Assembly (NCBI RefSeq): GCF_010731655.1
Contig: NZ_AP022619.1
Span: 1,116,001-1,180,000 of the forward strand
Length of the DNA: 64,000 nucleotides
Source: Mycobacterium paraseoulense
Lineage (GTDB): Bacteria; Actinomycetota; Actinomycetes; Mycobacteriales; Mycobacteriaceae
Direction of reading: 5' to 3'
Numbering within the stretch: position 1 is the first letter of the stretch; the number at the start of each line of letters is the position of its first letter. The notes below the pieces were generated by a model that did no database searches, was not told the origin of the DNA, and saw nothing but the letters and a program-made list of their open reading frames with translations. This document shows positions 1-64,000 of the stretch, piece by piece. The position numbers were made by a program, and so were the translations under genes.

Positions 1-549
1 GTCACCGAGCTGAGCGATCTGATTGACGACGTAAGCCGCGTAGTCCTTGGTCCCCTGGCTGAGGATGTTTGCGACGGTGCCTGTCGGCCCCACCGCCGCC
101 CGGCCCGTCACCGTCAAGGTCTGGTATTCGTTGCTCGCGCCGGGGCAATACAGCTGATACGGGCCGCCGTCCAGGGTGACGGTGAACGACACCGGATCCA
201 GGCCGGGAGCGAGGTCCTCTTTCTCGCCGACGATCCGCTGGCCGCTGAGCAATTCGACTTCGCTGATCCCCGGCGCGTTCCTGTTCGCCACCGTGAAGGT
301 CACCGGCCCGGCGGCGACGCTGGTGATGTCCAGGGCGCAGCCGTCTTTGCCGCCGTCATTGGCCAAGGTGACCTTGACCGCGTGGGTGCCGCCGCCGGAT
401 TTCCCGTCCTCGAGGCGCCCCGCGTTGCCACTCGGATGACTGCAGGCGGTCACAGAACACGCCGCCATCAGAGCCAGTGCTGTTGCGGCGAAGCAACACT
501 CGCGATGCCAAAGCCGGGCTCCCGGCTTGGTGCGATCCCGCTGCGTCAC
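1..549 (-). CDS. efeO: EfeO-like iron-uptake lipoprotein, C-terminus outside the window
   Basis: The gene reads leftwards off the window, so only the first 183 codons are present. I chose the GTG at 549, which overlaps the upstream stop codon by four bases (GTGA). The N-terminus is basic, then hydrophobic, then has two possible lipobox cysteines: C31 (LMAAC) and C36 (SVTAC). Next comes a cupredoxin-like beta domain whose conserved-looking cysteines lie in DGCALDITSV and YQLYCPGAS. The last visible residues, SQGTKDYAAYVVNQIAQL, resemble the start of the imelysin/M75 domain that follows the cupredoxin domain in EfeO. EfeO is the extracytoplasmic binding component of the EfeUOB iron system; efeU and efeB are not in view. 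A cupredoxin-only or M75-only relative cannot be excluded. Confidence 0.75.
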   Translation of the reverse strand, partial: MTQRDRTKPGARLWHRECCFAATALALMAACSVTACSHPSGNAGRLEDGKSGGGTHAVKVTLANDGGKDGCALDITSVAAGPVTFTVANRNAPGISEVELLSGQRIVGEKEDLAPGLDPVSFTVTLDGGPYQLYCPGASNEYQTLTVTGRAAVGPTGTVANILSQGTKDYAAYVVNQIAQLGD

Positions 550-1379
550 GGGGACTGCTGCGTCACGAAGTCGATGAGTTCCTCGACGCGGCTGATCAGC
601 GCCGGCTCCAGGTCGTTCCAGTCACGCACCCGGGACCGAATGTGGCGCCAGGCCCTGGCGATGTCCGCCTGGTTGGCGTGGGGCAGGCCGAGCGCCCGGC
701 ACGCACCGTGCTTCCACTCGATGTGCCGCGGCACATCCGGCCAGCCGGCCAACCCGAGCCGCTGGGGCTTCACGGCTTGCCAGATGTCGACATAGGGATG
801 ACCGACGACCAGGGTGTCGGTACCACCCGGCCCGCGCCGCACCGCGTCGGCGATCCGCGCTTCCTTCGAACCGGTGACGAGGTGATCGACGAGCACACCG
901 AGCCGGCGCCCGGGTGCGGGCGCGAACTCGGACACGATGTCCACCAAGTCGTCGACGCCGCCGAGGTGCTCGACGACGACACCCTCGATCCGCAGGTCCT
1001 CGCCCCATACCTGCGCGATGAGTTCCGCGTCGTGGCGGCCCTCGACGTAGATCCGGCTGGCGCGGGCGACCCGGGCGCGCGCGCCCGGCACGGCGACCGA
1101 GCCGGACGCCGTCCGTCCGGCGGCGGCGGGCGCCGCCCGCCGCGGCGCCGTGAGGATCACCGGACGGCCCTCGAGCAAATAGCCTGGGCCCAGCGGAAAT
1201 CCGCGCACGTGCCCGCGCCGGTCTTCCAGTTCGACCCGCCCGTACTCGACTCGTACCACCGCGCCCACGTATCCGCTCTGCACGTCCTCGACCACCAGAC
1301 CGAGTTCGGCGGGGTGCTCGGCAGAGCGGGGCTTGCGCCGGCCCGCGGCAAGCACATCGATTCCATAGCGATCAACCAC
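546..1379 (-). CDS. DUF3097-type protein with a possible TOPRIM-like core
   Basis: This 277-residue soluble protein resembles the actinobacterial DUF3097 family as I recall it. The N-terminal third looks like a small beta domain (GYVGAVVRVEYGRVELEDR). The middle carries IYVEGRHDAELIAQVW and then VVVEHLGGVDDL and GVLVDHLVTGSKEA. This arrangement of an acidic residue after a beta strand followed by a second acidic strand is reminiscent of a TOPRIM nuclease/primase fold. The C-terminus is helical with conserved-looking WPDVPRHIEWKHG. No signal peptide or membrane segment is present. It sits directly upstream of the EfeO-like gene with a four-base overlap, so the two are probably co-transcribed although no functional link is obvious. 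The function is unknown. Confidence 0.7.
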   Translation of the reverse strand: MVDRYGIDVLAAGRRKPRSAEHPAELGLVVEDVQSGYVGAVVRVEYGRVELEDRRGHVRGFPLGPGYLLEGRPVILTAPRRAAPAAAGRTASGSVAVPGARARVARASRIYVEGRHDAELIAQVWGEDLRIEGVVVEHLGGVDDLVDIVSEFAPAPGRRLGVLVDHLVTGSKEARIADAVRRGPGGTDTLVVGHPYVDIWQAVKPQRLGLAGWPDVPRHIEWKHGACRALGLPHANQADIARAWRHIRSRVRDWNDLEPALISRVEELIDFVTQQSP

Positions 1380-1481
1380 GCGGCCATACTAGAAAGCCTT
1401 GCGGCCAAACATCGTTACGGCACGCCCGCTTGAGGAGCATCGTGACCGAGATCGCCCGTGTCGGCGATGCAATACCGGCGG

Positions 1482-1500
1482 GTAAAAAATGCGTTTTAAC
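1482..1500. promoter_or_regulatory. AT-rich imperfect palindrome between divergent genes
   Basis: The stretch GTAAAAAATGCGTTTTAAC is an imperfect inverted repeat (arms GTNAAAA/TTTTNAC) in otherwise GC-rich DNA. It lies 103 bases upstream of the DUF3097-type gene and 100 bases upstream of the DUF3349 gene. It could be an operator or part of a promoter. No matching second copy was noticed in the window. Confidence 0.3.
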
Positions 1501-1599
1501 TGTGTGGCGTTACTGAGCTGATGGCGTTGCCGATGTTACGTTGCTAGTGGTGAGAACTGCCGCTCGTTCTCAAATCGCGGCGGTGAGCGAGGTGGGATT

Positions 1600-1887
1600 A
1601 TGGACCTGGCACTTTGGGTGTCGAGCATTCTGGCTTTCGTGCGGGCCGGCTACCCCGCCGGAATGCCCACGACCGGGTATGCGCCCCTGGCCGCCCTGGC
1701 TCGCCGACGGCTGTGCGACGACGAGATCAAGGCCATCGCAACCAAACTCATGAGGCGCCAATTCTGGCCGATCAATCCCGTTGATATCGGCGTCGAAATC
1801 ACCCGGATCACGAACCAATTGCCCTTGCCCGGCGACGTCGAGCGGGTCGAGCATCGCCTTCATGCGATCCGCTGCGCGCGGGGATAG
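1600..1887 (+). CDS. DUF3349 small protein
   Basis: This 95-residue protein matches the mycobacterial DUF3349 family as I recall it. It has a short helical N-terminus, then the motif RAGYPAGMPTTGYAPLAALA, the stretch RRRLCDDEIKAIATKLMRR, then a DIGVEITRITNQLPLPGDVE segment and a final helix. The ATG at 1600 is preceded by a purine-rich GAGGTGGGATT. Family members are small all-helical cytoplasmic proteins of unknown function. The gene stands alone on the plus strand and converges on the patatin gene, with 24 bases between the two stop codons. Confidence 0.8.
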   Translation: MDLALWVSSILAFVRAGYPAGMPTTGYAPLAALARRRLCDDEIKAIATKLMRRQFWPINPVDIGVEITRITNQLPLPGDVERVEHRLHAIRCARG

Positions 1888-1911
1888 GCGTCCCCGCGGG
1901 ATCTGACTCTG

Positions 1912-2889
1912 CTACGGCGCGTCCTTCGCCGGACCGCCGCATGCGGCCAGGTAGTCCGGGTAGTTCCAGGTCCGCAGAAACTCTTGGCCCGCCCGCAATC
2001 CTCGTTGATACAGCGCGTCGCGTTGCTCGGCGGTGATGTTGAAGTCGATCGGGCTGACCTCGTCGGCGGGAACGAAGATGGTGCGCCGTACGGTGCACGG
2101 ATCGTCGATGTATGCGTTGTCCTGGTTGCTCACCAGTGTCTCTATCGCGGCGATTCCCAAGGAGACTGGCCCGTGGACCGGATGGGTGGGCGGGATGCCG
2201 GGTCGTGCGGACAACCGGATGCCGAAGGTCGGCCATCGCGGCTCCGCGTCGGGCCGGTCGAACAGCTCCACCGGGAAATCGGACAATAAGCCGCCGTCGA
2301 CCCAGGTGGCGCCGCCCACCCGGACGGGCTCGAACACATAGGGAATCGCCGACGAGGCGTGCACGGCGCGGGCCACCGGAAAGTCGTCGGGGTCGATCCC
2401 GTAGGAACCGAGATCCCACGGGATGCGCACCAGCCGGCGCCGCGACAGGTCGCTGGCCGTCACCACGAGCGACCACGCGAACTGGTCCGGCTCTTCGCCC
2501 GTGCGTAAGTCGCCGAACGTCCGCACACCCATGTCGGCCAGCAGGCCGGCGAGCAGCCGCTCCAAATAGGCACCGCGGTAGACACCGTCGGAGACCAACA
2601 GCGACAGCGCCCCACCGATCAGGGGCACCGCGCCGATCAGGTTGCGGTCCAGAAACTTCCGGTAGTCGATGGTCCGCATCACCTCCGCGAGCCGGCTGAG
2701 CGGCTCGCCCGCGACCTGCAGCGCGGCTACCAGCGACGCGACGACCGCGCCCGCGCTGCTCCCCGCGACGCGCGGAAACCGGTAGCCGGCCGCGGACAGC
2801 GCGTCGAGCGCGCCGACCAGCCCGATCCCCCGGACGCCGCCCCCCTCGCACACCAGATCCGCGCGGGACGCGCTCACGGCCGCCTCCAT
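1912..2889 (-). CDS. Patatin-like phospholipase (Rv2037c homologue)
   Basis: This 325-residue protein has all landmarks of the patatin/RssA fold. The glycine-rich oxyanion loop is CEGGGVRGIGLVGAL near residue 17. The nucleophile elbow GSSAG is near residue 43, and the catalytic Asp motif WVDGGLLSDFP is near residue 196. There is no clear signal peptide. Patatins hydrolyse acyl esters of phospholipids or other lipids with a Ser-Asp dyad. The gene lies 12 bases downstream of the ABC-transporter ATPase in the same orientation and is probably the last gene of that operon, as in M. tuberculosis. The natural substrate is not evident. Confidence 0.9.
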   Translation of the reverse strand: MEAAVSASRADLVCEGGGVRGIGLVGALDALSAAGYRFPRVAGSSAGAVVASLVAALQVAGEPLSRLAEVMRTIDYRKFLDRNLIGAVPLIGGALSLLVSDGVYRGAYLERLLAGLLADMGVRTFGDLRTGEEPDQFAWSLVVTASDLSRRRLVRIPWDLGSYGIDPDDFPVARAVHASSAIPYVFEPVRVGGATWVDGGLLSDFPVELFDRPDAEPRWPTFGIRLSARPGIPPTHPVHGPVSLGIAAIETLVSNQDNAYIDDPCTVRRTIFVPADEVSPIDFNITAEQRDALYQRGLRAGQEFLRTWNYPDYLAACGGPAKDAP

Positions 2890-2901
2890 AGCCTTACCCC
2901 C

Positions 2902-3972
<1,071 letters not shown>

Positions 3973-3975
3973 GGG

Positions 3976-4818
3976 CTATCCGTTGAGTCCCGTGACGGCG
4001 ATACCCCTGACGAACGAGCGCTGCGCGACCGCGTAGACGATGACCAACGGCAGCATGATCAGCATCGACGCCGCCATGATGATCGGCCATCGCGCGACAT
4101 ACTCGCCTCGGAGCCGTACCAGGCCGAGGGTCAGCGTGGCCAGGCTGTTGCGCTGGAGCATCAGCAGCGGCCACAGGAAGTCGTTCCAGACGTTGACCCA
4201 GGTGAGTACGGCCAGCACCAACACCGCGGGCCGGGCATGCGGCAACAGGATTCGCCAATAGATCTGCCACGGCGAACAACCGTCGAGTATCGCCGCCTCC
4301 TCCAGGTCCGTCGGAAGGGTACGGAAGAACTGCCGCATCAGGTAGGTGCCGAATGCGCCGCCGAATAACCCGGGCACGATCATCGACCACGGAGTGTCGA
4401 CCCACCCGACGGTCCGCATCAAGATGAACTGCGGGATCACTGTCACGGTCAGCGGCACCATCAATGTGCCCAGGTACAGCACGAACAGCGTGTCGCGACC
4501 GCGAAATTGCAGCCGGGCGAACGCGTATCCGGCCAGTGAGCAGAAGAAGACTTGCCCCGCGGTCACGCACCCGGCGTACAGCACGGTATTGAAGAACATT
4601 CGCGCAAAGGGCAGCAACGAGAACACCTCGGTGTAGTTGGACCACCTCGGGTGCGCGGGAAACAGTCTCGGCTCGGTGATCTCGCCTTCCCTCTTCAACG
4701 AGCCGGACACCGCCCAGGCGATCGGAAACAACCAGCACCACGCGATTCCGATCAACGCGGTATAGACCAGCACGCCACGAAGGACATGGCGCGTGAACAA
4801 GCGCTCAGCTGAGGCCAC
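3976..4818 (-). CDS. ABC sugar transporter permease, MalG type (Rv2039c homologue)
   Basis: This 280-residue protein has about six membrane segments and an EAA loop, EEAAILDGCSPWQIYWRILL, near residue 180, which docks on the ATPase. The first segment (VLRGVLVYTALIGIAWCWLF) follows a basic N-terminus. It is the second permease subunit of a CUT1-type importer. Translation starts at a GTG at 4818 inside the end of the upstream permease gene (14-base overlap), which points to translational coupling. Confidence 0.92.
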   Translation of the reverse strand: MASAERLFTRHVLRGVLVYTALIGIAWCWLFPIAWAVSGSLKREGEITEPRLFPAHPRWSNYTEVFSLLPFARMFFNTVLYAGCVTAGQVFFCSLAGYAFARLQFRGRDTLFVLYLGTLMVPLTVTVIPQFILMRTVGWVDTPWSMIVPGLFGGAFGTYLMRQFFRTLPTDLEEAAILDGCSPWQIYWRILLPHARPAVLVLAVLTWVNVWNDFLWPLLMLQRNSLATLTLGLVRLRGEYVARWPIIMAASMLIMLPLVIVYAVAQRSFVRGIAVTGLNG

Positions 4819-5758
4819 GAGACGTCTCCCAAGACCGTTGGCCGGTGATGCGCAGCTGCAGCACGGTCAACACCAGCAAGATGGCGAACATGACCCACGC
4901 CAGCGCGGACGCGTACCCGAATTCCAGGAAGGAGAACGCATGCTGGAACAGCATGATGCCCAACACATACGTGGCGGTTTCGGGCCCGCCGTTGGCTCCG
5001 TTGAGGACGTACACCATGTCGAAAGCCTGGAACGCGTGGATGATCGAGATGACGCCCACGAATGATATCGACCCCCGGATCAAGGGCACCGTGATGGACA
5101 CGAACTGACGTATCTCGCCCGCCCCGTCGATTCGGGCCGCCTCGTAGACGGTCTCGGGAACCCCCTGCATCGCCGCGAGCAGGATGACGGTGGCGAACGG
5201 CACGCTGCGCCAGACACTGACGATGCACAGCGAGGCCATGGCCCATCGGGGCTCGACCAGCCACGGGACCGGGCCGATCCCGACCCAACCCAGCATGATG
5301 TTGAGCAACCCGTTGTCGGTGTTGAAGACGAACTGCCATACGACCGCCATCACCACCGACGAGATGGCCAGCGGCAGAAAGACAACGGTGCGGAAGATGC
5401 CGATTCCCCTGACCTTCCGGTTCAGCACGCCGGCCACCACGAGGCTGACGACGATGGTCGGCACGACCGTTCCCAGGGTGAAGATGACGGTGTTGCGGAT
5501 GGCGATGAGAAAAAGCGGATCCGAGGTGAACAGGTCTTGGAAGTTCTTGAGGCCCACGAACTTCGGCGGCGTGAAGACGTCCCAGCGCTGGAAGCTCATG
5601 TACAGCGAGAATCCGAGCGGGAAAAGCATGAACACCGCGACGGCGGCCAGGTTGGGCGCCACGAAAAGGCGGCCGGCGCGGGCCCGCCGTCGCCAGGGGC
5701 CCGCGCCCTTGGCGGGTTTGCGGGTGAGGGGTGCCGGGCTGGTGTCGACGGATGTCAT
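4805..5758 (-). CDS. ABC sugar transporter permease, MalF type (Rv2040c homologue)
   Basis: The reading frame is open further upstream, but I place the start at the ATG at 5758 (MTSVDTSPAPL). It overlaps the stop of the binding-protein gene by four bases (ATGA) and gives 317 residues, close to the family length. After a basic N-terminal stretch there are about six membrane segments and the EAA loop YEAARIDGAGEIRQFVSITV near residue 215. It is the first permease subunit of the same CUT1 importer. Confidence 0.92.
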   Translation of the reverse strand: MTSVDTSPAPLTRKPAKGAGPWRRRARAGRLFVAPNLAAVAVFMLFPLGFSLYMSFQRWDVFTPPKFVGLKNFQDLFTSDPLFLIAIRNTVIFTLGTVVPTIVVSLVVAGVLNRKVRGIGIFRTVVFLPLAISSVVMAVVWQFVFNTDNGLLNIMLGWVGIGPVPWLVEPRWAMASLCIVSVWRSVPFATVILLAAMQGVPETVYEAARIDGAGEIRQFVSITVPLIRGSISFVGVISIIHAFQAFDMVYVLNGANGGPETATYVLGIMLFQHAFSFLEFGYASALAWVMFAILLVLTVLQLRITGQRSWETSRGLS

Positions 5759-7077
5759 GGGGTGCGCAGCACCTCGTCGATGGCGGGTGAAAGGGAGACC
5801 AGGGATGTCGCGGGCCGCGACCCACGCAACACCGGCCCGAAGCTGCGGTCCATCAGCGCCACGACCTTCTCCCACGCCGGGGTGACCGGCAGGCCTTCGG
5901 AGTATTCGGGTCCTTGGGTGAGGACGGCGAGGTTGCCGACGTTCCGGTGGGCCTTCGCGAATCCTGGCGAATTGAGGGCGGATTGCAGCACCGGCACGAA
6001 AAGGCTGGATTCACCGATCAACCCCTGACCGACGGGGCCCGTCGCGAATTTCACGAATTCCCATGCCTGCTCCCTGCGCGGACTGCTCGCGGAGATGGCC
6101 AGTCCGGTGGAACCGATGTTGGAATGGGCGGGCTGCCGCAGCCGGCGCGGACCCACCGGCAACGAGGTGACGTCGAAATCCAGGCCGTCGGCCCGGATGA
6201 AGGTCTGGTAGCGCCAGTGGCCGCCCATCGCCATCGCCGCCCTGCCCGACGCGAAGAGGTCGGGCGTGGACATCGATTGAACCTCGGACGCGTTGGGCGC
6301 GACCTTGTGCTTGTTGGCCAGGTCGGCATAGAACTGCACCGCCTCGATGAAGGCGTCGTCGCCGAAGTTGAAGTGGGCCGGGTTCTTCAGCGGGGTGGCC
6401 CACGGCACGCCGTTGTTCATCGCGAACAGGCCTGCCGAATAGTACGAAACAAAGATGTTGACGAAACCCCATTGGGTAACGCGCCCGGAACGGTCCCGCT
6501 TGGTGAGGGCGGTGGCGGTGTTCAGGAAGTCCGTGAAACTCCACGACTGCTGCCACGTTCGGGGCGGGGGCGGCACGCCGGCCTCGGCGAACAGCCGCTT
6601 GTTGTAGAACAGGTAGTTTCCGGACCACTGCTCCGGGAGGGCGTATTGGCCGCCGTTGAAGGCGAAGCTGTCATACAGCGCCCCGATGCCGTCCGACTTC
6701 AGCTCGGCCGCGAAGCCCCGATCGCCGGCCAGCATCGTGTTGAGGTCCAGCAGCACGTCGCGGGCAGCCAACTCGGCGTAGGTCAGATCCCACGCCATCA
6801 ACACGTCCGGGCACTTGCCACCGGCGCAGAACGTCGACAGCTGCTGCATCACGCCCGGCGCCGAAAGCACCGGGCGGACCTTGATGTCGGGATGGCGGCG
6901 CTGGAACTCGTCGACGATGCGGATCCGGACGTCGCGTTCGTCGGGGTTGGCCGCGAAGAAGAACGTCAGCGCGTCTTCTTCGGGAGCGCAGCCGGCTGCC
7001 CACGGCGCCAGCGATGCCGCGGTGAGCGCGCCGGCACCGCGCAGCAGACCGCGCCGCCCGAACGGCTTATCGAGCAT
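5755..7077 (-). CDS. Sugar-binding lipoprotein of the ABC transporter (Rv2041c homologue)
   Basis: The start at 7077 (MLDKPFGRRG) is preceded by GGGAG and gives 440 residues. The signal peptide has twin arginines R8-R9 and a lipobox WAAGC ending at C30, suggesting Tat export followed by lipidation. The mature part is a family-1 extracellular solute-binding protein with typical segments DVLMAWDLTYAELAARDVLL and YALPEQWSGNYLFYN. It would capture a sugar outside the membrane and deliver it to the two permeases encoded downstream. The first 11 bases overlap the 3' end of the ECF sigma gene, unlike the usual mycobacterial arrangement as I recall it. The ligand is unknown. Confidence 0.92.
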   Translation of the reverse strand: MLDKPFGRRGLLRGAGALTAASLAPWAAGCAPEEDALTFFFAANPDERDVRIRIVDEFQRRHPDIKVRPVLSAPGVMQQLSTFCAGGKCPDVLMAWDLTYAELAARDVLLDLNTMLAGDRGFAAELKSDGIGALYDSFAFNGGQYALPEQWSGNYLFYNKRLFAEAGVPPPPRTWQQSWSFTDFLNTATALTKRDRSGRVTQWGFVNIFVSYYSAGLFAMNNGVPWATPLKNPAHFNFGDDAFIEAVQFYADLANKHKVAPNASEVQSMSTPDLFASGRAAMAMGGHWRYQTFIRADGLDFDVTSLPVGPRRLRQPAHSNIGSTGLAISASSPRREQAWEFVKFATGPVGQGLIGESSLFVPVLQSALNSPGFAKAHRNVGNLAVLTQGPEYSEGLPVTPAWEKVVALMDRSFGPVLRGSRPATSLVSLSPAIDEVLRTP

Positions 7078-8059
7078 GGTGCTCCCGTTCTCGCCCCGCT
7101 GCCGGCCGCCCGGCCGGCGGTGTCTGATGTCCTTGGTACCCGATGCGGCTGTGGTGTTGCTGGATTGGCCAACGCGGCAGCGCCACCACGGCCCTGTCGA
7201 TGCGGTCGGCATCCCCGACGATGTCGATTGCGTGGATGCGGTCATCGGCTCCGACGGCGACCAGCAACAGCGCCTGAGCGCGCCCCTGCGGCGCGAGGAC
7301 GACGCCGGGTGCCCCGTCGATGAGCACGACCGCGCCCGCGCGCGCCCGCTGAGTGAACCGGCGGGTCTCCTCCGCGACCCGCTTGGCGCCGCGCAGCTCG
7401 GTCGGCACGTCGTCGGGGACCAGCGCCCGATCCACCGTGCGGACCACGTCCGGTGCAAGCAGCTCGAGCAGCGCGGCGATGTCACCGCCACGCGCCGCCG
7501 CGAGAAACGCCTCGACGATCTCGAGGTGCTTCGCGGCGCGCTCGGGTGCGCCGACGGGGTCGGCCTGCAGCCGCCCACGCGCCCGGCTTGCCAGCTTCTT
7601 CGCGGCTTCCGGCGACCGGTCCAGCACACCGGCGATCTTCTCGAACGGCACCGCGAACACGTCGTGCAGCACGAACGCGACGCGCTGCGCCGGTGAGAGC
7701 CGGCCGAGCACCACGAGCAGCGCGTTGCTCACCGACTCCGTCAGGAGCGTGTCCTCGTCCGCCGCCGACACGGTCGCGGTGAGCCGGTCCAGTTCGTCGG
7801 TGGCGGTGAGCGGTTGTTCGGCACGCCTCTTGCGCACCCGGAGCTGATCGAGCGCCTCGCGGGCGGTGATCGTGGTGAACCAGCCGGTGATGTTGTCGAC
7901 CGCGCCGAAATCCGCGCGGCTGGCCTTGAGCCATGCCGACTGAACGGCGTCGTCGGCGTCGGCGGCCGAGCCCAGCAGTTGGAACGCGACGGATCTCAGG
8001 TGTCGCCGGTCCGCGTCGAAACGCTGCGCGAGGTCGGCCAAGTTCTTCGGGGCGGTCAT
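7067..8059 (-). CDS. ECF sigma factor with SnoaL-like C-terminal domain (SigJ/ECF41-like)
   Basis: This 330-residue protein has sigma region 2 at about residues 10-75 (AFQLLGSAADADDAVQSAWL and DNITGWFTTITAREALDQLR) and region 4 at about 115-165 (LSPAQRVAFVLHDVFAVPFE). An NTF2/SnoaL-like domain follows at about 185-300 (HLEIVEAFLAAARGGDIAAL). Sigma factors of this class are controlled by their own C-terminal domain rather than by a classical anti-sigma factor. The exact WLPEP and NPDKL signatures of ECF41 are not visible, so it may belong to a neighbouring SigJ-like group. The last 30 residues are low complexity and run 11 bases into the downstream lipoprotein gene. A DoxX-like gene is divergent upstream. 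Confidence 0.85.
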   Translation of the reverse strand: MTAPKNLADLAQRFDADRRHLRSVAFQLLGSAADADDAVQSAWLKASRADFGAVDNITGWFTTITAREALDQLRVRKRRAEQPLTATDELDRLTATVSAADEDTLLTESVSNALLVVLGRLSPAQRVAFVLHDVFAVPFEKIAGVLDRSPEAAKKLASRARGRLQADPVGAPERAAKHLEIVEAFLAAARGGDIAALLELLAPDVVRTVDRALVPDDVPTELRGAKRVAEETRRFTQRARAGAVVLIDGAPGVVLAPQGRAQALLLVAVGADDRIHAIDIVGDADRIDRAVVALPRWPIQQHHSRIGYQGHQTPPAGRPAAGREREHHAR

Positions 8060-8138
8060 GGGTCACCTTTTCTGCACAGGAGCCGTCAAGAGATTGACCG
8101 CGTCCGTCGAGCTCTCTGTAGCAAAGGAGGCCAGCATC

Positions 8139-8231
8139 ATGACCTTATCGATTGTCCGCCTCAGCGCGTGCGGGGACCGTCCGGATCGCCGCCGCAAAAC
8201 CGGCTCCCCGGCGGGGGTTCGGCGCCGATGA
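8139..8231 (+). CDS. Possible 30-codon leader ORF coupled to the DoxX-like gene
   Basis: A strong ribosome binding site (AAAGGAGG) stands eight bases before an ATG at 8139. The frame runs 30 codons (MTLSIVRLSACGDRPDRR...) and its TGA overlaps the ATG of the downstream membrane-protein gene (ATGA). The peptide is arginine-rich, with no recognisable domain. The better Shine-Dalgarno belongs to this ORF and not to the downstream gene, so it may serve translational coupling. It could also be a chance frame in the 5' leader. Confidence 0.4.
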   Translation: MTLSIVRLSACGDRPDRRRKTGSPAGVRRR

Positions 8232-8578
8232 ACACCGCATACATCGTGGTCACGTTGGCCACCGCGGCCATCACCGCCGGGATCGCGGTTGCCGATCTCA
8301 TCCCGGCGGGGTTCGTCCTGGCGAATTCGGCCGAGGTCGGGGTGCCGCGTTCGTGGTTGCCGGCGCTGGGCGCGGTCAAACTGGCCGGCGCAGCCGGGCT
8401 GGTCGTGGGCCTGGTGGGCCTGCCGGCGTTGGGAATCGCGGCCGCCTCCGGCCTAGTGCTGTTCTTCGTCGGTGCGGTCGTGACACACCTGCGGGCCCAC
8501 GTGCTGTACAACATCGCGTTTCCAGGGGCATACCTCTGCATGTCGGTGGGGTCACTGGCGTTGCTGGTGCTGCGTTGA
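8228..8578 (+). CDS. DoxX-like small membrane protein
   Basis: This 116-residue protein is almost entirely hydrophobic, with four predicted membrane helices (AYIVVTLATAAITAGIAVAD, LPALGAVKLAGAAGLVVGLV, LGIAAASGLVLFFVGAVVTH and a last one ending LALLVLR). This matches the DoxX/DUF4267-like family. Such genes often neighbour ECF41/SigJ-type sigma factors, and here the sigma gene is transcribed divergently from the same 168-base gap. The pair looks like an insertion between the homologues of Rv2041c and Rv2042c. Its biochemical role is unknown; related proteins are discussed in redox homeostasis. Confidence 0.8.
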   Translation: MNTAYIVVTLATAAITAGIAVADLIPAGFVLANSAEVGVPRSWLPALGAVKLAGAAGLVVGLVGLPALGIAAASGLVLFFVGAVVTHLRAHVLYNIAFPGAYLCMSVGSLALLVLR

Positions 8579-8589
8579 CCGGAGCCCGC

Positions 8590-9387
8590 TCAGCCCGGAA
8601 AGTACCGAATCCGGTTGATGGTGTCGCCCCGCCAGGGCATGTCGGCGAACATGATCCCGCGCCCGCGCCCGGAGGTGACCGCGACCGTCACCGTGGGGCC
8701 CGCGCTGTTCATCTTGGTCGGGGCCGCACCGTCGAGTCGCTCCAGGAGCTCGGTGAGGTCGAGGGTGTCGTGGTCACCGAGAGTTATTGTGGCACTTGGC
8801 GATAGCGCACGCGCGGCCGCGTTGTGGTCCTGCCGTGCCACGGCGCGCAGGAACGCCTCGGCGAGTTTCTGGTGCCGCGCGCCCACCCGCCGGAAGCCCG
8901 TCATGAAGCCGGCGGTGCCGCGCAGCCGCTGATTGCTCAGCAGGCCCCCCGAGAGTTGCAGCGCCGGTGCCAGCGCGCGCGATCCCGTTCGCAGGAATTG
9001 CAGCATCATCGCGGGCAGCTCCCAGTAGGCCCGCAGCTCCCCGATCAGCCACTCCCCGTTGGTTTCTCGCAGGTCGTAGCGCAGGAACGCGGGAATGTAC
9101 ATCGTGACCGCCGAGCCCATCGCGACCTCGAGCTCGAGGTCGCGCAGCACCACGGTGCCGAAGACGATATCGAGGTCGCGGTGGAACTTGATCTCCCGCG
9201 GCCCGATGAAGGTGTCATAGAAGCGGCCGATCTGTTCCCGCCCGACGTGCGGCCGCGACCCGACCGGGTCCTCGACCCGGGCGTCCTCGGTGAACAGCGC
9301 CACCCAGCCCGCGCGGTCGTGCGCGGCGGCCGCCCGCGGCGAGCGCTCGACCGCGGCGAGCAGCGATTCCCGATCCCCCCGGATCAC
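8590..9387 (-). CDS. SnoaL/NTF2-like protein (Rv2042c homologue)
   Basis: This 265-residue protein begins with a nuclear transport factor 2-like domain (AHDRAGWVALFTEDARVEDP and REQIGRFYDTFIGP), the fold used by ketosteroid isomerases and SnoaL cyclases. A second half-domain (RHQKLAEAFLRAVARQDHN) suggests a repeated NTF2-like unit. No catalytic assignment is possible by eye. The start overlaps the pncA stop by four bases, so it is very likely co-transcribed and translationally coupled with pncA. Confidence 0.82.
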   Translation of the reverse strand: MIRGDRESLLAAVERSPRAAAAHDRAGWVALFTEDARVEDPVGSRPHVGREQIGRFYDTFIGPREIKFHRDLDIVFGTVVLRDLELEVAMGSAVTMYIPAFLRYDLRETNGEWLIGELRAYWELPAMMLQFLRTGSRALAPALQLSGGLLSNQRLRGTAGFMTGFRRVGARHQKLAEAFLRAVARQDHNAAARALSPSATITLGDHDTLDLTELLERLDGAAPTKMNSAGPTVTVAVTSGRGRGIMFADMPWRGDTINRIRYFPG

Positions 9388-9944
9388 GGTCCCCCGACCA
9401 GCTCGATGCCCGCGGACCGCATCTCCGCGAGCGCGTCTTCAGCCGAATCCGCCGCCACGGCCGCAGTCAGGTCCACCAGCACCCGGGTGGACAGGCCCGC
9501 CCGCGCGGCGTCCTGCGCCGTCCGCCGGACGCAGTGGTCGGTGGCGATACCGACCACGTCGACCTCGTCGACCCCACGCTGCCGCAGCCACTCCAGCAGC
9601 GGGGTCCCGTCGTCGTCGATGCCCTCGAAGCCGCTGTACGCCGCGGTGTGGGCACCCTTGCGGAAGACCGCCTCGATCCGGCTGGTGTCCAGGTCGGGCC
9701 GCAACTGGGCGCCAGGGCTTCCGGCGACACAGTGCGGTGGCCATGACGACGAATAGTCAGGCCGTTCGGAGAAGTGGTCGCCCGGCTGGATGTGGAAGTC
9801 CTGGGTTGCCACCACGTGCTGATAGCCCGGGTCCCCGGCCAGGTAGTCGTTGATGGCGCCCGCCACGGCGGCGCCGCCGGTCACCGGCAGCGAGCCGCCC
9901 TCGCAGAAATCGTTTTGCACGTCGACGATGATCAACGCCCTCAC
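9384..9944 (-). CDS. pncA: Pyrazinamidase/nicotinamidase
   Basis: This 186-residue protein is collinear with M. tuberculosis PncA, which has the same length. The catalytic triad D8, K96 and C138 and the metal ligands D49, H51, H57 and H71 are all present. The enzyme hydrolyses nicotinamide to nicotinate in NAD salvage and also activates the prodrug pyrazinamide. It is the first gene of a pair with the Rv2042c homologue, with a four-base overlap. A 93-base gap separates it from the divergent DoxX-like gene and should hold both promoters. Confidence 0.97.
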   Translation of the reverse strand: MRALIIVDVQNDFCEGGSLPVTGGAAVAGAINDYLAGDPGYQHVVATQDFHIQPGDHFSERPDYSSSWPPHCVAGSPGAQLRPDLDTSRIEAVFRKGAHTAAYSGFEGIDDDGTPLLEWLRQRGVDEVDVVGIATDHCVRRTAQDAARAGLSTRVLVDLTAAVAADSAEDALAEMRSAGIELVGGP

Positions 9945-10037
9945 GGTCTCACCCTATCGGTGTCGCCCGCCGCGGCACTTCAGCTGGGCATATGGGCGGG
10001 GCGGTTTGTTCACCAACCAGTCGGGTAATCCCCGGCC

Positions 10038-11072
10038 ATGGTGATCCGGAGAATAGCGCGCCCGTTGCTGTCAGTGGCATTCATCGGCCAAGGAGTCAAT
10101 TCCCTACTCAACCCCAAATCGGCGGCGGCGGCCGCCGCACCCGCCGTGGACGGTCTACAGGCGTTGCCGAACTCGGTGAGCGGCACCATCCCCAGCGACC
10201 CCGAGACGTTCGCGCAGATCACCGCGGCTGTCCAGATCGGCGGCGGCCTGCTGCTCGCCACCGGCAAGCTGCCCCGCATCGCCTCGGCCGCGCTGGCGGT
10301 CACGGTGCTCCCCGCCAACCTCGGGGCGCACTCGTTCTGGAACGAAAGCGATCCGCAGGCGAAGGCGCAGAAGCGCCAGCAATTCCTCACCGACCTCAGC
10401 CTGGTCGGCGGGTTGTTGATCGCGTCCGCCGACACGGCCGGCAAGCCGTCACTCGGGTGGCGCGGCCGCCGGGCGGCCGAGCGGCTCTCCGAGCGCGTGT
10501 CGTCGGCGCTACCGGGCTCAGATGACGCGGCATTCGACACCGACTTCGCGGAGTTGGGCGAGAAGATCGTGCACGGGCTGCAGATCGGCGCCGAACGTGG
10601 CCGCGAACTGGCCAGCACGGCGGCAGAACGAGGCGCGCCGTACGCCGAGGCGGCGCTCGAACGCGGTCGCGAATTCGCCAGCACGGCGGCCGAACGCAGC
10701 AAGCCGCTGGCCAAGAAGGCCCGCAAGCGCGGCGAAGAGCTCGCGGACGAGGCGGTCGAGCGGGCCGCGCCGCTGGCGAAGAAGGCCCGCAAGCGCGGCG
10801 AAGAACTCGCCGACGAGGCCGCCGACTGGGCCGCGCCGCTGGCGAAGAAGGCCCGCAAGCGCAGCGAGAAGATGGCCAAGAAGGCGCGCAAGCGCGGCGA
10901 AGAGCTGGCGAGCACGGCCCTGGATCGCGGCGAGGACCTCGCCGACACCGCACGCGCACGTGGCATCTACCTCGCCGACACGGCCCGCGCGCGCGGTGGC
11001 TACCTCGCCGACACCGCACGCGAGCGATTGGGTGAGCAGGTCAAGACGGGCCGCCGCAAGCTGTCCTCGTGA
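10038..11072 (+). CDS. DoxX-like membrane protein with a repetitive, strongly basic C-terminal tail
   Basis: Residues 1-140 form a DoxX-type module with four hydrophobic segments (RRIARPLLSVAFIGQGVNSL, ITAAVQIGGGLLLATGKLP and others). From about residue 180 to the end the protein changes to a highly charged, helical repeat region. It contains repeated blocks of the type ERGREFASTAAER and KPLAKKARKRGEELADEA, the latter occurring about three times, followed by LADTARARG units. The KKARKR blocks look like the basic tails of mycobacterial histone-like proteins and could bind DNA, RNA or acidic lipids at the inner membrane. The 3' end converges on the gluconokinase gene with five bases between. 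The DNA repeats make the region prone to length change. Confidence 0.8.
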   Translation: MVIRRIARPLLSVAFIGQGVNSLLNPKSAAAAAAPAVDGLQALPNSVSGTIPSDPETFAQITAAVQIGGGLLLATGKLPRIASAALAVTVLPANLGAHSFWNESDPQAKAQKRQQFLTDLSLVGGLLIASADTAGKPSLGWRGRRAAERLSERVSSALPGSDDAAFDTDFAELGEKIVHGLQIGAERGRELASTAAERGAPYAEAALERGREFASTAAERSKPLAKKARKRGEELADEAVERAAPLAKKARKRGEELADEAADWAAPLAKKARKRSEKMAKKARKRGEELASTALDRGEDLADTARARGIYLADTARARGGYLADTARERLGEQVKTGRRKLSS

Positions 11073-11077
11073 GCGAA

Positions 11078-11584
11078 TCACCCGTCGGCTAGGGGTCTGC
11101 GCCCCGACAGGAACGCGTCGATGATCGCGCCGACGTCCTGGCCGGCGTCGACGGTCACGCCGGTCTCATCGGCGGCGAGCGGCTGCAGCGCGTCGAATTG
11201 CGATCCCAGGAGCGCGGCCGGCATGAAGTGACCGGTCCGGTTCTCCAGCCGGTCACTGATCAGCGCCGGTGAACCGGCCAGGTGAAGGAACTCGACGCGC
11301 GGACAGTGGGCGCGCAGCTGGTCGCGGTATGCGCGTTTGAGCGCCGAGCAGCTCGCCACGCCGCCGTCACCGTGGGCGGCCAACCACTCGCCGACCTTGT
11401 CCAGCCAGGGCCGGCGGTCGTCGTCGTCGAGTGGTTCGCCGGCCGATATCTTGGCGACGTTGGCCCGCGGGTGCAGCGTGTCGGCGTCGACGAAGGGGAC
11501 CCGCAACCGTTGCGCGAGCGCCGGTCCCACGGTCGACTTGCCCGAGCCCGAGACGCCCATCACCACGACGGGCGCCCCGCTCAC
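11078..11584 (-). CDS. gntK: Gluconokinase
   Basis: I place the start at the GTG at 11584, which overlaps the upstream stop by four bases and gives 168 residues, the usual GntK size. The P-loop GVSGSGKST begins near residue 9. DADTLHP, the SCSALKRAYRDQLR segment and GHFMPAALLGSQ are signatures of the thermoresistant gluconokinase family. The enzyme phosphorylates D-gluconate to 6-phosphogluconate in the cytoplasm. The long open frame upstream of this start is the antisense of the neighbouring gene and was not used. Confidence 0.9.
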   Translation of the reverse strand: MSGAPVVVMGVSGSGKSTVGPALAQRLRVPFVDADTLHPRANVAKISAGEPLDDDDRRPWLDKVGEWLAAHGDGGVASCSALKRAYRDQLRAHCPRVEFLHLAGSPALISDRLENRTGHFMPAALLGSQFDALQPLAADETGVTVDAGQDVGAIIDAFLSGRRPLADG

Positions 11585-13584
11585 TCGGACCGTTCGCCGA
11601 GGTTGCGATTCCACTCCACCCAGCCGACCCCGCCGCGGCCGTCCGCCGTCTTGACCGTGGCCCACACCCGCGGGAACTGGCTCACCCGGCCGTCGGCGGC
11701 GGTCAGGCGCACCGGCGCCTGGCCGCGGACCTCGACGTCCGCGGTGATCTCGCCGGGGTCGAGGGACAGTGTGGCGGCCAGCGGTAATCCGTTGGCGTCG
11801 AATGACTCTCGTGATTCCACGGATTGCAGTTCGGTGACCGCACCCTCGGCATCCTGGAGGTAGCCGATGCTGAAGGCCGGTGCGCCAGGAATCCGGATGT
11901 TCACGCCGTGCAGATGGGTGCCGTCGTCGAGGTGCAGCGCGCTCCAGATCCAGTCCATGCTCCACCAGTCGCGCACACCCCAGGAATGATCGCGTTGACC
12001 GGGAACCGCCTCGACCCGGTAGGTGGCGTCGCCGATGGTGACCGTGCCCGACACCGTGCACGGGATCTCGTACCGCGTCGTCAACCGGTACTTGTACGGG
12101 GTGCCATCGGTGGCCCACACCAAGTTCATCGTCATTTCGACCGGGGTGCCCGGCTCCCCGCGCAGCAACGCCGACGGATCGGGGTAGGCCTGAGCCCGCG
12201 CACGCACGTCGACGCGGTAGGCCTGCAGCGGCGCCGTCGCGGAGTGGCCGAGCTCGAAGGAGTCGGTGCGCAATTCCCATGGGTTCTCGGGGAGCGGCAC
12301 TTGCGCGTCGAGGGCCACGGTCGGCATGTCAGGGCCGCACAGCAGCGCGTGCACCCACGCCGTCTGCTCGTTGGCGACCAGGCCGAGGCGGAACCAGCCG
12401 CCCAATCCCTGTGCCACGTCGGCGAAGTCGGCGTACCAGCTCTCGCTCCACAGCGGTTCGGCGGTCGGAGCGTGCGCAAGTTCGTCCTGCTCCGACGGCC
12501 GCAATGGTTCGGGTGCCTGCGCGATCGGCAGCGTCGCCAGCGCTTCCGTGTCGAGCACGTGATCGCAGTGCCGTTGCAGCATCGTCATGAACATCCGGTC
12601 GCCGCGCTCGGTCCGCTCGACCAGCATCGAGGACACGATCGCCATCATCACGCCGAAAAAGCTCTGCCGGCGAACGCCTTCGGCGACGTCGGCGAGCGAC
12701 AGCGGCACCGTCGGCCCCAGCGCCTCGTGGTAATCGCGCAGCAGCGCGTCGTAGTGCTCCCGACGATCCTGCGTCGGCAGCGCACAGCCCAGGAAGTACG
12801 ACAGGTCGGTCAGGGCCGGCCCCCAGGAGACCGTCTGCCAATCGACGACCGTCAATGGACGGTCGGCCCCGGCCGTCCCGAACAGCAAGTTGTCCAAGCG
12901 GTAGTCGCCGTGCATCAGCCCCTGGATGCGGTCCGGGGCCGCTTCCTGGGCCAGGTAGCCGTCGAAGGAGGCGACCAGGCGTTCGCACACCACGCGGTGC
13001 TCCGGCGCGATCTGGTCGCCGTAGCGGTCGACGAATCCGGCGTACAGCGGCGCGATCATCGCCTGGTTGAGCGGCGATTCACGATTCAGCCACGGCGCCT
13101 CGGCCAGTGCGGTGTCGCCGAGCAGCGGGCCGTGCAGCCGCCCCAGCTCGACGACACACAGATGCGCCTGTTCGGCTGTCGCGCCGGCGATTTCGTCGCC
13201 GACCACCGCCGGCCCGGCATCACCGAGTAGTAGATCGAACGCACCCGTCGAGGTGTCGACGGCGGCGTGATAGCAGGGCGCTATCGGCCCGCCCAGCCGT
13301 GGCGCTATGTCGCCGTAGAAGCGCACCTCGCGCTCGTAGAGGCCCAGCGCCAGCCCCGTTTGCCGGCTCACCGGGTCGGTAGCCGCGACCTTGAGCACCA
13401 CCGACTCGGGCCCGTCGGGGCCGCCGGCGTAGCTGAGCCGGATGCGGTAGCACTCGCTCATCTGCCCGGTGCCGATCCGCTCCACGGAGAAATCGGCGAC
13501 GGGTCCCGCACCGATCGCCGCTGTCAGCCACGCGGTGGTGAGGTCGCCGGGGCGTTCGATGACTTGCGCGATGTCGGCATGCAT
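11581..13584 (-). CDS. Aminoglycoside-phosphotransferase-fold kinase fused to a CrtC/AttH-like beta domain
   Basis: This 667-residue protein has two parts. Residues 1 to about 330 form an APH/choline-kinase-fold phosphotransferase with catalytic loop HGDYRLDNLLF (near residue 228) and metal-binding VDWQ (near 247). From about 355 to the end there is a beta-rich region with GQRDHSWGVRDWWSMDW, resembling the DUF7064/AttH-like lipocalin-type proteins that often accompany such kinases. Activity on a small alcohol or lipid-linked substrate is plausible; antibiotic resistance is not implied. It sits between lipT and gntK, all leftward, with 18 bases after lipT and a four-base overlap with gntK. Confidence 0.8.
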   Translation of the reverse strand: MHADIAQVIERPGDLTTAWLTAAIGAGPVADFSVERIGTGQMSECYRIRLSYAGGPDGPESVVLKVAATDPVSRQTGLALGLYEREVRFYGDIAPRLGGPIAPCYHAAVDTSTGAFDLLLGDAGPAVVGDEIAGATAEQAHLCVVELGRLHGPLLGDTALAEAPWLNRESPLNQAMIAPLYAGFVDRYGDQIAPEHRVVCERLVASFDGYLAQEAAPDRIQGLMHGDYRLDNLLFGTAGADRPLTVVDWQTVSWGPALTDLSYFLGCALPTQDRREHYDALLRDYHEALGPTVPLSLADVAEGVRRQSFFGVMMAIVSSMLVERTERGDRMFMTMLQRHCDHVLDTEALATLPIAQAPEPLRPSEQDELAHAPTAEPLWSESWYADFADVAQGLGGWFRLGLVANEQTAWVHALLCGPDMPTVALDAQVPLPENPWELRTDSFELGHSATAPLQAYRVDVRARAQAYPDPSALLRGEPGTPVEMTMNLVWATDGTPYKYRLTTRYEIPCTVSGTVTIGDATYRVEAVPGQRDHSWGVRDWWSMDWIWSALHLDDGTHLHGVNIRIPGAPAFSIGYLQDAEGAVTELQSVESRESFDANGLPLAATLSLDPGEITADVEVRGQAPVRLTAADGRVSQFPRVWATVKTADGRGGVGWVEWNRNLGERSE

Positions 13585-13602
13585 GAGGGTCAGCGTGCCA
13601 GG

Positions 13603-15108
13603 TCACCGCGCCAGGGAGAAGCCATCCCAGGCGATCCGGCGGTGCGGATGTGGATCGAACTCGACGCGGCTCTTGCGGTCGAACACCATGACGGCACGGT
13701 CGGCGGTGCTGTACGCGGGCCAGTCGTCGCCCGGCGCCCCATGGCGGCTGAAGGCGCGCCACCGCCGTTGTACCTGGTTACTGACCCGCAGCGCCGCGCG
13801 CCGGTCGGCGGCGGCGGTCAACAGGGCGCCGAATCGGGTGCGATAGACGTCGAAGACTGCCAGCAACTCGGTGGCATGGGTGGCGCCCAGGCCCGACCAG
13901 CGCAGCGTGCGGGGAGCGTAGTCGTACCGGTAGAGGTACGTGGGCGCGTGCGCGCTGTGGGCCTCGGCGATCTGCCAGGCCGCCGAGCCGAACGCGAAGT
14001 CGCCGCCGAGCTGGATGCACGCCGACGGGGCGGGGTAATCCGGGTAGGCGGCAGTGATGCGTTCGCGCGCAGCCGGTTCCGTATCGGCCAGCAGCTCCTC
14101 GATCATCGTTTGATTGGTGGGCAGCATCTTGAGAAAGCGGGTGAACAGGCGGCCCTCTTCGGCGTTGGTGCCCACGATGAGCGGCACCCGGTGCGCGCGG
14201 CCGCCGCGCATCGCCTCGACGGGATCGAGGGGCACGACGTCGTCCCCGGCGACCGGACCGATCGGGAAGGCGCCGAGCCTGTCCTCCATCCCTTGGTCGA
14301 TCAGCCGGTGTTGGGCGTCCACCAGTTGCGCCGGGGACGCCTGCATCAGCGTCTCGGCGGCGTCCCGCGGGCAAGCGCCCAGCAGGGCGGCGAAGCGCGC
14401 CGCGAATTCCGCAGCGGTCTCTGGCGACCGCACCATGCCGGCGGCCGGGCTTTCCGAAATGGCCCGGGAGAACAATCCTTCGGCGGCGGGCACCGCCAGC
14501 AGGGTGGCGGTGATGTGCGCGCCGGCGCTTTCCCCGAAGATGGTGACGTTGTCCGGGTCGCCGCCGAACGCGGAGATGTTGTCTTTCACCCAGCGCAGCG
14601 CCATCACCAGGTCGCGCAGGAACAGGTTGCTGTCGATGGGGATCTCCGGCGTCGAAAGTGACGACAAGTCCAGGCATCCCAACGCGCCCAGGCGGTAGTT
14701 CACCGACACGTACACGCAACCGCGGCGCGCCAGCGCCGCACCGTCGTACAGCGGCGTGGCCGAGCTGCCCAGGATGTAGCCGCCCCCGTGGATGAAGACC
14801 ATGACGGGCAGCGGTTCGTCGGCGGGCGCTTCGGGGGTGACGACGTTGAGGGTGAGGCAGTCCTCCCCCATCGGCTGGTAGCGGCCGACACCGAGCATGG
14901 TGTAGCGACGCTGCTGGGGTGCGCAGTTGGCGAAGCCGTGGCAGTGCCGCACACCCGACCACGGTTGCGCCGGGCGGGGCGCCCGCAACCGCAGGGGTCC
15001 GACCGGCGGCCGGGCGTACGGGATGGATCGCCAGCGGTGGACCCCGTCACGGGTAAAGCCTTCTACGGTGCCGATCGTCGTGCGTGCGCGGACGGTGCGC
15101 TGATGCAT
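13603..15108 (-). CDS. lipT: Type-B carboxylesterase (LipT)
   Basis: This 501-residue protein is a type-B carboxylesterase. The oxyanion-hole motif HGGGYILGSS lies near residue 107 and the nucleophile FGESAGA near 193. The late segment RWSGLGATHATELLAVFDVY should carry the catalytic histidine. Family enzymes hydrolyse esters of short to medium acyl chains. There is no signal peptide, which is usual for LipT as I recall it. Position next to lppI and pncA supports the assignment to the Rv2045c orthologue. It is divergent from lppI over 79 bases. Confidence 0.92.
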   Translation of the reverse strand: MHQRTVRARTTIGTVEGFTRDGVHRWRSIPYARPPVGPLRLRAPRPAQPWSGVRHCHGFANCAPQQRRYTMLGVGRYQPMGEDCLTLNVVTPEAPADEPLPVMVFIHGGGYILGSSATPLYDGAALARRGCVYVSVNYRLGALGCLDLSSLSTPEIPIDSNLFLRDLVMALRWVKDNISAFGGDPDNVTIFGESAGAHITATLLAVPAAEGLFSRAISESPAAGMVRSPETAAEFAARFAALLGACPRDAAETLMQASPAQLVDAQHRLIDQGMEDRLGAFPIGPVAGDDVVPLDPVEAMRGGRAHRVPLIVGTNAEEGRLFTRFLKMLPTNQTMIEELLADTEPAARERITAAYPDYPAPSACIQLGGDFAFGSAAWQIAEAHSAHAPTYLYRYDYAPRTLRWSGLGATHATELLAVFDVYRTRFGALLTAAADRRAALRVSNQVQRRWRAFSRHGAPGDDWPAYSTADRAVMVFDRKSRVEFDPHPHRRIAWDGFSLAR

Positions 15109-15187
15109 AACCCGACGTTAGCGGACATGGCGGGCGTAACGCGCGCGCAGCGCCTTATTCTTCGCGCATGGCGGTTAGCCTGACTGG

Positions 15188-15859
15188 ATGCGGATTGCCG
15201 CGCTGCTTGCAGCGTCGTTACTGGTCGCCGGGTGTTCCCACACGATCGGCGGCCAGTCTCAGCAAACTCAGACATCCACGAGCCCGTCCACCACTTCGCC
15301 GGGTGGCAAACCACCGGCCCCGTCGGCTGCACCCGCAGCCAAGGCGCCGATCTCCGACGTCATCGCGTGGATCGAGGCGGGCCGCCCCGCGGATCCGGGC
15401 CGCTACCACAACGCGATTCGCGACGGGGCGACCACCGCGCTCGGCGACGACATCGCATTCACGGCTGTCGCCGGCAAAGTCTCGTGCCTGACCGATTCCA
15501 AGCACACCGGTGGCGCCCTGGTCTGCCTGGTGAGCCTGACCAATCCACCGCCCGCTCCCCCGACTTCCTACGGCGACTGGCAAGGCGGTTGGGTGACCTT
15601 CGACGGCGTGAACCTGCAAGTGGGCGCGTCCCGCGCCGACCCCGGTCCATTCATCAACGGCAACGGTTCGGAACTCGCGAACGGTGATTCGCTGGCTTTC
15701 GGCGACTATCGTTGCCGCGCCGATCAAACCGGGCTGTATTGCGTGAACTATGCCCACCAGTCCGCGGCACGCTTGAGTCCCGCGGGCGTCGAACCGTTCG
15801 GCTGCCTACGGCCAGGGCCGGCACCGGACGGCGTCGGCACGGCGTTCAGCTGTTCTTGA
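15188..15859 (+). CDS. lppI: Lipoprotein LppI
   Basis: This 223-residue protein begins MRIAALLAASLLVAGCSH, a lipoprotein signal peptide with lipobox LVAGC and lipidated C16. A Ser/Thr/Pro-rich linker of about 35 residues follows. The globular part contains cysteine pairs (KVSCLTD/ALVCLVS and YRCRADQTGLYCVN) that could form disulfides outside the membrane. Size and place between lipT and the Rv2047c homologue match Rv2046. The function is unknown. Its last 14 bases overlap the end of the convergent SDR gene. Confidence 0.88.
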   Translation: MRIAALLAASLLVAGCSHTIGGQSQQTQTSTSPSTTSPGGKPPAPSAAPAAKAPISDVIAWIEAGRPADPGRYHNAIRDGATTALGDDIAFTAVAGKVSCLTDSKHTGGALVCLVSLTNPPPAPPTSYGDWQGGWVTFDGVNLQVGASRADPGPFINGNGSELANGDSLAFGDYRCRADQTGLYCVNYAHQSAARLSPAGVEPFGCLRPGPAPDGVGTAFSCS

Positions 15860-16793
15860 TGGTCGCGAACAACTCGGCTATCTCGTCGGCGGGTCCACCC
15901 GGGACCGTGTAGCCGGTTTCGTCGCGGATCTCGTCGAGATGGTCACGCACGTCTTCGATGGACAACACAGGGCTACGGAATCCCTTTGTCCTGCCGATGA
16001 AGAACCGTGCGACGTGTCCGGCGCCCGCCGTGTAGATCTCTCCGGAAACCGGGCACTCCCGGTGCACCAGGAAGGCCGCCACCGGCGCGACCCGCGCTGG
16101 GTCGAGCTCCCGCAGGTATTGGCCCGCAAGGTCCTCCAACACGGCCCGCGCCGCCGCATCGTCTGCCTCGGTGGCGCCGTCGAGCGAGTGGGTCAGCATC
16201 CGCGTGTGGGCGATTGGCGCAATGGCATTGACCTTGATCCCGTGCTCGGCCCCTTCGGAGGCCAGCACGCGGGTGAGGCCGATCATCCCGGTCTTCGCCG
16301 CGCCGTAGTTGCTCATGCGTTCGGCGCCAAGGAGTCCGGCGGCGGAGCAGGTGTTGAGCACCCGGCCGTACCGCTGCTCACGCATGACCTTCCACGCGGG
16401 CCGAGTCACATAGAACGCGCCGTTGAGGTGCACATCGACGAGTGGTTCGAGCCTATCGGCGGTCATGTCCTCAAAGGAGGCGTCGCCGACGATGCCGGCG
16501 TTGTTGATCACGATGTCGACGCGTCCCCACCCGCGTAGGGCGGTGTCGATAATGGCCTCTGCGCCTTCGGGAGTCGTCACGCTGTGGCTGTCGGCGACGG
16601 CCTCACCGCCCTGTCGGCGGATCTCGTCGACGACGACGTCCGCCACCGCGGCGTCGGAGCCATCCCCCGTCACCGACCCGCCGATGTCGTTGACCACGAC
16701 GCGCGCGCCACGCGACGCGAGCAGCAACGCGTATTGCCTGCCCAGGCCGCCGCCCGCGCCGGTGATCACGGCGACCTGCCCGTCGAACCGCAT
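15846..16793 (-). CDS. Short-chain dehydrogenase/reductase, HSD17B4/FabG-like
   Basis: Starting at the ATG at 16793 (MRFDGQVAVITG) the protein has 315 residues. It has the NAD(P) motif TGAGGGLG near residue 11, NNAG, the catalytic serine in NTCSAAG, and YGAAK. The unusual inserted segment VVVNDIGGSVTGDGSDAAVA resembles the 3-hydroxyacyl-CoA dehydrogenase domain of peroxisomal-type multifunctional enzymes. A role in beta-oxidation of a branched or sterol-derived acyl chain is therefore plausible. The C-terminal 60 residues extend beyond a minimal SDR. It follows the P450 gene by eight bases in the same orientation, so the pair is probably one transcript. Confidence 0.85.
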   Translation of the reverse strand: MRFDGQVAVITGAGGGLGRQYALLLASRGARVVVNDIGGSVTGDGSDAAVADVVVDEIRRQGGEAVADSHSVTTPEGAEAIIDTALRGWGRVDIVINNAGIVGDASFEDMTADRLEPLVDVHLNGAFYVTRPAWKVMREQRYGRVLNTCSAAGLLGAERMSNYGAAKTGMIGLTRVLASEGAEHGIKVNAIAPIAHTRMLTHSLDGATEADDAAARAVLEDLAGQYLRELDPARVAPVAAFLVHRECPVSGEIYTAGAGHVARFFIGRTKGFRSPVLSIEDVRDHLDEIRDETGYTVPGGPADEIAELFATIKNS

Positions 16794-16801
16794 GGCCGTC
16801 C

Positions 16802-18025
16802 TCACCAACTGACCGGAAGTTCTTTCATGCCATAGATGTTGGCGTCTTTGAACCTCAGCTCCCCGGGCGGGACCGCGAGTTTGAGCCCGGGCAGGCGGCG
16901 CGCCAGCGTGGCGAACGCGACCTGCATCTCGACGCGGGCCAGGTTGGCTCCGATGCACTGGTGCACACCATAACCGAAGCCCAAGTGCCCGCGGGTGTTT
17001 CGGTCGACGTCGAGGGATTCGGGTTTGTCGACGAATTCGGCATCCCAGTTCCCGGCGAGCAGGCTCATCATGACGTACTCCCCCGCGCGAATCAGCTGAC
17101 CGCCGATCATCAGGTCTTCGGTCGCCACGCGATCGACCTGGCTGTGCACGATGCTGAGGTAGCGCATGAGCTCTTCGACGGCGTTCGCGATGACGGCCGG
17201 GTCCTCCGTCTGCCCGAGTCGCTCGAACACGTCGGGATGTTCCAGGAGCGCAACCGTTCCCAACGAGATCATGTTGGCGGTGGTTTCGTGGCCGGCCTGC
17301 ATCATGATCACGCTGTTCATGGCCGTGGTGGTGTGGTCGAGTTGGCCCGTCGCCACGTATTCGGTGAGCAGGCGGCTGATCAAGTCGTCGCCCGGTTCGC
17401 GCGCTTTGCGTTGCACCAATTCCTCGATGTAGGCGTACATGACCCCGAACGCCTGGCCTTTTTCCTCGTCGGTGGATCTCTGGTCAAGCCCCTTCGTGGT
17501 GTTGTGCTGGAAGAGCGCGAGGTCTTCCGGCGGCACCCCCAGCAGCAGCGCGATCACCATCGACGGCACCGGTAAGGCGAATTCGCGCACCAGGTCGGCC
17601 GGCGCACCATGGGCGATCATCTGGCCGAGATAGTGATCAACCATTTCCTGGATGTGCGGCCGCATCGATTCGCAACGCCGGAAGGTGAAGTTGCTCGTCA
17701 TCATGCGCCGCAACCGATGATGTTCGGGATCGTCGGTCCGCGCGAACATCACCGCGACCTTGTTGTCGGCGTCCGTCGGCAGGATCGAGTCCGGAATGGT
17801 CTTCGCGGACAAGCGCGGGTCAACCAGCGCCGCCCGGATGTCCTGGTAGCGGCTGACCACCCAGACCGGATTGCCCTGGAACATCGCCCGCCGCAACCCG
17901 GGCTGCTCCCGCCACTCCGCGAACTCGGGCGGGGCCGCGAGCGGGCAGTGCGACGGCCGCCGGACGGGCAGCACGGGAAGGTCCGCGTCGGAGCAGGATT
18001 GGGAAATCTCGGAAGATATTGACAT
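16802..18025 (-). CDS. Cytochrome P450 (CYP105/107-like)
   Basis: This 407-residue soluble P450 has the I-helix AGHETT, the ExxR motif in EELMRYL and the heme-binding loop FGYGVHQCIG with the thiolate near residue 356. The typical HPDVFERLGQ and RVATEDLMIGG stretches are present. It would hydroxylate a hydrophobic substrate using electrons from a ferredoxin system that is not encoded nearby. It is the first gene of a leftward pair with an SDR that could oxidise the resulting alcohol. A TetR gene is divergent from it over 93 bases and is the probable local regulator. Confidence 0.92.
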   Translation of the reverse strand: MSISSEISQSCSDADLPVLPVRRPSHCPLAAPPEFAEWREQPGLRRAMFQGNPVWVVSRYQDIRAALVDPRLSAKTIPDSILPTDADNKVAVMFARTDDPEHHRLRRMMTSNFTFRRCESMRPHIQEMVDHYLGQMIAHGAPADLVREFALPVPSMVIALLLGVPPEDLALFQHNTTKGLDQRSTDEEKGQAFGVMYAYIEELVQRKAREPGDDLISRLLTEYVATGQLDHTTTAMNSVIMMQAGHETTANMISLGTVALLEHPDVFERLGQTEDPAVIANAVEELMRYLSIVHSQVDRVATEDLMIGGQLIRAGEYVMMSLLAGNWDAEFVDKPESLDVDRNTRGHLGFGYGVHQCIGANLARVEMQVAFATLARRLPGLKLAVPPGELRFKDANIYGMKELPVSW

Positions 18026-18118
18026 GACCCGTATTTCTCGTTAAGTGTCAGATGTCTGCCAGTTGTAGCAGCGTAAGGCCGGGCTAGTTGGCAGTCAACC
18101 GTCAGTTAGGCTGTCGGG

Positions 18119-18748
18119 ATGACCGCGGTTGAGGACCGGCCGTTGCGGGCGGACGCGGCGCGCAACGTCGAGCGCATTCTGCGCGCGGCGCGGGACGTCT
18201 ATGGGGAGCTGGGGCCCGATGCGCCGGCGGAGGCGGTCGCACGGCGCGCGGGCGTCGGTGAGCGCACCCTTTACCGCAGGTTTCCGACGAAGGCCGACCT
18301 GGTGCGGGCCGCCCTGGATCAAAGCATCGCCGAGGACCTCACGCCGGTGATCGAAAACGCCCGCCGTGCCGATGACCCGCTGCGGGGCCTTACCCAACTG
18401 ATCGAAGCGGCGATCTCGCTGGGGGCCCGCGAGCATAACCTACTCACCGCCGCGCGCCGCGCCGGGTCACTCACGTCCGACATCTCGGTTTCGCTCAACG
18501 CCGCGCTTGGCGAGCTGGCCCGCGAGGGCCAGCGAGCCGGCAGCATCCGCGCCGATCTGGTCACCGACGACCTGCCTCGCCTGGTCGCGATGCTCTTCAG
18601 CGTGCTGTCGACCATGGATGCGGACAGCGACGGCTGGCGACGTTACGTCGCCCTCGTTGTCGATGCGATATCGGTCAACGCACGCCAGCCGTTGCCCCCG
18701 CCCGCGCCGCTGCGGTATGTGGTCGGGCCGAATAGCTGGCCGCTGTAA
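18119..18748 (+). CDS. TetR-family transcriptional regulator
   Basis: This 209-residue protein has an N-terminal TetR helix-turn-helix at about residues 18-62 (RILRAARDVYGELGPDAPAE, GVGERTLYRRFPTKADLVR). The C-terminal ligand/dimer domain has no recognisable signature beyond the family. It is divergent from the P450-SDR pair. The intergenic DNA holds the short palindromes CAGATGTCTG (18049-18058) and GTTGGCAGTCAAC (about 18087), possible operators. The likely role is autoregulation plus repression of the P450 pair. It converges on the next SDR gene with a five-base gap. Confidence 0.9.
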   Translation: MTAVEDRPLRADAARNVERILRAARDVYGELGPDAPAEAVARRAGVGERTLYRRFPTKADLVRAALDQSIAEDLTPVIENARRADDPLRGLTQLIEAAISLGAREHNLLTAARRAGSLTSDISVSLNAALGELAREGQRAGSIRADLVTDDLPRLVAMLFSVLSTMDADSDGWRRYVALVVDAISVNARQPLPPPAPLRYVVGPNSWPL

Positions 18749-18753
18749 GCGTT

Positions 18754-19569
18754 CTAGTTGATTGTTACGCCGGCGTCGACCTTGAACTGCAAGCCCGTCA
18801 CATGGCGGGACTCGTCGGATAGCAGGAACAGCACCGCGTGGCTGACCTCTAGGGGCTCGATGGCCGGGGTGGGCATCGCATTGACGAAGATGGGGATCAG
18901 GTCGGGCCGCAATTCGCCCAGAGCGGCCCCGATCGACGGCGGGATCATGCCGGTGGGAGATCCCGTCGGATGCACCGAGTTGACCCGAACATTCTGGGCG
19001 GCCAATTCGTTGGCCAACGCCAAGGTCAAACCCACGACACCATGCTTCGCGGCTGTGTAAGGCAGCTGCAGCGGAAAGCCTTTGATGGCGCCGGCAGAGC
19101 TGATATTGACCAGGCTGCCGCCGCCTTGGTCAAGCAAGTGGGGTATGGCCGCCGCGCAGGTGTTCCACACCCCGATGAGATTGACGTCGACCACGGTGCG
19201 CCAGTCCTCGAGAGTCGTCTTGTCCCACGGCGCAACCGTCAGCACACCGGCGTTGGCGACGGCGCCATCCAAACCGCCGAGAACCGCGACACCGTCATCG
19301 ACCGTCTCGCGGAGCTCGGCCGCGTTGCGGACGTCGACGACCCGACTCACACAACGGCGGCCGAATTCACGAACCAGCCGCACCGTCTCGTCGAGGTCTT
19401 GCTCTGTGGCCAAGGGATATTCGATCTCGGGCAGAGATCGGCAGATGTCGACCAGGATGAGGTCGGCGCCCTCCTCGGCAAGCCGGAGCGCGTGGCTGCG
19501 CCCCATCCCGCGGGCGGCACCGGTAATCAGAAAGCGTTTACCGGCAACACGTCCCGGATGTGGCGCCAC
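18754..19569 (-). CDS. Mycofactocin-coupled type SDR oxidoreductase
   Basis: This 271-residue SDR has TGAARGMGRSHALRLAEEGA near residue 17, followed by LILVDICRSL and YPLATEQDLDETV. The GRSHA signature plus the longer loop after the second beta strand are the marks of the mycofactocin-coupled SDR subfamily, as I recall the TIGR03971 model. These enzymes carry tightly bound nicotinamide that is recycled by mycofactocin. ISSAGAIKG and the catalytic YTAAK are present. The start is a GTG at 19569, four bases after the stop of the DapB-fold gene. It is the last gene of a leftward three-gene operon and probably oxidises an alcohol intermediate. Confidence 0.85.
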   Translation of the reverse strand: MAPHPGRVAGKRFLITGAARGMGRSHALRLAEEGADLILVDICRSLPEIEYPLATEQDLDETVRLVREFGRRCVSRVVDVRNAAELRETVDDGVAVLGGLDGAVANAGVLTVAPWDKTTLEDWRTVVDVNLIGVWNTCAAAIPHLLDQGGGSLVNISSAGAIKGFPLQLPYTAAKHGVVGLTLALANELAAQNVRVNSVHPTGSPTGMIPPSIGAALGELRPDLIPIFVNAMPTPAIEPLEVSHAVLFLLSDESRHVTGLQFKVDAGVTIN

Positions 19570-19573
19570 CCGG

Positions 19574-20656
19574 CTACCGCTCGTTCCACATCAGGCCACG
19601 CATCGTCGCGGACAGCGGGATGTCCTCCACCCCGATCAGTCCTTGGGGCGCGCGGCACACCCAGTCGATCGCATTGACGGCCCGGCCCGCCGTCGAGATG
19701 CAGCCCGCATCAGTGGAATCGAAGAGGGGGTGGGAAACGTGGGTGTTGATTTCCACCCGCGGTTCGCCCTCCACGACGACGCGGTGCACCCCGGTGTGCC
19801 CCTCGGGCGGGAACTCCCAGTCCGGCGCCGCGGCCTGGGTGAGCCTGGTGACGTGCTCGAGGGTGATCACCGGGTTGTCATTGATCACCCCCTCGGTGGC
19901 AAAGCGCACCGCGCCCATCTGTCCCGGCTCCACCGTCATCATCGTGCATTCGATTCGTTCCGGCGTATACCACGGTTCGACGCGCTGGCGCACGTCGTCC
20001 AGTTTGATGTCGAGATTGTCCGCCAGGCTGCGGACCTGACCGCCCCACATCGACACGATCACCCCGGGCAGGAACATCATCGGCGAGTCGTCGTCCGGCG
20101 TTGTCCCGAATCCCATTGCTGCGCCGGTGAACTCGGCGTCGTCATAGTTTGCGTAGTCGAAGATCTCCTGCACGGTGATCGACGAGATGCGGGTGGTCAG
20201 GCTGGCGGCGGCGTGCACCAGCGTATCGCCGGAGAAACCGGGGTCGATGCCGTTGACGTAGAGCGAGGTCTCACCGGCCGCACAGGCACGCTCCAGGGGT
20301 TCGCGGAGCCAGTCGTCGGCGTGGCGAGGCGTGACGAGCCAGACCATCGACGTGCCGACGACGTTGGTGCCCGCCGCAAGGAACTTGGCCATCTCTGCGA
20401 TGGCTTCCATCGGCCGAGTCTCACCCTGAGACGTGTACACCACGCAGTCGGCACCGAGGGCTACCAGCGCGTCGATGTCGTCGGTGGCGATGACGCCGGT
20501 CGGCTTGTCCAGTCCGCACAACTGCGCTGCATCCTGGCCGATCTTCTCGGCGCTGGCGGCGTGCACGCCGACCAGTTCGAGGTCCGGTCTGCCGATGATG
20601 GCCCGCAACGAGTGCCGGCCCACATTTCCGGTCGAGAACTGAATGACTCTGCGCAC
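19574..20656 (-). CDS. DapB-fold NAD(P)H-dependent dehydrogenase, paralogue 1
   Basis: This 360-residue protein opens with an N-terminal Rossmann motif VIQFSTGNVGRHSLRAI. It continues with segments shared with two other proteins in this window: the ELVGVHAASAEKIGQDAAQL region and GADCVVYTSQG, plus NGIDPGFSGD around residue 140. This corresponds to the dihydrodipicolinate-reductase-like family that also includes 2,4-diaminopentanoate dehydrogenase. The substrate is unknown; the catabolic setting argues against lysine biosynthesis. Translation starts at a GTG with GAAGGACGAGGG upstream. It lies between two SDR genes in one operon. Confidence 0.82.
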   Translation of the reverse strand: MRRVIQFSTGNVGRHSLRAIIGRPDLELVGVHAASAEKIGQDAAQLCGLDKPTGVIATDDIDALVALGADCVVYTSQGETRPMEAIAEMAKFLAAGTNVVGTSMVWLVTPRHADDWLREPLERACAAGETSLYVNGIDPGFSGDTLVHAAASLTTRISSITVQEIFDYANYDDAEFTGAAMGFGTTPDDDSPMMFLPGVIVSMWGGQVRSLADNLDIKLDDVRQRVEPWYTPERIECTMMTVEPGQMGAVRFATEGVINDNPVITLEHVTRLTQAAAPDWEFPPEGHTGVHRVVVEGEPRVEINTHVSHPLFDSTDAGCISTAGRAVNAIDWVCRAPQGLIGVEDIPLSATMRGLMWNER

Positions 20657-20720
20657 GGCTACCCTCGTCCTTCCAGCGGCGGGTGATGACCCATCATGGC
20701 GCGTTCAATCACAGCGCGGG

Positions 20721-21509
20721 TCAGTAGTCGGGTATCGGCAGCGGTGAATTATTCGAGTCGATGCCGCCGTCGACATGGAAAATCGCGTTGGTCGCATAGC
20801 AATCGCGTGTGCAGAGGTACACGGCGAGCCGGCCGAGGTCCTCGACGTCGCCCAGGCGGTGCAGCGGGGTGGCTTCTTGCATCTTCTCCAGCGACCCGGG
20901 CATCAGATCCAGGCTGCCCTTCAGGCCGTCCGTGGCGAACGAACCCAGGGCGATGGCGTTGACGCGAATCTTCGGGGCGAGTTCCTGAGCCATCGCGCGG
21001 GTAAGCGCTTCGAGGCCCCCCTTCGCGACGCAATACGCCGTCAGCGCCCGTATGCCGAACCTGGCCGAGCCCGACGAGATATTGATGATGGAACCGCGCC
21101 CGGCGGCGAGCATGTGCGGGGCAGCGAGCTGGCTCATGATGAAGGCGGAGGTCACACACCAGTCGAACGTGTGGCGGAAATCCTCGTCGGTGATATCCAG
21201 AAACCGCGCGTAGGTCGACCCACCGACGTTGTTGACCAGAATGTCTATCCGGCCGAGGCGCTCCATCGCCGTGTTCACGACCCGTTCTCCGTCCGGACGA
21301 GACATCGCGTCCGCGACGACCGCCAGCCCCTTGCCGCCCGCGGACTCGATACCCTCGATCGTGCCAACGATATCGGCCTCGGTACGCGCGGTCCCGACAA
21401 CCGTGACCCCGGCCTCCGCCAATACCCGGGCGATGCCTGCCCCGACGCCCTTCCCGGCACCCGTGACGATCGCAACCTGTCCGTCCAACCGGAACTGCTC
21501 CAATGCCAT
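20721..21509 (-). CDS. SDR-family oxidoreductase (FabG-like)
   Basis: The ATG at 21509 (MALEQFRLDGQVAIVTG) has a good AAGGAG ribosome site seven bases upstream and gives 262 residues. TGAGKGVGAGIARVL is the nucleotide-binding motif. NNVGG, the catalytic serine in NISSGSARFG and YCVAKGG complete the SDR set. It heads a leftward operon with the DapB-fold and mycofactocin-type genes. A sigma-70-like promoter overlapping a palindromic operator lies just upstream. Confidence 0.9.
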   Translation of the reverse strand: MALEQFRLDGQVAIVTGAGKGVGAGIARVLAEAGVTVVGTARTEADIVGTIEGIESAGGKGLAVVADAMSRPDGERVVNTAMERLGRIDILVNNVGGSTYARFLDITDEDFRHTFDWCVTSAFIMSQLAAPHMLAAGRGSIINISSGSARFGIRALTAYCVAKGGLEALTRAMAQELAPKIRVNAIALGSFATDGLKGSLDLMPGSLEKMQEATPLHRLGDVEDLGRLAVYLCTRDCYATNAIFHVDGGIDSNNSPLPIPDY

Positions 21510-21549
21510 GCCGGGACTCCTTCGACCGCGTGCGACGGGTGCGCCGTTC

Positions 21550-21578
21550 AATCTATGAACGTTGCTGACTAAAGTCAA
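21550..21578 (-). promoter_or_regulatory. Promoter with overlapping TGAC-N4-GTCA operator (site A)
   Basis: Read on the minus strand there is a -35 box TTGACT (21573-21578), a 17-base spacer and a -10 box TAGATT (21550-21555). The leader to the SDR start would be about 34 bases. The palindrome CTGACTAAAGTCAA (plus-strand 21565-21578) covers the -35 box, an arrangement typical of repression. The same core recurs at 23588-23601 and 23741-23754. The divergent TetR gene begins at 21711. Confidence 0.6.
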
Positions 21579-21710
21579 CGAATTCACGCGGTCGGGACCA
21601 GACGCGGTGTGCCCAGTCCGACAATGTCCAAGTAGTGCAAGCCTTTCTGACCAGGACACGGCATACTGATCGAGGTAACCCTGAAACTCAGGCATGAGTC
21701 AGGTCAACGT

Positions 21711-22322
21711 GTGAGGAACGAAATGGCTGTCACAGACCGGCTGTCGGCACGAGAAGCGAAGCGCCTGCAGACAAGGGAACGATTGATGGGCGCCGCGATC
21801 GCGGAGTTCGCCCGGGCCGGCATGGCAGAGGCCGACGTCAGTGCCATCGTAGCCGCCGCAGGCGTCGCCCACGGAACCTTCTTCTTCCACTTCCCCACCA
21901 AGGAGCACGTGCTGCTGGAGCTGGAACGCCGCGAAGAGGACCGCATCGCCAAGCAGTTCGCGCAATTCCTCAAGGCCAAGCACGATCTGGCTTCCGCTCT
22001 GAATGAGGCGGTCCGCCTGGTCATCGGACTGGAACGCCGGCTGGGCGATCTGCTCTTCAACGACTTTCTCGCGCTGCACTTCTCACAAACTCGTCCGCCG
22101 ACCGAAGACGGCAGGGATCACCCCTTGATCGTCTTGGTCGCCCAGGAGATCGCGCAGGCTCAAGAACGCGGCGAGGTTGATCCCGACGTCAGCCCGATGA
22201 ACAGCGCGGTTTTCTTCTTGCTTGGCCTCTACTCCCTGTTGATCACGACCAACCACTGGCCGACGGGCCGCGCACTGCTGGAGGATTACGTCGCGCGGAC
22301 GTTGCGCAGTATGCGGCCCTGA
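21711..22322 (+). CDS. TetR-family transcriptional regulator, candidate regulator of the TGAC-N4-GTCA sites
   Basis: This protein has 203 residues from the GTG at 21711, or 199 from the ATG at 21723. The helix-turn-helix lies at about residues 20-60 (RLMGAAIAEFARAGMAEADV, GVAHGTFFFHFPTKEHVLLE). The C-terminal domain is helical and would bind the inducer. It is divergent from the SDR/DapB/mycofactocin-type operon, and a palindromic operator lies in the shared 201-base gap. Related palindromes precede the genes at 23460 and 23805, so this is the simplest candidate for a local regulon repressor. The stop is ten bases from the convergent DapB-fold gene. Confidence 0.9.
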   Translation: MRNEMAVTDRLSAREAKRLQTRERLMGAAIAEFARAGMAEADVSAIVAAAGVAHGTFFFHFPTKEHVLLELERREEDRIAKQFAQFLKAKHDLASALNEAVRLVIGLERRLGDLLFNDFLALHFSQTRPPTEDGRDHPLIVLVAQEIAQAQERGEVDPDVSPMNSAVFFLLGLYSLLITTNHWPTGRALLEDYVARTLRSMRP

Positions 22323-22332
22323 GGCAGGCGCT

Positions 22333-23460
22333 TCACGGACGAATCACGCCGCGCAGCGGAATGAGCCCAAGTTCGTTGTGGGACATGAAGCCCGGTGGGG
22401 CGTCGCAGACGGCGGGAATGGCGTTCGCGGGGCCCATCGCGGTCCAGGTATAGCCGGGCAACGCGTAACCGCCATGCGGGTCCTGGGCCCCCTGGAGGAT
22501 CAGCTCGGTGGACGAGTCACCCTCGATCACGATGCGGTAGTGATAGTGCTGAGGCCAATTCTCCGGTGGCTCAATGGCATCGTAGGTGTCCATCGTGTAG
22601 ATCTCGTGAAAGACGATGAGCGGGCGCCCCTTGACCCAGGCGGTCCATTTGTGATGCTGGCGGGCGACGGTGCCCGCCTTGATCACTCCCTTGAAGCCCG
22701 GCATGTCGCTGGTCTCGGATCCCTCGAAGGGAATGTCGCGCGTCGCGACCCCGAGTTCAACCTCCGTCGTGTACCTTTCGACCGTCTCGCCCATGTGCTC
22801 GACGATCATCGCCATCGACTGTGCGAACAGGGGCCACGCTTGGCCCAGCAGATTCGGGCCGTCCTCGAAACCGGCCGGATCGCTCCCCATCCCCATCTCG
22901 AACAAGTACTTCAGGGTGTCCCTGCCGAAATTCACAACCTCGTAGATGTGGATGGTGTCGATCTGGCTGACGATCCGGGCCAACGTCAGGACTAGCAGGT
23001 CGCCCGCAAATCCGGGGTTGATTCCCCCTGCGTGGAATGAAGTACCACCCTCTAGGCACGCGGCGTGAATCTTGTCGATATCCGCCCGACTGTGCTCGGT
23101 TCGGTACCACCACGCGCCGCCCGACGCGACCACGTTCTTCCCCCCGCGCAGCAGCCGGCAGACCTCGTCGGGATCGGACCACAGCGGCGCGTAGAACACG
23201 CAGTCGGCATCGAGAGCCTCGATGGCCGTTTTGTCGTCGGTGGCGAGCACGCCGGTCGGTGGCGCGCCGCACAGCTCGCCGGCGTCTTTGCCGACCTTTT
23301 CGGGTCGATTGCAGAGCACCCCGACCAGTTCGTAGGCGGGGTTATGGGCAAAGTGACGAAGCGCCACCGTTCCGACATTGCCGACGCCCCATTGGATCAC
23401 GCGGTACTTCCGCTCGGCCGACGATTTTGGGGCCGCGGTCTTGTCTTGGGTGAGCGTCAT
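22333..23460 (-). CDS. DapB-fold NAD(P)H-dependent dehydrogenase, paralogue 2
   Basis: I start it at the ATG at 23460 (MTLTQDKTAAPKSS), which follows AAAGGAG; this gives 375 residues. The Rossmann motif is VIQWGVGNVGTVALRHF near residue 21. It is followed by YELVGVLCNRPEKVGKDAGE, LDADCVFYAPLW and GGINPGFAGD, collinear with the paralogues at 19574 and 28372. The C-terminal half (PFEGSETSDMPGFKGVIKAG) is longer than in DapB itself. The gene is transcribed divergently from the membrane-protein operon, with a TGAC-N4-GTCA palindrome in between. The substrate is unknown. Confidence 0.82.
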   Translation of the reverse strand: MTLTQDKTAAPKSSAERKYRVIQWGVGNVGTVALRHFAHNPAYELVGVLCNRPEKVGKDAGELCGAPPTGVLATDDKTAIEALDADCVFYAPLWSDPDEVCRLLRGGKNVVASGGAWWYRTEHSRADIDKIHAACLEGGTSFHAGGINPGFAGDLLVLTLARIVSQIDTIHIYEVVNFGRDTLKYLFEMGMGSDPAGFEDGPNLLGQAWPLFAQSMAMIVEHMGETVERYTTEVELGVATRDIPFEGSETSDMPGFKGVIKAGTVARQHHKWTAWVKGRPLIVFHEIYTMDTYDAIEPPENWPQHYHYRIVIEGDSSTELILQGAQDPHGGYALPGYTWTAMGPANAIPAVCDAPPGFMSHNELGLIPLRGVIRP

Positions 23461-23587
23461 CGCTACTCCTTTGCATGCACCGGCTGCGCTATCACGAACG
23501 AGCGTTCTCGCCGGCACACCAGGCCTGAATGGCAGGGCGCCTGCCGAGCGTAGGCGCGGGCCGATTGATGTGTCAACGACCAACCAC

Positions 23588-23601
23588 CTGACTTACGTCA
23601 G
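23588..23601. promoter_or_regulatory. Palindromic operator, site B
   Basis: CTGACTTACGTCAG has perfect five-base arms (CTGAC/GTCAG) around TTAC. It lies 12 bases upstream of the candidate -35 box of the leftward DapB-fold gene. Adjacent GTCAGTTAATGAC overlaps it and adds a second GTCA/TGAC pair. It shares its core with sites A and C. Confidence 0.6.
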
Positions 23602-23740
23602 TTAATGACACGAGTACATCGAGCCGATCGCCGTCAGTCCTGGCCCGGACGGTATGCCAGTCGTTCTCCTAGAATGCATGCTAATGCAGCGAGCCGACAG
23701 CGCATTGGGCATCCCCAGCCCTGCTTGGTTAGCACTTCTG

Positions 23741-23765
23741 CTGACTACAGTCAGCCTGTTATAGT
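23741..23765 (+). promoter_or_regulatory. Operator site C and -10 box of the membrane-protein operon
   Basis: CTGACTACAGTCAG (23741-23754) has perfect five-base arms around TACA. Five bases further on is TATAGT (23760-23765), a good -10 hexamer. A start about 34 bases before the GTG at 23805 would follow. The -35 region is weak (TTCTGC/TCTGCT), which could mean an activated promoter or one where the operator overlaps the polymerase footprint. Confidence 0.6.
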
Positions 23766-23804
23766 GCACAGGCCGATCCAAAGCGTCGACGACGGGGAGG
23801 GTGT

Positions 23805-24545
23805 GTGAATCCGCCGAAGCTGGACCACCGCGATGCCGGCATCGGCACGGCCGCCGGCCCGACCCGCCCGGCCGCCGGTCTGACCATCGACGAGCACATG
23901 GAGCGGTCGCAACTGGCGCAGCGTCGGGCCGACAAGTGGCTCATCTCCGGCAGCCTCCTGATCGGCACCGCGGCCCTGGGTGTCTTCGGGTTGCCGCTGT
24001 TTCTCTGGGGGGTCCGATTGCTGCGCCGGGCCCAGCGAGATGGCCTGTCCGTACGGCCGATGTTGGTCACGCTGCTCGGATATCTGGTCATCATCGACGC
24101 CGCCATCAACACCGTCGGATGGGCGCTTGACCTGGTGGCAAACCACACACTGCTGGCACGCGTGCTACTCAATGGCTGGGGCAACATGTTCGACGCCGGC
24201 TATTTCTGGCACTACAACGAGCTGTGGGTCGGCGGCGCGGCCGGTCCGGGCGAAAAGGCCTGGGAAGTCGGGCTCATCCTGACCGTGTTCACGATGCGCA
24301 TCGCCGCGGCCATCGGCTTCCTGCAGATGAAACGGTGGGGCCATCAGTGGATGGTCGTCACGTGCTGGATGGGCGTGGTGATCTGGATCGGCTACGTCTT
24401 CAACATGACCATGTTCGCCGACGTGCGCTACGCCGGCGTCGTGCTGCCGGTCGTCGGCTGGTGGCTGTACGACATCTTCTACATCACCCCGTTCCTCGCC
24501 ATCCCGTATCTGCACACCGTGAACCGAGAACTGTTCTCCGACTGA
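23805..24545 (+). CDS. Multi-pass membrane protein of unknown family, copy 1
   Basis: I do not recognise the family. The 246-residue protein has a soluble N-terminus of about 45 residues and then roughly five to six hydrophobic helices (for example LISGSLLIGTAALGVFGLPL, MLVTLLGYLVIIDAAINTVG, VVGWWLYDIFYITPFLAIPY). Polar residues that could bind metal lie in or near membrane segments: MFDAGYFWHYNELWVGG (residues 128-144), KRWGHQW, WWLYDIFY and LHTVNRE. Residues 124-246 are about 91% identical to the protein at 27203. It starts at a GTG after GGGGAGG and heads an operon with a CbbQ/CbbO-like pair. It may be a catalytic membrane subunit; this is inference. Confidence 0.8.
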   Translation: MNPPKLDHRDAGIGTAAGPTRPAAGLTIDEHMERSQLAQRRADKWLISGSLLIGTAALGVFGLPLFLWGVRLLRRAQRDGLSVRPMLVTLLGYLVIIDAAINTVGWALDLVANHTLLARVLLNGWGNMFDAGYFWHYNELWVGGAAGPGEKAWEVGLILTVFTMRIAAAIGFLQMKRWGHQWMVVTCWMGVVIWIGYVFNMTMFADVRYAGVVLPVVGWWLYDIFYITPFLAIPYLHTVNRELFSD

Positions 24546-24589
24546 CATGCGCGAGCTGAAATCGATTACGTCACCGAGGAGGTCACGTC

Positions 24590-24694
24590 GTGGGCTATCT
24601 GTGGGAAATCTTTCGCTATGTCGCCGCTTGGGGCGGCACCGGGCTGATCATCTGGTTCTGGTACTGGTTGTTCTCCAACATCGGCACGTTCTGA
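24590..24694 (+). CDS. 34-residue single-pass membrane peptide
   Basis: This short gene encodes 34 residues beginning VGYLWEIFRYVAAWGG and ending FSNIGTF. It follows GAGGAGGTCACGTC, a proper ribosome site, before a GTG at 24590. The middle (GLIIWFWYWLF) is a Trp-rich membrane helix. Its place 44 bases after copy 1 of the membrane protein and directly before the VWA gene, and the presence of a second small membrane peptide before copy 2, suggest a small accessory subunit of a membrane complex. No homologue is known to me. Confidence 0.7.
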   Translation: MGYLWEIFRYVAAWGGTGLIIWFWYWLFSNIGTF

Positions 24695-24733
24695 CCGGTG
24701 GAACCGGCGGTCGGACGGCGAGGATGTCGGTCG

Positions 24734-26257
24734 ATGCCTGAGGATTCACACGCGATGGCGCTGGAGCGGAGTTGCTCGGTGACGGCGGTCGCGCTCAGTG
24801 AGTGTCGTCGCGAGGGTGTCCGGCTCGTCACCGGTGAGCGGCGCAGTTTCGGGTTGAACGCGGCGCTGACGTTCGTTCATGTCCCCTACCCAGCGCTGCC
24901 GGGTTGGACCCGCAGGGCCCTGACATGCGGTGTGGCCCTGCAATGTTCGCCGTCGAAAGAACGCGTTCTCGAACATCGCCTGAACGAGTTGTCCCCACGC
25001 GAGTTGCGCGCGCTCACGCTTGTCGAAGGCGCCGTCGCGCTCGGCTGGATCGCCTCGCGGTGGCCGGGGCTGCTGCCCGAGCTGCAACGGTTACTTCCGG
25101 AATTTCGTCCCGAACCCGGCGATACGCCCGCCGGGCAGATGTTCGGCCGGGCGATGGCGTTGGCGCGCACGAAGCGGCGCTTGACGATTGATCCGCTGCT
25201 GGGCCATCTGCCGCTGGCCCACACGATGCCGCACGGCCTGACGGACAGGCTGCGCCGCAGCGTTGGCCGGATGCCCTGGACTAGCACGCAGAAACGTCTG
25301 CCGCGGCCGTACTCGGTTCCCGTCGGCGGCGACGGGGGCGTCCGCAACCCCAACCTGCCGCCACCGAGCCGTCCGCAGGACAACGATTTGGACGTCACGC
25401 CAGAACACCGGCCCGGCATCCCCTATCCCGAATGGAACATGTGGACACAGCGTTTTATGCGCGATCACGTGGCTGTGATCGAGCGCACGGATGACCGGCG
25501 CACCCGCCGTCCGGTGCACGTAGCCGTCGACGTGCGCAAGTGGTTCGAAGAACACACGCATCGCGCGATGACGAACCGCCTCGAAGACGGCTCCGATCTC
25601 GATGTCGACCAATACGTCAACCACTACGTCGACCTGACCACCGGCGAGGCCAAGGAGCCCAAGATCTTCCGCGACTTGCTGCCCAGCGGCCGCGACGTCA
25701 CCACGGCCGTGCTGCTCGACGGCAGTTCGTCGCTGGGGGTACACCGCGGACGCATCTTCCAACTGGAATTGGCCTGCGCGGACGCGCTTTCACGGGCCAT
25801 GACGCTCGCGCACGAGCGACACGGCGTGTTCGTCTTCACCGGCAATACCCGCCACCGAGTCGAAGTCCAGTGCCTGAAGGACTTCGAGGACCGCCGCTTC
25901 GTAGTTCCGAGCGGGCTCGGGCTGTCCACCCGCGGATACACCAGACTCGGTGCGCCGCTGCGCCATTTGACCAGCCGACTCCTCGCGCAGCCCTCCGAGC
26001 GGCGACTGCTGATCGTCATCGGCGACGGGCTGATCTCCGACGAAGGTTACGAGGGCCGCTACGCCTGGGCGGATGTCGCGCACGCCGTCGAGGAGGCCGG
26101 CGACGCCGGGGTGTCGATGTATTACGTCGGCGTAGGACCCACCCGCGTCGATCCCCTTCCGGAAGTGTTCGGGCCCCGGCGTTCCCAACGGATCCGGCGC
26201 GTAGAGGAGCTCCCGCGGGTGTTGGCTCACGTCCACCGTGAACTGGTCGCCGCATGA
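24734..26257 (+). CDS. VWA-domain protein of the CbbO/NorD type
   Basis: From the ATG at 24734 it has 507 residues; GTG 24698 and ATG 24755 are alternatives. The N-terminal 240 residues are mostly helical (SPRELRALTLVEGAVALGWI). The C-terminal third is a von Willebrand A domain with MIDAS sequence LDGSSSLG near residue 328, plus FVFTGN and VIGDGLISDEGY. This is the layout of CbbO and NorD, which act together with a CbbQ/NorQ AAA+ ATPase. The partner ATPase gene follows with a four-base overlap. The pair would remodel or metal-load a client protein, most likely one encoded in this operon. Confidence 0.85.
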   Translation: MPEDSHAMALERSCSVTAVALSECRREGVRLVTGERRSFGLNAALTFVHVPYPALPGWTRRALTCGVALQCSPSKERVLEHRLNELSPRELRALTLVEGAVALGWIASRWPGLLPELQRLLPEFRPEPGDTPAGQMFGRAMALARTKRRLTIDPLLGHLPLAHTMPHGLTDRLRRSVGRMPWTSTQKRLPRPYSVPVGGDGGVRNPNLPPPSRPQDNDLDVTPEHRPGIPYPEWNMWTQRFMRDHVAVIERTDDRRTRRPVHVAVDVRKWFEEHTHRAMTNRLEDGSDLDVDQYVNHYVDLTTGEAKEPKIFRDLLPSGRDVTTAVLLDGSSSLGVHRGRIFQLELACADALSRAMTLAHERHGVFVFTGNTRHRVEVQCLKDFEDRRFVVPSGLGLSTRGYTRLGAPLRHLTSRLLAQPSERRLLIVIGDGLISDEGYEGRYAWADVAHAVEEAGDAGVSMYYVGVGPTRVDPLPEVFGPRRSQRIRRVEELPRVLAHVHRELVAA

Positions 26258-27063
26258 ACGCCGCCACCGACATATATTTCGCGAACGGCAATGAGGTCCA
26301 GCTGTTCGAGCAGGCCTTCCGTCAGCGCCTGCCCGTGATGCTCACCGGACCGACCGGATGCGGCAAAACACGATTCGTCGAGCACATGGGCCTGCTGTTG
26401 CGACGACCGGTCGTCACCATCAGTTGCCACGACGACCTCACCAGCTCCGATCTCGTCGGCCGCTTCATGGTGACCGGCGGCGACGTGGTCTGGACCGATG
26501 GACCGCTGACCCGCGCCGTCAAGGCCGGCGCTATCTGCTACCTCGACGAAGTCGTCGAAGCTCGCCACGACTCGTTGGCCATCCTGCACTCGCTCACCGA
26601 CCACCGCCGGTCGCTGTATCTCGATCGAGCCGGCGAAGTCGTGACCGCGCCGGAGGAGTTCATGCTGGTGTGTTCCTACAACCCGGCGTACCGCAGCTCG
26701 CTCAAGGAGCTCAAACCGTCATTCCGGCAACGGTTCGTCACGCTCACGATGAGGTATCTGCCGCCTGAGCGCGAGGCCGAAGTGATTGTCGCCGAAGCCG
26801 GAATTCCCATCGCGACGGCACGGCGGCTGGTCGGATGCGCGGTTGCCATTCGCACCGCCGACGAAGCCTTTCACTTCGAGCCGCCGTCCACCCGGGTGCT
26901 GGTCACGGCCGCACACATGATCGCTGCCGGCGCAACCGAATTGGATGCGGCCGACGCCTGCATACTCGCGCCACTGAGCACCGACGGCGCGGTCACCGAC
27001 GGCCTACGCGAAGTCGCGGCGGCCAGCCTGGCCGCCACGGACACCCCGAGCGCAACCCCCTAG
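26254..27063 (+). CDS. AAA+ ATPase of the CbbQ/NorQ/MoxR type
   Basis: This 269-residue ATPase has Walker A GPTGCGKT at residues 32-39 and a Walker B segment AICYLDEVVEA near 92-102. Sensor 1 lies in MLVCSYNPAYRSS and an arginine-finger region in LKPSFRQRFV. The order and spacing match the CbbQ/NirQ/NorQ branch of MoxR ATPases, including a helical C-terminal lid (about 200-269). Known members activate Rubisco or assemble the nitric oxide reductase iron site with their VWA partners. The start ATG overlaps the VWA stop (ATGA). No Rubisco or norB-like gene is present, so the client is likely one of the novel membrane proteins. Confidence 0.9.
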   Translation: MNAATDIYFANGNEVQLFEQAFRQRLPVMLTGPTGCGKTRFVEHMGLLLRRPVVTISCHDDLTSSDLVGRFMVTGGDVVWTDGPLTRAVKAGAICYLDEVVEARHDSLAILHSLTDHRRSLYLDRAGEVVTAPEEFMLVCSYNPAYRSSLKELKPSFRQRFVTLTMRYLPPEREAEVIVAEAGIPIATARRLVGCAVAIRTADEAFHFEPPSTRVLVTAAHMIAAGATELDAADACILAPLSTDGAVTDGLREVAAASLAATDTPSATP

Positions 27064-27077
27064 GAAAGGAGTCCGGC

Positions 27078-27206
27078 ATGGACCGACAGGAGCAGAAGCG
27101 CAAACGGGCGCTCATCGTCTTCCAGATCTTCATCTACGGCTACCTGCTGGTGATGTTCGGCATCCAGCTGTACATGTCGTTCGCCCGGGGGTGGTGGGAC
27201 TTGTGA
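27078..27206 (+). CDS. 42-residue single-pass membrane peptide
   Basis: The gene encodes MDRQEQKRKRALIVFQ and so on, ending FARGWWDL. It follows AAAGGAG at a spacing of seven bases. A very basic N-terminus (KRKR) precedes one membrane helix (ALIVFQIFIYGYLLVMFGIQ), predicting a cytoplasmic N-terminus. Its TGA overlaps the GTG start of the following membrane-protein gene (GTGA), showing translational coupling. It parallels the 34-residue peptide next to copy 1, though the two peptides are not obviously similar. Confidence 0.75.
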   Translation: MDRQEQKRKRALIVFQIFIYGYLLVMFGIQLYMSFARGWWDL

Positions 27207-27925
27207 ACCTGCCTCTGCTCAAACGCAATTCGGACGGAGGACCGACCGGCACCGGATCGGTCAGCCTCGAGGATCACCACGACGAGTCCCGCCAAGCGCA
27301 GCGTCGGGCCGATAAGTGGATGATCATCGGCGCCGCCCTGATGGGCATGTGGGCGCCGGGGCTCATCGGATTTCCCATCTTCATGCGTGGGGTGTGGCTG
27401 CAGCGCCAAGCGCTGCGCGCCGGCTTGTCGGTCCGGCCCATGATCGTGACGCTGATCGGTTATCTGGTCCTGATCGACGGAATGCTCAACAGTCTCGGCT
27501 GGGCTCTGGACCTGGTCGCCAACCACACGCTGATCAACCGGGTGCTGATGGTTGGGTGGGGCAACATGTTTGATGCCGGCTACTTCTGGCACTACAACGA
27601 GCTCTGGGTCGGCGGTGCGGCGGGACCGGGCGAGAAGGCCTACGTGGCGGGGCTGATCCTCACGGTGTTCTCGATGCGGGTGGCCGCGGCAATCGGGTTC
27701 CTGCAGATGAAACGGTGGGGCCATCAGTGGATGATCGTCACCTGCTGGATGGGCGTGGTGATTTGGTCGGCCTACGTGTTCAACATGACCATGTTCGCCG
27801 ACGTGCGCTACGCCGGCGTCGTCTTCCCGGTCGTCGGCTGGTGGCTCTACGACATCTTCTACATCACCCCCTTCCTCGCCATCCCGTATCTGCACACCGT
27901 CAACCGCGAAATCTTCACCGACTAG
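27203..27925 (+). CDS. Multi-pass membrane protein of unknown family, copy 2
   Basis: I chose the GTG at 27203, which overlaps the stop of the 42-residue peptide gene; this gives 240 residues. Hydrophobic helices correspond one-to-one with copy 1 (23805). About 112 of the last 123 residues are identical to copy 1 by eye, including FDAGYFWHYNELWVGGAAG and RWGHQWM. The N-terminal half is more diverged (MWAPGLIGFPIFMRGVWLQR against the FGLPLFLWGVRLL segment). The retention of two copies on either side of the CbbO/CbbQ genes suggests a heteromeric complex or divergence of function. The family is not recognised. Confidence 0.8.
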   Translation: MNLPLLKRNSDGGPTGTGSVSLEDHHDESRQAQRRADKWMIIGAALMGMWAPGLIGFPIFMRGVWLQRQALRAGLSVRPMIVTLIGYLVLIDGMLNSLGWALDLVANHTLINRVLMVGWGNMFDAGYFWHYNELWVGGAAGPGEKAYVAGLILTVFSMRVAAAIGFLQMKRWGHQWMIVTCWMGVVIWSAYVFNMTMFADVRYAGVVFPVVGWWLYDIFYITPFLAIPYLHTVNREIFTD

Positions 27926-27943
27926 GTCTCAAGGAGGGTTGCC

Positions 27944-28375
27944 ATGACCGCCTCATCTCCCACGGAAGAACAGGAACCGGCCACGGATCTCGAGCCGGGA
28001 ACCACTCCGTACTACGCGCGTATGCACAAATGGATCAAGCGGGCCGTCTTGGTCTGCCTGGTGGCACTGGTGATCGAAGGCGCGTTCACGTTGCCGTTCA
28101 TGGCGGTCTATTACGGCTACCCCACGCTCAGCCTCACCCAGATCTGCAGCGAACTGCTCAAGATTCGCTACTCGAACGACACGCTGGAGTGCAAGTACCC
28201 CTACCCGCCATTCGGGCCGCCCGAGGGCGCCGAGGGAAAGGCCACCGCGCAGGACGTGTGGGGTATCCAGCCGATACCGAAGTATCACCGGCTCGGGTTC
28301 CGCGAGCTCGTCAAGATCCACAACGAACGGCTGGCCCGGCAGGCCGCCCAACAGCATTCGGCGCCGCACCCGTGA
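27944..28375 (+). CDS. Single-pass membrane protein with extracytoplasmic cysteine pair
   Basis: This 143-residue protein starts at an ATG preceded by AAGGAGGG. The first 25 residues are acidic. A basic stretch [15 protein letters not shown] leads into one membrane helix ([20 protein letters not shown]), so the remaining 85 residues should face outward. That part has two cysteines ([20 protein letters not shown]), several Tyr/Pro residues (YPYPPFGPP) and histidines near the end. The cysteines could form a disulfide or bind a cofactor. I do not recognise a family. It lies between copy 2 of the membrane protein and a DapB-fold gene, whose GTG overlaps its stop. Confidence 0.75.
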
Positions 28376-29424
28376 CCTATCGGGTCGTGCAATGGACGAC
28401 GGGCAACGTCGGCAAGAGTTCGGTGCGCGCGATCGCCTCGAACCCGGCGCTGGAGCTGGTCGGATGTTACGCCTGGTCGCCGGGGAAGGTCGGGTGCGAT
28501 GTGGGCGAGCTGTGCGGGATTGAACCCCTCGATGTGAAGGCCACCAACGACATCGAGGCCCTGCTCGCGCTCAAGCCCGACTGCGTGGTCTACAACCCGA
28601 TGTTCGCCGACGTCGACGAGCTGGTCCGCATCCTCGGTGCGGGCGTTAACGTCGTGGGCACGGCCGGGTTCATCACCGGCCACTTTCTCGGCGCGGGTCG
28701 CGATCGCATCGCCGAGGCCTGCCGGCAGGGCGGGTCAACCATCTTCGGCAGCGGCATCAATCCGGGGTTCGTGCAACTGTTCGCGATCGTGTCGGCCGGG
28801 CTGTCGGATCGAGTCGACAAGGTATCCATGCTGGAATCCGTTGACACGACGATCTACAACTCGCCGGCCACCGAGATACCGATGGGCTTCGGCTATCCCG
28901 TCGACCAGCCCGATCTGCCGGCGATCACCGCCAAGGGTTCGGGCGTCTTCCGGGACGCCGTGTTGCTGGTCGCCGACGCTCTGGGCGCCGACCTCGACGA
29001 CGTGCGTTGCGAAGTCGAGTATGCCAGCACCACCGAAGACCTCCATCTTCCCGGCGACTGGACGATCGCCAAAGGCTGCGTCGCGGGGGTGGACGTCCGG
29101 TGGAAGGGGATCGCCCTCGACCGCGAGGTCATCGAAATCCGTGGGCGCTGGCGCAAGGGTCAAACGTTGGACCCGGACTGGCCGCTGGACATGGGCTACA
29201 CCATCGAGGTTCAAGGGCGACCGACCATCAAGACCACGCTGAGTTTCCTTCCACCGCCAGACTTTCAGGGCGAGACGTTGGACGACTACATCATGTTGGG
29301 TCTCACGATCACCGCCATGCCGGCGATCACCGCGATACCCGCCGTCGTCGCCGCCCCACCCGGCATCGCCACCTACAACGACCTACCGCTGCTCCTTCCC
29401 CGCGGAGTGCTGGCACGAAATTGA
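28372..29424 (+). CDS. DapB-fold NAD(P)H-dependent dehydrogenase, paralogue 3
   Basis: The GTG at 28372 overlaps the preceding stop (GTGA) and gives 350 residues. The start [20 protein letters not shown] carries the dinucleotide motif TTGNVG. Shared blocks follow: [32 protein letters not shown] and [10 protein letters not shown]. It is the third member of this family in the window. As a soluble NAD(P)-dependent enzyme inside an operon that otherwise encodes membrane proteins and a P450, it may reduce or oxidise an intermediate made by them. Substrate unknown. Confidence 0.83.
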
Positions 29425-29430
29425 GAGGAC

Positions 29431-30708
29431 GTGGCTTTGATGCCCCAGACCAAACATCACGCGCCGCCTGCCCCCGGGCCCGGTGCGCCCAGTGTCTTCG
29501 ACGCCGGCCTCCCGACGCTCGAATATGACATCACCGAATCACCGCACGAGGTGTATCCCCGCATCCGGGCCGCGCAGCGGCAGGGCCCGATCGCCATCGG
29601 CCCGATCGGCCCGGAAGTCCTTTCCTACGAGCTCGCCCGCGCCATCCTGCGCGACACCCGATTTGTGATCCCCCCCGGATTGCATCTGGCGGCGCAAGGC
29701 GTGACCTCGGGTCCGCTCTGGGACAGAGTCGTCGGCAGCATCATCTGCGCCGAGGGCGCCGAACATCATCGACTGCGAAGCCTGGTGTCGAGGGCCTTCA
29801 CACCGCGGGCGACCGCGCGGTTGTACGACACCATCGACGAAGTGGTCAACGAACTCGTCGATGGCGTCGCCGACACCGGCCGCTGCGACGTCGTCACCGA
29901 TATCGCCCGTCAGTACCCGATCCCCATCATCTGCGCGCTGCTGGGTGCGCCCCGCGGAAGCTGGGAACAGTTCTCCCACTGGGCCGAAACCATTTTCAAG
30001 ATGGTGAACTTTTCGGTGAATCTCGTCGACGAAATGCCCGCGGTCCTTGAGGGCTGGGCCGAGCTCGACGCTTATGTCGATGAAATGGTGGCCGAACGAC
30101 GACACCGGCTGACGGACGACTTGCTGTCCGATCTCATCCGCGCCGAGGACCCGACTCGTCGAGGCGATCGGCTCAATGCCGACGAACTGCGGATGACCGT
30201 GGCCGGATTGTTGCTTGCCGGAACGGATACCACGCGCAACCAGCTGGCCGCCTCCATGCAGGTACTCCTCGATCACCCCGAGCAGTGGGCCATGTTAAGT
30301 GCGCACCCCGAGCTCGCCGCACCGGCGGTCGAGGAGAGCATGCGCCACTCCCCCGCAGTGTGCAACACCGTCCGCACGGTGCACGAAGACGTGGAATTGG
30401 GCGGCTACTCGTTCCCCAGCGGCACCTACCTCGTGGTGAATTCATTTGCCGCCAACCGTGATCCGGCCATCTATCCAGATCCCGACCGCTTCGACATCAC
30501 CCGCACGGAAGCGCCTGCGGTGCTGACGTTCGGTGGCGGCGTGCACTATTGCCTGGGCGCCAGCCTGGCCAGACTGGAGCTGGCCGAAGGTCTCAAGATA
30601 TTGGCGCAGCGGCTGCCGAATGCCCACCGTGTCGGCCCGGCTCCGTGGAAACCGATGCTCGGCATGAGCGGTCCGACAAGCCTTCTCGTGGAGTTCGACC
30701 GCCAATGA
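29431..30708 (+). CDS. Cytochrome P450
   Basis: This protein has 425 residues from the GTG at 29431; an ATG at 29440 is the alternative. The I-helix motif is AGTDTT, ExxR lies in EESMRHSP, and the heme loop is FGGGVHYCLGASLAR with the thiolate near residue 374. The proximal region FAANRDPAIYPDPDRFDITR is typical of bacterial class I P450s. It is distinct from the P450 at 16802. No ferredoxin or reductase gene is adjacent. As the ninth gene of the operon it presumably hydroxylates the same or a related hydrophobic compound. Confidence 0.92.
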   Translation: MALMPQTKHHAPPAPGPGAPSVFDAGLPTLEYDITESPHEVYPRIRAAQRQGPIAIGPIGPEVLSYELARAILRDTRFVIPPGLHLAAQGVTSGPLWDRVVGSIICAEGAEHHRLRSLVSRAFTPRATARLYDTIDEVVNELVDGVADTGRCDVVTDIARQYPIPIICALLGAPRGSWEQFSHWAETIFKMVNFSVNLVDEMPAVLEGWAELDAYVDEMVAERRHRLTDDLLSDLIRAEDPTRRGDRLNADELRMTVAGLLLAGTDTTRNQLAASMQVLLDHPEQWAMLSAHPELAAPAVEESMRHSPAVCNTVRTVHEDVELGGYSFPSGTYLVVNSFAANRDPAIYPDPDRFDITRTEAPAVLTFGGGVHYCLGASLARLELAEGLKILAQRLPNAHRVGPAPWKPMLGMSGPTSLLVEFDRQ

Positions 30709-30738
30709 CGATCTCACGAGTGCGCTTGGAGGTCACCG

Positions 30739-31158
30739 ATGAATGACTCATCGCCGCGCCTGCATCACGTCGTCTTCGCGGTGGCAAGTGAACGACATGA
30801 CGCTGTGGGACGACTATTTACCGAGCTGGGCTTCAGCTTCGACGAGATCAACTTGGACGAACTGGGGCTTCGGGTGCTCCTGGATTGGAATCGGGGGATC
30901 GAGCTGATCAGCCCGCATCCCTCGTCCACCGCCACGGTGGCCACCTCGGTGGCCGAGTTCTTGGCGAGCCATGGCGACGGCGTCTACACCGTGGTGGTGC
31001 AGGTCGAAGCGGCGTCACAGGCCGACGAGATCGCCGAGCGTTACGGGTCCATCACGCGCTTCCGGCAAGGCTTCGAGGGCGAGGGCAATTACCTGGAGGA
31101 AATCGACCTGTCGGTGTGCGGCCTGCCGCTTACCTTCCTGTCGACCAACCTGCCCTGA
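30739..31158 (+). CDS. VOC (glyoxalase/bleomycin-resistance fold) protein
   Basis: This 139-residue protein begins RLHHVVFAVASERHDAVGRL, a first beta-alpha-beta unit of the vicinal oxygen chelate fold. A second unit, GDGVYTVVVQVEAASQADEI, follows. Only some of the usual His/Glu metal ligands are evident (H9 or H10 and late Glu residues), so it may be a non-catalytic or divergent member. GGAGG seven bases before the ATG supports the start. It is the last gene of the rightward operon; Rv2047c-like converges 17 bases further on. Confidence 0.75.
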   Translation: MNDSSPRLHHVVFAVASERHDAVGRLFTELGFSFDEINLDELGLRVLLDWNRGIELISPHPSSTATVATSVAEFLASHGDGVYTVVVQVEAASQADEIAERYGSITRFRQGFEGEGNYLEEIDLSVCGLPLTFLSTNLP

Positions 31159-31175
31159 GGCACCGGCTCAGCGGA

Positions 31176-33782
31176 TCAAGGACGGGCTGTCCGCCGCGGC
31201 AGTTCCAGCAGGCGGATCTCGCCCGAGGCGCCGTCGACCTCGACGAGGGCGCCGGGCGGCAACGACTTGGTGGCTCCCTGCACGTCCACCACGCAGGGGA
31301 AGCCGAATTCGCGGGCCACCACGGCGGCGTGTGACATCGGGCCGCCGAGTTCGGTCACCACAGCGGCGGCGTAACAGAAAGCCGCGGTGTACCCGACGTC
31401 GGTGACCTCCGCGACCAGAACTTCGCCGGGTCGCAGGTCGTCGATGGTGTCGGGCCGCACGATTCGCACGCGGCCGCGCACCTTGCCCCCGCATACGCCG
31501 ACACCGCGCAGGGTTTCCCCGCTGGTGAGAACGGCGGTCGCCGTCGTCGTCGGTTGCCAGGTCCCGCTGAACACCGTCGGCGGAACCACGGCGACCAACC
31601 GGCGTTGTTCGGCGCGGCGACGGGCCACCAGCGCCCCGACATCCGCCGGCAGCGCATCGAGCTCATCCACCAGCAGATAGAACACATCGTCGGCGGTATC
31701 GAAGATTCCGGCCTCGACCAGCCTGCGCCCGTACTCGCGCATCAGGTTGCGCAGTACCCAGTTGGCCCGCACCACTTTGTCGCGACGGACCTCGCGGTCG
31801 CGCAGTTGGCGGCCCGCCAGCTGAGCAATTGGCTTGGCGTGCATGGGGATCACGGCACGCGGCGGCTGGGGCGCCGGAGGGACGCTCATCGCTCGGGTCA
31901 CCATCCGGACGACCAGCTCGGGATCATCGGCGTAACTGATCGACAGCATCTCGAGTTCGGCCGGGCCGCGATGCCCGATCAACGCCAGCTCGGCCAGCAC
32001 GGCGGCGTGAAACTCCGGCGCCTCGACGGCCAGCTTGCCCAGCCGCTCCCCCGGTTCGGCCAGCAGCGCGGTCACTTTCGGGTCGCGTTGTGCGGCGACC
32101 ACCAACCGCTGGATCGCCTCGACCGATCGCGCACTGACTAATTCGGGCCCCGCCGGCGCAGCGGTCTCCCGCCCACACAGGCCGCGCAGCAGGACGTTGA
32201 ACGCGGCGCACAGCATGAACGACGCCGATGCCAGCACCCAGCCGTACACCACATCGTCGCGCGCCAACGAGATCAGGCTGAGCAGCCGACGATCGTCCAG
32301 CCGGGTGGCGTCGTCGGCCAGGCGTTCGAGGCGATCGACATCGCCGACGAACTCGTGGGTGTCCCTCGACGACCCGGCGGACAGCCCGATGAGGTTGACG
32401 CCGAATACCCCGATGTTGCGAATGGTCCGCAGTTGCTTTCGGATTCGGCTTGTTTCGGAACTCGGCCGCTCCTCACCGAAGATCGGCAGCGACGCCATGC
32501 TGGGGCCGAAAAATCCGCTGTTGCTGACGATCGTCGCGGGCTTGGCAAACGGTACGGTCTCGGCCATGTAATGCGCCGAGGTGATGGCCCCGTAGAGCCG
32601 GTGGGCGAACACGGCGACGGTCCGCGTGGCGATCTCACGCTGGATAATGCCGCCGGGGCGCAGCCGCTCGGCGATGGCGACTCCGCCGGCGCGCAGCCCG
32701 CGTACGGTCACCGACGCCGACGCCGGCGAGAACGGGCCCGGCAGCGCCTCCGACAAATTGGTGGCCAGAAAAGTCGGGAAGCGCGGGTCGATCGGGGTAT
32801 CGAACTCGCCGTTGTCTCCGGCTGGGCCAGCCCAATCGGGCTTCACCCCGTCCTCGGTCGGCGCGTCGACGGACGGAAGGTCGTCGACGGTGGCCATCCG
32901 CCACGGTAGCGACACCACCCGCTTGCCCAGGGTGACCCGGCCGCGCACCGACCGCGCGAAATCCTCGACGCATTCACCGGAGTTCCACGCGGCACGGAAT
33001 CCCCACTGCTCACGCAACCGCGCGGTATCCATGAACGCCGCGCCGTGCACGAGTTGCAGCTCGGCCGGTCCAAGGCCCAACCGCACGACGGGGCGTCCAA
33101 CCGCCGCGGCAACCCGCCGGAAGGTCAGCTCGCCCGGGGCCGCGAGATTGACCGGGCCGCTGCCGATTTCGCTGTCCACGATCGCCCGGTTGAATAGCCG
33201 AAGGGCGTCGTCGAGGTGGACGACCTGCATGAGACGGTCGGCCGACCCGTCGGGGAATGCCGGCCGCGCCAGCAGCCGACGCACCCAGTTATCGACGCTT
33301 CGGCCGAGAATCAGCGCGGAGCGGATGGCGACCCATTGCAAATCCGATTCCTCGAGCATCCGCTCGACCCGAGCCTTGTGTCGACCGTCGGCGCTGACCG
33401 GTGTTGTCTCGTCGTGCTCGGTCCGGGGCGCGTTTCCGCCCCCGTAAACCTGTGCCGACGACGCGAAGACGATCCTCCTGGCTCCGGTGCCAGCCACCGC
33501 CGCCAGCAGATTGCGGGTGCCCTCGATGTTGACCTGCTCGCTGATGCGGGCCTCGGGACCCGGGCTGTTCGCCCAGGCGAGGTGCGCGACGGCCTCGGCG
33601 CCGGCGACCGCGCGGCTGACCGCATCGGTGTCGCGGATGTCGGCCGCGACGAATTCGGCCGCGCTCGGCCAGCTTTCGGGTCTGCGGCGGGCGATCCCGA
33701 CGACGTCGTGGCCCTGGCTGAGCAGGCGGAGGGCCAGGCCCCGGCCGAGCACGCCGCTCGCCCCGGTGATGGCGATCCTCAC
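31176..33782 (-). CDS. NAD-dependent epimerase fused to PEP-utilising mobile domain (Rv2047c homologue)
   Basis: This 868-residue protein begins with an extended SDR/epimerase domain: MRIAITGASGVLGRGLALRL, SSAQVYGGGN and following segments, residues 1 to about 290. A long middle region (about 300-720) has no motif I can name but resembles the central part of PEP-synthase-like proteins. The C-terminus carries the phosphohistidine mobile domain with TELGGPMSHAAVVARE (His near residue 815). The ATP-grasp domain of a full PEP synthase is not evident. It lies 25 bases downstream of pks12 on the same strand, as in M. tuberculosis. A role linked to the Pks12 product is inferred only from position. 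Confidence 0.88.
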   Translation of the reverse strand: MRIAITGASGVLGRGLALRLLSQGHDVVGIARRRPESWPSAAEFVAADIRDTDAVSRAVAGAEAVAHLAWANSPGPEARISEQVNIEGTRNLLAAVAGTGARRIVFASSAQVYGGGNAPRTEHDETTPVSADGRHKARVERMLEESDLQWVAIRSALILGRSVDNWVRRLLARPAFPDGSADRLMQVVHLDDALRLFNRAIVDSEIGSGPVNLAAPGELTFRRVAAAVGRPVVRLGLGPAELQLVHGAAFMDTARLREQWGFRAAWNSGECVEDFARSVRGRVTLGKRVVSLPWRMATVDDLPSVDAPTEDGVKPDWAGPAGDNGEFDTPIDPRFPTFLATNLSEALPGPFSPASASVTVRGLRAGGVAIAERLRPGGIIQREIATRTVAVFAHRLYGAITSAHYMAETVPFAKPATIVSNSGFFGPSMASLPIFGEERPSSETSRIRKQLRTIRNIGVFGVNLIGLSAGSSRDTHEFVGDVDRLERLADDATRLDDRRLLSLISLARDDVVYGWVLASASFMLCAAFNVLLRGLCGRETAAPAGPELVSARSVEAIQRLVVAAQRDPKVTALLAEPGERLGKLAVEAPEFHAAVLAELALIGHRGPAELEMLSISYADDPELVVRMVTRAMSVPPAPQPPRAVIPMHAKPIAQLAGRQLRDREVRRDKVVRANWVLRNLMREYGRRLVEAGIFDTADDVFYLLVDELDALPADVGALVARRRAEQRRLVAVVPPTVFSGTWQPTTTATAVLTSGETLRGVGVCGGKVRGRVRIVRPDTIDDLRPGEVLVAEVTDVGYTAAFCYAAAVVTELGGPMSHAAVVAREFGFPCVVDVQGATKSLPPGALVEVDGASGEIRLLELPRRTARP

Positions 33783-33807
33783 TGAATGCCCTTGTTCAAG
33801 CTCATCG

Positions 33808-36800
33808 TTACTCGTCGTCGTCGTCCATCAGCGCCGCGTTGACCAAGTCCTCGAGGTCCATGTCCGCGATATCCTTCTCCGAGGTCACCGCCGCCCCCGG
33901 GGACTGCCCGTCGGCCCGACCGCCGTCGGCCTCGTTTGCCAACGCGAGCAACAGCTCCAGCACCCCGGCCTGCCGCAGGCGCTTGACCGGAATCGACCCC
34001 ACCGCGCGCTGGATCTCGGCCTCCCCGGGCGCCGCGACAGGGCTCTGTTGCTCGGTTGCTCCGACGAGTTCTCGGTGCATGTAACCGGCCAGCGCGGCGG
34101 AGTTGGGATAGTCGAAGATCAGCGTCGGCGACAGCGCAAGGCCGGTAGCGGATTTCAGCCGGTTACGCATCTCGACAGCGGTCAGCGAGTCGAAGCCCAG
34201 CTCCTGGAATGCGCGGTCCGGATCGATGGACTCCGGGCTGGAGTTGCCGAGCACGGTGGCGATGTTGGATCGCACCAAGTCCAGCAGAACCGCATGTTGC
34301 TCGTCCTCGGGCAATCCTTCCAGGCGCTGCAGCAGGGCCGATTTCGACTTCGCCGCGGCCAGCGAATCGTCGACCTGGCGACGGGTCGGCGCGTTGATCA
34401 GATCGACGAACATCGGCGGCAACGTTCCACCGTCGAACTTGACCCGCAGGGCGGCACGGTCGATGTGGGCGGGCAACAGGAACGGCTCGTCGACGACGAG
34501 CGCGGTGTCGAGCAGTTCCAACGCCTCGTCCGAGGACATCGCGACAATCCCGTCGCGCCCGAACCGGGCACGGTCGGCCGCACCGAGCGCGCCGGTCATC
34601 GCGCTGGCCTGGTCCCACAGTCCCCAGGCCAACGACATCGCCGGCAACCCGTGCATGCGCCGGTGCACGGCCAACCCGTCCAGGAACGAGTTGGCCGCCG
34701 CATAGTTGGCCTGACCCGACGCTCCCGCCAATCCGGCCATCGATGAAAACAGCACGAACGCCGACACATCCAGGTCGCGGGTCAGCTCGTGCAGGTTCCA
34801 CGCCGCGTCGACCTTGGCCCGCAACACCGCGGCCACCCGCTCCGGGGTCAGCGATGAAATCACCGCGTCGTCGAGGACGCCGGCCGCGTGAAGCACTCCC
34901 GACAGCGGCCGCTGCACCGGGATATCGGCGATCACCTTGGCCAGGGCCTCGCGGTCGGCGGCATCGCAGGCCACCACCTGCACCTGGGCACCGGCGGCGC
35001 CGAGCTCCGTCACCAACTCCGCGGCCCCCGGCGCGTCCAGACCGCGCCGGCTCACCAACACCAGATTCCGCGCCCCGTGGCGCGCCACCACGTGGCGGGC
35101 CAACGCCGAACCCGCCATCCCGGTGGCACCGGTGATCAACACCGTGCCGGCCGCCCAGGCGTCCGGCAGGGTCATGACAACCTTGCCGACGTGGCGGGCC
35201 TGGCTCAGATACCGCAACGCCGCCGGCGCGCGCCGCACGTCAAACCTGGTCACCGGCAACGGCCGGAGCACGTCGTCACCGAACAAGGCGACCAGCTCGT
35301 CGAGGATCTGCGCAATGCGGTCCGGGCCGGCCTCGAACAGATCGAACGCGCGATAGCGCACGCCGGGATGTTCCTGGGCCACCACCTCGGGCTCGCGCAT
35401 GTCGGTCTTGCCCATCTCCAGGAACACGCCACCGGGGGCGACGAGTCGCAGGGAGGCATCCACGAAGTCGCCGGCCAGCGAATCCAGCACCACATCCATC
35501 CCCGCCACGCCGGTCCTACCGGTGACCGCCCGGAACTTTTCCTCGAAGTCCAGGCTGCGGGAATCCGAGATGTGATCCTCGTCAAAGCCCATGTCCCGCA
35601 GCGTGTCCCACTTGCCGCGGCTGGCGGTGGCGAACACTTCCAATCCCAGATGGCGGGCCAGCTGGACCGCGGCCATGCCGACGCCACCGGTGGCGGCGTG
35701 CACCAGCACCCGCTGGCCCCGCTTGGCGGCCGCCAGGTCCACCAGCGCGTAGAAGGCCGTCGCGAACACCACCGTGGTCGTGGCAGCCGCCGTGTGCGAC
35801 CAGCCGGCCGGCATCTTGGCGAGCAGGCGCTGATCCGTCCTGGCGATCGTTCCGGTGCCGTCGGGGAACAGCCCCATCACGCGGTCGCCGATCGCGAAAC
35901 GTGGCTCGTCCGAGCCCGTTTGCGGGCCGGTTTCCACGACGACGCCGGAGGCCTCGATACCCATGACGGCCTCGGGATCCGGATACAGCCCCAGCGCGAT
36001 CATCACGTCACGGAAGTTGGCGGCCAGCGCCGACAGCGCGACGCGCACCTGCCCCGGCTCCAGCGCGGCGTCGGCGTCCGGGATCCGTTCCAACCGCAGA
36101 TTCTCGAACGTGCCGGAACTGCTCATGCCCAGTCGCCACGGCCCGTCGGCCGGGGGCACCAGCAGACCGCCGACGGCGCGGCTGCCATGCACCCGGGCGG
36201 TGTACACCGCCCCGCCGCGCAGCAATACCTGCGGCTCGCCGACCGACAGGGCGGCGGCGGCCGACTCATCGTCCAACGGGCTATCGGTGTCGACGAGGAC
36301 GATCCGGCCGGGGTGTTCGGTCTGCGCCGACCGCACCAGGCCCCACACCGCCGCGCCGGCGAGGTCGGTGACGTCCTCCCCCGGCAACGTCATCGCGCCG
36401 CGCGTCGCCACTATCAAGGTGCCCGCCCCGTCGCGGGCCAGCCAGGACTGCAGGACGGGCAACACCGCGCGGGTGGCCGCGTAGACCTCGGCCACAACAT
36501 CGTCGGACACCGGCGCCGACTCGAAGACCACCGCCGACGGTTGCGGCCGGGAGTCATCCGATTCGGTTGCGCCCCAACCAGACACCGTGACGGGCTGCAC
36601 CGACGTCGACCGCTGCGCCGACCAGACCACCTCGAACAGCCGGTCCGGTCCCGAATTCGACACCGCCGCCATCAGCTGCTGGTCGGTCACCGGCCGGGCC
36701 ACCATCGAGGCGACCGAGAGCACCGGCAGCCCCAGACCGTCCGCCAGCTCGATCGACACCGCCGAATCGCTCACCGGCACGATCCGCGCCCGCACCGCCG

Positions 36801-39800
36801 TCGCGCCCGCGGCGTGCAGCGACACCTGCTGCCACGAGAATGGCACCAGCATCGAACCTTCGGGGAGATCGTCGCCGTCAGACGTCAAGATCACGGCGTG
36901 TAGCGCCGCGTCGAGCATCACCGGGTGGACACCGAAACCGGCCGGCGAGACCCCCGCGTCGGCGGGCAGGGTGACCTCCGCGAAAACCTCGTCGCCGCGA
37001 CGCCACATCCCGGTCAGGCCTCGGAACGCGGGCCCGTATCCGTACCCGCGGGCGGCCAGGCGCTCATAGCCGTCGCCGACGTCCACCGGGGTGGCACCCA
37101 TCGGTGGCCACGCCGACAGATCGACACTGGGCTGGACGGAGCCGGCGCGCAGCACACCCTCGGCGTGCAACGACCAACCCGAACCCGCGTCGGCACGCGA
37201 AAAGACCGACACGGCGCGGGCGCCCGATTCGTCGGCACCACCGACCACTACCTGCACCGCGACCGATCCCGAACCCGGCAACACCAGCGGCGCAGCCAAA
37301 TTCAGCTCGTCGACCACGCCGCAGCCCACTTCGTCGCCGGCGCGGATCGCCAGCTCCACGAATCCCGCGCCCGGGAACAGCACCACACCGCCGACGGCGT
37401 GGTCGGCCAGCCAGCCCTGCGCGGTGGGCGACAGCCGGCCGGTCAACACCACCCCGCCCGACGCCGGCAGTTCCACCACCGCACCGAGCAGCGCATGCTC
37501 GCCGGGAGCGAGCCCCAACCCCGCGGCGTCAACCGGGGCGCCCTCGCCGGACAGCCAAAACCTCCGGCGCTCAAACGCATAGGTGGGCAGCTCCACGAAA
37601 TTGGCTTTACCGACGGCCGCGCGCCAATCCACGTCCATCCCGGCGACGAATCCTTGCGCGACGGCGCGCATGAGGGTCACCGGTTCGGGGCGGTCCTTGC
37701 GCAGCGCCGAGATGGTGATCGCGGGGGCGTCGGGAAGCGTTTCTTCGATCGATGCCGTCAGGCCGCTGTTGGGGCCGACTTCGAGGAAGCGGGTTCCGCC
37801 GGCCGAGTGTACGAAGCGCACGCTGTCGGCGAACCGCACCGCCTCGCGGATGTGCCGTTTCCAGTAGGCCGGCGAAGCGAAGTCGTCGGCGGCCGGCTGG
37901 CCGGTCAGGTTCGACACGATCGGTATCGCCGGTTTGCCGACGGCGAGCCCGGCTGCCACCGTGCCGAATTCATCGATCATCGGATCCATCAGCGGCGAGT
38001 GGAACGCGTGGGACACCGCCAATCGGTGGACGCGGCGGCCGTCGGCGCGCAGTCGGTCCGCCATCGCCTCCACTTGGTCCTCAGCGCCCGAAATAACAAC
38101 CGACGCAGGCCCGTTGACGGCGGCGATGCCGACCTCGGGCCCCAACAGCGGCCGCACTTCGTCTTCGGTCGCCTGCACGGCGATCATCGCCCCGCCCTGC
38201 GGCAGGGCTTGCATGAAGCGGCCGCGGGCGGCCACCAGGACCGCCGCGTTCTCCAGCGACAGGACGCCGGCGACGTGCGCGGCCGACAACTCCCCGATCG
38301 AGTGGCCCAGCACGAAGTCGGGCTGGACACCCCAGGATTCGAGCAACCGGAAGAGGGCGACTTCCACCGCGAACAACGCCGGCTGCGCGAATTCGGTGGT
38401 ATTCAACAGGTTTTCGTCGTGGCCCCACATGACCTCGCGCAACGGCCGCAGCAGGTGCCGGTCGAGCTCAGCAACCACCGCGTTGAACGCCTCGGCGAAC
38501 ACCGGGTAGGCGGCGTGCAGGCCCATTCCCATGCCGAGTGTCTGGGCGCCCTGCCCGGGAAAGACGAAAACGGTCTTGCCGCCGGGCGTCGCCGTCCCCT
38601 GAACGACCGATCCGGCTTCACCGGTGGCCAACTCGTCCAGGCCGGCCAGCAACTGCTCGCGGTCACCGCCGACGACGACGGCGCGGTGCTCGAAGTTGGA
38701 TCGGCCCGCCAACGACCAGGCCACGTCGCCGGCGTCGAGCCCGTCCCGCTCGCGCAGGTGCCCTGCGAGCCGCGCCGCCTGGGAACCCAATGCCGACAAC
38801 GACTTTGCCGACACCACCCATGGCACGACCGGCGCTGTGGAGCGCTGCACGACAGGGGCGGCCTCCGCGGGCGCGGCCTCGATGATCACGTGCGCGTTGG
38901 TGCCGCTGATGCCGAACGACGACACGCCGGCCCGGCGCGGACGGTTCGCCGGCCAGGGCTGCGGCTCGGTGAGCAACGCCACCGATCCCACCGACCAGTC
39001 GACGTGCGGGCTGGGTTCGTCGACGTGCAGCGTCGCCGGCAGCAGGTCGTGACGCATCGCCAGCACCATCTTGATCACACCGGCCACGCCGGCGGCCGCC
39101 TGCGTGTGGCCCATGTTCGACTTGATCGATCCCAGCAGGAGCGGCTCGGCCCGGTCTTGCCCGTAAGTCGCCAGCAACGCCTGGGCCTCGATGGGATCGC
39201 CCAATGTGGTTCCCGTGCCGTGGCCTTCGACCACGTCGACCTCGGTCGCGGACAGTCCGGCATTGGCCAACGCCGCGCGCACCACCCGTTGCTGCGACGG
39301 ACCATTCGGCGCGGTCAAGCCGTTGGACGCGCCGTCCTGATTGATTGCCGAACCCCGCACCACCGCCAGCACCGGGTGGCCCAACCGCCGCGCATCCGAG
39401 AGCCGCTCCACGACCAGCATGCCGCCGCCTTCGGAGAATCCGGTGCCGTCGGCGGCCCCCGCGTACGCCTTGCACCGGCCGTCGGCGGACAGCCCGCGCA
39501 TCCGGCTGAACTCCACGAAGATGTCGGGTGTGGCATTCACGGTGACGCCACCCGCCAGCGCCAGGTCGCACTCCCCCGAGCGCAGCGACTGCGCCGCCAT
39601 GTGCAACGCCACCAACGACGACGAGCACGCCGTGTCCACCGACACCGCGGGGCCCTCCAAGCCCAGCACGTAGGACACCCGGCCCGACGCCACGCTCGAC
39701 GACTGCCCGGTCAGGCGGAAACCCTCCGCGGCCGGGGCGGCGCCCATCCCGTAGCCCTGCGTGTACACCCCGGCGAACATGCCGGTCGCGCTGCCGCGCA

Positions 39801-42800
39801 ACGCGCCGGGTTCGATTCCGGCCCGCTCCAAGGCTTCCCACGCGAGCTCGAGGAACATCCGCTGCTGGGGATCCATTGCCAGCGCCTCGCTCGGCGCGAT
39901 CCCGAAGAAGGCGGGGTCGAAGTCCGCGACACCTTCCACGAATCCGCCGGTGCGGGTGTAGCAGGTGCCCGGGACGTCGGGATCCGGGTTGTAGATGCCC
40001 GACAGGTCCCAGCCACGGTCGGTGGGAAAGTCCGAGAGCACGTCGCGGCGCTCGACGAGCATCCGCCACAGGTCATCGGGGGAATTCACCCCGCCCGGAT
40101 AGCGGCACGCCATGCCGACGATCACGATCGGGTCGTCGCCGGCGGCGCGAACCACCGGGGTTGGCGTGACTTCCCGTGGCACTCCGGCGAGTTCGCTGCG
40201 GATGTAGCCGGCGAGGCCGTTCGGTGTCGGGTAGTCGAAGATGAGGGTGGGTGAAAGCGCCAGCCCGGTCGCGGTTTTCAGCCGGTTACGCATCTCGACG
40301 GCCGTCAGCGAGTCGAAACCCAAGTCCTGGAACGCCTTGTCCGGGTCGATCGCCTCCGGGGTGGTGTTCCCCAAGACGGTGGCGATGTGCGAGCGGACCA
40401 GGTCCAGCAGCACGGCGTGCTGTTCTGCTTCGGGCAGCCCGTGCAGACGGTGCGCCAGAGCCGATTTCGACTTCGCGGCCGCCAGCGAGTCGTCGACCTG
40501 GCGCCGCACGGGCGCGTTGACCAGATCGGCGAACATGGGCGGCACCGCCGCGGCGTGGGCACGCAGCGCACTCAGGTCGATGCGCGCGGGCGCCATGAAC
40601 GGCTCATCGACGATCAGTGCGGTGTCGAACAAGTCCATCGCCTCGTCGGAGGTCAAGGGCTGAATGCCGTCGCGGCCGAGCCGGGCGAGGTCGGCGGCGT
40701 CCAGCCCACCGGTCATGGCGCTGGCCTGATCCCACAAGCCCCATCCCAGCGAGATCGCCGGCAACCCATGGGCCCGCCGATGCGCGGCCAATCCGTCCAG
40801 GAACGAGTTGGCCGCCGCGTAGTTGGCCTGGCCCGAAGACCCGACCAGACCCGCCATGGACGAAAACATCACGAACACGGAGAGGTCGAGCTCGCGGGTG
40901 AGCTCGTGCAGGTTCCAGGCCGCATCGACCTTGGCGCGCAACACGGCATCCACGCGCTCCGGAGTCAACGACGTGAGCACCGCGTCGTCGAGGACGCCGG
41001 CGGCATGGATCACGCCGGTGAGCGGATGGCTCGCCGGAATATCGTCGATCACCGAGGCCAGGGCCGCACGGTCGGCCGCATCGCACGCGACCGCGCGCAC
41101 CCGGGCGCCGGCTTCCCGTAGTTCGGCGATCAGCTCGGCGGAGCCCGGCGCGTCGGGACCGCTGCGGCTCAGCAACACCAGGTTCTGCACTCCGTGTTGG
41201 GTCACCAAGTGGCGGGCCAGCGTCGAACCCGCCATTCCGGTCCCACCCGTGATCAGCACCGTGCCCGCCGCCCACCCGTCCGGAACCGTCATGACGACCT
41301 TGCCGATGTGGCGGGCCTGGCTCAGGTACCGCAACGCCGCACGAGCGCGCCGGATGTCGAAAGTGGTCACCGGCAACGGCGTCAACACACCGGCGTCGAA
41401 AAGCCCGGCCAGCTCGATCATCCACTGGTGCATCCGGGGACGGCCGGGCTCGAAGAGGTCGAACGCGCGGTAACGCACGCCCGGGTACTCCTGGGCGATG
41501 ACGCCGGGGTCACGGATGTCGGTCTTACCCATCTCCAGGAACACGCCACCGGGGGCGACGAGTCGCAGGGAGGCATCGACGAAGTCGCCGGCCAGCGAAT
41601 CCAGCACCACATCCATGCCCCGGCCACCGGTGACCGCCCGGAACTTCTCCTCGAAGTCCAGGCTGCGGGAATCCGAGATGTGGTCCTCGTCGAACCCCAT
41701 GGCCCGCAACGTGTCCCACTTACCCTTGCTCGCCGTCGCGAAGATCTCGAGACCCAGGTGCCGGCCCAACTGGACCGCGGCCATGCCGACACCACCGGCG
41801 GCGGCATGCACCAGCACCCGCTGCCCCGGCTTGACATCGGCCAGGTGCACGAAGGCCATGTAGGCGGTGGTGAAGACGGCGGAGATGGCGGCGGCTTCGG
41901 CGTATGACCAATCCGCCGGCATCGGCTGTAGCAGGCGGACGTCGCCTGGGACCAGCGTGCCGCTGCCGTCGGGGAAGAAGCCGTAAACCGAGTCGCCGAC
42001 GGCGAATTCGGTGACGCCCGGGCCGACCTCTGTCACCACGCCGGCGCCTTCGCCGCCGAGCAGCGCGTCGTGGGTGAACATGCCGAGGGTGATCATGATG
42101 TCGCGGAAGTTGGCGGCGATCGCGCGCAGCGCCACCCGCACCTGACCCGGCTCCAATGGCGCGCCGGCGTTGGGAACCGGCTCCAATTGCAGGTTTTCGA
42201 AGGTGCCGGCGTTACCGATACCCAAGCGCCAGGGTCCGTCCGCCGGGGGGACCAGGAGGTCGTCGACCGCGCGGCTGGGCCGCACCCTCGCCGTATAGAC
42301 CTGGCCGTTGCGCAGCAATACCTGCGGCTCGCCCGCCGCGAGCGCCGACGTCGCCATCCGATCATCCAGTGGCCCATCGGAATCCACGAGGACGATACGC
42401 CCGGGGTGCTCCGTCTGCGCCGAGCGCACCAGTCCCCACACCGCCGCGCCGGGCAGGTCGCCGACGTCCTCGCCGGCCAGTCCGACGGCTCCGCGAGTCG
42501 CCACGATCAGCACACCGGAATCGCGCTCGGTCAACCACGCCTGCACGGCGGTCAGCACCTGGTGGGTCCGCTGATAAGTCGCGAGGACCGGATCACCTTC
42601 GGAACCAACCGATTCCAGTATCTCGTAGGGCGGCGCCGGCTGGCCAGCGGCCGCCACAGTGGCCGGTGACCAAGTCACCTCGAAGAGCCGCTCGGGGCCA
42701 GAACCCGACACCGCCGCGCGCAGCTGCCGCTCGCTCACCGGGCGGGCCACCATGGCGCCCACCGACAGCACCGGTAACCCGAGCCCGTCGGCCAGCTCGA

Positions 42801-45800
42801 TCGAGATTGCGGTGGCGCCCCCACCGGCCGCCGGACTGGTCGGCGCGATCCGGGCGCGCACCGCGCTGGCACCAGCGGCGTGCAAGGAGACGTCCTGCCA
42901 GGAGAAGGGCAGCATCACTTCGACGGGCTGGCCTGCCGCCTGCTGCGCCATGATGACGGCGTGCATGGCCGCGTCGAGCAACGCCGGGTGCACTCCGAAC
43001 CCGCTGACGCCGCCCGCCGCGTCCGGCAAATTCACCTCGGCGAACACCTCGTCGCCGCGGATCCACGTCGCGGTCAATCCCCTGAAGGCCGGGCCGTAGC
43101 CGTATCCGTGCGCCGCCAGCCGCTCGTAACCGTCGGCCACATTCACGGCGATCGCGCCCTCCGGCGGCCACACGGCCAGGTCGGCGCTCGGCTCGATGGA
43201 CCGGGAGCTCAGAACCCCCTCCGCGTGACACACCCACCCGGAACCGGCGTCGGCGCGGGAAAACACCGAGACGGCGCGCCGGCCCGCTTCTTCGCTGGGA
43301 CCGACAACCACCTGCACGGCAACCGAACTGGCGGCGGGCAGCATCAGGGGTGCCTGGAGAGTCAGTTCGTCCACCACCGAACAGCCGACTTGGTCGCCGG
43401 CCCGGATCGCCAACTCGACGAACCCCGCGCCCGGGAACACGGCGGCGCCGGAGACCGCGTGATCGGCCAACCAACCCTGCAGGCTGGGCGACAGCCGACC
43501 CGTCAGCAGCACCCCGTCGGAGGCCGGCAGCTCCACGACCGCGCTGAGCAACGCGTGCTGGCTGGTGACCAGCCCCAAGCCCGCGGCGTCGGCCCCGATA
43601 CCCTCTCCCGACAGCCAAAACCTGCGCCGGTCAAAGGCGTACGTCGGCAGCTCCACGAAGCTCGCGCCGGCCAGGAGACCGCGCCAATCCACGCTCACGC
43701 CCGCGACGAACGCGCCGGCGGCCGAAGTCAGGAACCGCTCGAGGCCGCCGTCGTCACGGCCCAAGGTGGGAATGACGGTGGCCTCGGTCTCGCCGCCGGT
43801 GCAGTCGTTGCAGGTGTCTTCGATGCCGGCGATCAGCGCGGGGTGCGGACTGGATTCGATGAAAGTCCGGTACCCGTGCTCGCATGCGGCGCGCACCGCC
43901 TGGTCGAACTGCACGGTCTGCCGAATGTTGCGATACCAATACGCTGCGTCCAAACCCGCTGTGTCCAAGCGGTTTCCGGTCACCGTGGAGAAGAAGGCGA
44001 TGCGCGACGAACTCGGCTGGATACCGGCCAGCGCCTCGGCCAGCTCGTCACGAATGGCCTCGACCTCGACCGAGTGCGACGCATAGTCCACGTCGATCCG
44101 ACGGGTGCGCAGCTCCAGGTCCGCGCAGAAGCCGACGAGTTCCTCCAGCGCGGCCACCTCACCCGATACCACCACCGCGGAACGGCCGTTGACGGCCGCG
44201 ATGCTGACGCGATTGCCGTAGGGCGCCAACAATTCCCGTGCCCGCTCGGTGCTGCATGCGATCGACAGCATGCCGCCGGAATGAGCCAGCGACCGCAACA
44301 ACGTGCTGCGCAGTGTGACCACCCGCGCGGCGTCGCGCAGCGACAGGGCGCCGGCGACGTACGCCGCGGCGATTTCCCCTTGCGAATGGCCGATCACCGC
44401 GTCCGGGTTGACTCCGATCGATTTCCACAGTTCGGCCAGCGACACCATCACCGCGAACAGCACCGGCTGCACCACGTCGACGCGATCCATCCCCGGAGCA
44501 CCGGGGGCGCCCCGCAGGACGTCGATCAGCGACCAATCGACGAACTCGGCGAACGCCTCCGCGCACGCGTCGATCTGCTGGGCGAATACCGGTGCGGTGT
44601 CCAGCAATTCGACGCCCATGCCAAGCCATTGGGAACCCTGACCGGGGAACACAAAGACGTTTTTGCCGGCCGGCCCGGCGCTGCCCTGGATGACGGAAGC
44701 GGTCGGGACCTCACCGTCGGGGCCGGCCAACTGGTCCAGCCCGGCCAGCAACCCGTCCCGATCTCCGCCGACGACGACGGCCCGATGCTCGAAGGTCGCG
44801 CGCCCCGCCAGCGACCAGGCCACGTCGGCGACGTCGAGTTCACCGTGGCCGCGCACATGCGCGGCCAGCCGATCAGCCTGAGACCTCAACGCCGGCAAGG
44901 ATTTAGCGGACAACGCCCAAGGCATGGCCGCCGGCGTCGGGCGGTCCTCCGGCGGCTCGGGCGCGGGGGCCGCCTCGATGATCACGTGTGCGTTGGTGCC
45001 GCTGATCCCGAACGACGACACGCCGGCCCGCTGGACGCGACTCGCCGGCCAGGGCTGCGGCTCCGTCAGGAGCGACACCAAACCCGCCGACCAATCGACA
45101 TGCGGGCTGGGCACGTCGACATGCAATGTCGCCGGCAACATTTCGTGGCGCATGGCCTGGACCATCTTGATCACACCGGCCGCACCCGCCGCGGCCTGCG
45201 TGTGACCCATGTTGGACTTGATCGACCCCAGCCACAGGGGCTCGGACCGGTCCTGGCCGTATGTCGCCAACAACGCCTGGGCCTCGATGGGGTCGCCCAG
45301 CGTGGTGCCCGTGCCGTGGCCTTCGACCACGTCGACGTCGGCCGTCGACAATCCGGCATTGGCCAGGGCCGCGCGCACCACCCGCTGCTGCGACGGACCA
45401 TTCGGCGCGGTCAACCCGTTGGATGCGCCGTCCTGATTGACCGCCGAGCCGCGGACCAGCGCCAGCACCGGATGACCCAACCGCCGCGCATCCGAGAGCC
45501 GCTCGACGACGAGCATCGCGCCGCCCTCCGACCAGCCGACGCCGTCGGCCGCTCCGGCGTAAGCCTTGGACCGGCCGTCAGGGGCCAGCCCCCGGTGGCG
45601 GCTGAATTCGACGAAGACCGTCGGGGTGGCGTTGACCGTCGCACCGCCGGCCAGCGCCAGATCGCACTCCCCCGAACGCAGCGATTGCACCGCCATGTGC
45701 AACGCCACCAACGACGACGAACACGCCGTGTCCACCGACACCGCCGGGCCCTCGAGCCCCAGCACGTATGACACCCGACCGGAGGCGACGCTGGAGGTCA

Positions 45801-46332
45801 TGCCGGTCAGGCGATAGCCCTCGATCTCCTCGGCGAGCATCCCGTAGCCCTGGACGATGAGGCCGGCGAACACGCCGGTCGCGCTGCCCCGCAGCGCGCT
45901 GGGGTCGATCCCACCCCGTTCCAACGCCTCCCACGACAGTTCCAGGAGCATCCGGTGTTGGGGGTCCATCGCGAGCGCCTCGCTCGGAGCGATGCCGAAG
46001 AAGGCCGCGTCGAAGTCGGCGACGCCGTCCACGAAACCGCCGGTCCGCGCGTAGGTCTTGTGGCGCGCGTCGGGGTCCGGGTCGTACAGGGCCGCCAGGT
46101 CCCAGCCGCGATCGGCGGGGAAGTCCGTGATCACGTCGCGGCCGTCGGCGACCATCTGCCACAGGTCTTCGGGTGTCTCGACCCCACCGGGGAAACGGCA
46201 GGACATGCCGACGATCGCGATCGGTTCGCTGGACCGCTCCAGCAGCGCACGGTTGGTCCGTTTCAGGCGTTCGACCTGGACCAGCGCTTTCCGCAGCGCC
46301 TCGGTCGCATGCTGGAGTTGATCCACCACCAC
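33808..46332 (-). CDS. pks12: Mycoketide synthase Pks12, two-module type I polyketide synthase
   Basis: At 4174 residues this is a bimodular synthase. A docking coil ([20 protein letters not shown]) is followed by KS1 (VDTACSSS near 202), AT1 (GHSQGE near 649 and YASH near 750, methylmalonyl type), DH1 ([10 protein letters not shown] near 958), ER1 (HAAAGGVG near 1511), KR1 (GGTGMAG near 1697) and ACP1 (LGFDSL near 2004). Module 2 has KS2 (Cys near 2234), AT2 (GHSIGE near 2677 and HAFH near 2776, malonyl type), DH2 (near 2977), ER2 (near 3547), KR2 (near 3737) and ACP2 (near 4046). The tail is acidic and there is no thioesterase. Alternating extender use and full reduction fit mycoketide assembly for mannosyl-phosphomycoketide antigens. 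Three tandem GTG codons offer start choices. Confidence 0.97.
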
Positions 46333-46666
46333 TACCTCTCGCCTAACTTGGCCGTCAGCTGCCCCGATGCGACTCTCGCCGAGTCACGGAAATTGCTGCA
46401 CGATGCGATGCCGTGCCGCTCTCCGGCCCAAGAATGTCGCTGGTGAGTATGGCCAACTCCGACGGGATTTCAAAACGTCCGATGCTCCCGGCTGCTACGG
46501 GAGGACCGGCTTCGGCGTGCGGAACGCCTTGTCCAAGGGGATCGAAACGCGTCGTTGCGCCCGCGGGTACCGGGGTCCGTCCAGACCTGGGTAGAGCGGG
46601 ATACAACCGACGCGCCTGCCATGGCGCGACTGTACCCGGCCGGGCATCGACAGTGGTCAGGACGGC
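46333..46666. other. 334-base intergenic region upstream of pks12
   Basis: No gene is supported here. It separates pks12 from the zinc-finger protein gene on the same strand and should carry the pks12 promoter and leader. On the minus strand GAGAGG stands just before the tandem GTG starts. Confidence 0.6.
46446..46473 (-). promoter_or_regulatory. Candidate pks12 promoter
   Basis: On the minus strand TTGAAA (46468-46473) and CATACT (46446-46451) are spaced by 16 bases. The first base of transcription would be about 105 bases before the pks12 start. Spacing is slightly short and the call rests on consensus alone. Confidence 0.35.
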
Positions 46667-47026
46667 TCAGACACCAGCCCGGCGCCAGCCGTCGGCCGCT
46701 CGGGCGGCCCGGATCAGCACGTCGCACAGTTCGCGCAGTTCGGCTGCCCGGGCTCCTTCTTCGAGGGCGGTGACGACGTCCTCGGCCGCGCACCGCACCT
46801 GGTAGACCCGGTCGGACAGGTCGACCGCGTCGTCGGCCGACAGCACCACCGCGTCGGCAGGCAACGCGAGTGCGGCCCCGGCGGCGCCCCGGGTCAAAGA
46901 AGCGCGTTGCTCGTACGCCCGCTGCCGGCACGACTGCCGGCAGTACTGGCGGCGACGCCCCATCCCGGCGTCGGACACGTCTCGACCGCACCAGCGGCAC
47001 GGCTGCGGGTGGGTGCGACGACTCAC
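46667..47026 (-). CDS. Small zinc-finger-like protein (Rv2049c homologue)
   Basis: I prefer the GTG at 47026 (VSRRTHPQPCRWCGRDVSDA), giving 119 residues, over the longer open frame. The N-terminal 40 residues hold CRWCGRDV and QYCRQSCRQRAYEQR. This CxxC...CxxxC arrangement is a compact zinc ribbon of the type found in DUF2256/FCS-like fingers. The rest is an acidic helical segment (LSDRVYQVRCAAEDVVTALE). It is divergent from rbpA, as in M. tuberculosis. A nucleic-acid or protein-binding role is possible but unproven. Confidence 0.75.
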   Translation of the reverse strand: MSRRTHPQPCRWCGRDVSDAGMGRRRQYCRQSCRQRAYEQRASLTRGAAGAALALPADAVVLSADDAVDLSDRVYQVRCAAEDVVTALEEGARAAELRELCDVLIRAARAADGWRRAGV

Positions 47027-47211
47027 GCCTGCCGACTTTAGTCGGGATCGCGCGGCGATCCCGGTATCATTGAAGGTCGCGTCGCGTACGCCGGCAACCG
47101 AGCCGGGAACTGCGCAGAGCGCCACGACGTTTGCCAAGCGGACAGAATTGCACTACAGCAGCCCAAAAGAGCAGCAGCCCAGAAGTTCGAAATACCTAGA
47201 GGAGTAGCAAC

Positions 47212-47547
47212 ATGGCTGATCGCGTCCTTAGGGGCAGTCGTCTCGGAGCCGTGAGCTACGAGACCGACCGCAACCACGATCTCGCGCCGCGCCAGATCGC
47301 GCGGTACCGCACGGAGAACGGCGAAGAGTTCGAGGTTCCCTTCGCCGATGACGCTGAGATCCCCGGCACCTGGCTGTGCCGCAACGGCATGGAAGGCACC
47401 CTGATCGAGGGCGACCTGCCCGAGCCGAAGAAGGTGAAGCCGCCGCGCACGCACTGGGACATGCTGCTGGAGCGGCGCAGCGTCGAAGAACTCGAAGAGC
47501 TGCTCAAGGAGCGGCTCGAAATCATCCGGACACGCCGCCGCGGCTGA
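47212..47547 (+). CDS. rbpA: RNA polymerase-binding protein RbpA
   Basis: This 111-residue protein is nearly identical to M. tuberculosis RbpA as I recall it (MADRVLRGSRLGAVSYETDR at the start). The flexible N-terminus is followed by the RbpA core (FEVPFADDAEIPGTWLCRNG), a basic linker (PEPKKVKPPR) and the C-terminal helix that contacts sigma factor domain 2 (RRSVEELEELLKERLEI). It stabilises open complexes formed with SigA and SigB. GAGGAG stands eight bases before the ATG. The stop lies in the stem region of a possible bidirectional terminator shared with ppm1. Confidence 0.98.
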   Translation: MADRVLRGSRLGAVSYETDRNHDLAPRQIARYRTENGEEFEVPFADDAEIPGTWLCRNGMEGTLIEGDLPEPKKVKPPRTHWDMLLERRSVEELEELLKERLEIIRTRRRG

Positions 47548-47569
47548 CCCGGCCGCTTAGCTGCGGTGG
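47535..47569. terminator. Possible bidirectional terminator hairpin between rbpA and ppm1
   Basis: CCGCCGCGGC (47535-47544) can pair with GCTGCGGTGG (47560-47569) in RNA, ten pairs with two G-U wobbles and a 15-base loop. The stop codons of the convergent rbpA and ppm1 genes flank or lie within the loop. There is no U-tract, as is common for mycobacterial hairpins. Confidence 0.4.
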
Positions 47570-48351
47570 TCGGCGCGCTGGGTGCCGGCGCGGGTCTTGC
47601 GCCCCTCGATGCCCCAGCGGGTGACCTTGACCAGGGCCTCGCGGATGTTCGATCCGCTCATCTTCGAGACGCCGAGTTCACGTTCGGTGAAGGTGATCGG
47701 CACCTCGGCAATGACGAAGCCGTTGCACACGGTGCGCCAGGTCAGGTCGATCTGGAAGCAATAGCCCTTGGAGTCCACCGCGTCGAGACCGATCGCTTCG
47801 AGGACTTCGCGCCGGTAGGCGCGGTATCCGGCGGTGATGTCATGGACACCGATTCCCAGCGCTAGCCGCGCATAGGTGTTGGCCGTCCACGACAGCGCCC
47901 AGCGCCGCCACGGCCAATTCCGCACCGCCCCGCCTTCGACGTAGCGGGACCCGATGGCCAGATCGGCCCCGGCGTCGACGGCGTCCAGCAGGCGGTGCAG
48001 CTGTTCGGGAGCGTGGCTGCCGTCGGCGTCCATCTCCACCAGCACCGAGTAGTCGCGGCTCAGGCCCCAGGCGAAGCCGGCCAGATACGCCGCGCCCAGC
48101 CCGTCCTTGGCGGTGCGGTGCATCACGTGGGTGCGACCGGCGTCGGCGGCCGCAAGTTCCTCGGCGAGCTCACCGGTGCCGTCGGGACTGCTGTCGTCGA
48201 CGATGAGCAGGTGCACGTGCGGGCACGCGTCCTTCAGGCGCCGGTGGATCACCGGCAGGTTCTCCCGCTCGTTGTAGGTGGGGATGATCACCAGGACGCG
48301 CTCGCTGGGACGACTTCCCGGATCCCGGGGCGCCGGCTGGCCGGTGGTCAT
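47557..48351 (-). CDS. ppm1: Polyprenol monophosphomannose synthase
   Basis: This 264-residue family-2 glycosyltransferase starts with [20 protein letters not shown]. It has the nucleotide-binding [10 protein letters not shown] and the metal-binding [14 protein letters not shown]. It transfers mannose from GDP-mannose to polyprenyl phosphate, giving the donor used for lipomannan, lipoarabinomannan and protein mannosylation. There are no strong membrane helices. In M. tuberculosis this domain is fused behind the lipoprotein N-acyltransferase in one protein. Here it is a separate gene whose ATG overlaps the lnt stop by four bases. Confidence 0.95.
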
Positions 48352-50417
48352 GTAGCTCCTCTGTGTCGCCCGAAATTACGCGACGGTCGTCGGCCGCCCT
48401 CGTGGAGCGGAGTGTAGTCACCGCCGTCATCCGGCGGCGTCTGGTCCCCGCCCTCGTCGGGCGGACCGGCCGAGTCGGCCTCGGCGGGTGGGGTTGCGGC
48501 CGGCGGCGGGCCGGCGTCTGGGGATTCGTCCGGGGCCTCGGAACCCCGCCGAATCGGACGCGGGAACCATCCATTGTGCCGTATCCCCGCCAGGATGGCC
48601 GCGCCGGCCGCCGCGACCAGAAACCACTGCAGCAGCGGACCCCAGCGAGTTGCCGGCGTCAGTTTCGTCTTCAGGCGTACCTGGATGTCCAGGTAATCGG
48701 GCTGAAAGAAGTCCGTGCGCACCAGCTCGGCGCCGTCCGGCGCGATCACCGCGCTGATCCCGGTGGTGCCGGCGACCACCACGTATCGGTCGTGCTCGAC
48801 AGCACGCACCTTGGCGAATCCCAGCTGCTGTTCGCTCATGGTCTTGTTGAAGGTGGCGTTGTTGCTCGGGACGGCCAGCAACTGGGCGCCGTTGCGGACC
48901 GCCTTGCGCGGGACGCGGTCGAAGATCACCTCCCAGCAGGTGGCGACCCCCACCGGAACCCCCGCGATGTGCACGACGTCCCGGCCCGGGCGGGGCACCA
49001 TGTTCCCGGCGCGGTCGGCGTAGCCGGAAAGATGCTTGAACAGCCACGGCATCGGCAGGTATTCGCCGAATGGCTGCACGATTTCCTTGTCGTGCCGATC
49101 GGCGGGTCCGGTGGACGGATTCCACACGATCATGGTGTTGGTGTACTGCGGATTCTCCGGCGGGCTGCCGGGCAGCTCCGACACGGTGCCGATCAGGATT
49201 GGCGCCCCGACCGCGGTCGCGGCCTGCGATATCTCCAGCGCGGCGTCGACGTTGGCCAGTGGGTCGATGTCCGAGGAGTCCTCCGGCCAAATGACGAATT
49301 GCGGTTGCGGCGCCTGGCCCGCGCGCACGTCCTCCGCCAGCCGCAGGGTTTCGCGCACGTGGTTGTCGAGCACCGCCCGGCGCTGGGCGTTGAAGTCGAG
49401 GCCGAGCCGCGGCACGTTGCCCTGCACCACCGCGACGGTGACCGACGGCTCGCCGCCGGACCCGGTGCCGGCGTGCCGAACCTGCGGCCAGACGACGACG
49501 CACGCGAACATCACCAGGCAGATGCACACGCCCGGGAGCACCACCGCGGGCGGTGTCGCAGCGGCGTCGGCCGGTTCGCGCCCGCGACGCGCCGCCTGGC
49601 TGGTGTGCCACCACTTCACGATCTCGAGCTCGATGGCGGTCGCGCTGAATCCCACCAGCACGATCGCCATGGAGAGCAGCGCGGCGCCCCCGAGCTGGGC
49701 CAACGGCAAGAAGGGTCCCTGCGCTTGACCGAACGCCACCGACCCCCACGGGAAGCCGCCGAACGGGACGATCGACTTCAGCCACTCCTGGGCCGTCCAC
49801 ACCAGCGCGAACCAGACGGGCCAGCCCGGCAGCCGGCGCACGACCACGGCGCACAGGCCGAACATGGCGGGGAACAGCGCACACGTCATCGCCAGCACCA
49901 CCCAGGGCACGGCACCCACGAGCATGCTGATCCACGGCAGCAGCGGCAGATAGAAGGCCAACCCGAAGAGGAAGCCGTAGCCCAACCCACCCGCCGGCGT
50001 GGTCGCCGGGTGCTTGAGCACCCACGCCAGTAGCGCGGCCGCGACGACCGCGCCCCACCACCAGTTCAGCGACGGGAAGCTGGCGAACAGCAGCGCGCCG
50101 CCCGCCACCGCGCACGCCAACCGGGGCAGCCGCGGCACCGTGGCGGCCCCGAGGGCCGGCAGCCGCGCGAACACCCGGCGCCCCACGGCCCCCATCCGGT
50201 CCGTCGGCGGCGCGCCGCCGGCTTGCGGGGCGGCGGCGCCGTCGTCGGCTGGCTCGGCGCCGGGTTCGGGCCCCGGCAGGACGGTGGCCGGCTCGTCGTC
50301 GCGCTCCGATTCGGCCTCGTCGCTGATCGGGTCGGTGTCGGGGTGCGCCGCGAGGACGTCCTCCACCGGATCGAGCGGGTCGGGACGGTCCTTTCCGCCG
50401 AACCATTCCCTAGCCAT
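48348..50417 (-). CDS. lnt: Apolipoprotein N-acyltransferase
   Basis: Starting at the ATG at 50417 ([16 protein letters not shown]) the protein has 689 residues. An acidic, Pro/Ala-rich N-terminal extension of about 90 residues comes first. Several membrane helices follow ([20 protein letters not shown] onward), then a nitrilase-fold domain with the Glu-Lys-Cys triad: [22 protein letters not shown] and [12 protein letters not shown] last membrane helix and a 70-residue disordered Pro/Asp-rich tail end the protein. Lnt adds the third acyl chain to lipoproteins in the membrane. It starts inside the end of the amidohydrolase gene (eight-base overlap) and overlaps ppm1 by four bases. Confidence 0.94.
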
Positions 50418-52014
50418 GGATGACAGCGCCCCGATGCACCGTTCGACGGCAGCGTGGCAGGGTGTCGGTCGGGCCCAGGCGCGGCAGGGCCGGCACCCTG
50501 GCGCGGGGGTCGGTCGACCAGCGCGCGACGGCGTCGCGGGGTGCGTGGACGTCCAGGGGACCCGCGTCCCAGACGGCGTAGGAGGCCGGTGCGCCGGGCA
50601 CCAGCGTTCCCGTCTTGCCGTCGTGGACGCCGGCGGCCCGCCAGCCGCCACGGGTCGCGGCGGCGAACGCGGCCCGCGCTGAGATCGCGCTGCCCGGGGT
50701 GTGATGGTTGACCGCCGCGCACACGCTCGCCCACGGGTCGAGGCCCGTTACCGGCGCGTCGGAACCTAGCGCGAGGGGCACGCCTTGCGATGCTAACAGC
50801 GCCAGCGGGTTGAGCTGACTGCCTCGGTGGGCGCCGAGGCGGCGCGCGTACATGCCTTCGGTCCCGCCCCACAACGCGTCGAAGTTGGGCTGCACGCTAG
50901 CGATGACGCCCCACTGGCCCAGCTGGGCGGCCTGCTCGGCGGTGACCATTTCCAGGTGCTCGAGGCGGTGCCCGCACCGGGCGACGGCCACCGGCCCGAG
51001 CTGGGCGACCACGCGTTCGAAGGCGGTGACCACCACCGTCACGGCGGCGTCGCCGATGACATGGAAGCCGGCGGTCACCTCCGCTTCAGTGCAGGCCCGC
51101 ACATGCGCCTCGATGGCGTCGGGGTCCAGATAGCAGGTGCCGAGCCGGTCCGCGGCGTCGGCGTACGGCTCGTGCAGCCAGGCGGTGCGTGATCCGAGGG
51201 CGCCGTCGACGAACAGGTCGCCGGCCAGCCCGCGCGCCCCGGTCTGCTCGATCAGCGCGCGTGCCCGTGCGGGCGTGCTCACCGCCTCACCCCAGTAGCC
51301 GGTCACCTCGACACCGTGATCGAGGGACCGCAGCCGCAGCCAGTCGTCCAGCCCGCCGATATCGGGCCCGGCGCATTCGTGCACCGCGACGATCCCGGCC
51401 GCCGCGGCGGCCCGCAGGGCGGCCGCGCGCGCGTCGGTCAGCTGGCCGGGCGTCAACAGTTCGCGGGCGACGGCGCGGACCAGGTGGTGAGCGTCGCCGG
51501 TGAGCGGCCGGTCGGCTGCGAAGCCGGCCGCCGCCGGTAGGTCCGCGACCAGCCGGCGCAACCCCGTCGAGGCGAGCGCGGAGTGGACGTCGATCCTGGA
51601 CAGATAGGCCGGCCGGTCGCCGAGGACGGCATCGAGGTCGGCGGTGTCCGGCGGACGGTTCTCGGGCCACGACGACTCGTCCCAGCCGTGCCCCCACACG
51701 GGTCGGTCAGGGTGGGCGGCCGCGTAGTCGGCGACCGTCTGGAGGCAGTGCGCCCGCGAACGCGCCGCGCGTAGGTCCAGCCCGCTGAGCGTCAGGCCGG
51801 TCGCTGTCAGATGGATGTGGCTGTCGACGAACCCCGGCGCCACGAAGCCCCCGTCCAGGTCCTCGATCTCGGCGCCGGGAAACAGGCCGCGGCCGACCTC
51901 ATCGCCGCCCAGCCACGCGACGACGTCGCCCCGCACCGCCATGGCGGTGGCGTCGGGATGGGTCGGGCTGTACACCCGGCCGTTGACCAGCAGGGTGGTG
52001 GACGTCTCGCTCAC
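50410..52014 (-). CDS. Amidohydrolase family 3 protein, YtcJ-like (Rv2052c homologue)
   Basis: This 534-residue protein has the amidohydrolase metal motif FVDSHIHLT near residue 62. Further metal-site candidates are [21 protein letters not shown] and [10 protein letters not shown], and the late aspartate lies in [11 protein letters not shown]. The layout is that of the YtcJ/AepA group, which hydrolyse N-acyl or amide bonds of small molecules in the cytoplasm. It is upstream of lnt in the same orientation and overlaps it, as expected for a conserved operon. The substrate is unknown. Confidence 0.9.
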
Positions 52015-52046
52015 AGGGCAAAACTACGTGTGCCGGCGGGAAGTGT

Positions 52047-52595
52047 TCAGTCCCAGGCGGGCCGCCCCGGGTACCCGCCGCGCACCGGCTCGGTGGGCAG
52101 GGCGGGCGGGCGGATGTCCCGGACGTCGACGACCTCGCCCTCGATGTAGCCGTCGAGGTAGCCGTCACCCGCGGCCGCGCCACGGTGACGCACGCCGGCA
52201 CCGAACAGCGTGGTCTCGGCGAGCAGCGGCATCCGCCGCCGCAGGCCGCGCATCGCGAGCGCGGCCAACCCCGGGCCGACGGCCGACCGGACGGGCCGCA
52301 CCAGCAACAAGAGCCCCAACACGGTGGTGACCGGTCCGGGTATCAGAACCAGCAGGGCGCCCAGCGTCACCAATGTCCCGTCCCGCACCGCGGCGCGCGA
52401 CTCGGCGAGACCGGACCGCAGGTGGCCGACCTGGCGGAGCAGGTGCGAGCCCGTCATCGGCACCAAAAGCACCCAGCCGAGCACGAAACTGCCCACCAGC
52501 GCCAGCAGCGTCCAACCCCACCCGATCGTCGATACCAGGGCGATGACCGCCGCCAGCTCGACGACGGCGTAGACCAGAAACAGCCGTGACAACAT
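52047..52595 (-). CDS. fxsA: FxsA-family membrane protein
   Basis: I start it at the ATG at 52595 (MLSRLFLVYAVVELAAVIAL), giving 182 residues. Four hydrophobic segments include WGWTLLALVGSFVLGWVLLV and GTLVTLGALLVLIPGPVTTV, the latter matching the FxsA signature GxLLxxPGxxTD in simplified form. The tail is Gly/Asp/Pro-rich and cytoplasmic. FxsA in E. coli affects exclusion of phage T7; the mycobacterial role is unknown. It lies 32 bases upstream of the amidohydrolase gene in the same orientation and matches Rv2053c by position. Confidence 0.88.
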   Translation of the reverse strand: MLSRLFLVYAVVELAAVIALVSTIGWGWTLLALVGSFVLGWVLLVPMTGSHLLRQVGHLRSGLAESRAAVRDGTLVTLGALLVLIPGPVTTVLGLLLLVRPVRSAVGPGLAALAMRGLRRRMPLLAETTLFGAGVRHRGAAAGDGYLDGYIEGEVVDVRDIRPPALPTEPVRGGYPGRPAWD

Positions 52596-52668
52596 GTCAC
52601 GCCAACGTGCGCCGGCCAAGCCGAAGTTCCCATGGTGGTGTCCGGGCCGATTGCAGTTAGATGACGCT

Positions 52669-53379
52669 ATGACCACGATTGAGATCGACACGCCCGACGG
52701 ACCGATCGACGCGCTGCTGGACCTGCCCTCGGGTCAGGGCCCGTGGCCCGGTGTGGTGGTGATCCACGACGCGTTCGGATACGGCCGGGACAAGGAGTCG
52801 ACGAACAAGCGCATCGCCCAGGCCGGTTACCTGGCGATCACTCCGAACATGTACGCGCGGGGCGGGCGCATCCGCTGTATCACCAGGGTCATGAAGGAGC
52901 TGCAGACGCAGCGCGGCCGCGCCCTCGACGACATCGTGGCCGCCCGCGATCACCTGAAAGCCATGCCCCAATGTTCCGGCCAGGTCGGCATCGCGGGCTT
53001 CTGCATGGGCGGCCAGTTCGCGCTGGTGATGTCGCCCAAGGGTTTCGGCGCCTCCGCGCCGTTCTACGGTGCTCCCCTGCCCCGCAACCTCGACAGGACA
53101 CTCGACGGGGCGTGCCCGATCGTGGCCAGCTTCGGCGCCCGCGACCCGCTGGGCCGGGGTGCGCCCGAGAAGCTGCAAGAGGTGGTCGCCCGCAAGAACA
53201 TCACCGCCGACGTGAAGGTCTATCCCGGCGTCGGTCACAGCTTTGCCAACGAATTGCCCGCTCAGCCGCTGCTTCGGATCACCGGTTTCGGCTACGACCG
53301 GGCGGCCACCGAGGACGCGTGGAGCCGGGTCTTCGCGTTCTTCGGCGAACATCTGGCGGCGGGGTCGACGACGACGTAG
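52669..53379 (+). CDS. Dienelactone hydrolase family protein (Rv2054 homologue)
   Basis: This 236-residue alpha/beta hydrolase has the dienelactone-hydrolase features. The oxyanion region is VVVIHDAFGYG, the nucleophile is a cysteine in GFCMGG near residue 110, the aspartate lies in FGARDPLG and the histidine in GVGHSFAN. Family members open lactones or cleave small esters. The start was set at the ATG at 52669, which keeps the usual length. It is divergent from fxsA over 73 bases and converges on the DJ-1-like gene with five bases between. Confidence 0.92.
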   Translation: MTTIEIDTPDGPIDALLDLPSGQGPWPGVVVIHDAFGYGRDKESTNKRIAQAGYLAITPNMYARGGRIRCITRVMKELQTQRGRALDDIVAARDHLKAMPQCSGQVGIAGFCMGGQFALVMSPKGFGASAPFYGAPLPRNLDRTLDGACPIVASFGARDPLGRGAPEKLQEVVARKNITADVKVYPGVGHSFANELPAQPLLRITGFGYDRAATEDAWSRVFAFFGEHLAAGSTTT

Positions 53380-53384
53380 TTGCC

Positions 53385-54239
53385 TCAGTTGAGTTTTCGC
53401 GACAGGACCGTCGCGAAGGTGTGAGTGTCACCCGGCCAGCGCGCCGACACGTAGTTGCCGTCGACGACGACGAACGCCGGCCGCGAGTCCGTCGCGGTGT
53501 CGCGCGCCATGCCGGAGGTCTTGCGCCGCCAGTCCGGTGAACCGCGCACCACATCGCGAAAATCCATCGGATCTTCAAGTGCGCGAGTCACTTCCGCCTG
53601 CACCGACATGTAACCGCCGGGCTGGCCGGGTTCCTCGGTGTAGGTGCGATAGTAGTTGCGGTCCCAGAATCGGGTGACGCGCGTCAACCGCCACGCCAGG
53701 CGCTCCATCGCCCACGTCAGGGCGGTGGTCTTGCGCCCGTAGAGCACCGAGCGGCCCGTTTCCGGGTCGACGCTGCGGGCGGCGAGCAGTACACCGTGAC
53801 AGATGGCGGCGACGACGCTACCGCTTTTGAAGGCTGCTACCACGAGCCGGTGCAGGATGTCGCTGTCGATGTAGCTGCGCATTCCGCGGGCGCGATGCCC
53901 GCCGGGCAGCAGCAGCGCATCGATGCCGCCGAGGCCGGCTTGGGCCCACGCGATCGGATGCTGAAACTCGTTCGACGCCAACATGTCCCGGTATGCACAG
54001 CGCCCGTCCTTATTCGCGCGCAACATTAGCCCGATGACCGGGACGACGCCCAGCAGCGGCAGGGCGGACCACATGTCCAGGCCGCGACCGCTCACCATGA
54101 TGTCGTCGGCCGCCCCGGGCGACCCGCTTTCGGTGGCGAAGACCACCCGATGACCGTTGTCGGTCAGGACGCGCCAGCTGACGGCCACCTCGGTGGGGTC
54201 GAAGTCGCGATCGGGGATCGGGATGAGGACGGTGCCCAT
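53385..54239 (-). CDS. DJ-1/PfpI-like class I glutamine amidotransferase-fold protein
   Basis: This 284-residue protein begins TVLIPIPDRDFDPTEVAVSW and has the nucleophile-elbow region VVAAICHGVLLAAR with its cysteine near residue 145. GGIDALLLPGGHRARGMRS precedes it. These are features of the large PfpI/DJ-1 superfamily, including intracellular proteases and glyoxalase-III-type enzymes. The C-terminal extension contains several Arg/Tyr-rich stretches (RFWDRNYYRTYTEEPG). In M. tuberculosis this position is taken by the alternative ribosomal-protein cluster, so the gene may be an insertion or a replacement. Confidence 0.82.
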   Translation of the reverse strand: MGTVLIPIPDRDFDPTEVAVSWRVLTDNGHRVVFATESGSPGAADDIMVSGRGLDMWSALPLLGVVPVIGLMLRANKDGRCAYRDMLASNEFQHPIAWAQAGLGGIDALLLPGGHRARGMRSYIDSDILHRLVVAAFKSGSVVAAICHGVLLAARSVDPETGRSVLYGRKTTALTWAMERLAWRLTRVTRFWDRNYYRTYTEEPGQPGGYMSVQAEVTRALEDPMDFRDVVRGSPDWRRKTSGMARDTATDSRPAFVVVDGNYVSARWPGDTHTFATVLSRKLN

Positions 54240-54244
54240 GGGCC

Positions 54245-54631
54245 CTATGTGGCGGCCACTTTGAGTTCCAGGCCGACGTTGTTCTCCATGCCGCCGCGCA
54301 GCTTGCTGAACAAGTTGAACACTTTGCCCACGATGCCGTACCGACGCCCGATCGCGTCGTAGACGGCCGCGGTCTGCGACTTGTCGAGGATGGCGGCGGT
54401 GCCTTCGACGGCCTCACTGGTCGGGCGGCCCTGCATGGTGCAGGTGGCCAGCGTGACCCGGGGGGTGTTGCGGATCCGCTTGACCTTCCACGACTTTTCT
54501 CCGGTGATGACCAGCAGCCGGTCCCCCTCTGCGGCGGCCCAGATCGGCGTCGGCTTGGGCTTGCCGTCCCTGGTGAAGGTGGTCAGCAGGATGTATTGCG
54601 CCTTGGCGAGATCGGCGAAGGTGGGCGTCAC
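54245..54631 (-). CDS. PPOX-class F420-dependent protein (Rv2061c homologue)
   Basis: This 128-residue protein has the split-barrel fold of pyridoxamine-5'-phosphate-oxidase-like proteins. Typical segments are KAQYILLTTFTRDGKPKPTP, ITGEKSWKVKRIRNTPRVTL and RPTSEAVEGTAAIL. Mycobacterial members commonly bind coenzyme F420 or act on biliverdin- or quinone-like compounds. It lies five bases downstream of the DJ-1-like gene start on the same strand and is probably first in that pair. Its match to Rv2061c anchors synteny toward cobN. Confidence 0.85.
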   Translation of the reverse strand: MTPTFADLAKAQYILLTTFTRDGKPKPTPIWAAAEGDRLLVITGEKSWKVKRIRNTPRVTLATCTMQGRPTSEAVEGTAAILDKSQTAAVYDAIGRRYGIVGKVFNLFSKLRGGMENNVGLELKVAAT

Positions 54632-54695
54632 GGTGCCAACCTACTCGCGCACATTGCATTCTCGGCAGTCAGCTGCGATAGTCGGCTCATTAACT

Positions 54696-54710
54696 GAAAA
54701 CAATATTTTC
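54696..54710. promoter_or_regulatory. AT-rich palindromic operator candidate
   Basis: GAAAACAATATTTTC has perfect five-base arms (GAAAA/TTTTC) around CAATA. It is set in an AT-rich island 40 bases before the first gene of the DUF1214-sulfotransferase-TetR-SDR operon. Its size and symmetry fit a TetR-type operator. The TetR gene at 57123 in the same operon is the natural candidate. Confidence 0.45.
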
Positions 54711-54749
54711 GTTTAAGGGCTCTTCAACTCCGACCGAGCGGGGAAACGC

Positions 54750-55976
54750 GTGGGCGCTCCGAGGAAGACGATGGCGTGGCTGCCGTTTTCAATCGCCGAG
54801 GCAGCGCTGGCGGGATCCGACGGCGGTGATCTGGATCTGGGGCTGGCGTGGGCGTATCTGCAGGACCGACTCCGCGAAGCCGCCCGGGTGGTGGAGTCCG
54901 ACGCGGCGAGTCGAAATCGGGTCGATCTCGCCGCAGGAATGCGGCATCTGCTGGTGCTGCTCACCGTGGGCATCGACGAGGTGTTGCGGTTCGACCCCGA
55001 TCCGAACCTGTGCGTCCAGCGCACCAGCACGGACGACATCGTCACCTGGGGAATGGAGTGTCCGGATTGCCTCTACACCCGCGCGGTGCTGCGAGGCGGG
55101 GAGAGTTACCGACTGTTCGGCAACCGGGGCACCGCCCGCTACGTCGGGCTGCAGACGATGAACGGCATCGCGGCAACCGCGAACGAACTGGTCGACGAGC
55201 TCGAGGTGGACCCTGACGGCAATTTTGAAGTGGTGCTGTCGGTTGATGAGCGACCGGGAAATTGGATGCGGATAGCAGGCGACCATCCCACGCTGACGGT
55301 TCGGCACTTCTTCTACGACTGGGACACCGAAGTCGCATCTTCGCTGCACATCGAGCGGCTCGGCGACGCGGTGGATGCTCACGGGCCTGCGGTCGGCGCG
55401 GACGCTGCGCTATCGAGGCAGCTCGTGGCCCTCGGCGACTTCGTCGAAGACAACTTGGCGTTCTTCCTGCAGTTCGGTGCCGCCGCGCCGACCAACGGCT
55501 TCCTGCCCCCGATCGATCGCACTGACATCGGTGCCGCGGCAGAGAACCGGCCGGTAATAGGTCGCTGGGAGCTGCAGCCCGACGAGGCGCTCATCGTCGA
55601 AGTGAAACCACCCCAAGGAATCTATTGGAGCTTTTCGATCGGCAACCCGTGGTGGGAGACCATCCACTACGGGCGTCACCAGTCCAGCTTGAACGCCCAT
55701 CAGGCAGCGGTGGATTCCGACGGCCAGGTGCGGGTGGTGCTGTGTGAGGCTGACCCCGGGGTCGCCAATTGGCTCGACACCGCCGGCCATAGCAACGGCC
55801 CGATCATTCTGCGCTGCGTGCGCACCGAAACGGCGCCCACACCGACGACCCGAGTCGTGCCGCACGACAACATTCATGCGGAGTTGCCGCCGGACACCAC
55901 CAACGTCACTCCCGAAGAGCGCCGGTCCGTCCTCGCGGCGCGTCGCCGGGCCGTGCGCGAAAGGTTCGAACGGTGA
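54750..55976 (+). CDS. DUF1214-domain protein
   Basis: This protein has 408 residues from the GTG at 54750, or 401 from an ATG at 54771. The N-terminal half has TSTDDIVTWGMECPDCLYTR and SYRLFGNRGTARYVGLQTMN. The C-terminal half (FSIGNPWWETIHYGRHQSSL) matches the DUF1214 domain, which frequently occurs in mycobacterial and proteobacterial catabolic clusters. No catalytic residues are established for the family. It is the first gene of a four-gene rightward operon and overlaps the sulfotransferase start by four bases. Confidence 0.8.
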   Translation: MGAPRKTMAWLPFSIAEAALAGSDGGDLDLGLAWAYLQDRLREAARVVESDAASRNRVDLAAGMRHLLVLLTVGIDEVLRFDPDPNLCVQRTSTDDIVTWGMECPDCLYTRAVLRGGESYRLFGNRGTARYVGLQTMNGIAATANELVDELEVDPDGNFEVVLSVDERPGNWMRIAGDHPTLTVRHFFYDWDTEVASSLHIERLGDAVDAHGPAVGADAALSRQLVALGDFVEDNLAFFLQFGAAAPTNGFLPPIDRTDIGAAAENRPVIGRWELQPDEALIVEVKPPQGIYWSFSIGNPWWETIHYGRHQSSLNAHQAAVDSDGQVRVVLCEADPGVANWLDTAGHSNGPIILRCVRTETAPTPTTRVVPHDNIHAELPPDTTNVTPEERRSVLAARRRAVRERFER

Positions 55977-57118
55977 TGTTCGACGCCGACCAGCTGGAAG
56001 ACGGCGCCCGTGCCGCAACAGGTCTCGAGGATTTCGGGTCTTCCTACTATCGCGAGGGGCTCGAGCGCATCGTCGATGCACTGAACACCGAGGCCGACCT
56101 CAACGACATCGGGCGGGTCATCCAGCACGCGACCATCAGTAACGCCCTGATTCAACGCCTCAAGATCGAGGACGCCTACAGCCGCCACCCCGAAATCAAC
56201 GACCAGGAGGTCGGCGGCCCCGTCTTCGTAATCGGCCTACCCCGCACGGGCACCACCGCGTTGAGCCAACTGGTGGCCGCGGACCCTCAATTCCGATCGC
56301 TCCGGATGTGGGAATCCCAGGCGCCCACCCCGCCGCCGGAAGCCGCCACCCAACATACCGATCCGCGGATCGCACAGGCCGAGGCCGGTCTGAAGATGCT
56401 CGACGAAATGTTCCCGTTGATGAAGACGCTGTACAACTCCGAGCCGACGGCCCCGACCGAGTGCCAGGACCTGATGGGAATGAGCTTTCGTACCTTCCAC
56501 TTTGACGGGGCGGTTCGCGCACCTCGGTATCTCGCGTGGCTGATGGACTGCGATATGCGCGAGACCTACATCTTTCACCGTCGGGTGCTCCAGCTGTTGC
56601 AGTGGCATTGCCCGCCGGTGCTCTGGCACCTCAAGACGCCCGTGCACATGTTTGCCCTCGATGCGCTCGTCGAGGCGTATCCCAACGCCAAATTCCTGTG
56701 GAGTCATCGCGATCCGGCGAAAGTGATGGGGTCGGTGTGCAGCCTGATCCGGTACGTCCGCAGCTGGAGCAGCGACCGCAATGATCCTCAGGAACTCGGC
56801 GCCGAGCAGGTCGACAGCTGGGTCGAAGCGGTCCGGCGGGCGATGGATTTCCGCGCCCGAATGGGCCATGAACGGTTCGCCGATGTCTCCTTCGCCGACT
56901 TGCAGACCGATCCGGTGCAGACCCTGCAAACCAGTTACCAGCGCCTGGGATTGAGGTTCACCCAGGCCACCGCGGACGCGGTCGGGCAGTGGGCCAAAGC
57001 GCATAAGCCCGGCTCCCGCGGCGCACACGACTACGACCTGGCCGACTACGGCCTGACACCCGAAGGCGTACGCGAGCGGTTTGCGGACTACCTCGCCGCC
57101 TACGATGCGACGGCCTGA
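55973..57118 (+). CDS. Sulfotransferase-family protein
   Basis: This 381-residue protein has the PAPS 5'-phosphosulfate loop VFVIGLPRTGTTALS near residue 81. The 3'-phosphate region is FLWSHRDPAKVMGSVCSLIR near residue 242. Both are diagnostic of sulfotransferase_3-type (Stf-like) enzymes abundant in mycobacteria. It would transfer sulfate from PAPS to a hydroxyl group of a lipid or steroid-like acceptor. The start may be GTG 55973 or the ATG directly after it. Context with a DUF1214 protein, a TetR regulator and an SDR suggests a small-molecule modification or degradation unit. Confidence 0.88.
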   Translation: MMFDADQLEDGARAATGLEDFGSSYYREGLERIVDALNTEADLNDIGRVIQHATISNALIQRLKIEDAYSRHPEINDQEVGGPVFVIGLPRTGTTALSQLVAADPQFRSLRMWESQAPTPPPEAATQHTDPRIAQAEAGLKMLDEMFPLMKTLYNSEPTAPTECQDLMGMSFRTFHFDGAVRAPRYLAWLMDCDMRETYIFHRRVLQLLQWHCPPVLWHLKTPVHMFALDALVEAYPNAKFLWSHRDPAKVMGSVCSLIRYVRSWSSDRNDPQELGAEQVDSWVEAVRRAMDFRARMGHERFADVSFADLQTDPVQTLQTSYQRLGLRFTQATADAVGQWAKAHKPGSRGAHDYDLADYGLTPEGVRERFADYLAAYDATA

Positions 57119-57122
57119 CCAC

Positions 57123-57773
57123 GTGAGCGCTCCCCGGACGCGGCGACGCGACAAGCTGGACCCGGACCCGGCGGTCCATCGACAGATTCTGAGTGCCGCA
57201 TCAACAGTCCTGCGCGAGAACGGTATCCAGGGATTCAGCGTCGCCGCTGTATTGGAATGCGCCAAGTTGAGCACCCGGGCGTTCTACCGGCATTTCGGCT
57301 CGAAGGATGAATTGGTTGCCGCGGTCTTCCTGGAGGCCGCCCGCGCGGAAAAGCGACGGCTGCGACGTCGAATGGCGAACGCCGCGACGGAGATCGACGC
57401 GGTGGCGGCGTGGATCGATGGGCGGCTCGACTTGGCGTTCGACGACAACATCAAATCCGATTTGCGTCGCCTGTCGTTGGAAGCGCAATCCCAGACGTTC
57501 TCCTCACCCGGTCTGGTTCAGCCGGCTTACGCCGAGATGCTCAAGCCGCTCACCGAAGCGCTTCAGCGGGGCTTGCGGGGTGGGCTGTTCCACCATATCG
57601 ATCCAGTGACCGACGCGGAGTTCATCCACGGCGTGGTATGGGCCAGCACGAACCGGCAGTGGCGGACCGGCACTTGCGACCGCGCCGAAGTCCGCGAAGA
57701 CGCGCTCCGTTTCTGTCTGCGCGCGCTCGGCGTGGCCCCTGAAGCGATCAATCAGATCTGCTCGAACGACTGA
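57123..57773 (+). CDS. TetR-family transcriptional regulator
   Basis: The GTG at 57123 gives 216 residues; an ATG at 57105 overlapping the sulfotransferase gene is possible. After a basic arm (TRRRDKLDPDPAVHRQI) the helix-turn-helix spans about residues 18-65 (VAAVLECAKLSTRAFYRHFG). The rest is helical ligand-binding domain. Lying inside the operon, it probably regulates its own transcription through the palindrome at 54696-54710. Confidence 0.9.
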   Translation: MSAPRTRRRDKLDPDPAVHRQILSAASTVLRENGIQGFSVAAVLECAKLSTRAFYRHFGSKDELVAAVFLEAARAEKRRLRRRMANAATEIDAVAAWIDGRLDLAFDDNIKSDLRRLSLEAQSQTFSSPGLVQPAYAEMLKPLTEALQRGLRGGLFHHIDPVTDAEFIHGVVWASTNRQWRTGTCDRAEVREDALRFCLRALGVAPEAINQICSND

Positions 57774-57787
57774 CCAAGGGAGTACCA

Positions 57788-58591
57788 ATGGACCTGGGTT
57801 TTGCCGGATCGACGGCGGTGGTCACCGGCGGCAGCAAGGGGATGGGGCTGGCCATCGCCGAAGCCCTCGCCGCCGAGGGAGCCAGCGTCGCAGTGATGGC
57901 CCGAAGCCGCGCAGCCCTCGATGCCGCGGTGGCGTCCCTTCGCGAAGCCGGGGCTCCGGACGCCGTCGGGATCAGCGTGGATATGGCCGATGCCGCCTCC
58001 ATCGCCGACGGCTTCACGGCAGTCTGGAAGCGCTGGGGCCGGCTCAACTGCCTGGTACACACCATCGGTCCGGGCGACGGCTATTTCGAGCAGATGGACG
58101 ACTCGCAATGGGACGAAGCGTTCACACTCGGCACGATGTCTGCCGTGCGATCGATCCGCGCCTCGTTGCCGCTGCTGCGGTCCGCGGACTGGGCCCGCAT
58201 CGTGACGCTGTCCGCACATTCGATCCAACGGCAGAACCCGCGCATCGTCGCCTACACCGCATCGAAGGCGGCATTGGCCAGCGTCACCAAAAACCTGTCC
58301 AAAAGCCTTGCCCCGGAAGGCATTCTGGTCAACTGCGTATGCCCCGGAACCATCGTGACGGCCAGCTTCACCGAAGCCCTCAAAGACATCCTTGCCGCCG
58401 ACGGCCTCGACGCCACCGATCCGGCCGACGTGATGACCTGGATCGACAACAACTTTCACCAGCCGTGCGACCTCGGCCGGGCCGGACTTCCCGAAGAGGT
58501 CGCTTCCATCACGGCTTACCTGGTGTCACGGCGAAACGGTTATGTCACCGGCGCAACCGTCAACGTCGACGGCGGATCGGACTTCATCTGA
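57788..58591 (+). CDS. SDR-family oxidoreductase
   Basis: This 267-residue SDR has TGGSKGMGLAIAEALAAEGA near residue 13, the serine in TLSAHS, the catalytic YTASKAALASV and the C-terminal GATVNVDGG. The strand-4 motif is replaced by VHTIGPGDGYF instead of NNAG, which is a less common variant. CAAGGGAG stands before the ATG. It is the last gene of the rightward operon and converges on cobN with a four-base gap. The substrate is probably an alcohol or ketone handled with the sulfotransferase. Confidence 0.88.
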   Translation: MDLGFAGSTAVVTGGSKGMGLAIAEALAAEGASVAVMARSRAALDAAVASLREAGAPDAVGISVDMADAASIADGFTAVWKRWGRLNCLVHTIGPGDGYFEQMDDSQWDEAFTLGTMSAVRSIRASLPLLRSADWARIVTLSAHSIQRQNPRIVAYTASKAALASVTKNLSKSLAPEGILVNCVCPGTIVTASFTEALKDILAADGLDATDPADVMTWIDNNFHQPCDLGRAGLPEEVASITAYLVSRRNGYVTGATVNVDGGSDFI

Positions 58592-58595
58592 CGCT

Positions 58596-62168
<3,573 letters not shown>

Positions 62169-62171
62169 CCC

Positions 62172-62846
62172 TCATTCGTACAGCAGCGTCGCCGCGATCC
62201 GGGCGGCGACCTCTCCGGCCACCCGCAAGGCCTCTTCGCTGGTGCCGGGCTCATAACGGTCGGCGACCGGGTCGTAGTCGGCGCCGGCGATGGACCCGTG
62301 GTCGGCCGCCAGCTCCACCAACTCGACCGGCCAGCCGACCCGTTCGAGGCCCTCGGCGAACTCCCTGCTGGCCGTCACGGGGACGACGTCGTCGGCCAGG
62401 CCGTGCAGCAGTGTGAACGGCGTGCCGACGCGCTCGGGCGAGAGGTCGTCGATCACGCGTCGACCGAAAATCGGATCGGGAACCATGAAAGCGCCCGCCA
62501 GGCACACGGTATGCGCCAAGTGTGCATCGCCGCGTAGTGTCATTGCCGCCGCGGCGACACCTCCCATCGACCACCCGACCAGCACAATGCCGTCGGGGTG
62601 GTCGGCGAAGTTGCGGGTGAAGTCGAGCGATCGCAGCAGATCCCCGCGCCCGCCGTCGTGGGCGTGGGAATTCCAATCCGGCGCCACCACGGCCGCGCCG
62701 CGGTCGGCGAGCATGCCGGCGAGCGGCCGGAAGGCGGCGCGGGCATCGGTCTGCATGCCGTGCCACAGCACGACCGTGGGTTGCGTCGAGTCGCCGTAGA
62801 CGTCGGCGAATCGTCCCGGGGCGTACTCCACTGTCCTCACGGGCAC
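62172..62846 (-). CDS. Alpha/beta-hydrolase-fold protein
   Basis: This 224-residue protein has TVVLWHGMQTDARAAF (oxyanion region near residue 28), the nucleophile GWSMGGVA near 92, the acid in LHGLADDVVPV and a histidine in AADHGSIAG. The set fits a small serine esterase or dienelactone-hydrolase-like enzyme without lid. There is no signal peptide. It immediately precedes cobN and is likely co-transcribed with it; a role in corrin metabolism is possible only by context. Confidence 0.85.
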   Translation of the reverse strand: MPVRTVEYAPGRFADVYGDSTQPTVVLWHGMQTDARAAFRPLAGMLADRGAAVVAPDWNSHAHDGGRGDLLRSLDFTRNFADHPDGIVLVGWSMGGVAAAAMTLRGDAHLAHTVCLAGAFMVPDPIFGRRVIDDLSPERVGTPFTLLHGLADDVVPVTASREFAEGLERVGWPVELVELAADHGSIAGADYDPVADRYEPGTSEEALRVAGEVAARIAATLLYE

Positions 62847-62918
62847 GAGTGTGCCCGTGACAGCGGGGACTCAATCCCATATGCGAAAAATTGGTGGCGC
62901 TCGCGTACCTTAACCGGT

Positions 62919-62955
62919 GTTAGCGTTGTTTGAACACGAAGAGCGACAAGCTAAC
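62919..62955 (+). promoter_or_regulatory. Possible leader hairpin before the EspA/EspE-like gene
   Basis: GTTAGC (62919-62924) and GCTAAC (62950-62955) form an inverted repeat extended by TTGT/ACAA with one bulged base. The distal arm ends a few bases before the GAGGA ribosome site of the gene at 62970. It could be an operator or an RNA stem affecting translation. Confidence 0.3.
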
Positions 62956-62969
62956 CCGAGGACTCCCGA

Positions 62970-64000
62970 ATGTCGATTATTTCAGATGCTCTCCGAATGC
63001 TGAGCAATCTGGCTAACTTCGGATCGCATTTCATCGGCCTGGACACCAACCTCACGCCCCCCACGTCCGATACCGTGGGCGGCAGTGAATACCTTGCGGC
63101 CAGCGTGACCGGCATGACCGGAGGCCTGGGTAGCTCGCTGACATCGCGGCAGATTCTCACGGGAATGTTTGAGCCGGCCGATTTCATCACGAAATACGAC
63201 CGCGACAAAGGGGTACGTACAGCCTTCAACGATGCGAGATGGCAGAAGCATTCCAAGTACTTATACGACCCCACCCGTCGACTGCAGATCGCGCGCGACG
63301 GTGACGTAGCCGCTAATTTAAAAGGCGCTACAAAAGGCTTTAGCGGCGCGGCTGTAAACATTCTGCCGTGGACTGCCAGCATTGTCGGGTATTTGGAGCT
63401 GTTAACGGGATTCGGGCCACCGAACGAGGGAAGCGATCTCGAAGTCGGCGCGGAGCTGTGGGGCGCGCTCCAGCAGCAGCTCGAATCGGCCGTACCAGAC
63501 GAGGGCTGGCAGGGTGAGGCCTCAGAGGCCTACACAGCACAGCTGGCGGCACTGCAGGACATCGCGCAGACACTGGCCGGATTAGACCGTGAACTGGAAG
63601 AGATTGTGGCGAATCAAGCGGAATGGGTCACCCACATTCGCCTTGGTTTCGGGATATTGCTCAACTTGCTCACCGCAGCGATCGCCATTGAAGTCGTCCT
63701 GAGAATAGCCCTGGCTTATGTCCCGGGCGGAGCGCTGTGGGCGAGCGGCTGGGCTATCGCGGCGTCTTCGCTTGCGATGGCTGCCGCGCTCGGCATGCTC
63801 GGCGCCCTCATCGGCTTGTCGGTAGAAAACGGCAATAAAGCGGACAATGTGGCCTCCGACTTCGAACGCCTGGGTGCGGCCGCGGCGCGAATCGCGGTTG
63901 AGTCGACGGCCCACAGCGTGGTGCCTGCGGCACCCGAGTCGCGGGTTTCCGAATTCCAAACACTTTTCAGCGGGCCGTCCCCGACGCTCGCCGCGCCCAG
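62970..64000 (+). CDS. EspA/EspE-like ESX secretion-associated protein, C-terminus outside the window
   Basis: The frame is open from the ATG at 62970 to the window edge, 343 complete codons, after ribosome site GAGGA. Residues 145-220 resemble EspA/EspE proteins: GYLELLTGFGPPNEGSDLE, a WxG motif GWQGEASEAY (W near 180) and LAGLDRELEEIVANQAEW. Two membrane-like helices follow at about residues 225-290 (FGILLNLLTAAIAIEVVLRI and AIAASSLAMAAALGMLGALI). There is no signal peptide, as expected for type VII substrates. The N-terminal 140 residues are not recognised. The gene uses four TTA codons and is less GC-rich than its neighbours, suggesting transfer. Such proteins are co-secreted with ESX-1-type substrates. 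Confidence 0.75.
   Translation, partial: MSIISDALRMLSNLANFGSHFIGLDTNLTPPTSDTVGGSEYLAASVTGMTGGLGSSLTSRQILTGMFEPADFITKYDRDKGVRTAFNDARWQKHSKYLYDPTRRLQIARDGDVAANLKGATKGFSGAAVNILPWTASIVGYLELLTGFGPPNEGSDLEVGAELWGALQQQLESAVPDEGWQGEASEAYTAQLAALQDIAQTLAGLDRELEEIVANQAEWVTHIRLGFGILLNLLTAAIAIEVVLRIALAYVPGGALWASGWAIAASSLAMAAALGMLGALIGLSVENGNKADNVASDFERLGAAAARIAVESTAHSVVPAAPESRVSEFQTLFSGPSPTLAAP

Follow-up and report, generated by a model that had tools for sequence, protein, structure and literature searches.

A mycobacterial operon combining predicted EXPERA-like membrane proteins and small proteins with a NorQ/NorD-like AAA+/VWA pair

At about 1.14 Mb in its genome, Mycobacterium paraseoulense carries an operon in which two paralogous membrane proteins (MemA and MemB), three small proteins (mp1, mp2 and SP) and a MoxR AAA+ ATPase with a VWA partner form a cassette of fixed gene order that is co-inherited across the genus. 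The Mem proteins are predicted to be EXPERA-like (EBP/TMEM97) in fold, and we tentatively favor a reading in which a Mem complex acts on a sterol- or terpenoid-like lipid and is opened by the NorQ/NorD-type motor, probably for metal loading.

Organization and inheritance of the cassette

Coordinates refer to the window, the whole 64,000-nt stretch analysed (assembly GCF_010731655.1, contig NZ_AP022619.1, positions 1,116,001–1,180,000). The open reading frames of the window bear out the original prediction of ten co-directional genes, overlapping or narrowly spaced, at 23805–31158 (Table 1). The start of the VWA gene is ambiguous, with a GTG at 24698 opening the longest reading frame and conservation among orthologues setting in closer to the ATG at 24734 or 24755. 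The predicted VOC gene is only weakly assigned (Pfam E 0.18 and 4HPPD model E 2.9e-4, both far below cut-off).

Table 1. Features of the operon and its upstream region; long loci are those with at least 5.2 kb of downstream sequence.
Feature	Coordinates	Strand	Evidence
Putative TetR operator TGACTAAAGTCA, upstream of tetR	21566..21577		Genome-wide TGACTNNAGTCA match, 1 of 2
TetR-family regulator of cassette	21711..22322	+	TetR_N Pfam E 3e-11; orthologue in 72/74 long loci
DapB-like oxidoreductase, divergent	22333..23583	-	No Pfam match at 1e-5
Weaker operator-like palindrome TGACTTACGTCA, upstream of divergent DapB-like gene	23589..23600		
Putative TetR operator TGACTACAGTCA, upstream of MemA	23742..23753		Genome-wide TGACTNNAGTCA match, 2 of 2
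MemA, multi-pass membrane protein, predicted EXPERA-like	23805..24545	+	246 aa
mp1, Trp-rich peptide, 34 aa, C-terminus SNIGTF	24590..24694	+	74/74 long loci
NorD-like VWA protein with MIDAS, ~505 aa	24698..26257	+	NorD 9qhd E 3.5e-28; start uncertain
NorQ/CbbQ-type MoxR AAA+ ATPase, 269 aa	26254..27063	+	AAA_5 and CbbQ_C above cut-off; NorQ 9qh4 E 1.2e-75
mp2, single-pass peptide, 42 aa	27078..27206	+	74/74 long loci
MemB, MemA paralogue, 240 aa	27203..27925	+	72–73% identity to MemA; 74/74 long loci
SP, single-pass, 143 aa, two conserved Cys in C-terminal part	27944..28375	+	Hydropathy; locus comparison
DapB-like / diaminopentanoate-dehydrogenase-like oxidoreductase, accessory	28372..29424	+	PF19328 and PF01113 above cut-off
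Cytochrome P450, accessory	29431..30708	+	PF00067 E 3.7e-34
VOC-like protein, accessory	30739..31158	+	Assignment weak

The order mp1–VWA–AAA+–mp2–MemB–SP after MemA is kept in all 74 long loci (Table 1), and because of this constancy the grouping is real rather than a product of chance. Eighty loci were fetched, six of them too short for this comparison, and the set is skewed toward close relatives since it comprises the best 80 of 317. Among 198 genomes sampled from the genus, Mem is present in 107 and the VWA partner (E 1e-30) in 104, all of them within the 107. With the partner in 104 of the 107 Mem-positive genomes and in 0 of the 91 Mem-free genomes, the pair is therefore co-conserved with the membrane proteins, as originally predicted, and not distributed independently of them. 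The three genomes with Mem and no VWA partner at this threshold include two with Mem fragments (G399 and G545) and one with a full but diverged Mem (G453); NorD-like matches are present elsewhere in G399 and G453 at just 31–32% identity.

The DapB-like, P450 and VOC genes are accessory and lie outside the fixed core, with close copies (>60% identity) in 43, 44 and 48 of the 74 loci, respectively. DapB-like genes recur around the cassette, and the usual neighbors among the loci examined are oxidative enzymes. The P450, proposed earlier as a partner of the membrane proteins, is a frequent neighbor (66 of the 70 loci of at least 18 kb) but not a core component; the whole 6.1 Mb genome contains 91 P450 match pieces.

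The operator sequence upstream of tetR and MemA is specific to the locus, the TGACTNNAGTCA pattern having just two matches in the 6.09 Mb genome and the reversed-pattern control none. A TGAC-N4-GTCA site is present near the first Mem gene in 79 of 80 loci, and the regulator presumably binds these putative operators.

A remote lineage (G121/L101), the only positive among the 249 genomes of its class, keeps Mem (40% identity), mp1, mp2, an SP-like helix, VWA (35%) and AAA+ (50%), arranged as three small peptides resembling mp2, mp1 and the SP helix, followed by Mem, VWA and AAA+. With hand-chosen starts, these peptides give one match each to mp2, mp1 and the SP helix, and none of 1000 shuffles is as good. 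At another locus of this lineage's genome (L102) mp1, mp2, Mem and SP are consecutive with no adjoining AAA+/VWA pair, and the client is therefore separable from the motor. The most diverged solo Mem (L115, on a M. branderi plasmid) is accompanied by peptides unmatched to mp1 or mp2 (170–648 of 1000 shuffles as good) and a marginal SP-like helix (34 of 1000). One plasmid record carries a distant copy, and a search of viral contigs gave no confirmed copy. An apparent Mem–CbbQ fusion (P0108) looks like a frame-shifted metagenome reading frame rather than a true fusion, since the intervening mp2 stretch is out of frame.

The AAA+/VWA pair

The ATPase scores well above the Pfam cut-offs for AAA_5 (121.2 bits; cut-off 22) and CbbQ_C (71.1 bits; cut-off 20.6), and its Walker A (GPTGCGKT) and Walker B (LDE) motifs are conserved in at least 97% of 79 aligned ATPase sequences. 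The VWA protein falls below the Pfam VWA cut-off (PF00092; 22.5 vs 23.8 bits), and its residues 218–505 match NorD (9qhd, E 3.5e-28). Sequence matches start at residue 211 or 218 and leave the N-terminal part uncovered; the protein is shorter than NorD (about 505 against 638–646 residues). The MIDAS motif DxSxS is intact in 81 sequences (DGSSS in 78, DASSS in two and DASAS in one), and T401 and D429 are conserved in at least 97%. The ATPase matches the solved structures of NorQ (9qh4) at 257 bits and of CbbQ-type proteins at 233 (5c3c) and 222 (6l1q). The pair's nearest solved relatives are NorQ and NorD, and among the solved structures available it is slightly more NorQ/NorD-like than CbbQ-like.

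As with NorQ/NorD and the reductase cNOR (NorCB), the pair carries MIDAS and Walker motifs and shares an operon with an integral membrane protein; unlike that system, the membrane partner has no NorB/NorC family match and is accompanied by several micro-proteins. No NorB/NorC or Rubisco families were found in the operon proteins scanned (all except mp1 and mp2). The Rubisco activase CbbQ/CbbO belongs to the same MoxR subgroup, but the M. paraseoulense genome encodes no Rubisco large chain (PF00016) and the ATPase similarity is slightly lower. CoxD and CoxE likewise place a MoxR AAA+ protein in an enzyme cluster of mycobacteria, but there the client is CO dehydrogenase, a soluble molybdenum enzyme. 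MSMEG_0748 (PMC12657314) is grouped with that system. For ATPases of the NorQ/CbbQ type, a helix-2 insert gripping the VWA finger has been described (PMC13036017), and NorQD is proposed to open its membrane client for iron (PMC9976466, PMC13036017).

The membrane and small proteins

MemA and MemB, predicted to be near-identical, are so only in their C-terminal part, with 72–73% identity overall. Neither they nor SP match anything in Pfam, NCBIfam or PHROGs beyond chance level, window MemA and MemB do not match PF05241 (EBP) at E 1, SP matches no Pfam family at E 1, and the A3 profile gave a single chance-level match to PDB sequences (E 0.96). In fold searches with AlphaFold models of two Mem proteins, EBP and the sigma-2 receptor/TMEM97 rank at the top, although Foldseek taken alone gave no significant match. 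PF05241 is the Pfam family matched by most members (21 of 75 at E ≤10, best 8.1e-5), but the best, at 23.4 bits, lies below the curated cut-off of 25.7. Of 20 distant members scanned singly, 14 match at E 8.1e-5 to 2.9 and six do not; Plant_vir_prot, a plainly unrelated family, is also matched by 11 of 75 (best E 0.013). As HHalign comparison of Mem with 34 bacterial EXPERA proteins recovered no relation, an EXPERA relationship is unproven by sequence alone; the case rests on the fold ranking together with the sub-cut-off Pfam matches, from which an EBP/TMEM97-like fold is predicted. The membrane proteins, first presented as unknown, thus belong to no family above Pfam cut-off but have a predicted EXPERA likeness, which goes part of the way toward the known family lacking a metal site that would have counted against a metalloenzyme; the literature passages on the EXPERA (EBP/TMEM97) fold describe no metal binding by it. 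PmoA/PmoC, the copper membrane monooxygenases, are absent among the matches listed in both fold searches, an absence that does not count against them.

Eight residues (D98, N102, D109, D130, N138, E150, R165 and R208) are identical in 161 of 161 sequences, of which D98, N102, D109, D130, N138 and E150 could serve as metal ligands or a proton shuttle. The motifs FWHYNELW and WWLYD, first put forward as metal ligands, fail in this role: in distant relatives H136 of FWHYNELW is replaced by D and E139 of the same motif by A or S, and D223 of WWLYD by L or N. The Mem proteins resemble EBP and TMEM97 in their predicted fold, weak EBP matches and conserved acids, but differ in scoring below the Pfam cut-off in the members scanned, and in having extra small proteins, a dedicated motor and a duplicated gene. 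Three mycobacterial genomic-island proteins have already been called 'Emopamil-binding protein' homologues, with no motor mentioned in the passage concerned (PMC4818103).

Under a lenient search (E 0.5, 86 loci) mp1 is present in 80 loci and mp2 in 77, and both micro-ORFs are evidently maintained as proteins. Judged by a basic hydropathy cut-off for membrane helices, mp2 and SP pass and mp1 fails, so that the prediction of two micro-membrane peptides is upheld for mp2 but not by this measure for mp1, which is still likely to be in the membrane.

Proposed action and alternatives

We infer that MemA and MemB, with their predicted EBP-like fold, likely join mp1, mp2 and SP as one membrane complex, and that the AAA+/VWA pair likely grips the apo-complex via the VWA MIDAS. 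ATP-driven opening would then admit a metal ion to a carboxylate-rich site, and the finished complex would go on to process a hydrophobic compound resembling a sterol or terpenoid. The P450, DapB-like and short-chain dehydrogenases would work before or after it.

Rather doubtful is a metal-free alternative, in which the Mem complex is an EXPERA-type isomerase or hydratase whose acidic residues give and take up protons. The pair would then be an activase that strips a bound inhibitor or rearranges subunits, by analogy with CbbQ/CbbO on Rubisco. The EXPERA-like fold and invariant acids, with D98 and D109 inside a predicted membrane helix, are consistent with it, and EBP is believed to act by acid/base residues (PMC4263179). 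However, MemA helix 86–110 has DxxxN (D98, N102) and no His, and so lacks the helix-2 HxxxE acid/base pair that bacterial EXPERA proteins keep at H101/E105 (at least 90% of 34 sequences). As to the activase role, CbbQ is nearly as close as NorQ (233 vs 257 bits), but the client, like cNOR, is integral to the membrane, and the VWA's solved relatives are all NorD-type among the matches listed, although the PDB may hold no CbbO structure.

It is improbable that the Mem complex instead serves to carry or sense lipids or sterols or as part of a transporter for them, as with the sigma-2 receptor/TMEM97, using the motor for assembly or substrate release. TMEM97 stands beside EBP in both fold rankings, and one remote copy is adjoined by Mce-type (Mce/YrbE lipid-uptake) and P450 genes; the Mce adjacency occurs in one locus only, oxidative enzymes being the usual neighbors, and the polar residues seem to be more tightly conserved than mere binding of a ligand should demand. 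The original prediction that neither known client is present holds for the operon, and for the Rubisco large chain in the genome, but a quinol-type nitric oxide reductase (qNOR-like; 3ayf E 1.8e-154, no NCBIfam family at 1e-10) is encoded at about 5.53 Mb. That the NorQ/NorD-like pair serves such a distant client and lies beside Mem incidentally is very improbable, as the gene is far from the operon, the pair is flanked by Mem genes at each of the 74 long loci, and none of the 198 genomes has the VWA partner (E 1e-30) while lacking Mem.

To our knowledge few MoxR/VWA pairs have known clients, and the best-studied opens a membrane reductase for iron; the EBP fold is familiar from eukaryotic sterol synthesis. 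No EBP-like protein with a NorQ/NorD pair is found among the matches listed in the open-licence literature. A bolder reading, less likely than not, is that this is the first AAA+/VWA-matured EBP (EXPERA)-fold enzyme, a metal-dependent membrane lipid enzyme made of an EBP-like pair and three micro-subunits, with a NorQ/NorD-type motor inserting the metal. Such an enzyme would allow mycobacteria, and certain other actinobacteria, to attack compounds resembling sterols or terpenoids. Roughly half of the genus genomes sampled (104/198) have the pair together with an unrelated membrane protein, which provides a natural test of motor recognition; if the client is EBP-like, a fold of eukaryotic sterol synthesis would gain a motor-dependent bacterial branch that has overlooked micro-proteins as subunits.

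Organization of the cassette and its putative operator

All ten genes of the predicted operon are found in the 6.09 Mb, single-contig genome of M. paraseoulense that contains the window. They encode two multi-pass membrane proteins predicted to be EBP-like (MemA and MemB, collectively Mem), two micro-ORF peptides of 34 and 42 residues (mp1 and mp2), a single-pass protein (SP), a VWA protein, an AAA+ ATPase, and DapB-like, P450 and VOC proteins. MemA and MemB are paralogues (72–73% identity), and the closest relative of MemA among the matches listed is a Mycobacterium parascrofulaceum protein with 94% identity. Both mp2 and SP have membrane-helix-type hydropathy, with the tryptophan-rich mp1 falling below the threshold that they pass; of 86 loci searched by tblastn at a lenient E of 0.5, 80 contain mp1, while mp2 and SP were each detected in 77.

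Coordinates of the cassette, its neighbors and related loci
Feature	Sequence	Coordinates	Strand	Remark
Ecdysteroid-kinase-like domain with DUF7064/DUF7065	window	11581-13584	-	
tetR gene	window	21711-22322		precedes the ten genes
Divergent DapB-like gene	window	22333-23583		precedes the ten genes
Ten-gene operon	window	23805-31158	+	
NAD-dependent epimerase domain fused to PEP-utiliser mobile domain	window	31176-33782	-	found again beside the cassette in many fetched loci
Single ORF of 4174 residues	window	33808-46332	-	near the operon; reads as modular polyketide synthase
Third mp1-mp2-Mem-SP set	L102 (own genome, C1:2158000-2176000)	8252-9717		consecutive genes, no VWA or AAA+ gene alongside
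Quinol-type nitric oxide reductase gene	L118 (own genome)	C1:5531090-5532418		E 1.8e-154 to 3ayf
Mce- and YrbE-type lipid-uptake genes	L101 (genome G121)	1-4380		adjoin the remote cassette
Mem truncated to 63 residues	L114 (genome G545)	6229-6420		cluster otherwise resembles that of G453

Gene order was compared in the best 80 of 317 relatives in named genomes, a selection biased to close relatives. Most come from Mycobacterium and Mycolicibacterium, and small numbers from Nocardia, Aldersonia and Mycolicibacter. Seventy-four loci extend at least 5.2 kb beyond the first Mem start, the other six being too short for the order test; in all 74 the first Mem gene is followed by mp1-VWA-AAA+-mp2-MemB-SP, and 72 have a tetR orthologue, these counts not being independent because the loci are related to each other. 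The DapB-like, P450 and VOC genes are accessory, since copies more than 60% identical are present in just 43, 44 and 48 of the 74 loci, respectively. Among loci of 18 kb or more, any P450 is found in 66 of 70 and any DapB-like gene in 65 of 70; the entire M. paraseoulense genome gives 91 P450 match pieces over its 6.1 Mb.

A TGAC-N4-GTCA palindrome lies near the first Mem start in 79 of the 80 loci (the exception is L073). An exact-pattern search of the M. paraseoulense genome for its stricter form, TGACTNNAGTCA, gave only two sites, both at the cassette locus, one lying upstream of tetR and the other of MemA. We infer that TetR binds this palindrome. The observation stands, and is a stronger case than originally claimed: the cassette is conserved and carries an operator sequence of its own.

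The motor pair and invariant residues of Mem

The ATPase contains AAA_5 and CbbQ_C domains, both above cut-offs, with conserved Walker A and Walker B motifs, and its closest PDB match is NorQ (257 bits), ahead of the CbbQ-type structures 5c3c (233) and 6l1q (222). Residues 218–505 of the VWA protein match NorD (E 3.5e-28), although the protein scores slightly below the Pfam VWA cut-off; its MIDAS motif is conserved in 81 sequences (DGSSS in 78, DASSS in two and DASAS in one), as are T401 and D429. Two reports on NorQD (PMC9976466, PMC13036017) describe a VWA finger that goes into the AAA+ ring and a MIDAS site required for the client and dispensable for NorQ binding, and propose that ATP-driven motion opens the membrane client for iron. 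By analogy, the operon's pair would act with its finger in the ring and an ATP-driven opening of a membrane client.

The presumed client is the membrane part of the cassette. A minor alternative is a quinol-type nitric oxide reductase, a possible client of NorQ/NorD-like pairs; the genome does encode such a protein, but its gene is far from the operon. No Rubisco large chain was found in this genome. Among the matches listed in the literature searched, no paper links EBP-like proteins to a NorQ/NorD machine.

In 161 Mem sequences (four outliers, one copy from the window and 156 from the loci), D43, R84, D98, N102, W106, D109, D130, N138, E150, K151, R165, Y197, R208 and W220 are unchanged, and H114 (160), H136 (159) and D223 (158) are nearly constant. 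A broader 75-sequence alignment retains D43, R84, D98, N102, W106, D109, D130, E150, Y197, R208 and W220 as invariant, with N138, K151, R165 and H114 almost so. Because of this conservation across both alignments, the FWHYNELW and WWLYD residues, wrongly named as metal ligands in the original prediction, are weaker candidates than the acidic set. Of the metalloenzyme matured by a CbbQ/CbbO-type pair that it envisaged, the dedicated, NorQ/NorD-like pair stands, but the ligands do not, the account of the family was incomplete, and the metal remains putative.

Co-inheritance, remote relatives and sets without an adjacent motor

Mem is present in 107 of 198 genomes of the genus and the VWA partner (E 1e-30 or better) in 104, all of them among the 107. 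Two of the three remaining genomes (G399 and G545) have Mem fragments, and the truncated Mem of G545 suggests gene decay; the third, G453, has a full, diverged Mem without an orthologous partner.

Across the phylum, Mem was found in nine of 396 sampled genomes, including M. paraseoulense itself. In G121, related at the phylum level only and with a 40% identical Mem, peptides of 86, 46 and 44 residues (start codons chosen by us) precede Mem, VWA and AAA+; the first matches mp2, the second mp1 and the third the SP helix, with none of 1000 shuffles as good for each, and no other pairing was notable in the shuffle test. G050, from another genus of the same family, is arranged tetR-mp1-VWA-AAA+-mp2-Mem-SP, with one Mem for the whole set. 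From these two arrangements, the ancestral unit therefore seems to have combined the motor pair and three small partners with a single Mem, to which the second copy would be an addition.

Mem sets that have no motor pair next to them separate client from motor. The third set of M. paraseoulense has acyl-CoA, enoyl-CoA, short-chain dehydrogenase and luciferase-like neighbors (translations and a pooled Pfam tally) and reads as a catabolic cluster, as does, from translations only, the cluster containing the solo Mem of G453. On the M. branderi plasmid pJCM12687 (L115), a diverged solo Mem is accompanied by small membrane peptides, with annotated Rieske, GMC and mycofactocin-coupled enzymes at most 12 kb away, and this cluster too reads as catabolic. 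Some Mem proteins may do without a dedicated neighboring pair, and the settings of these sets point to catabolism of hydrophobic compounds.
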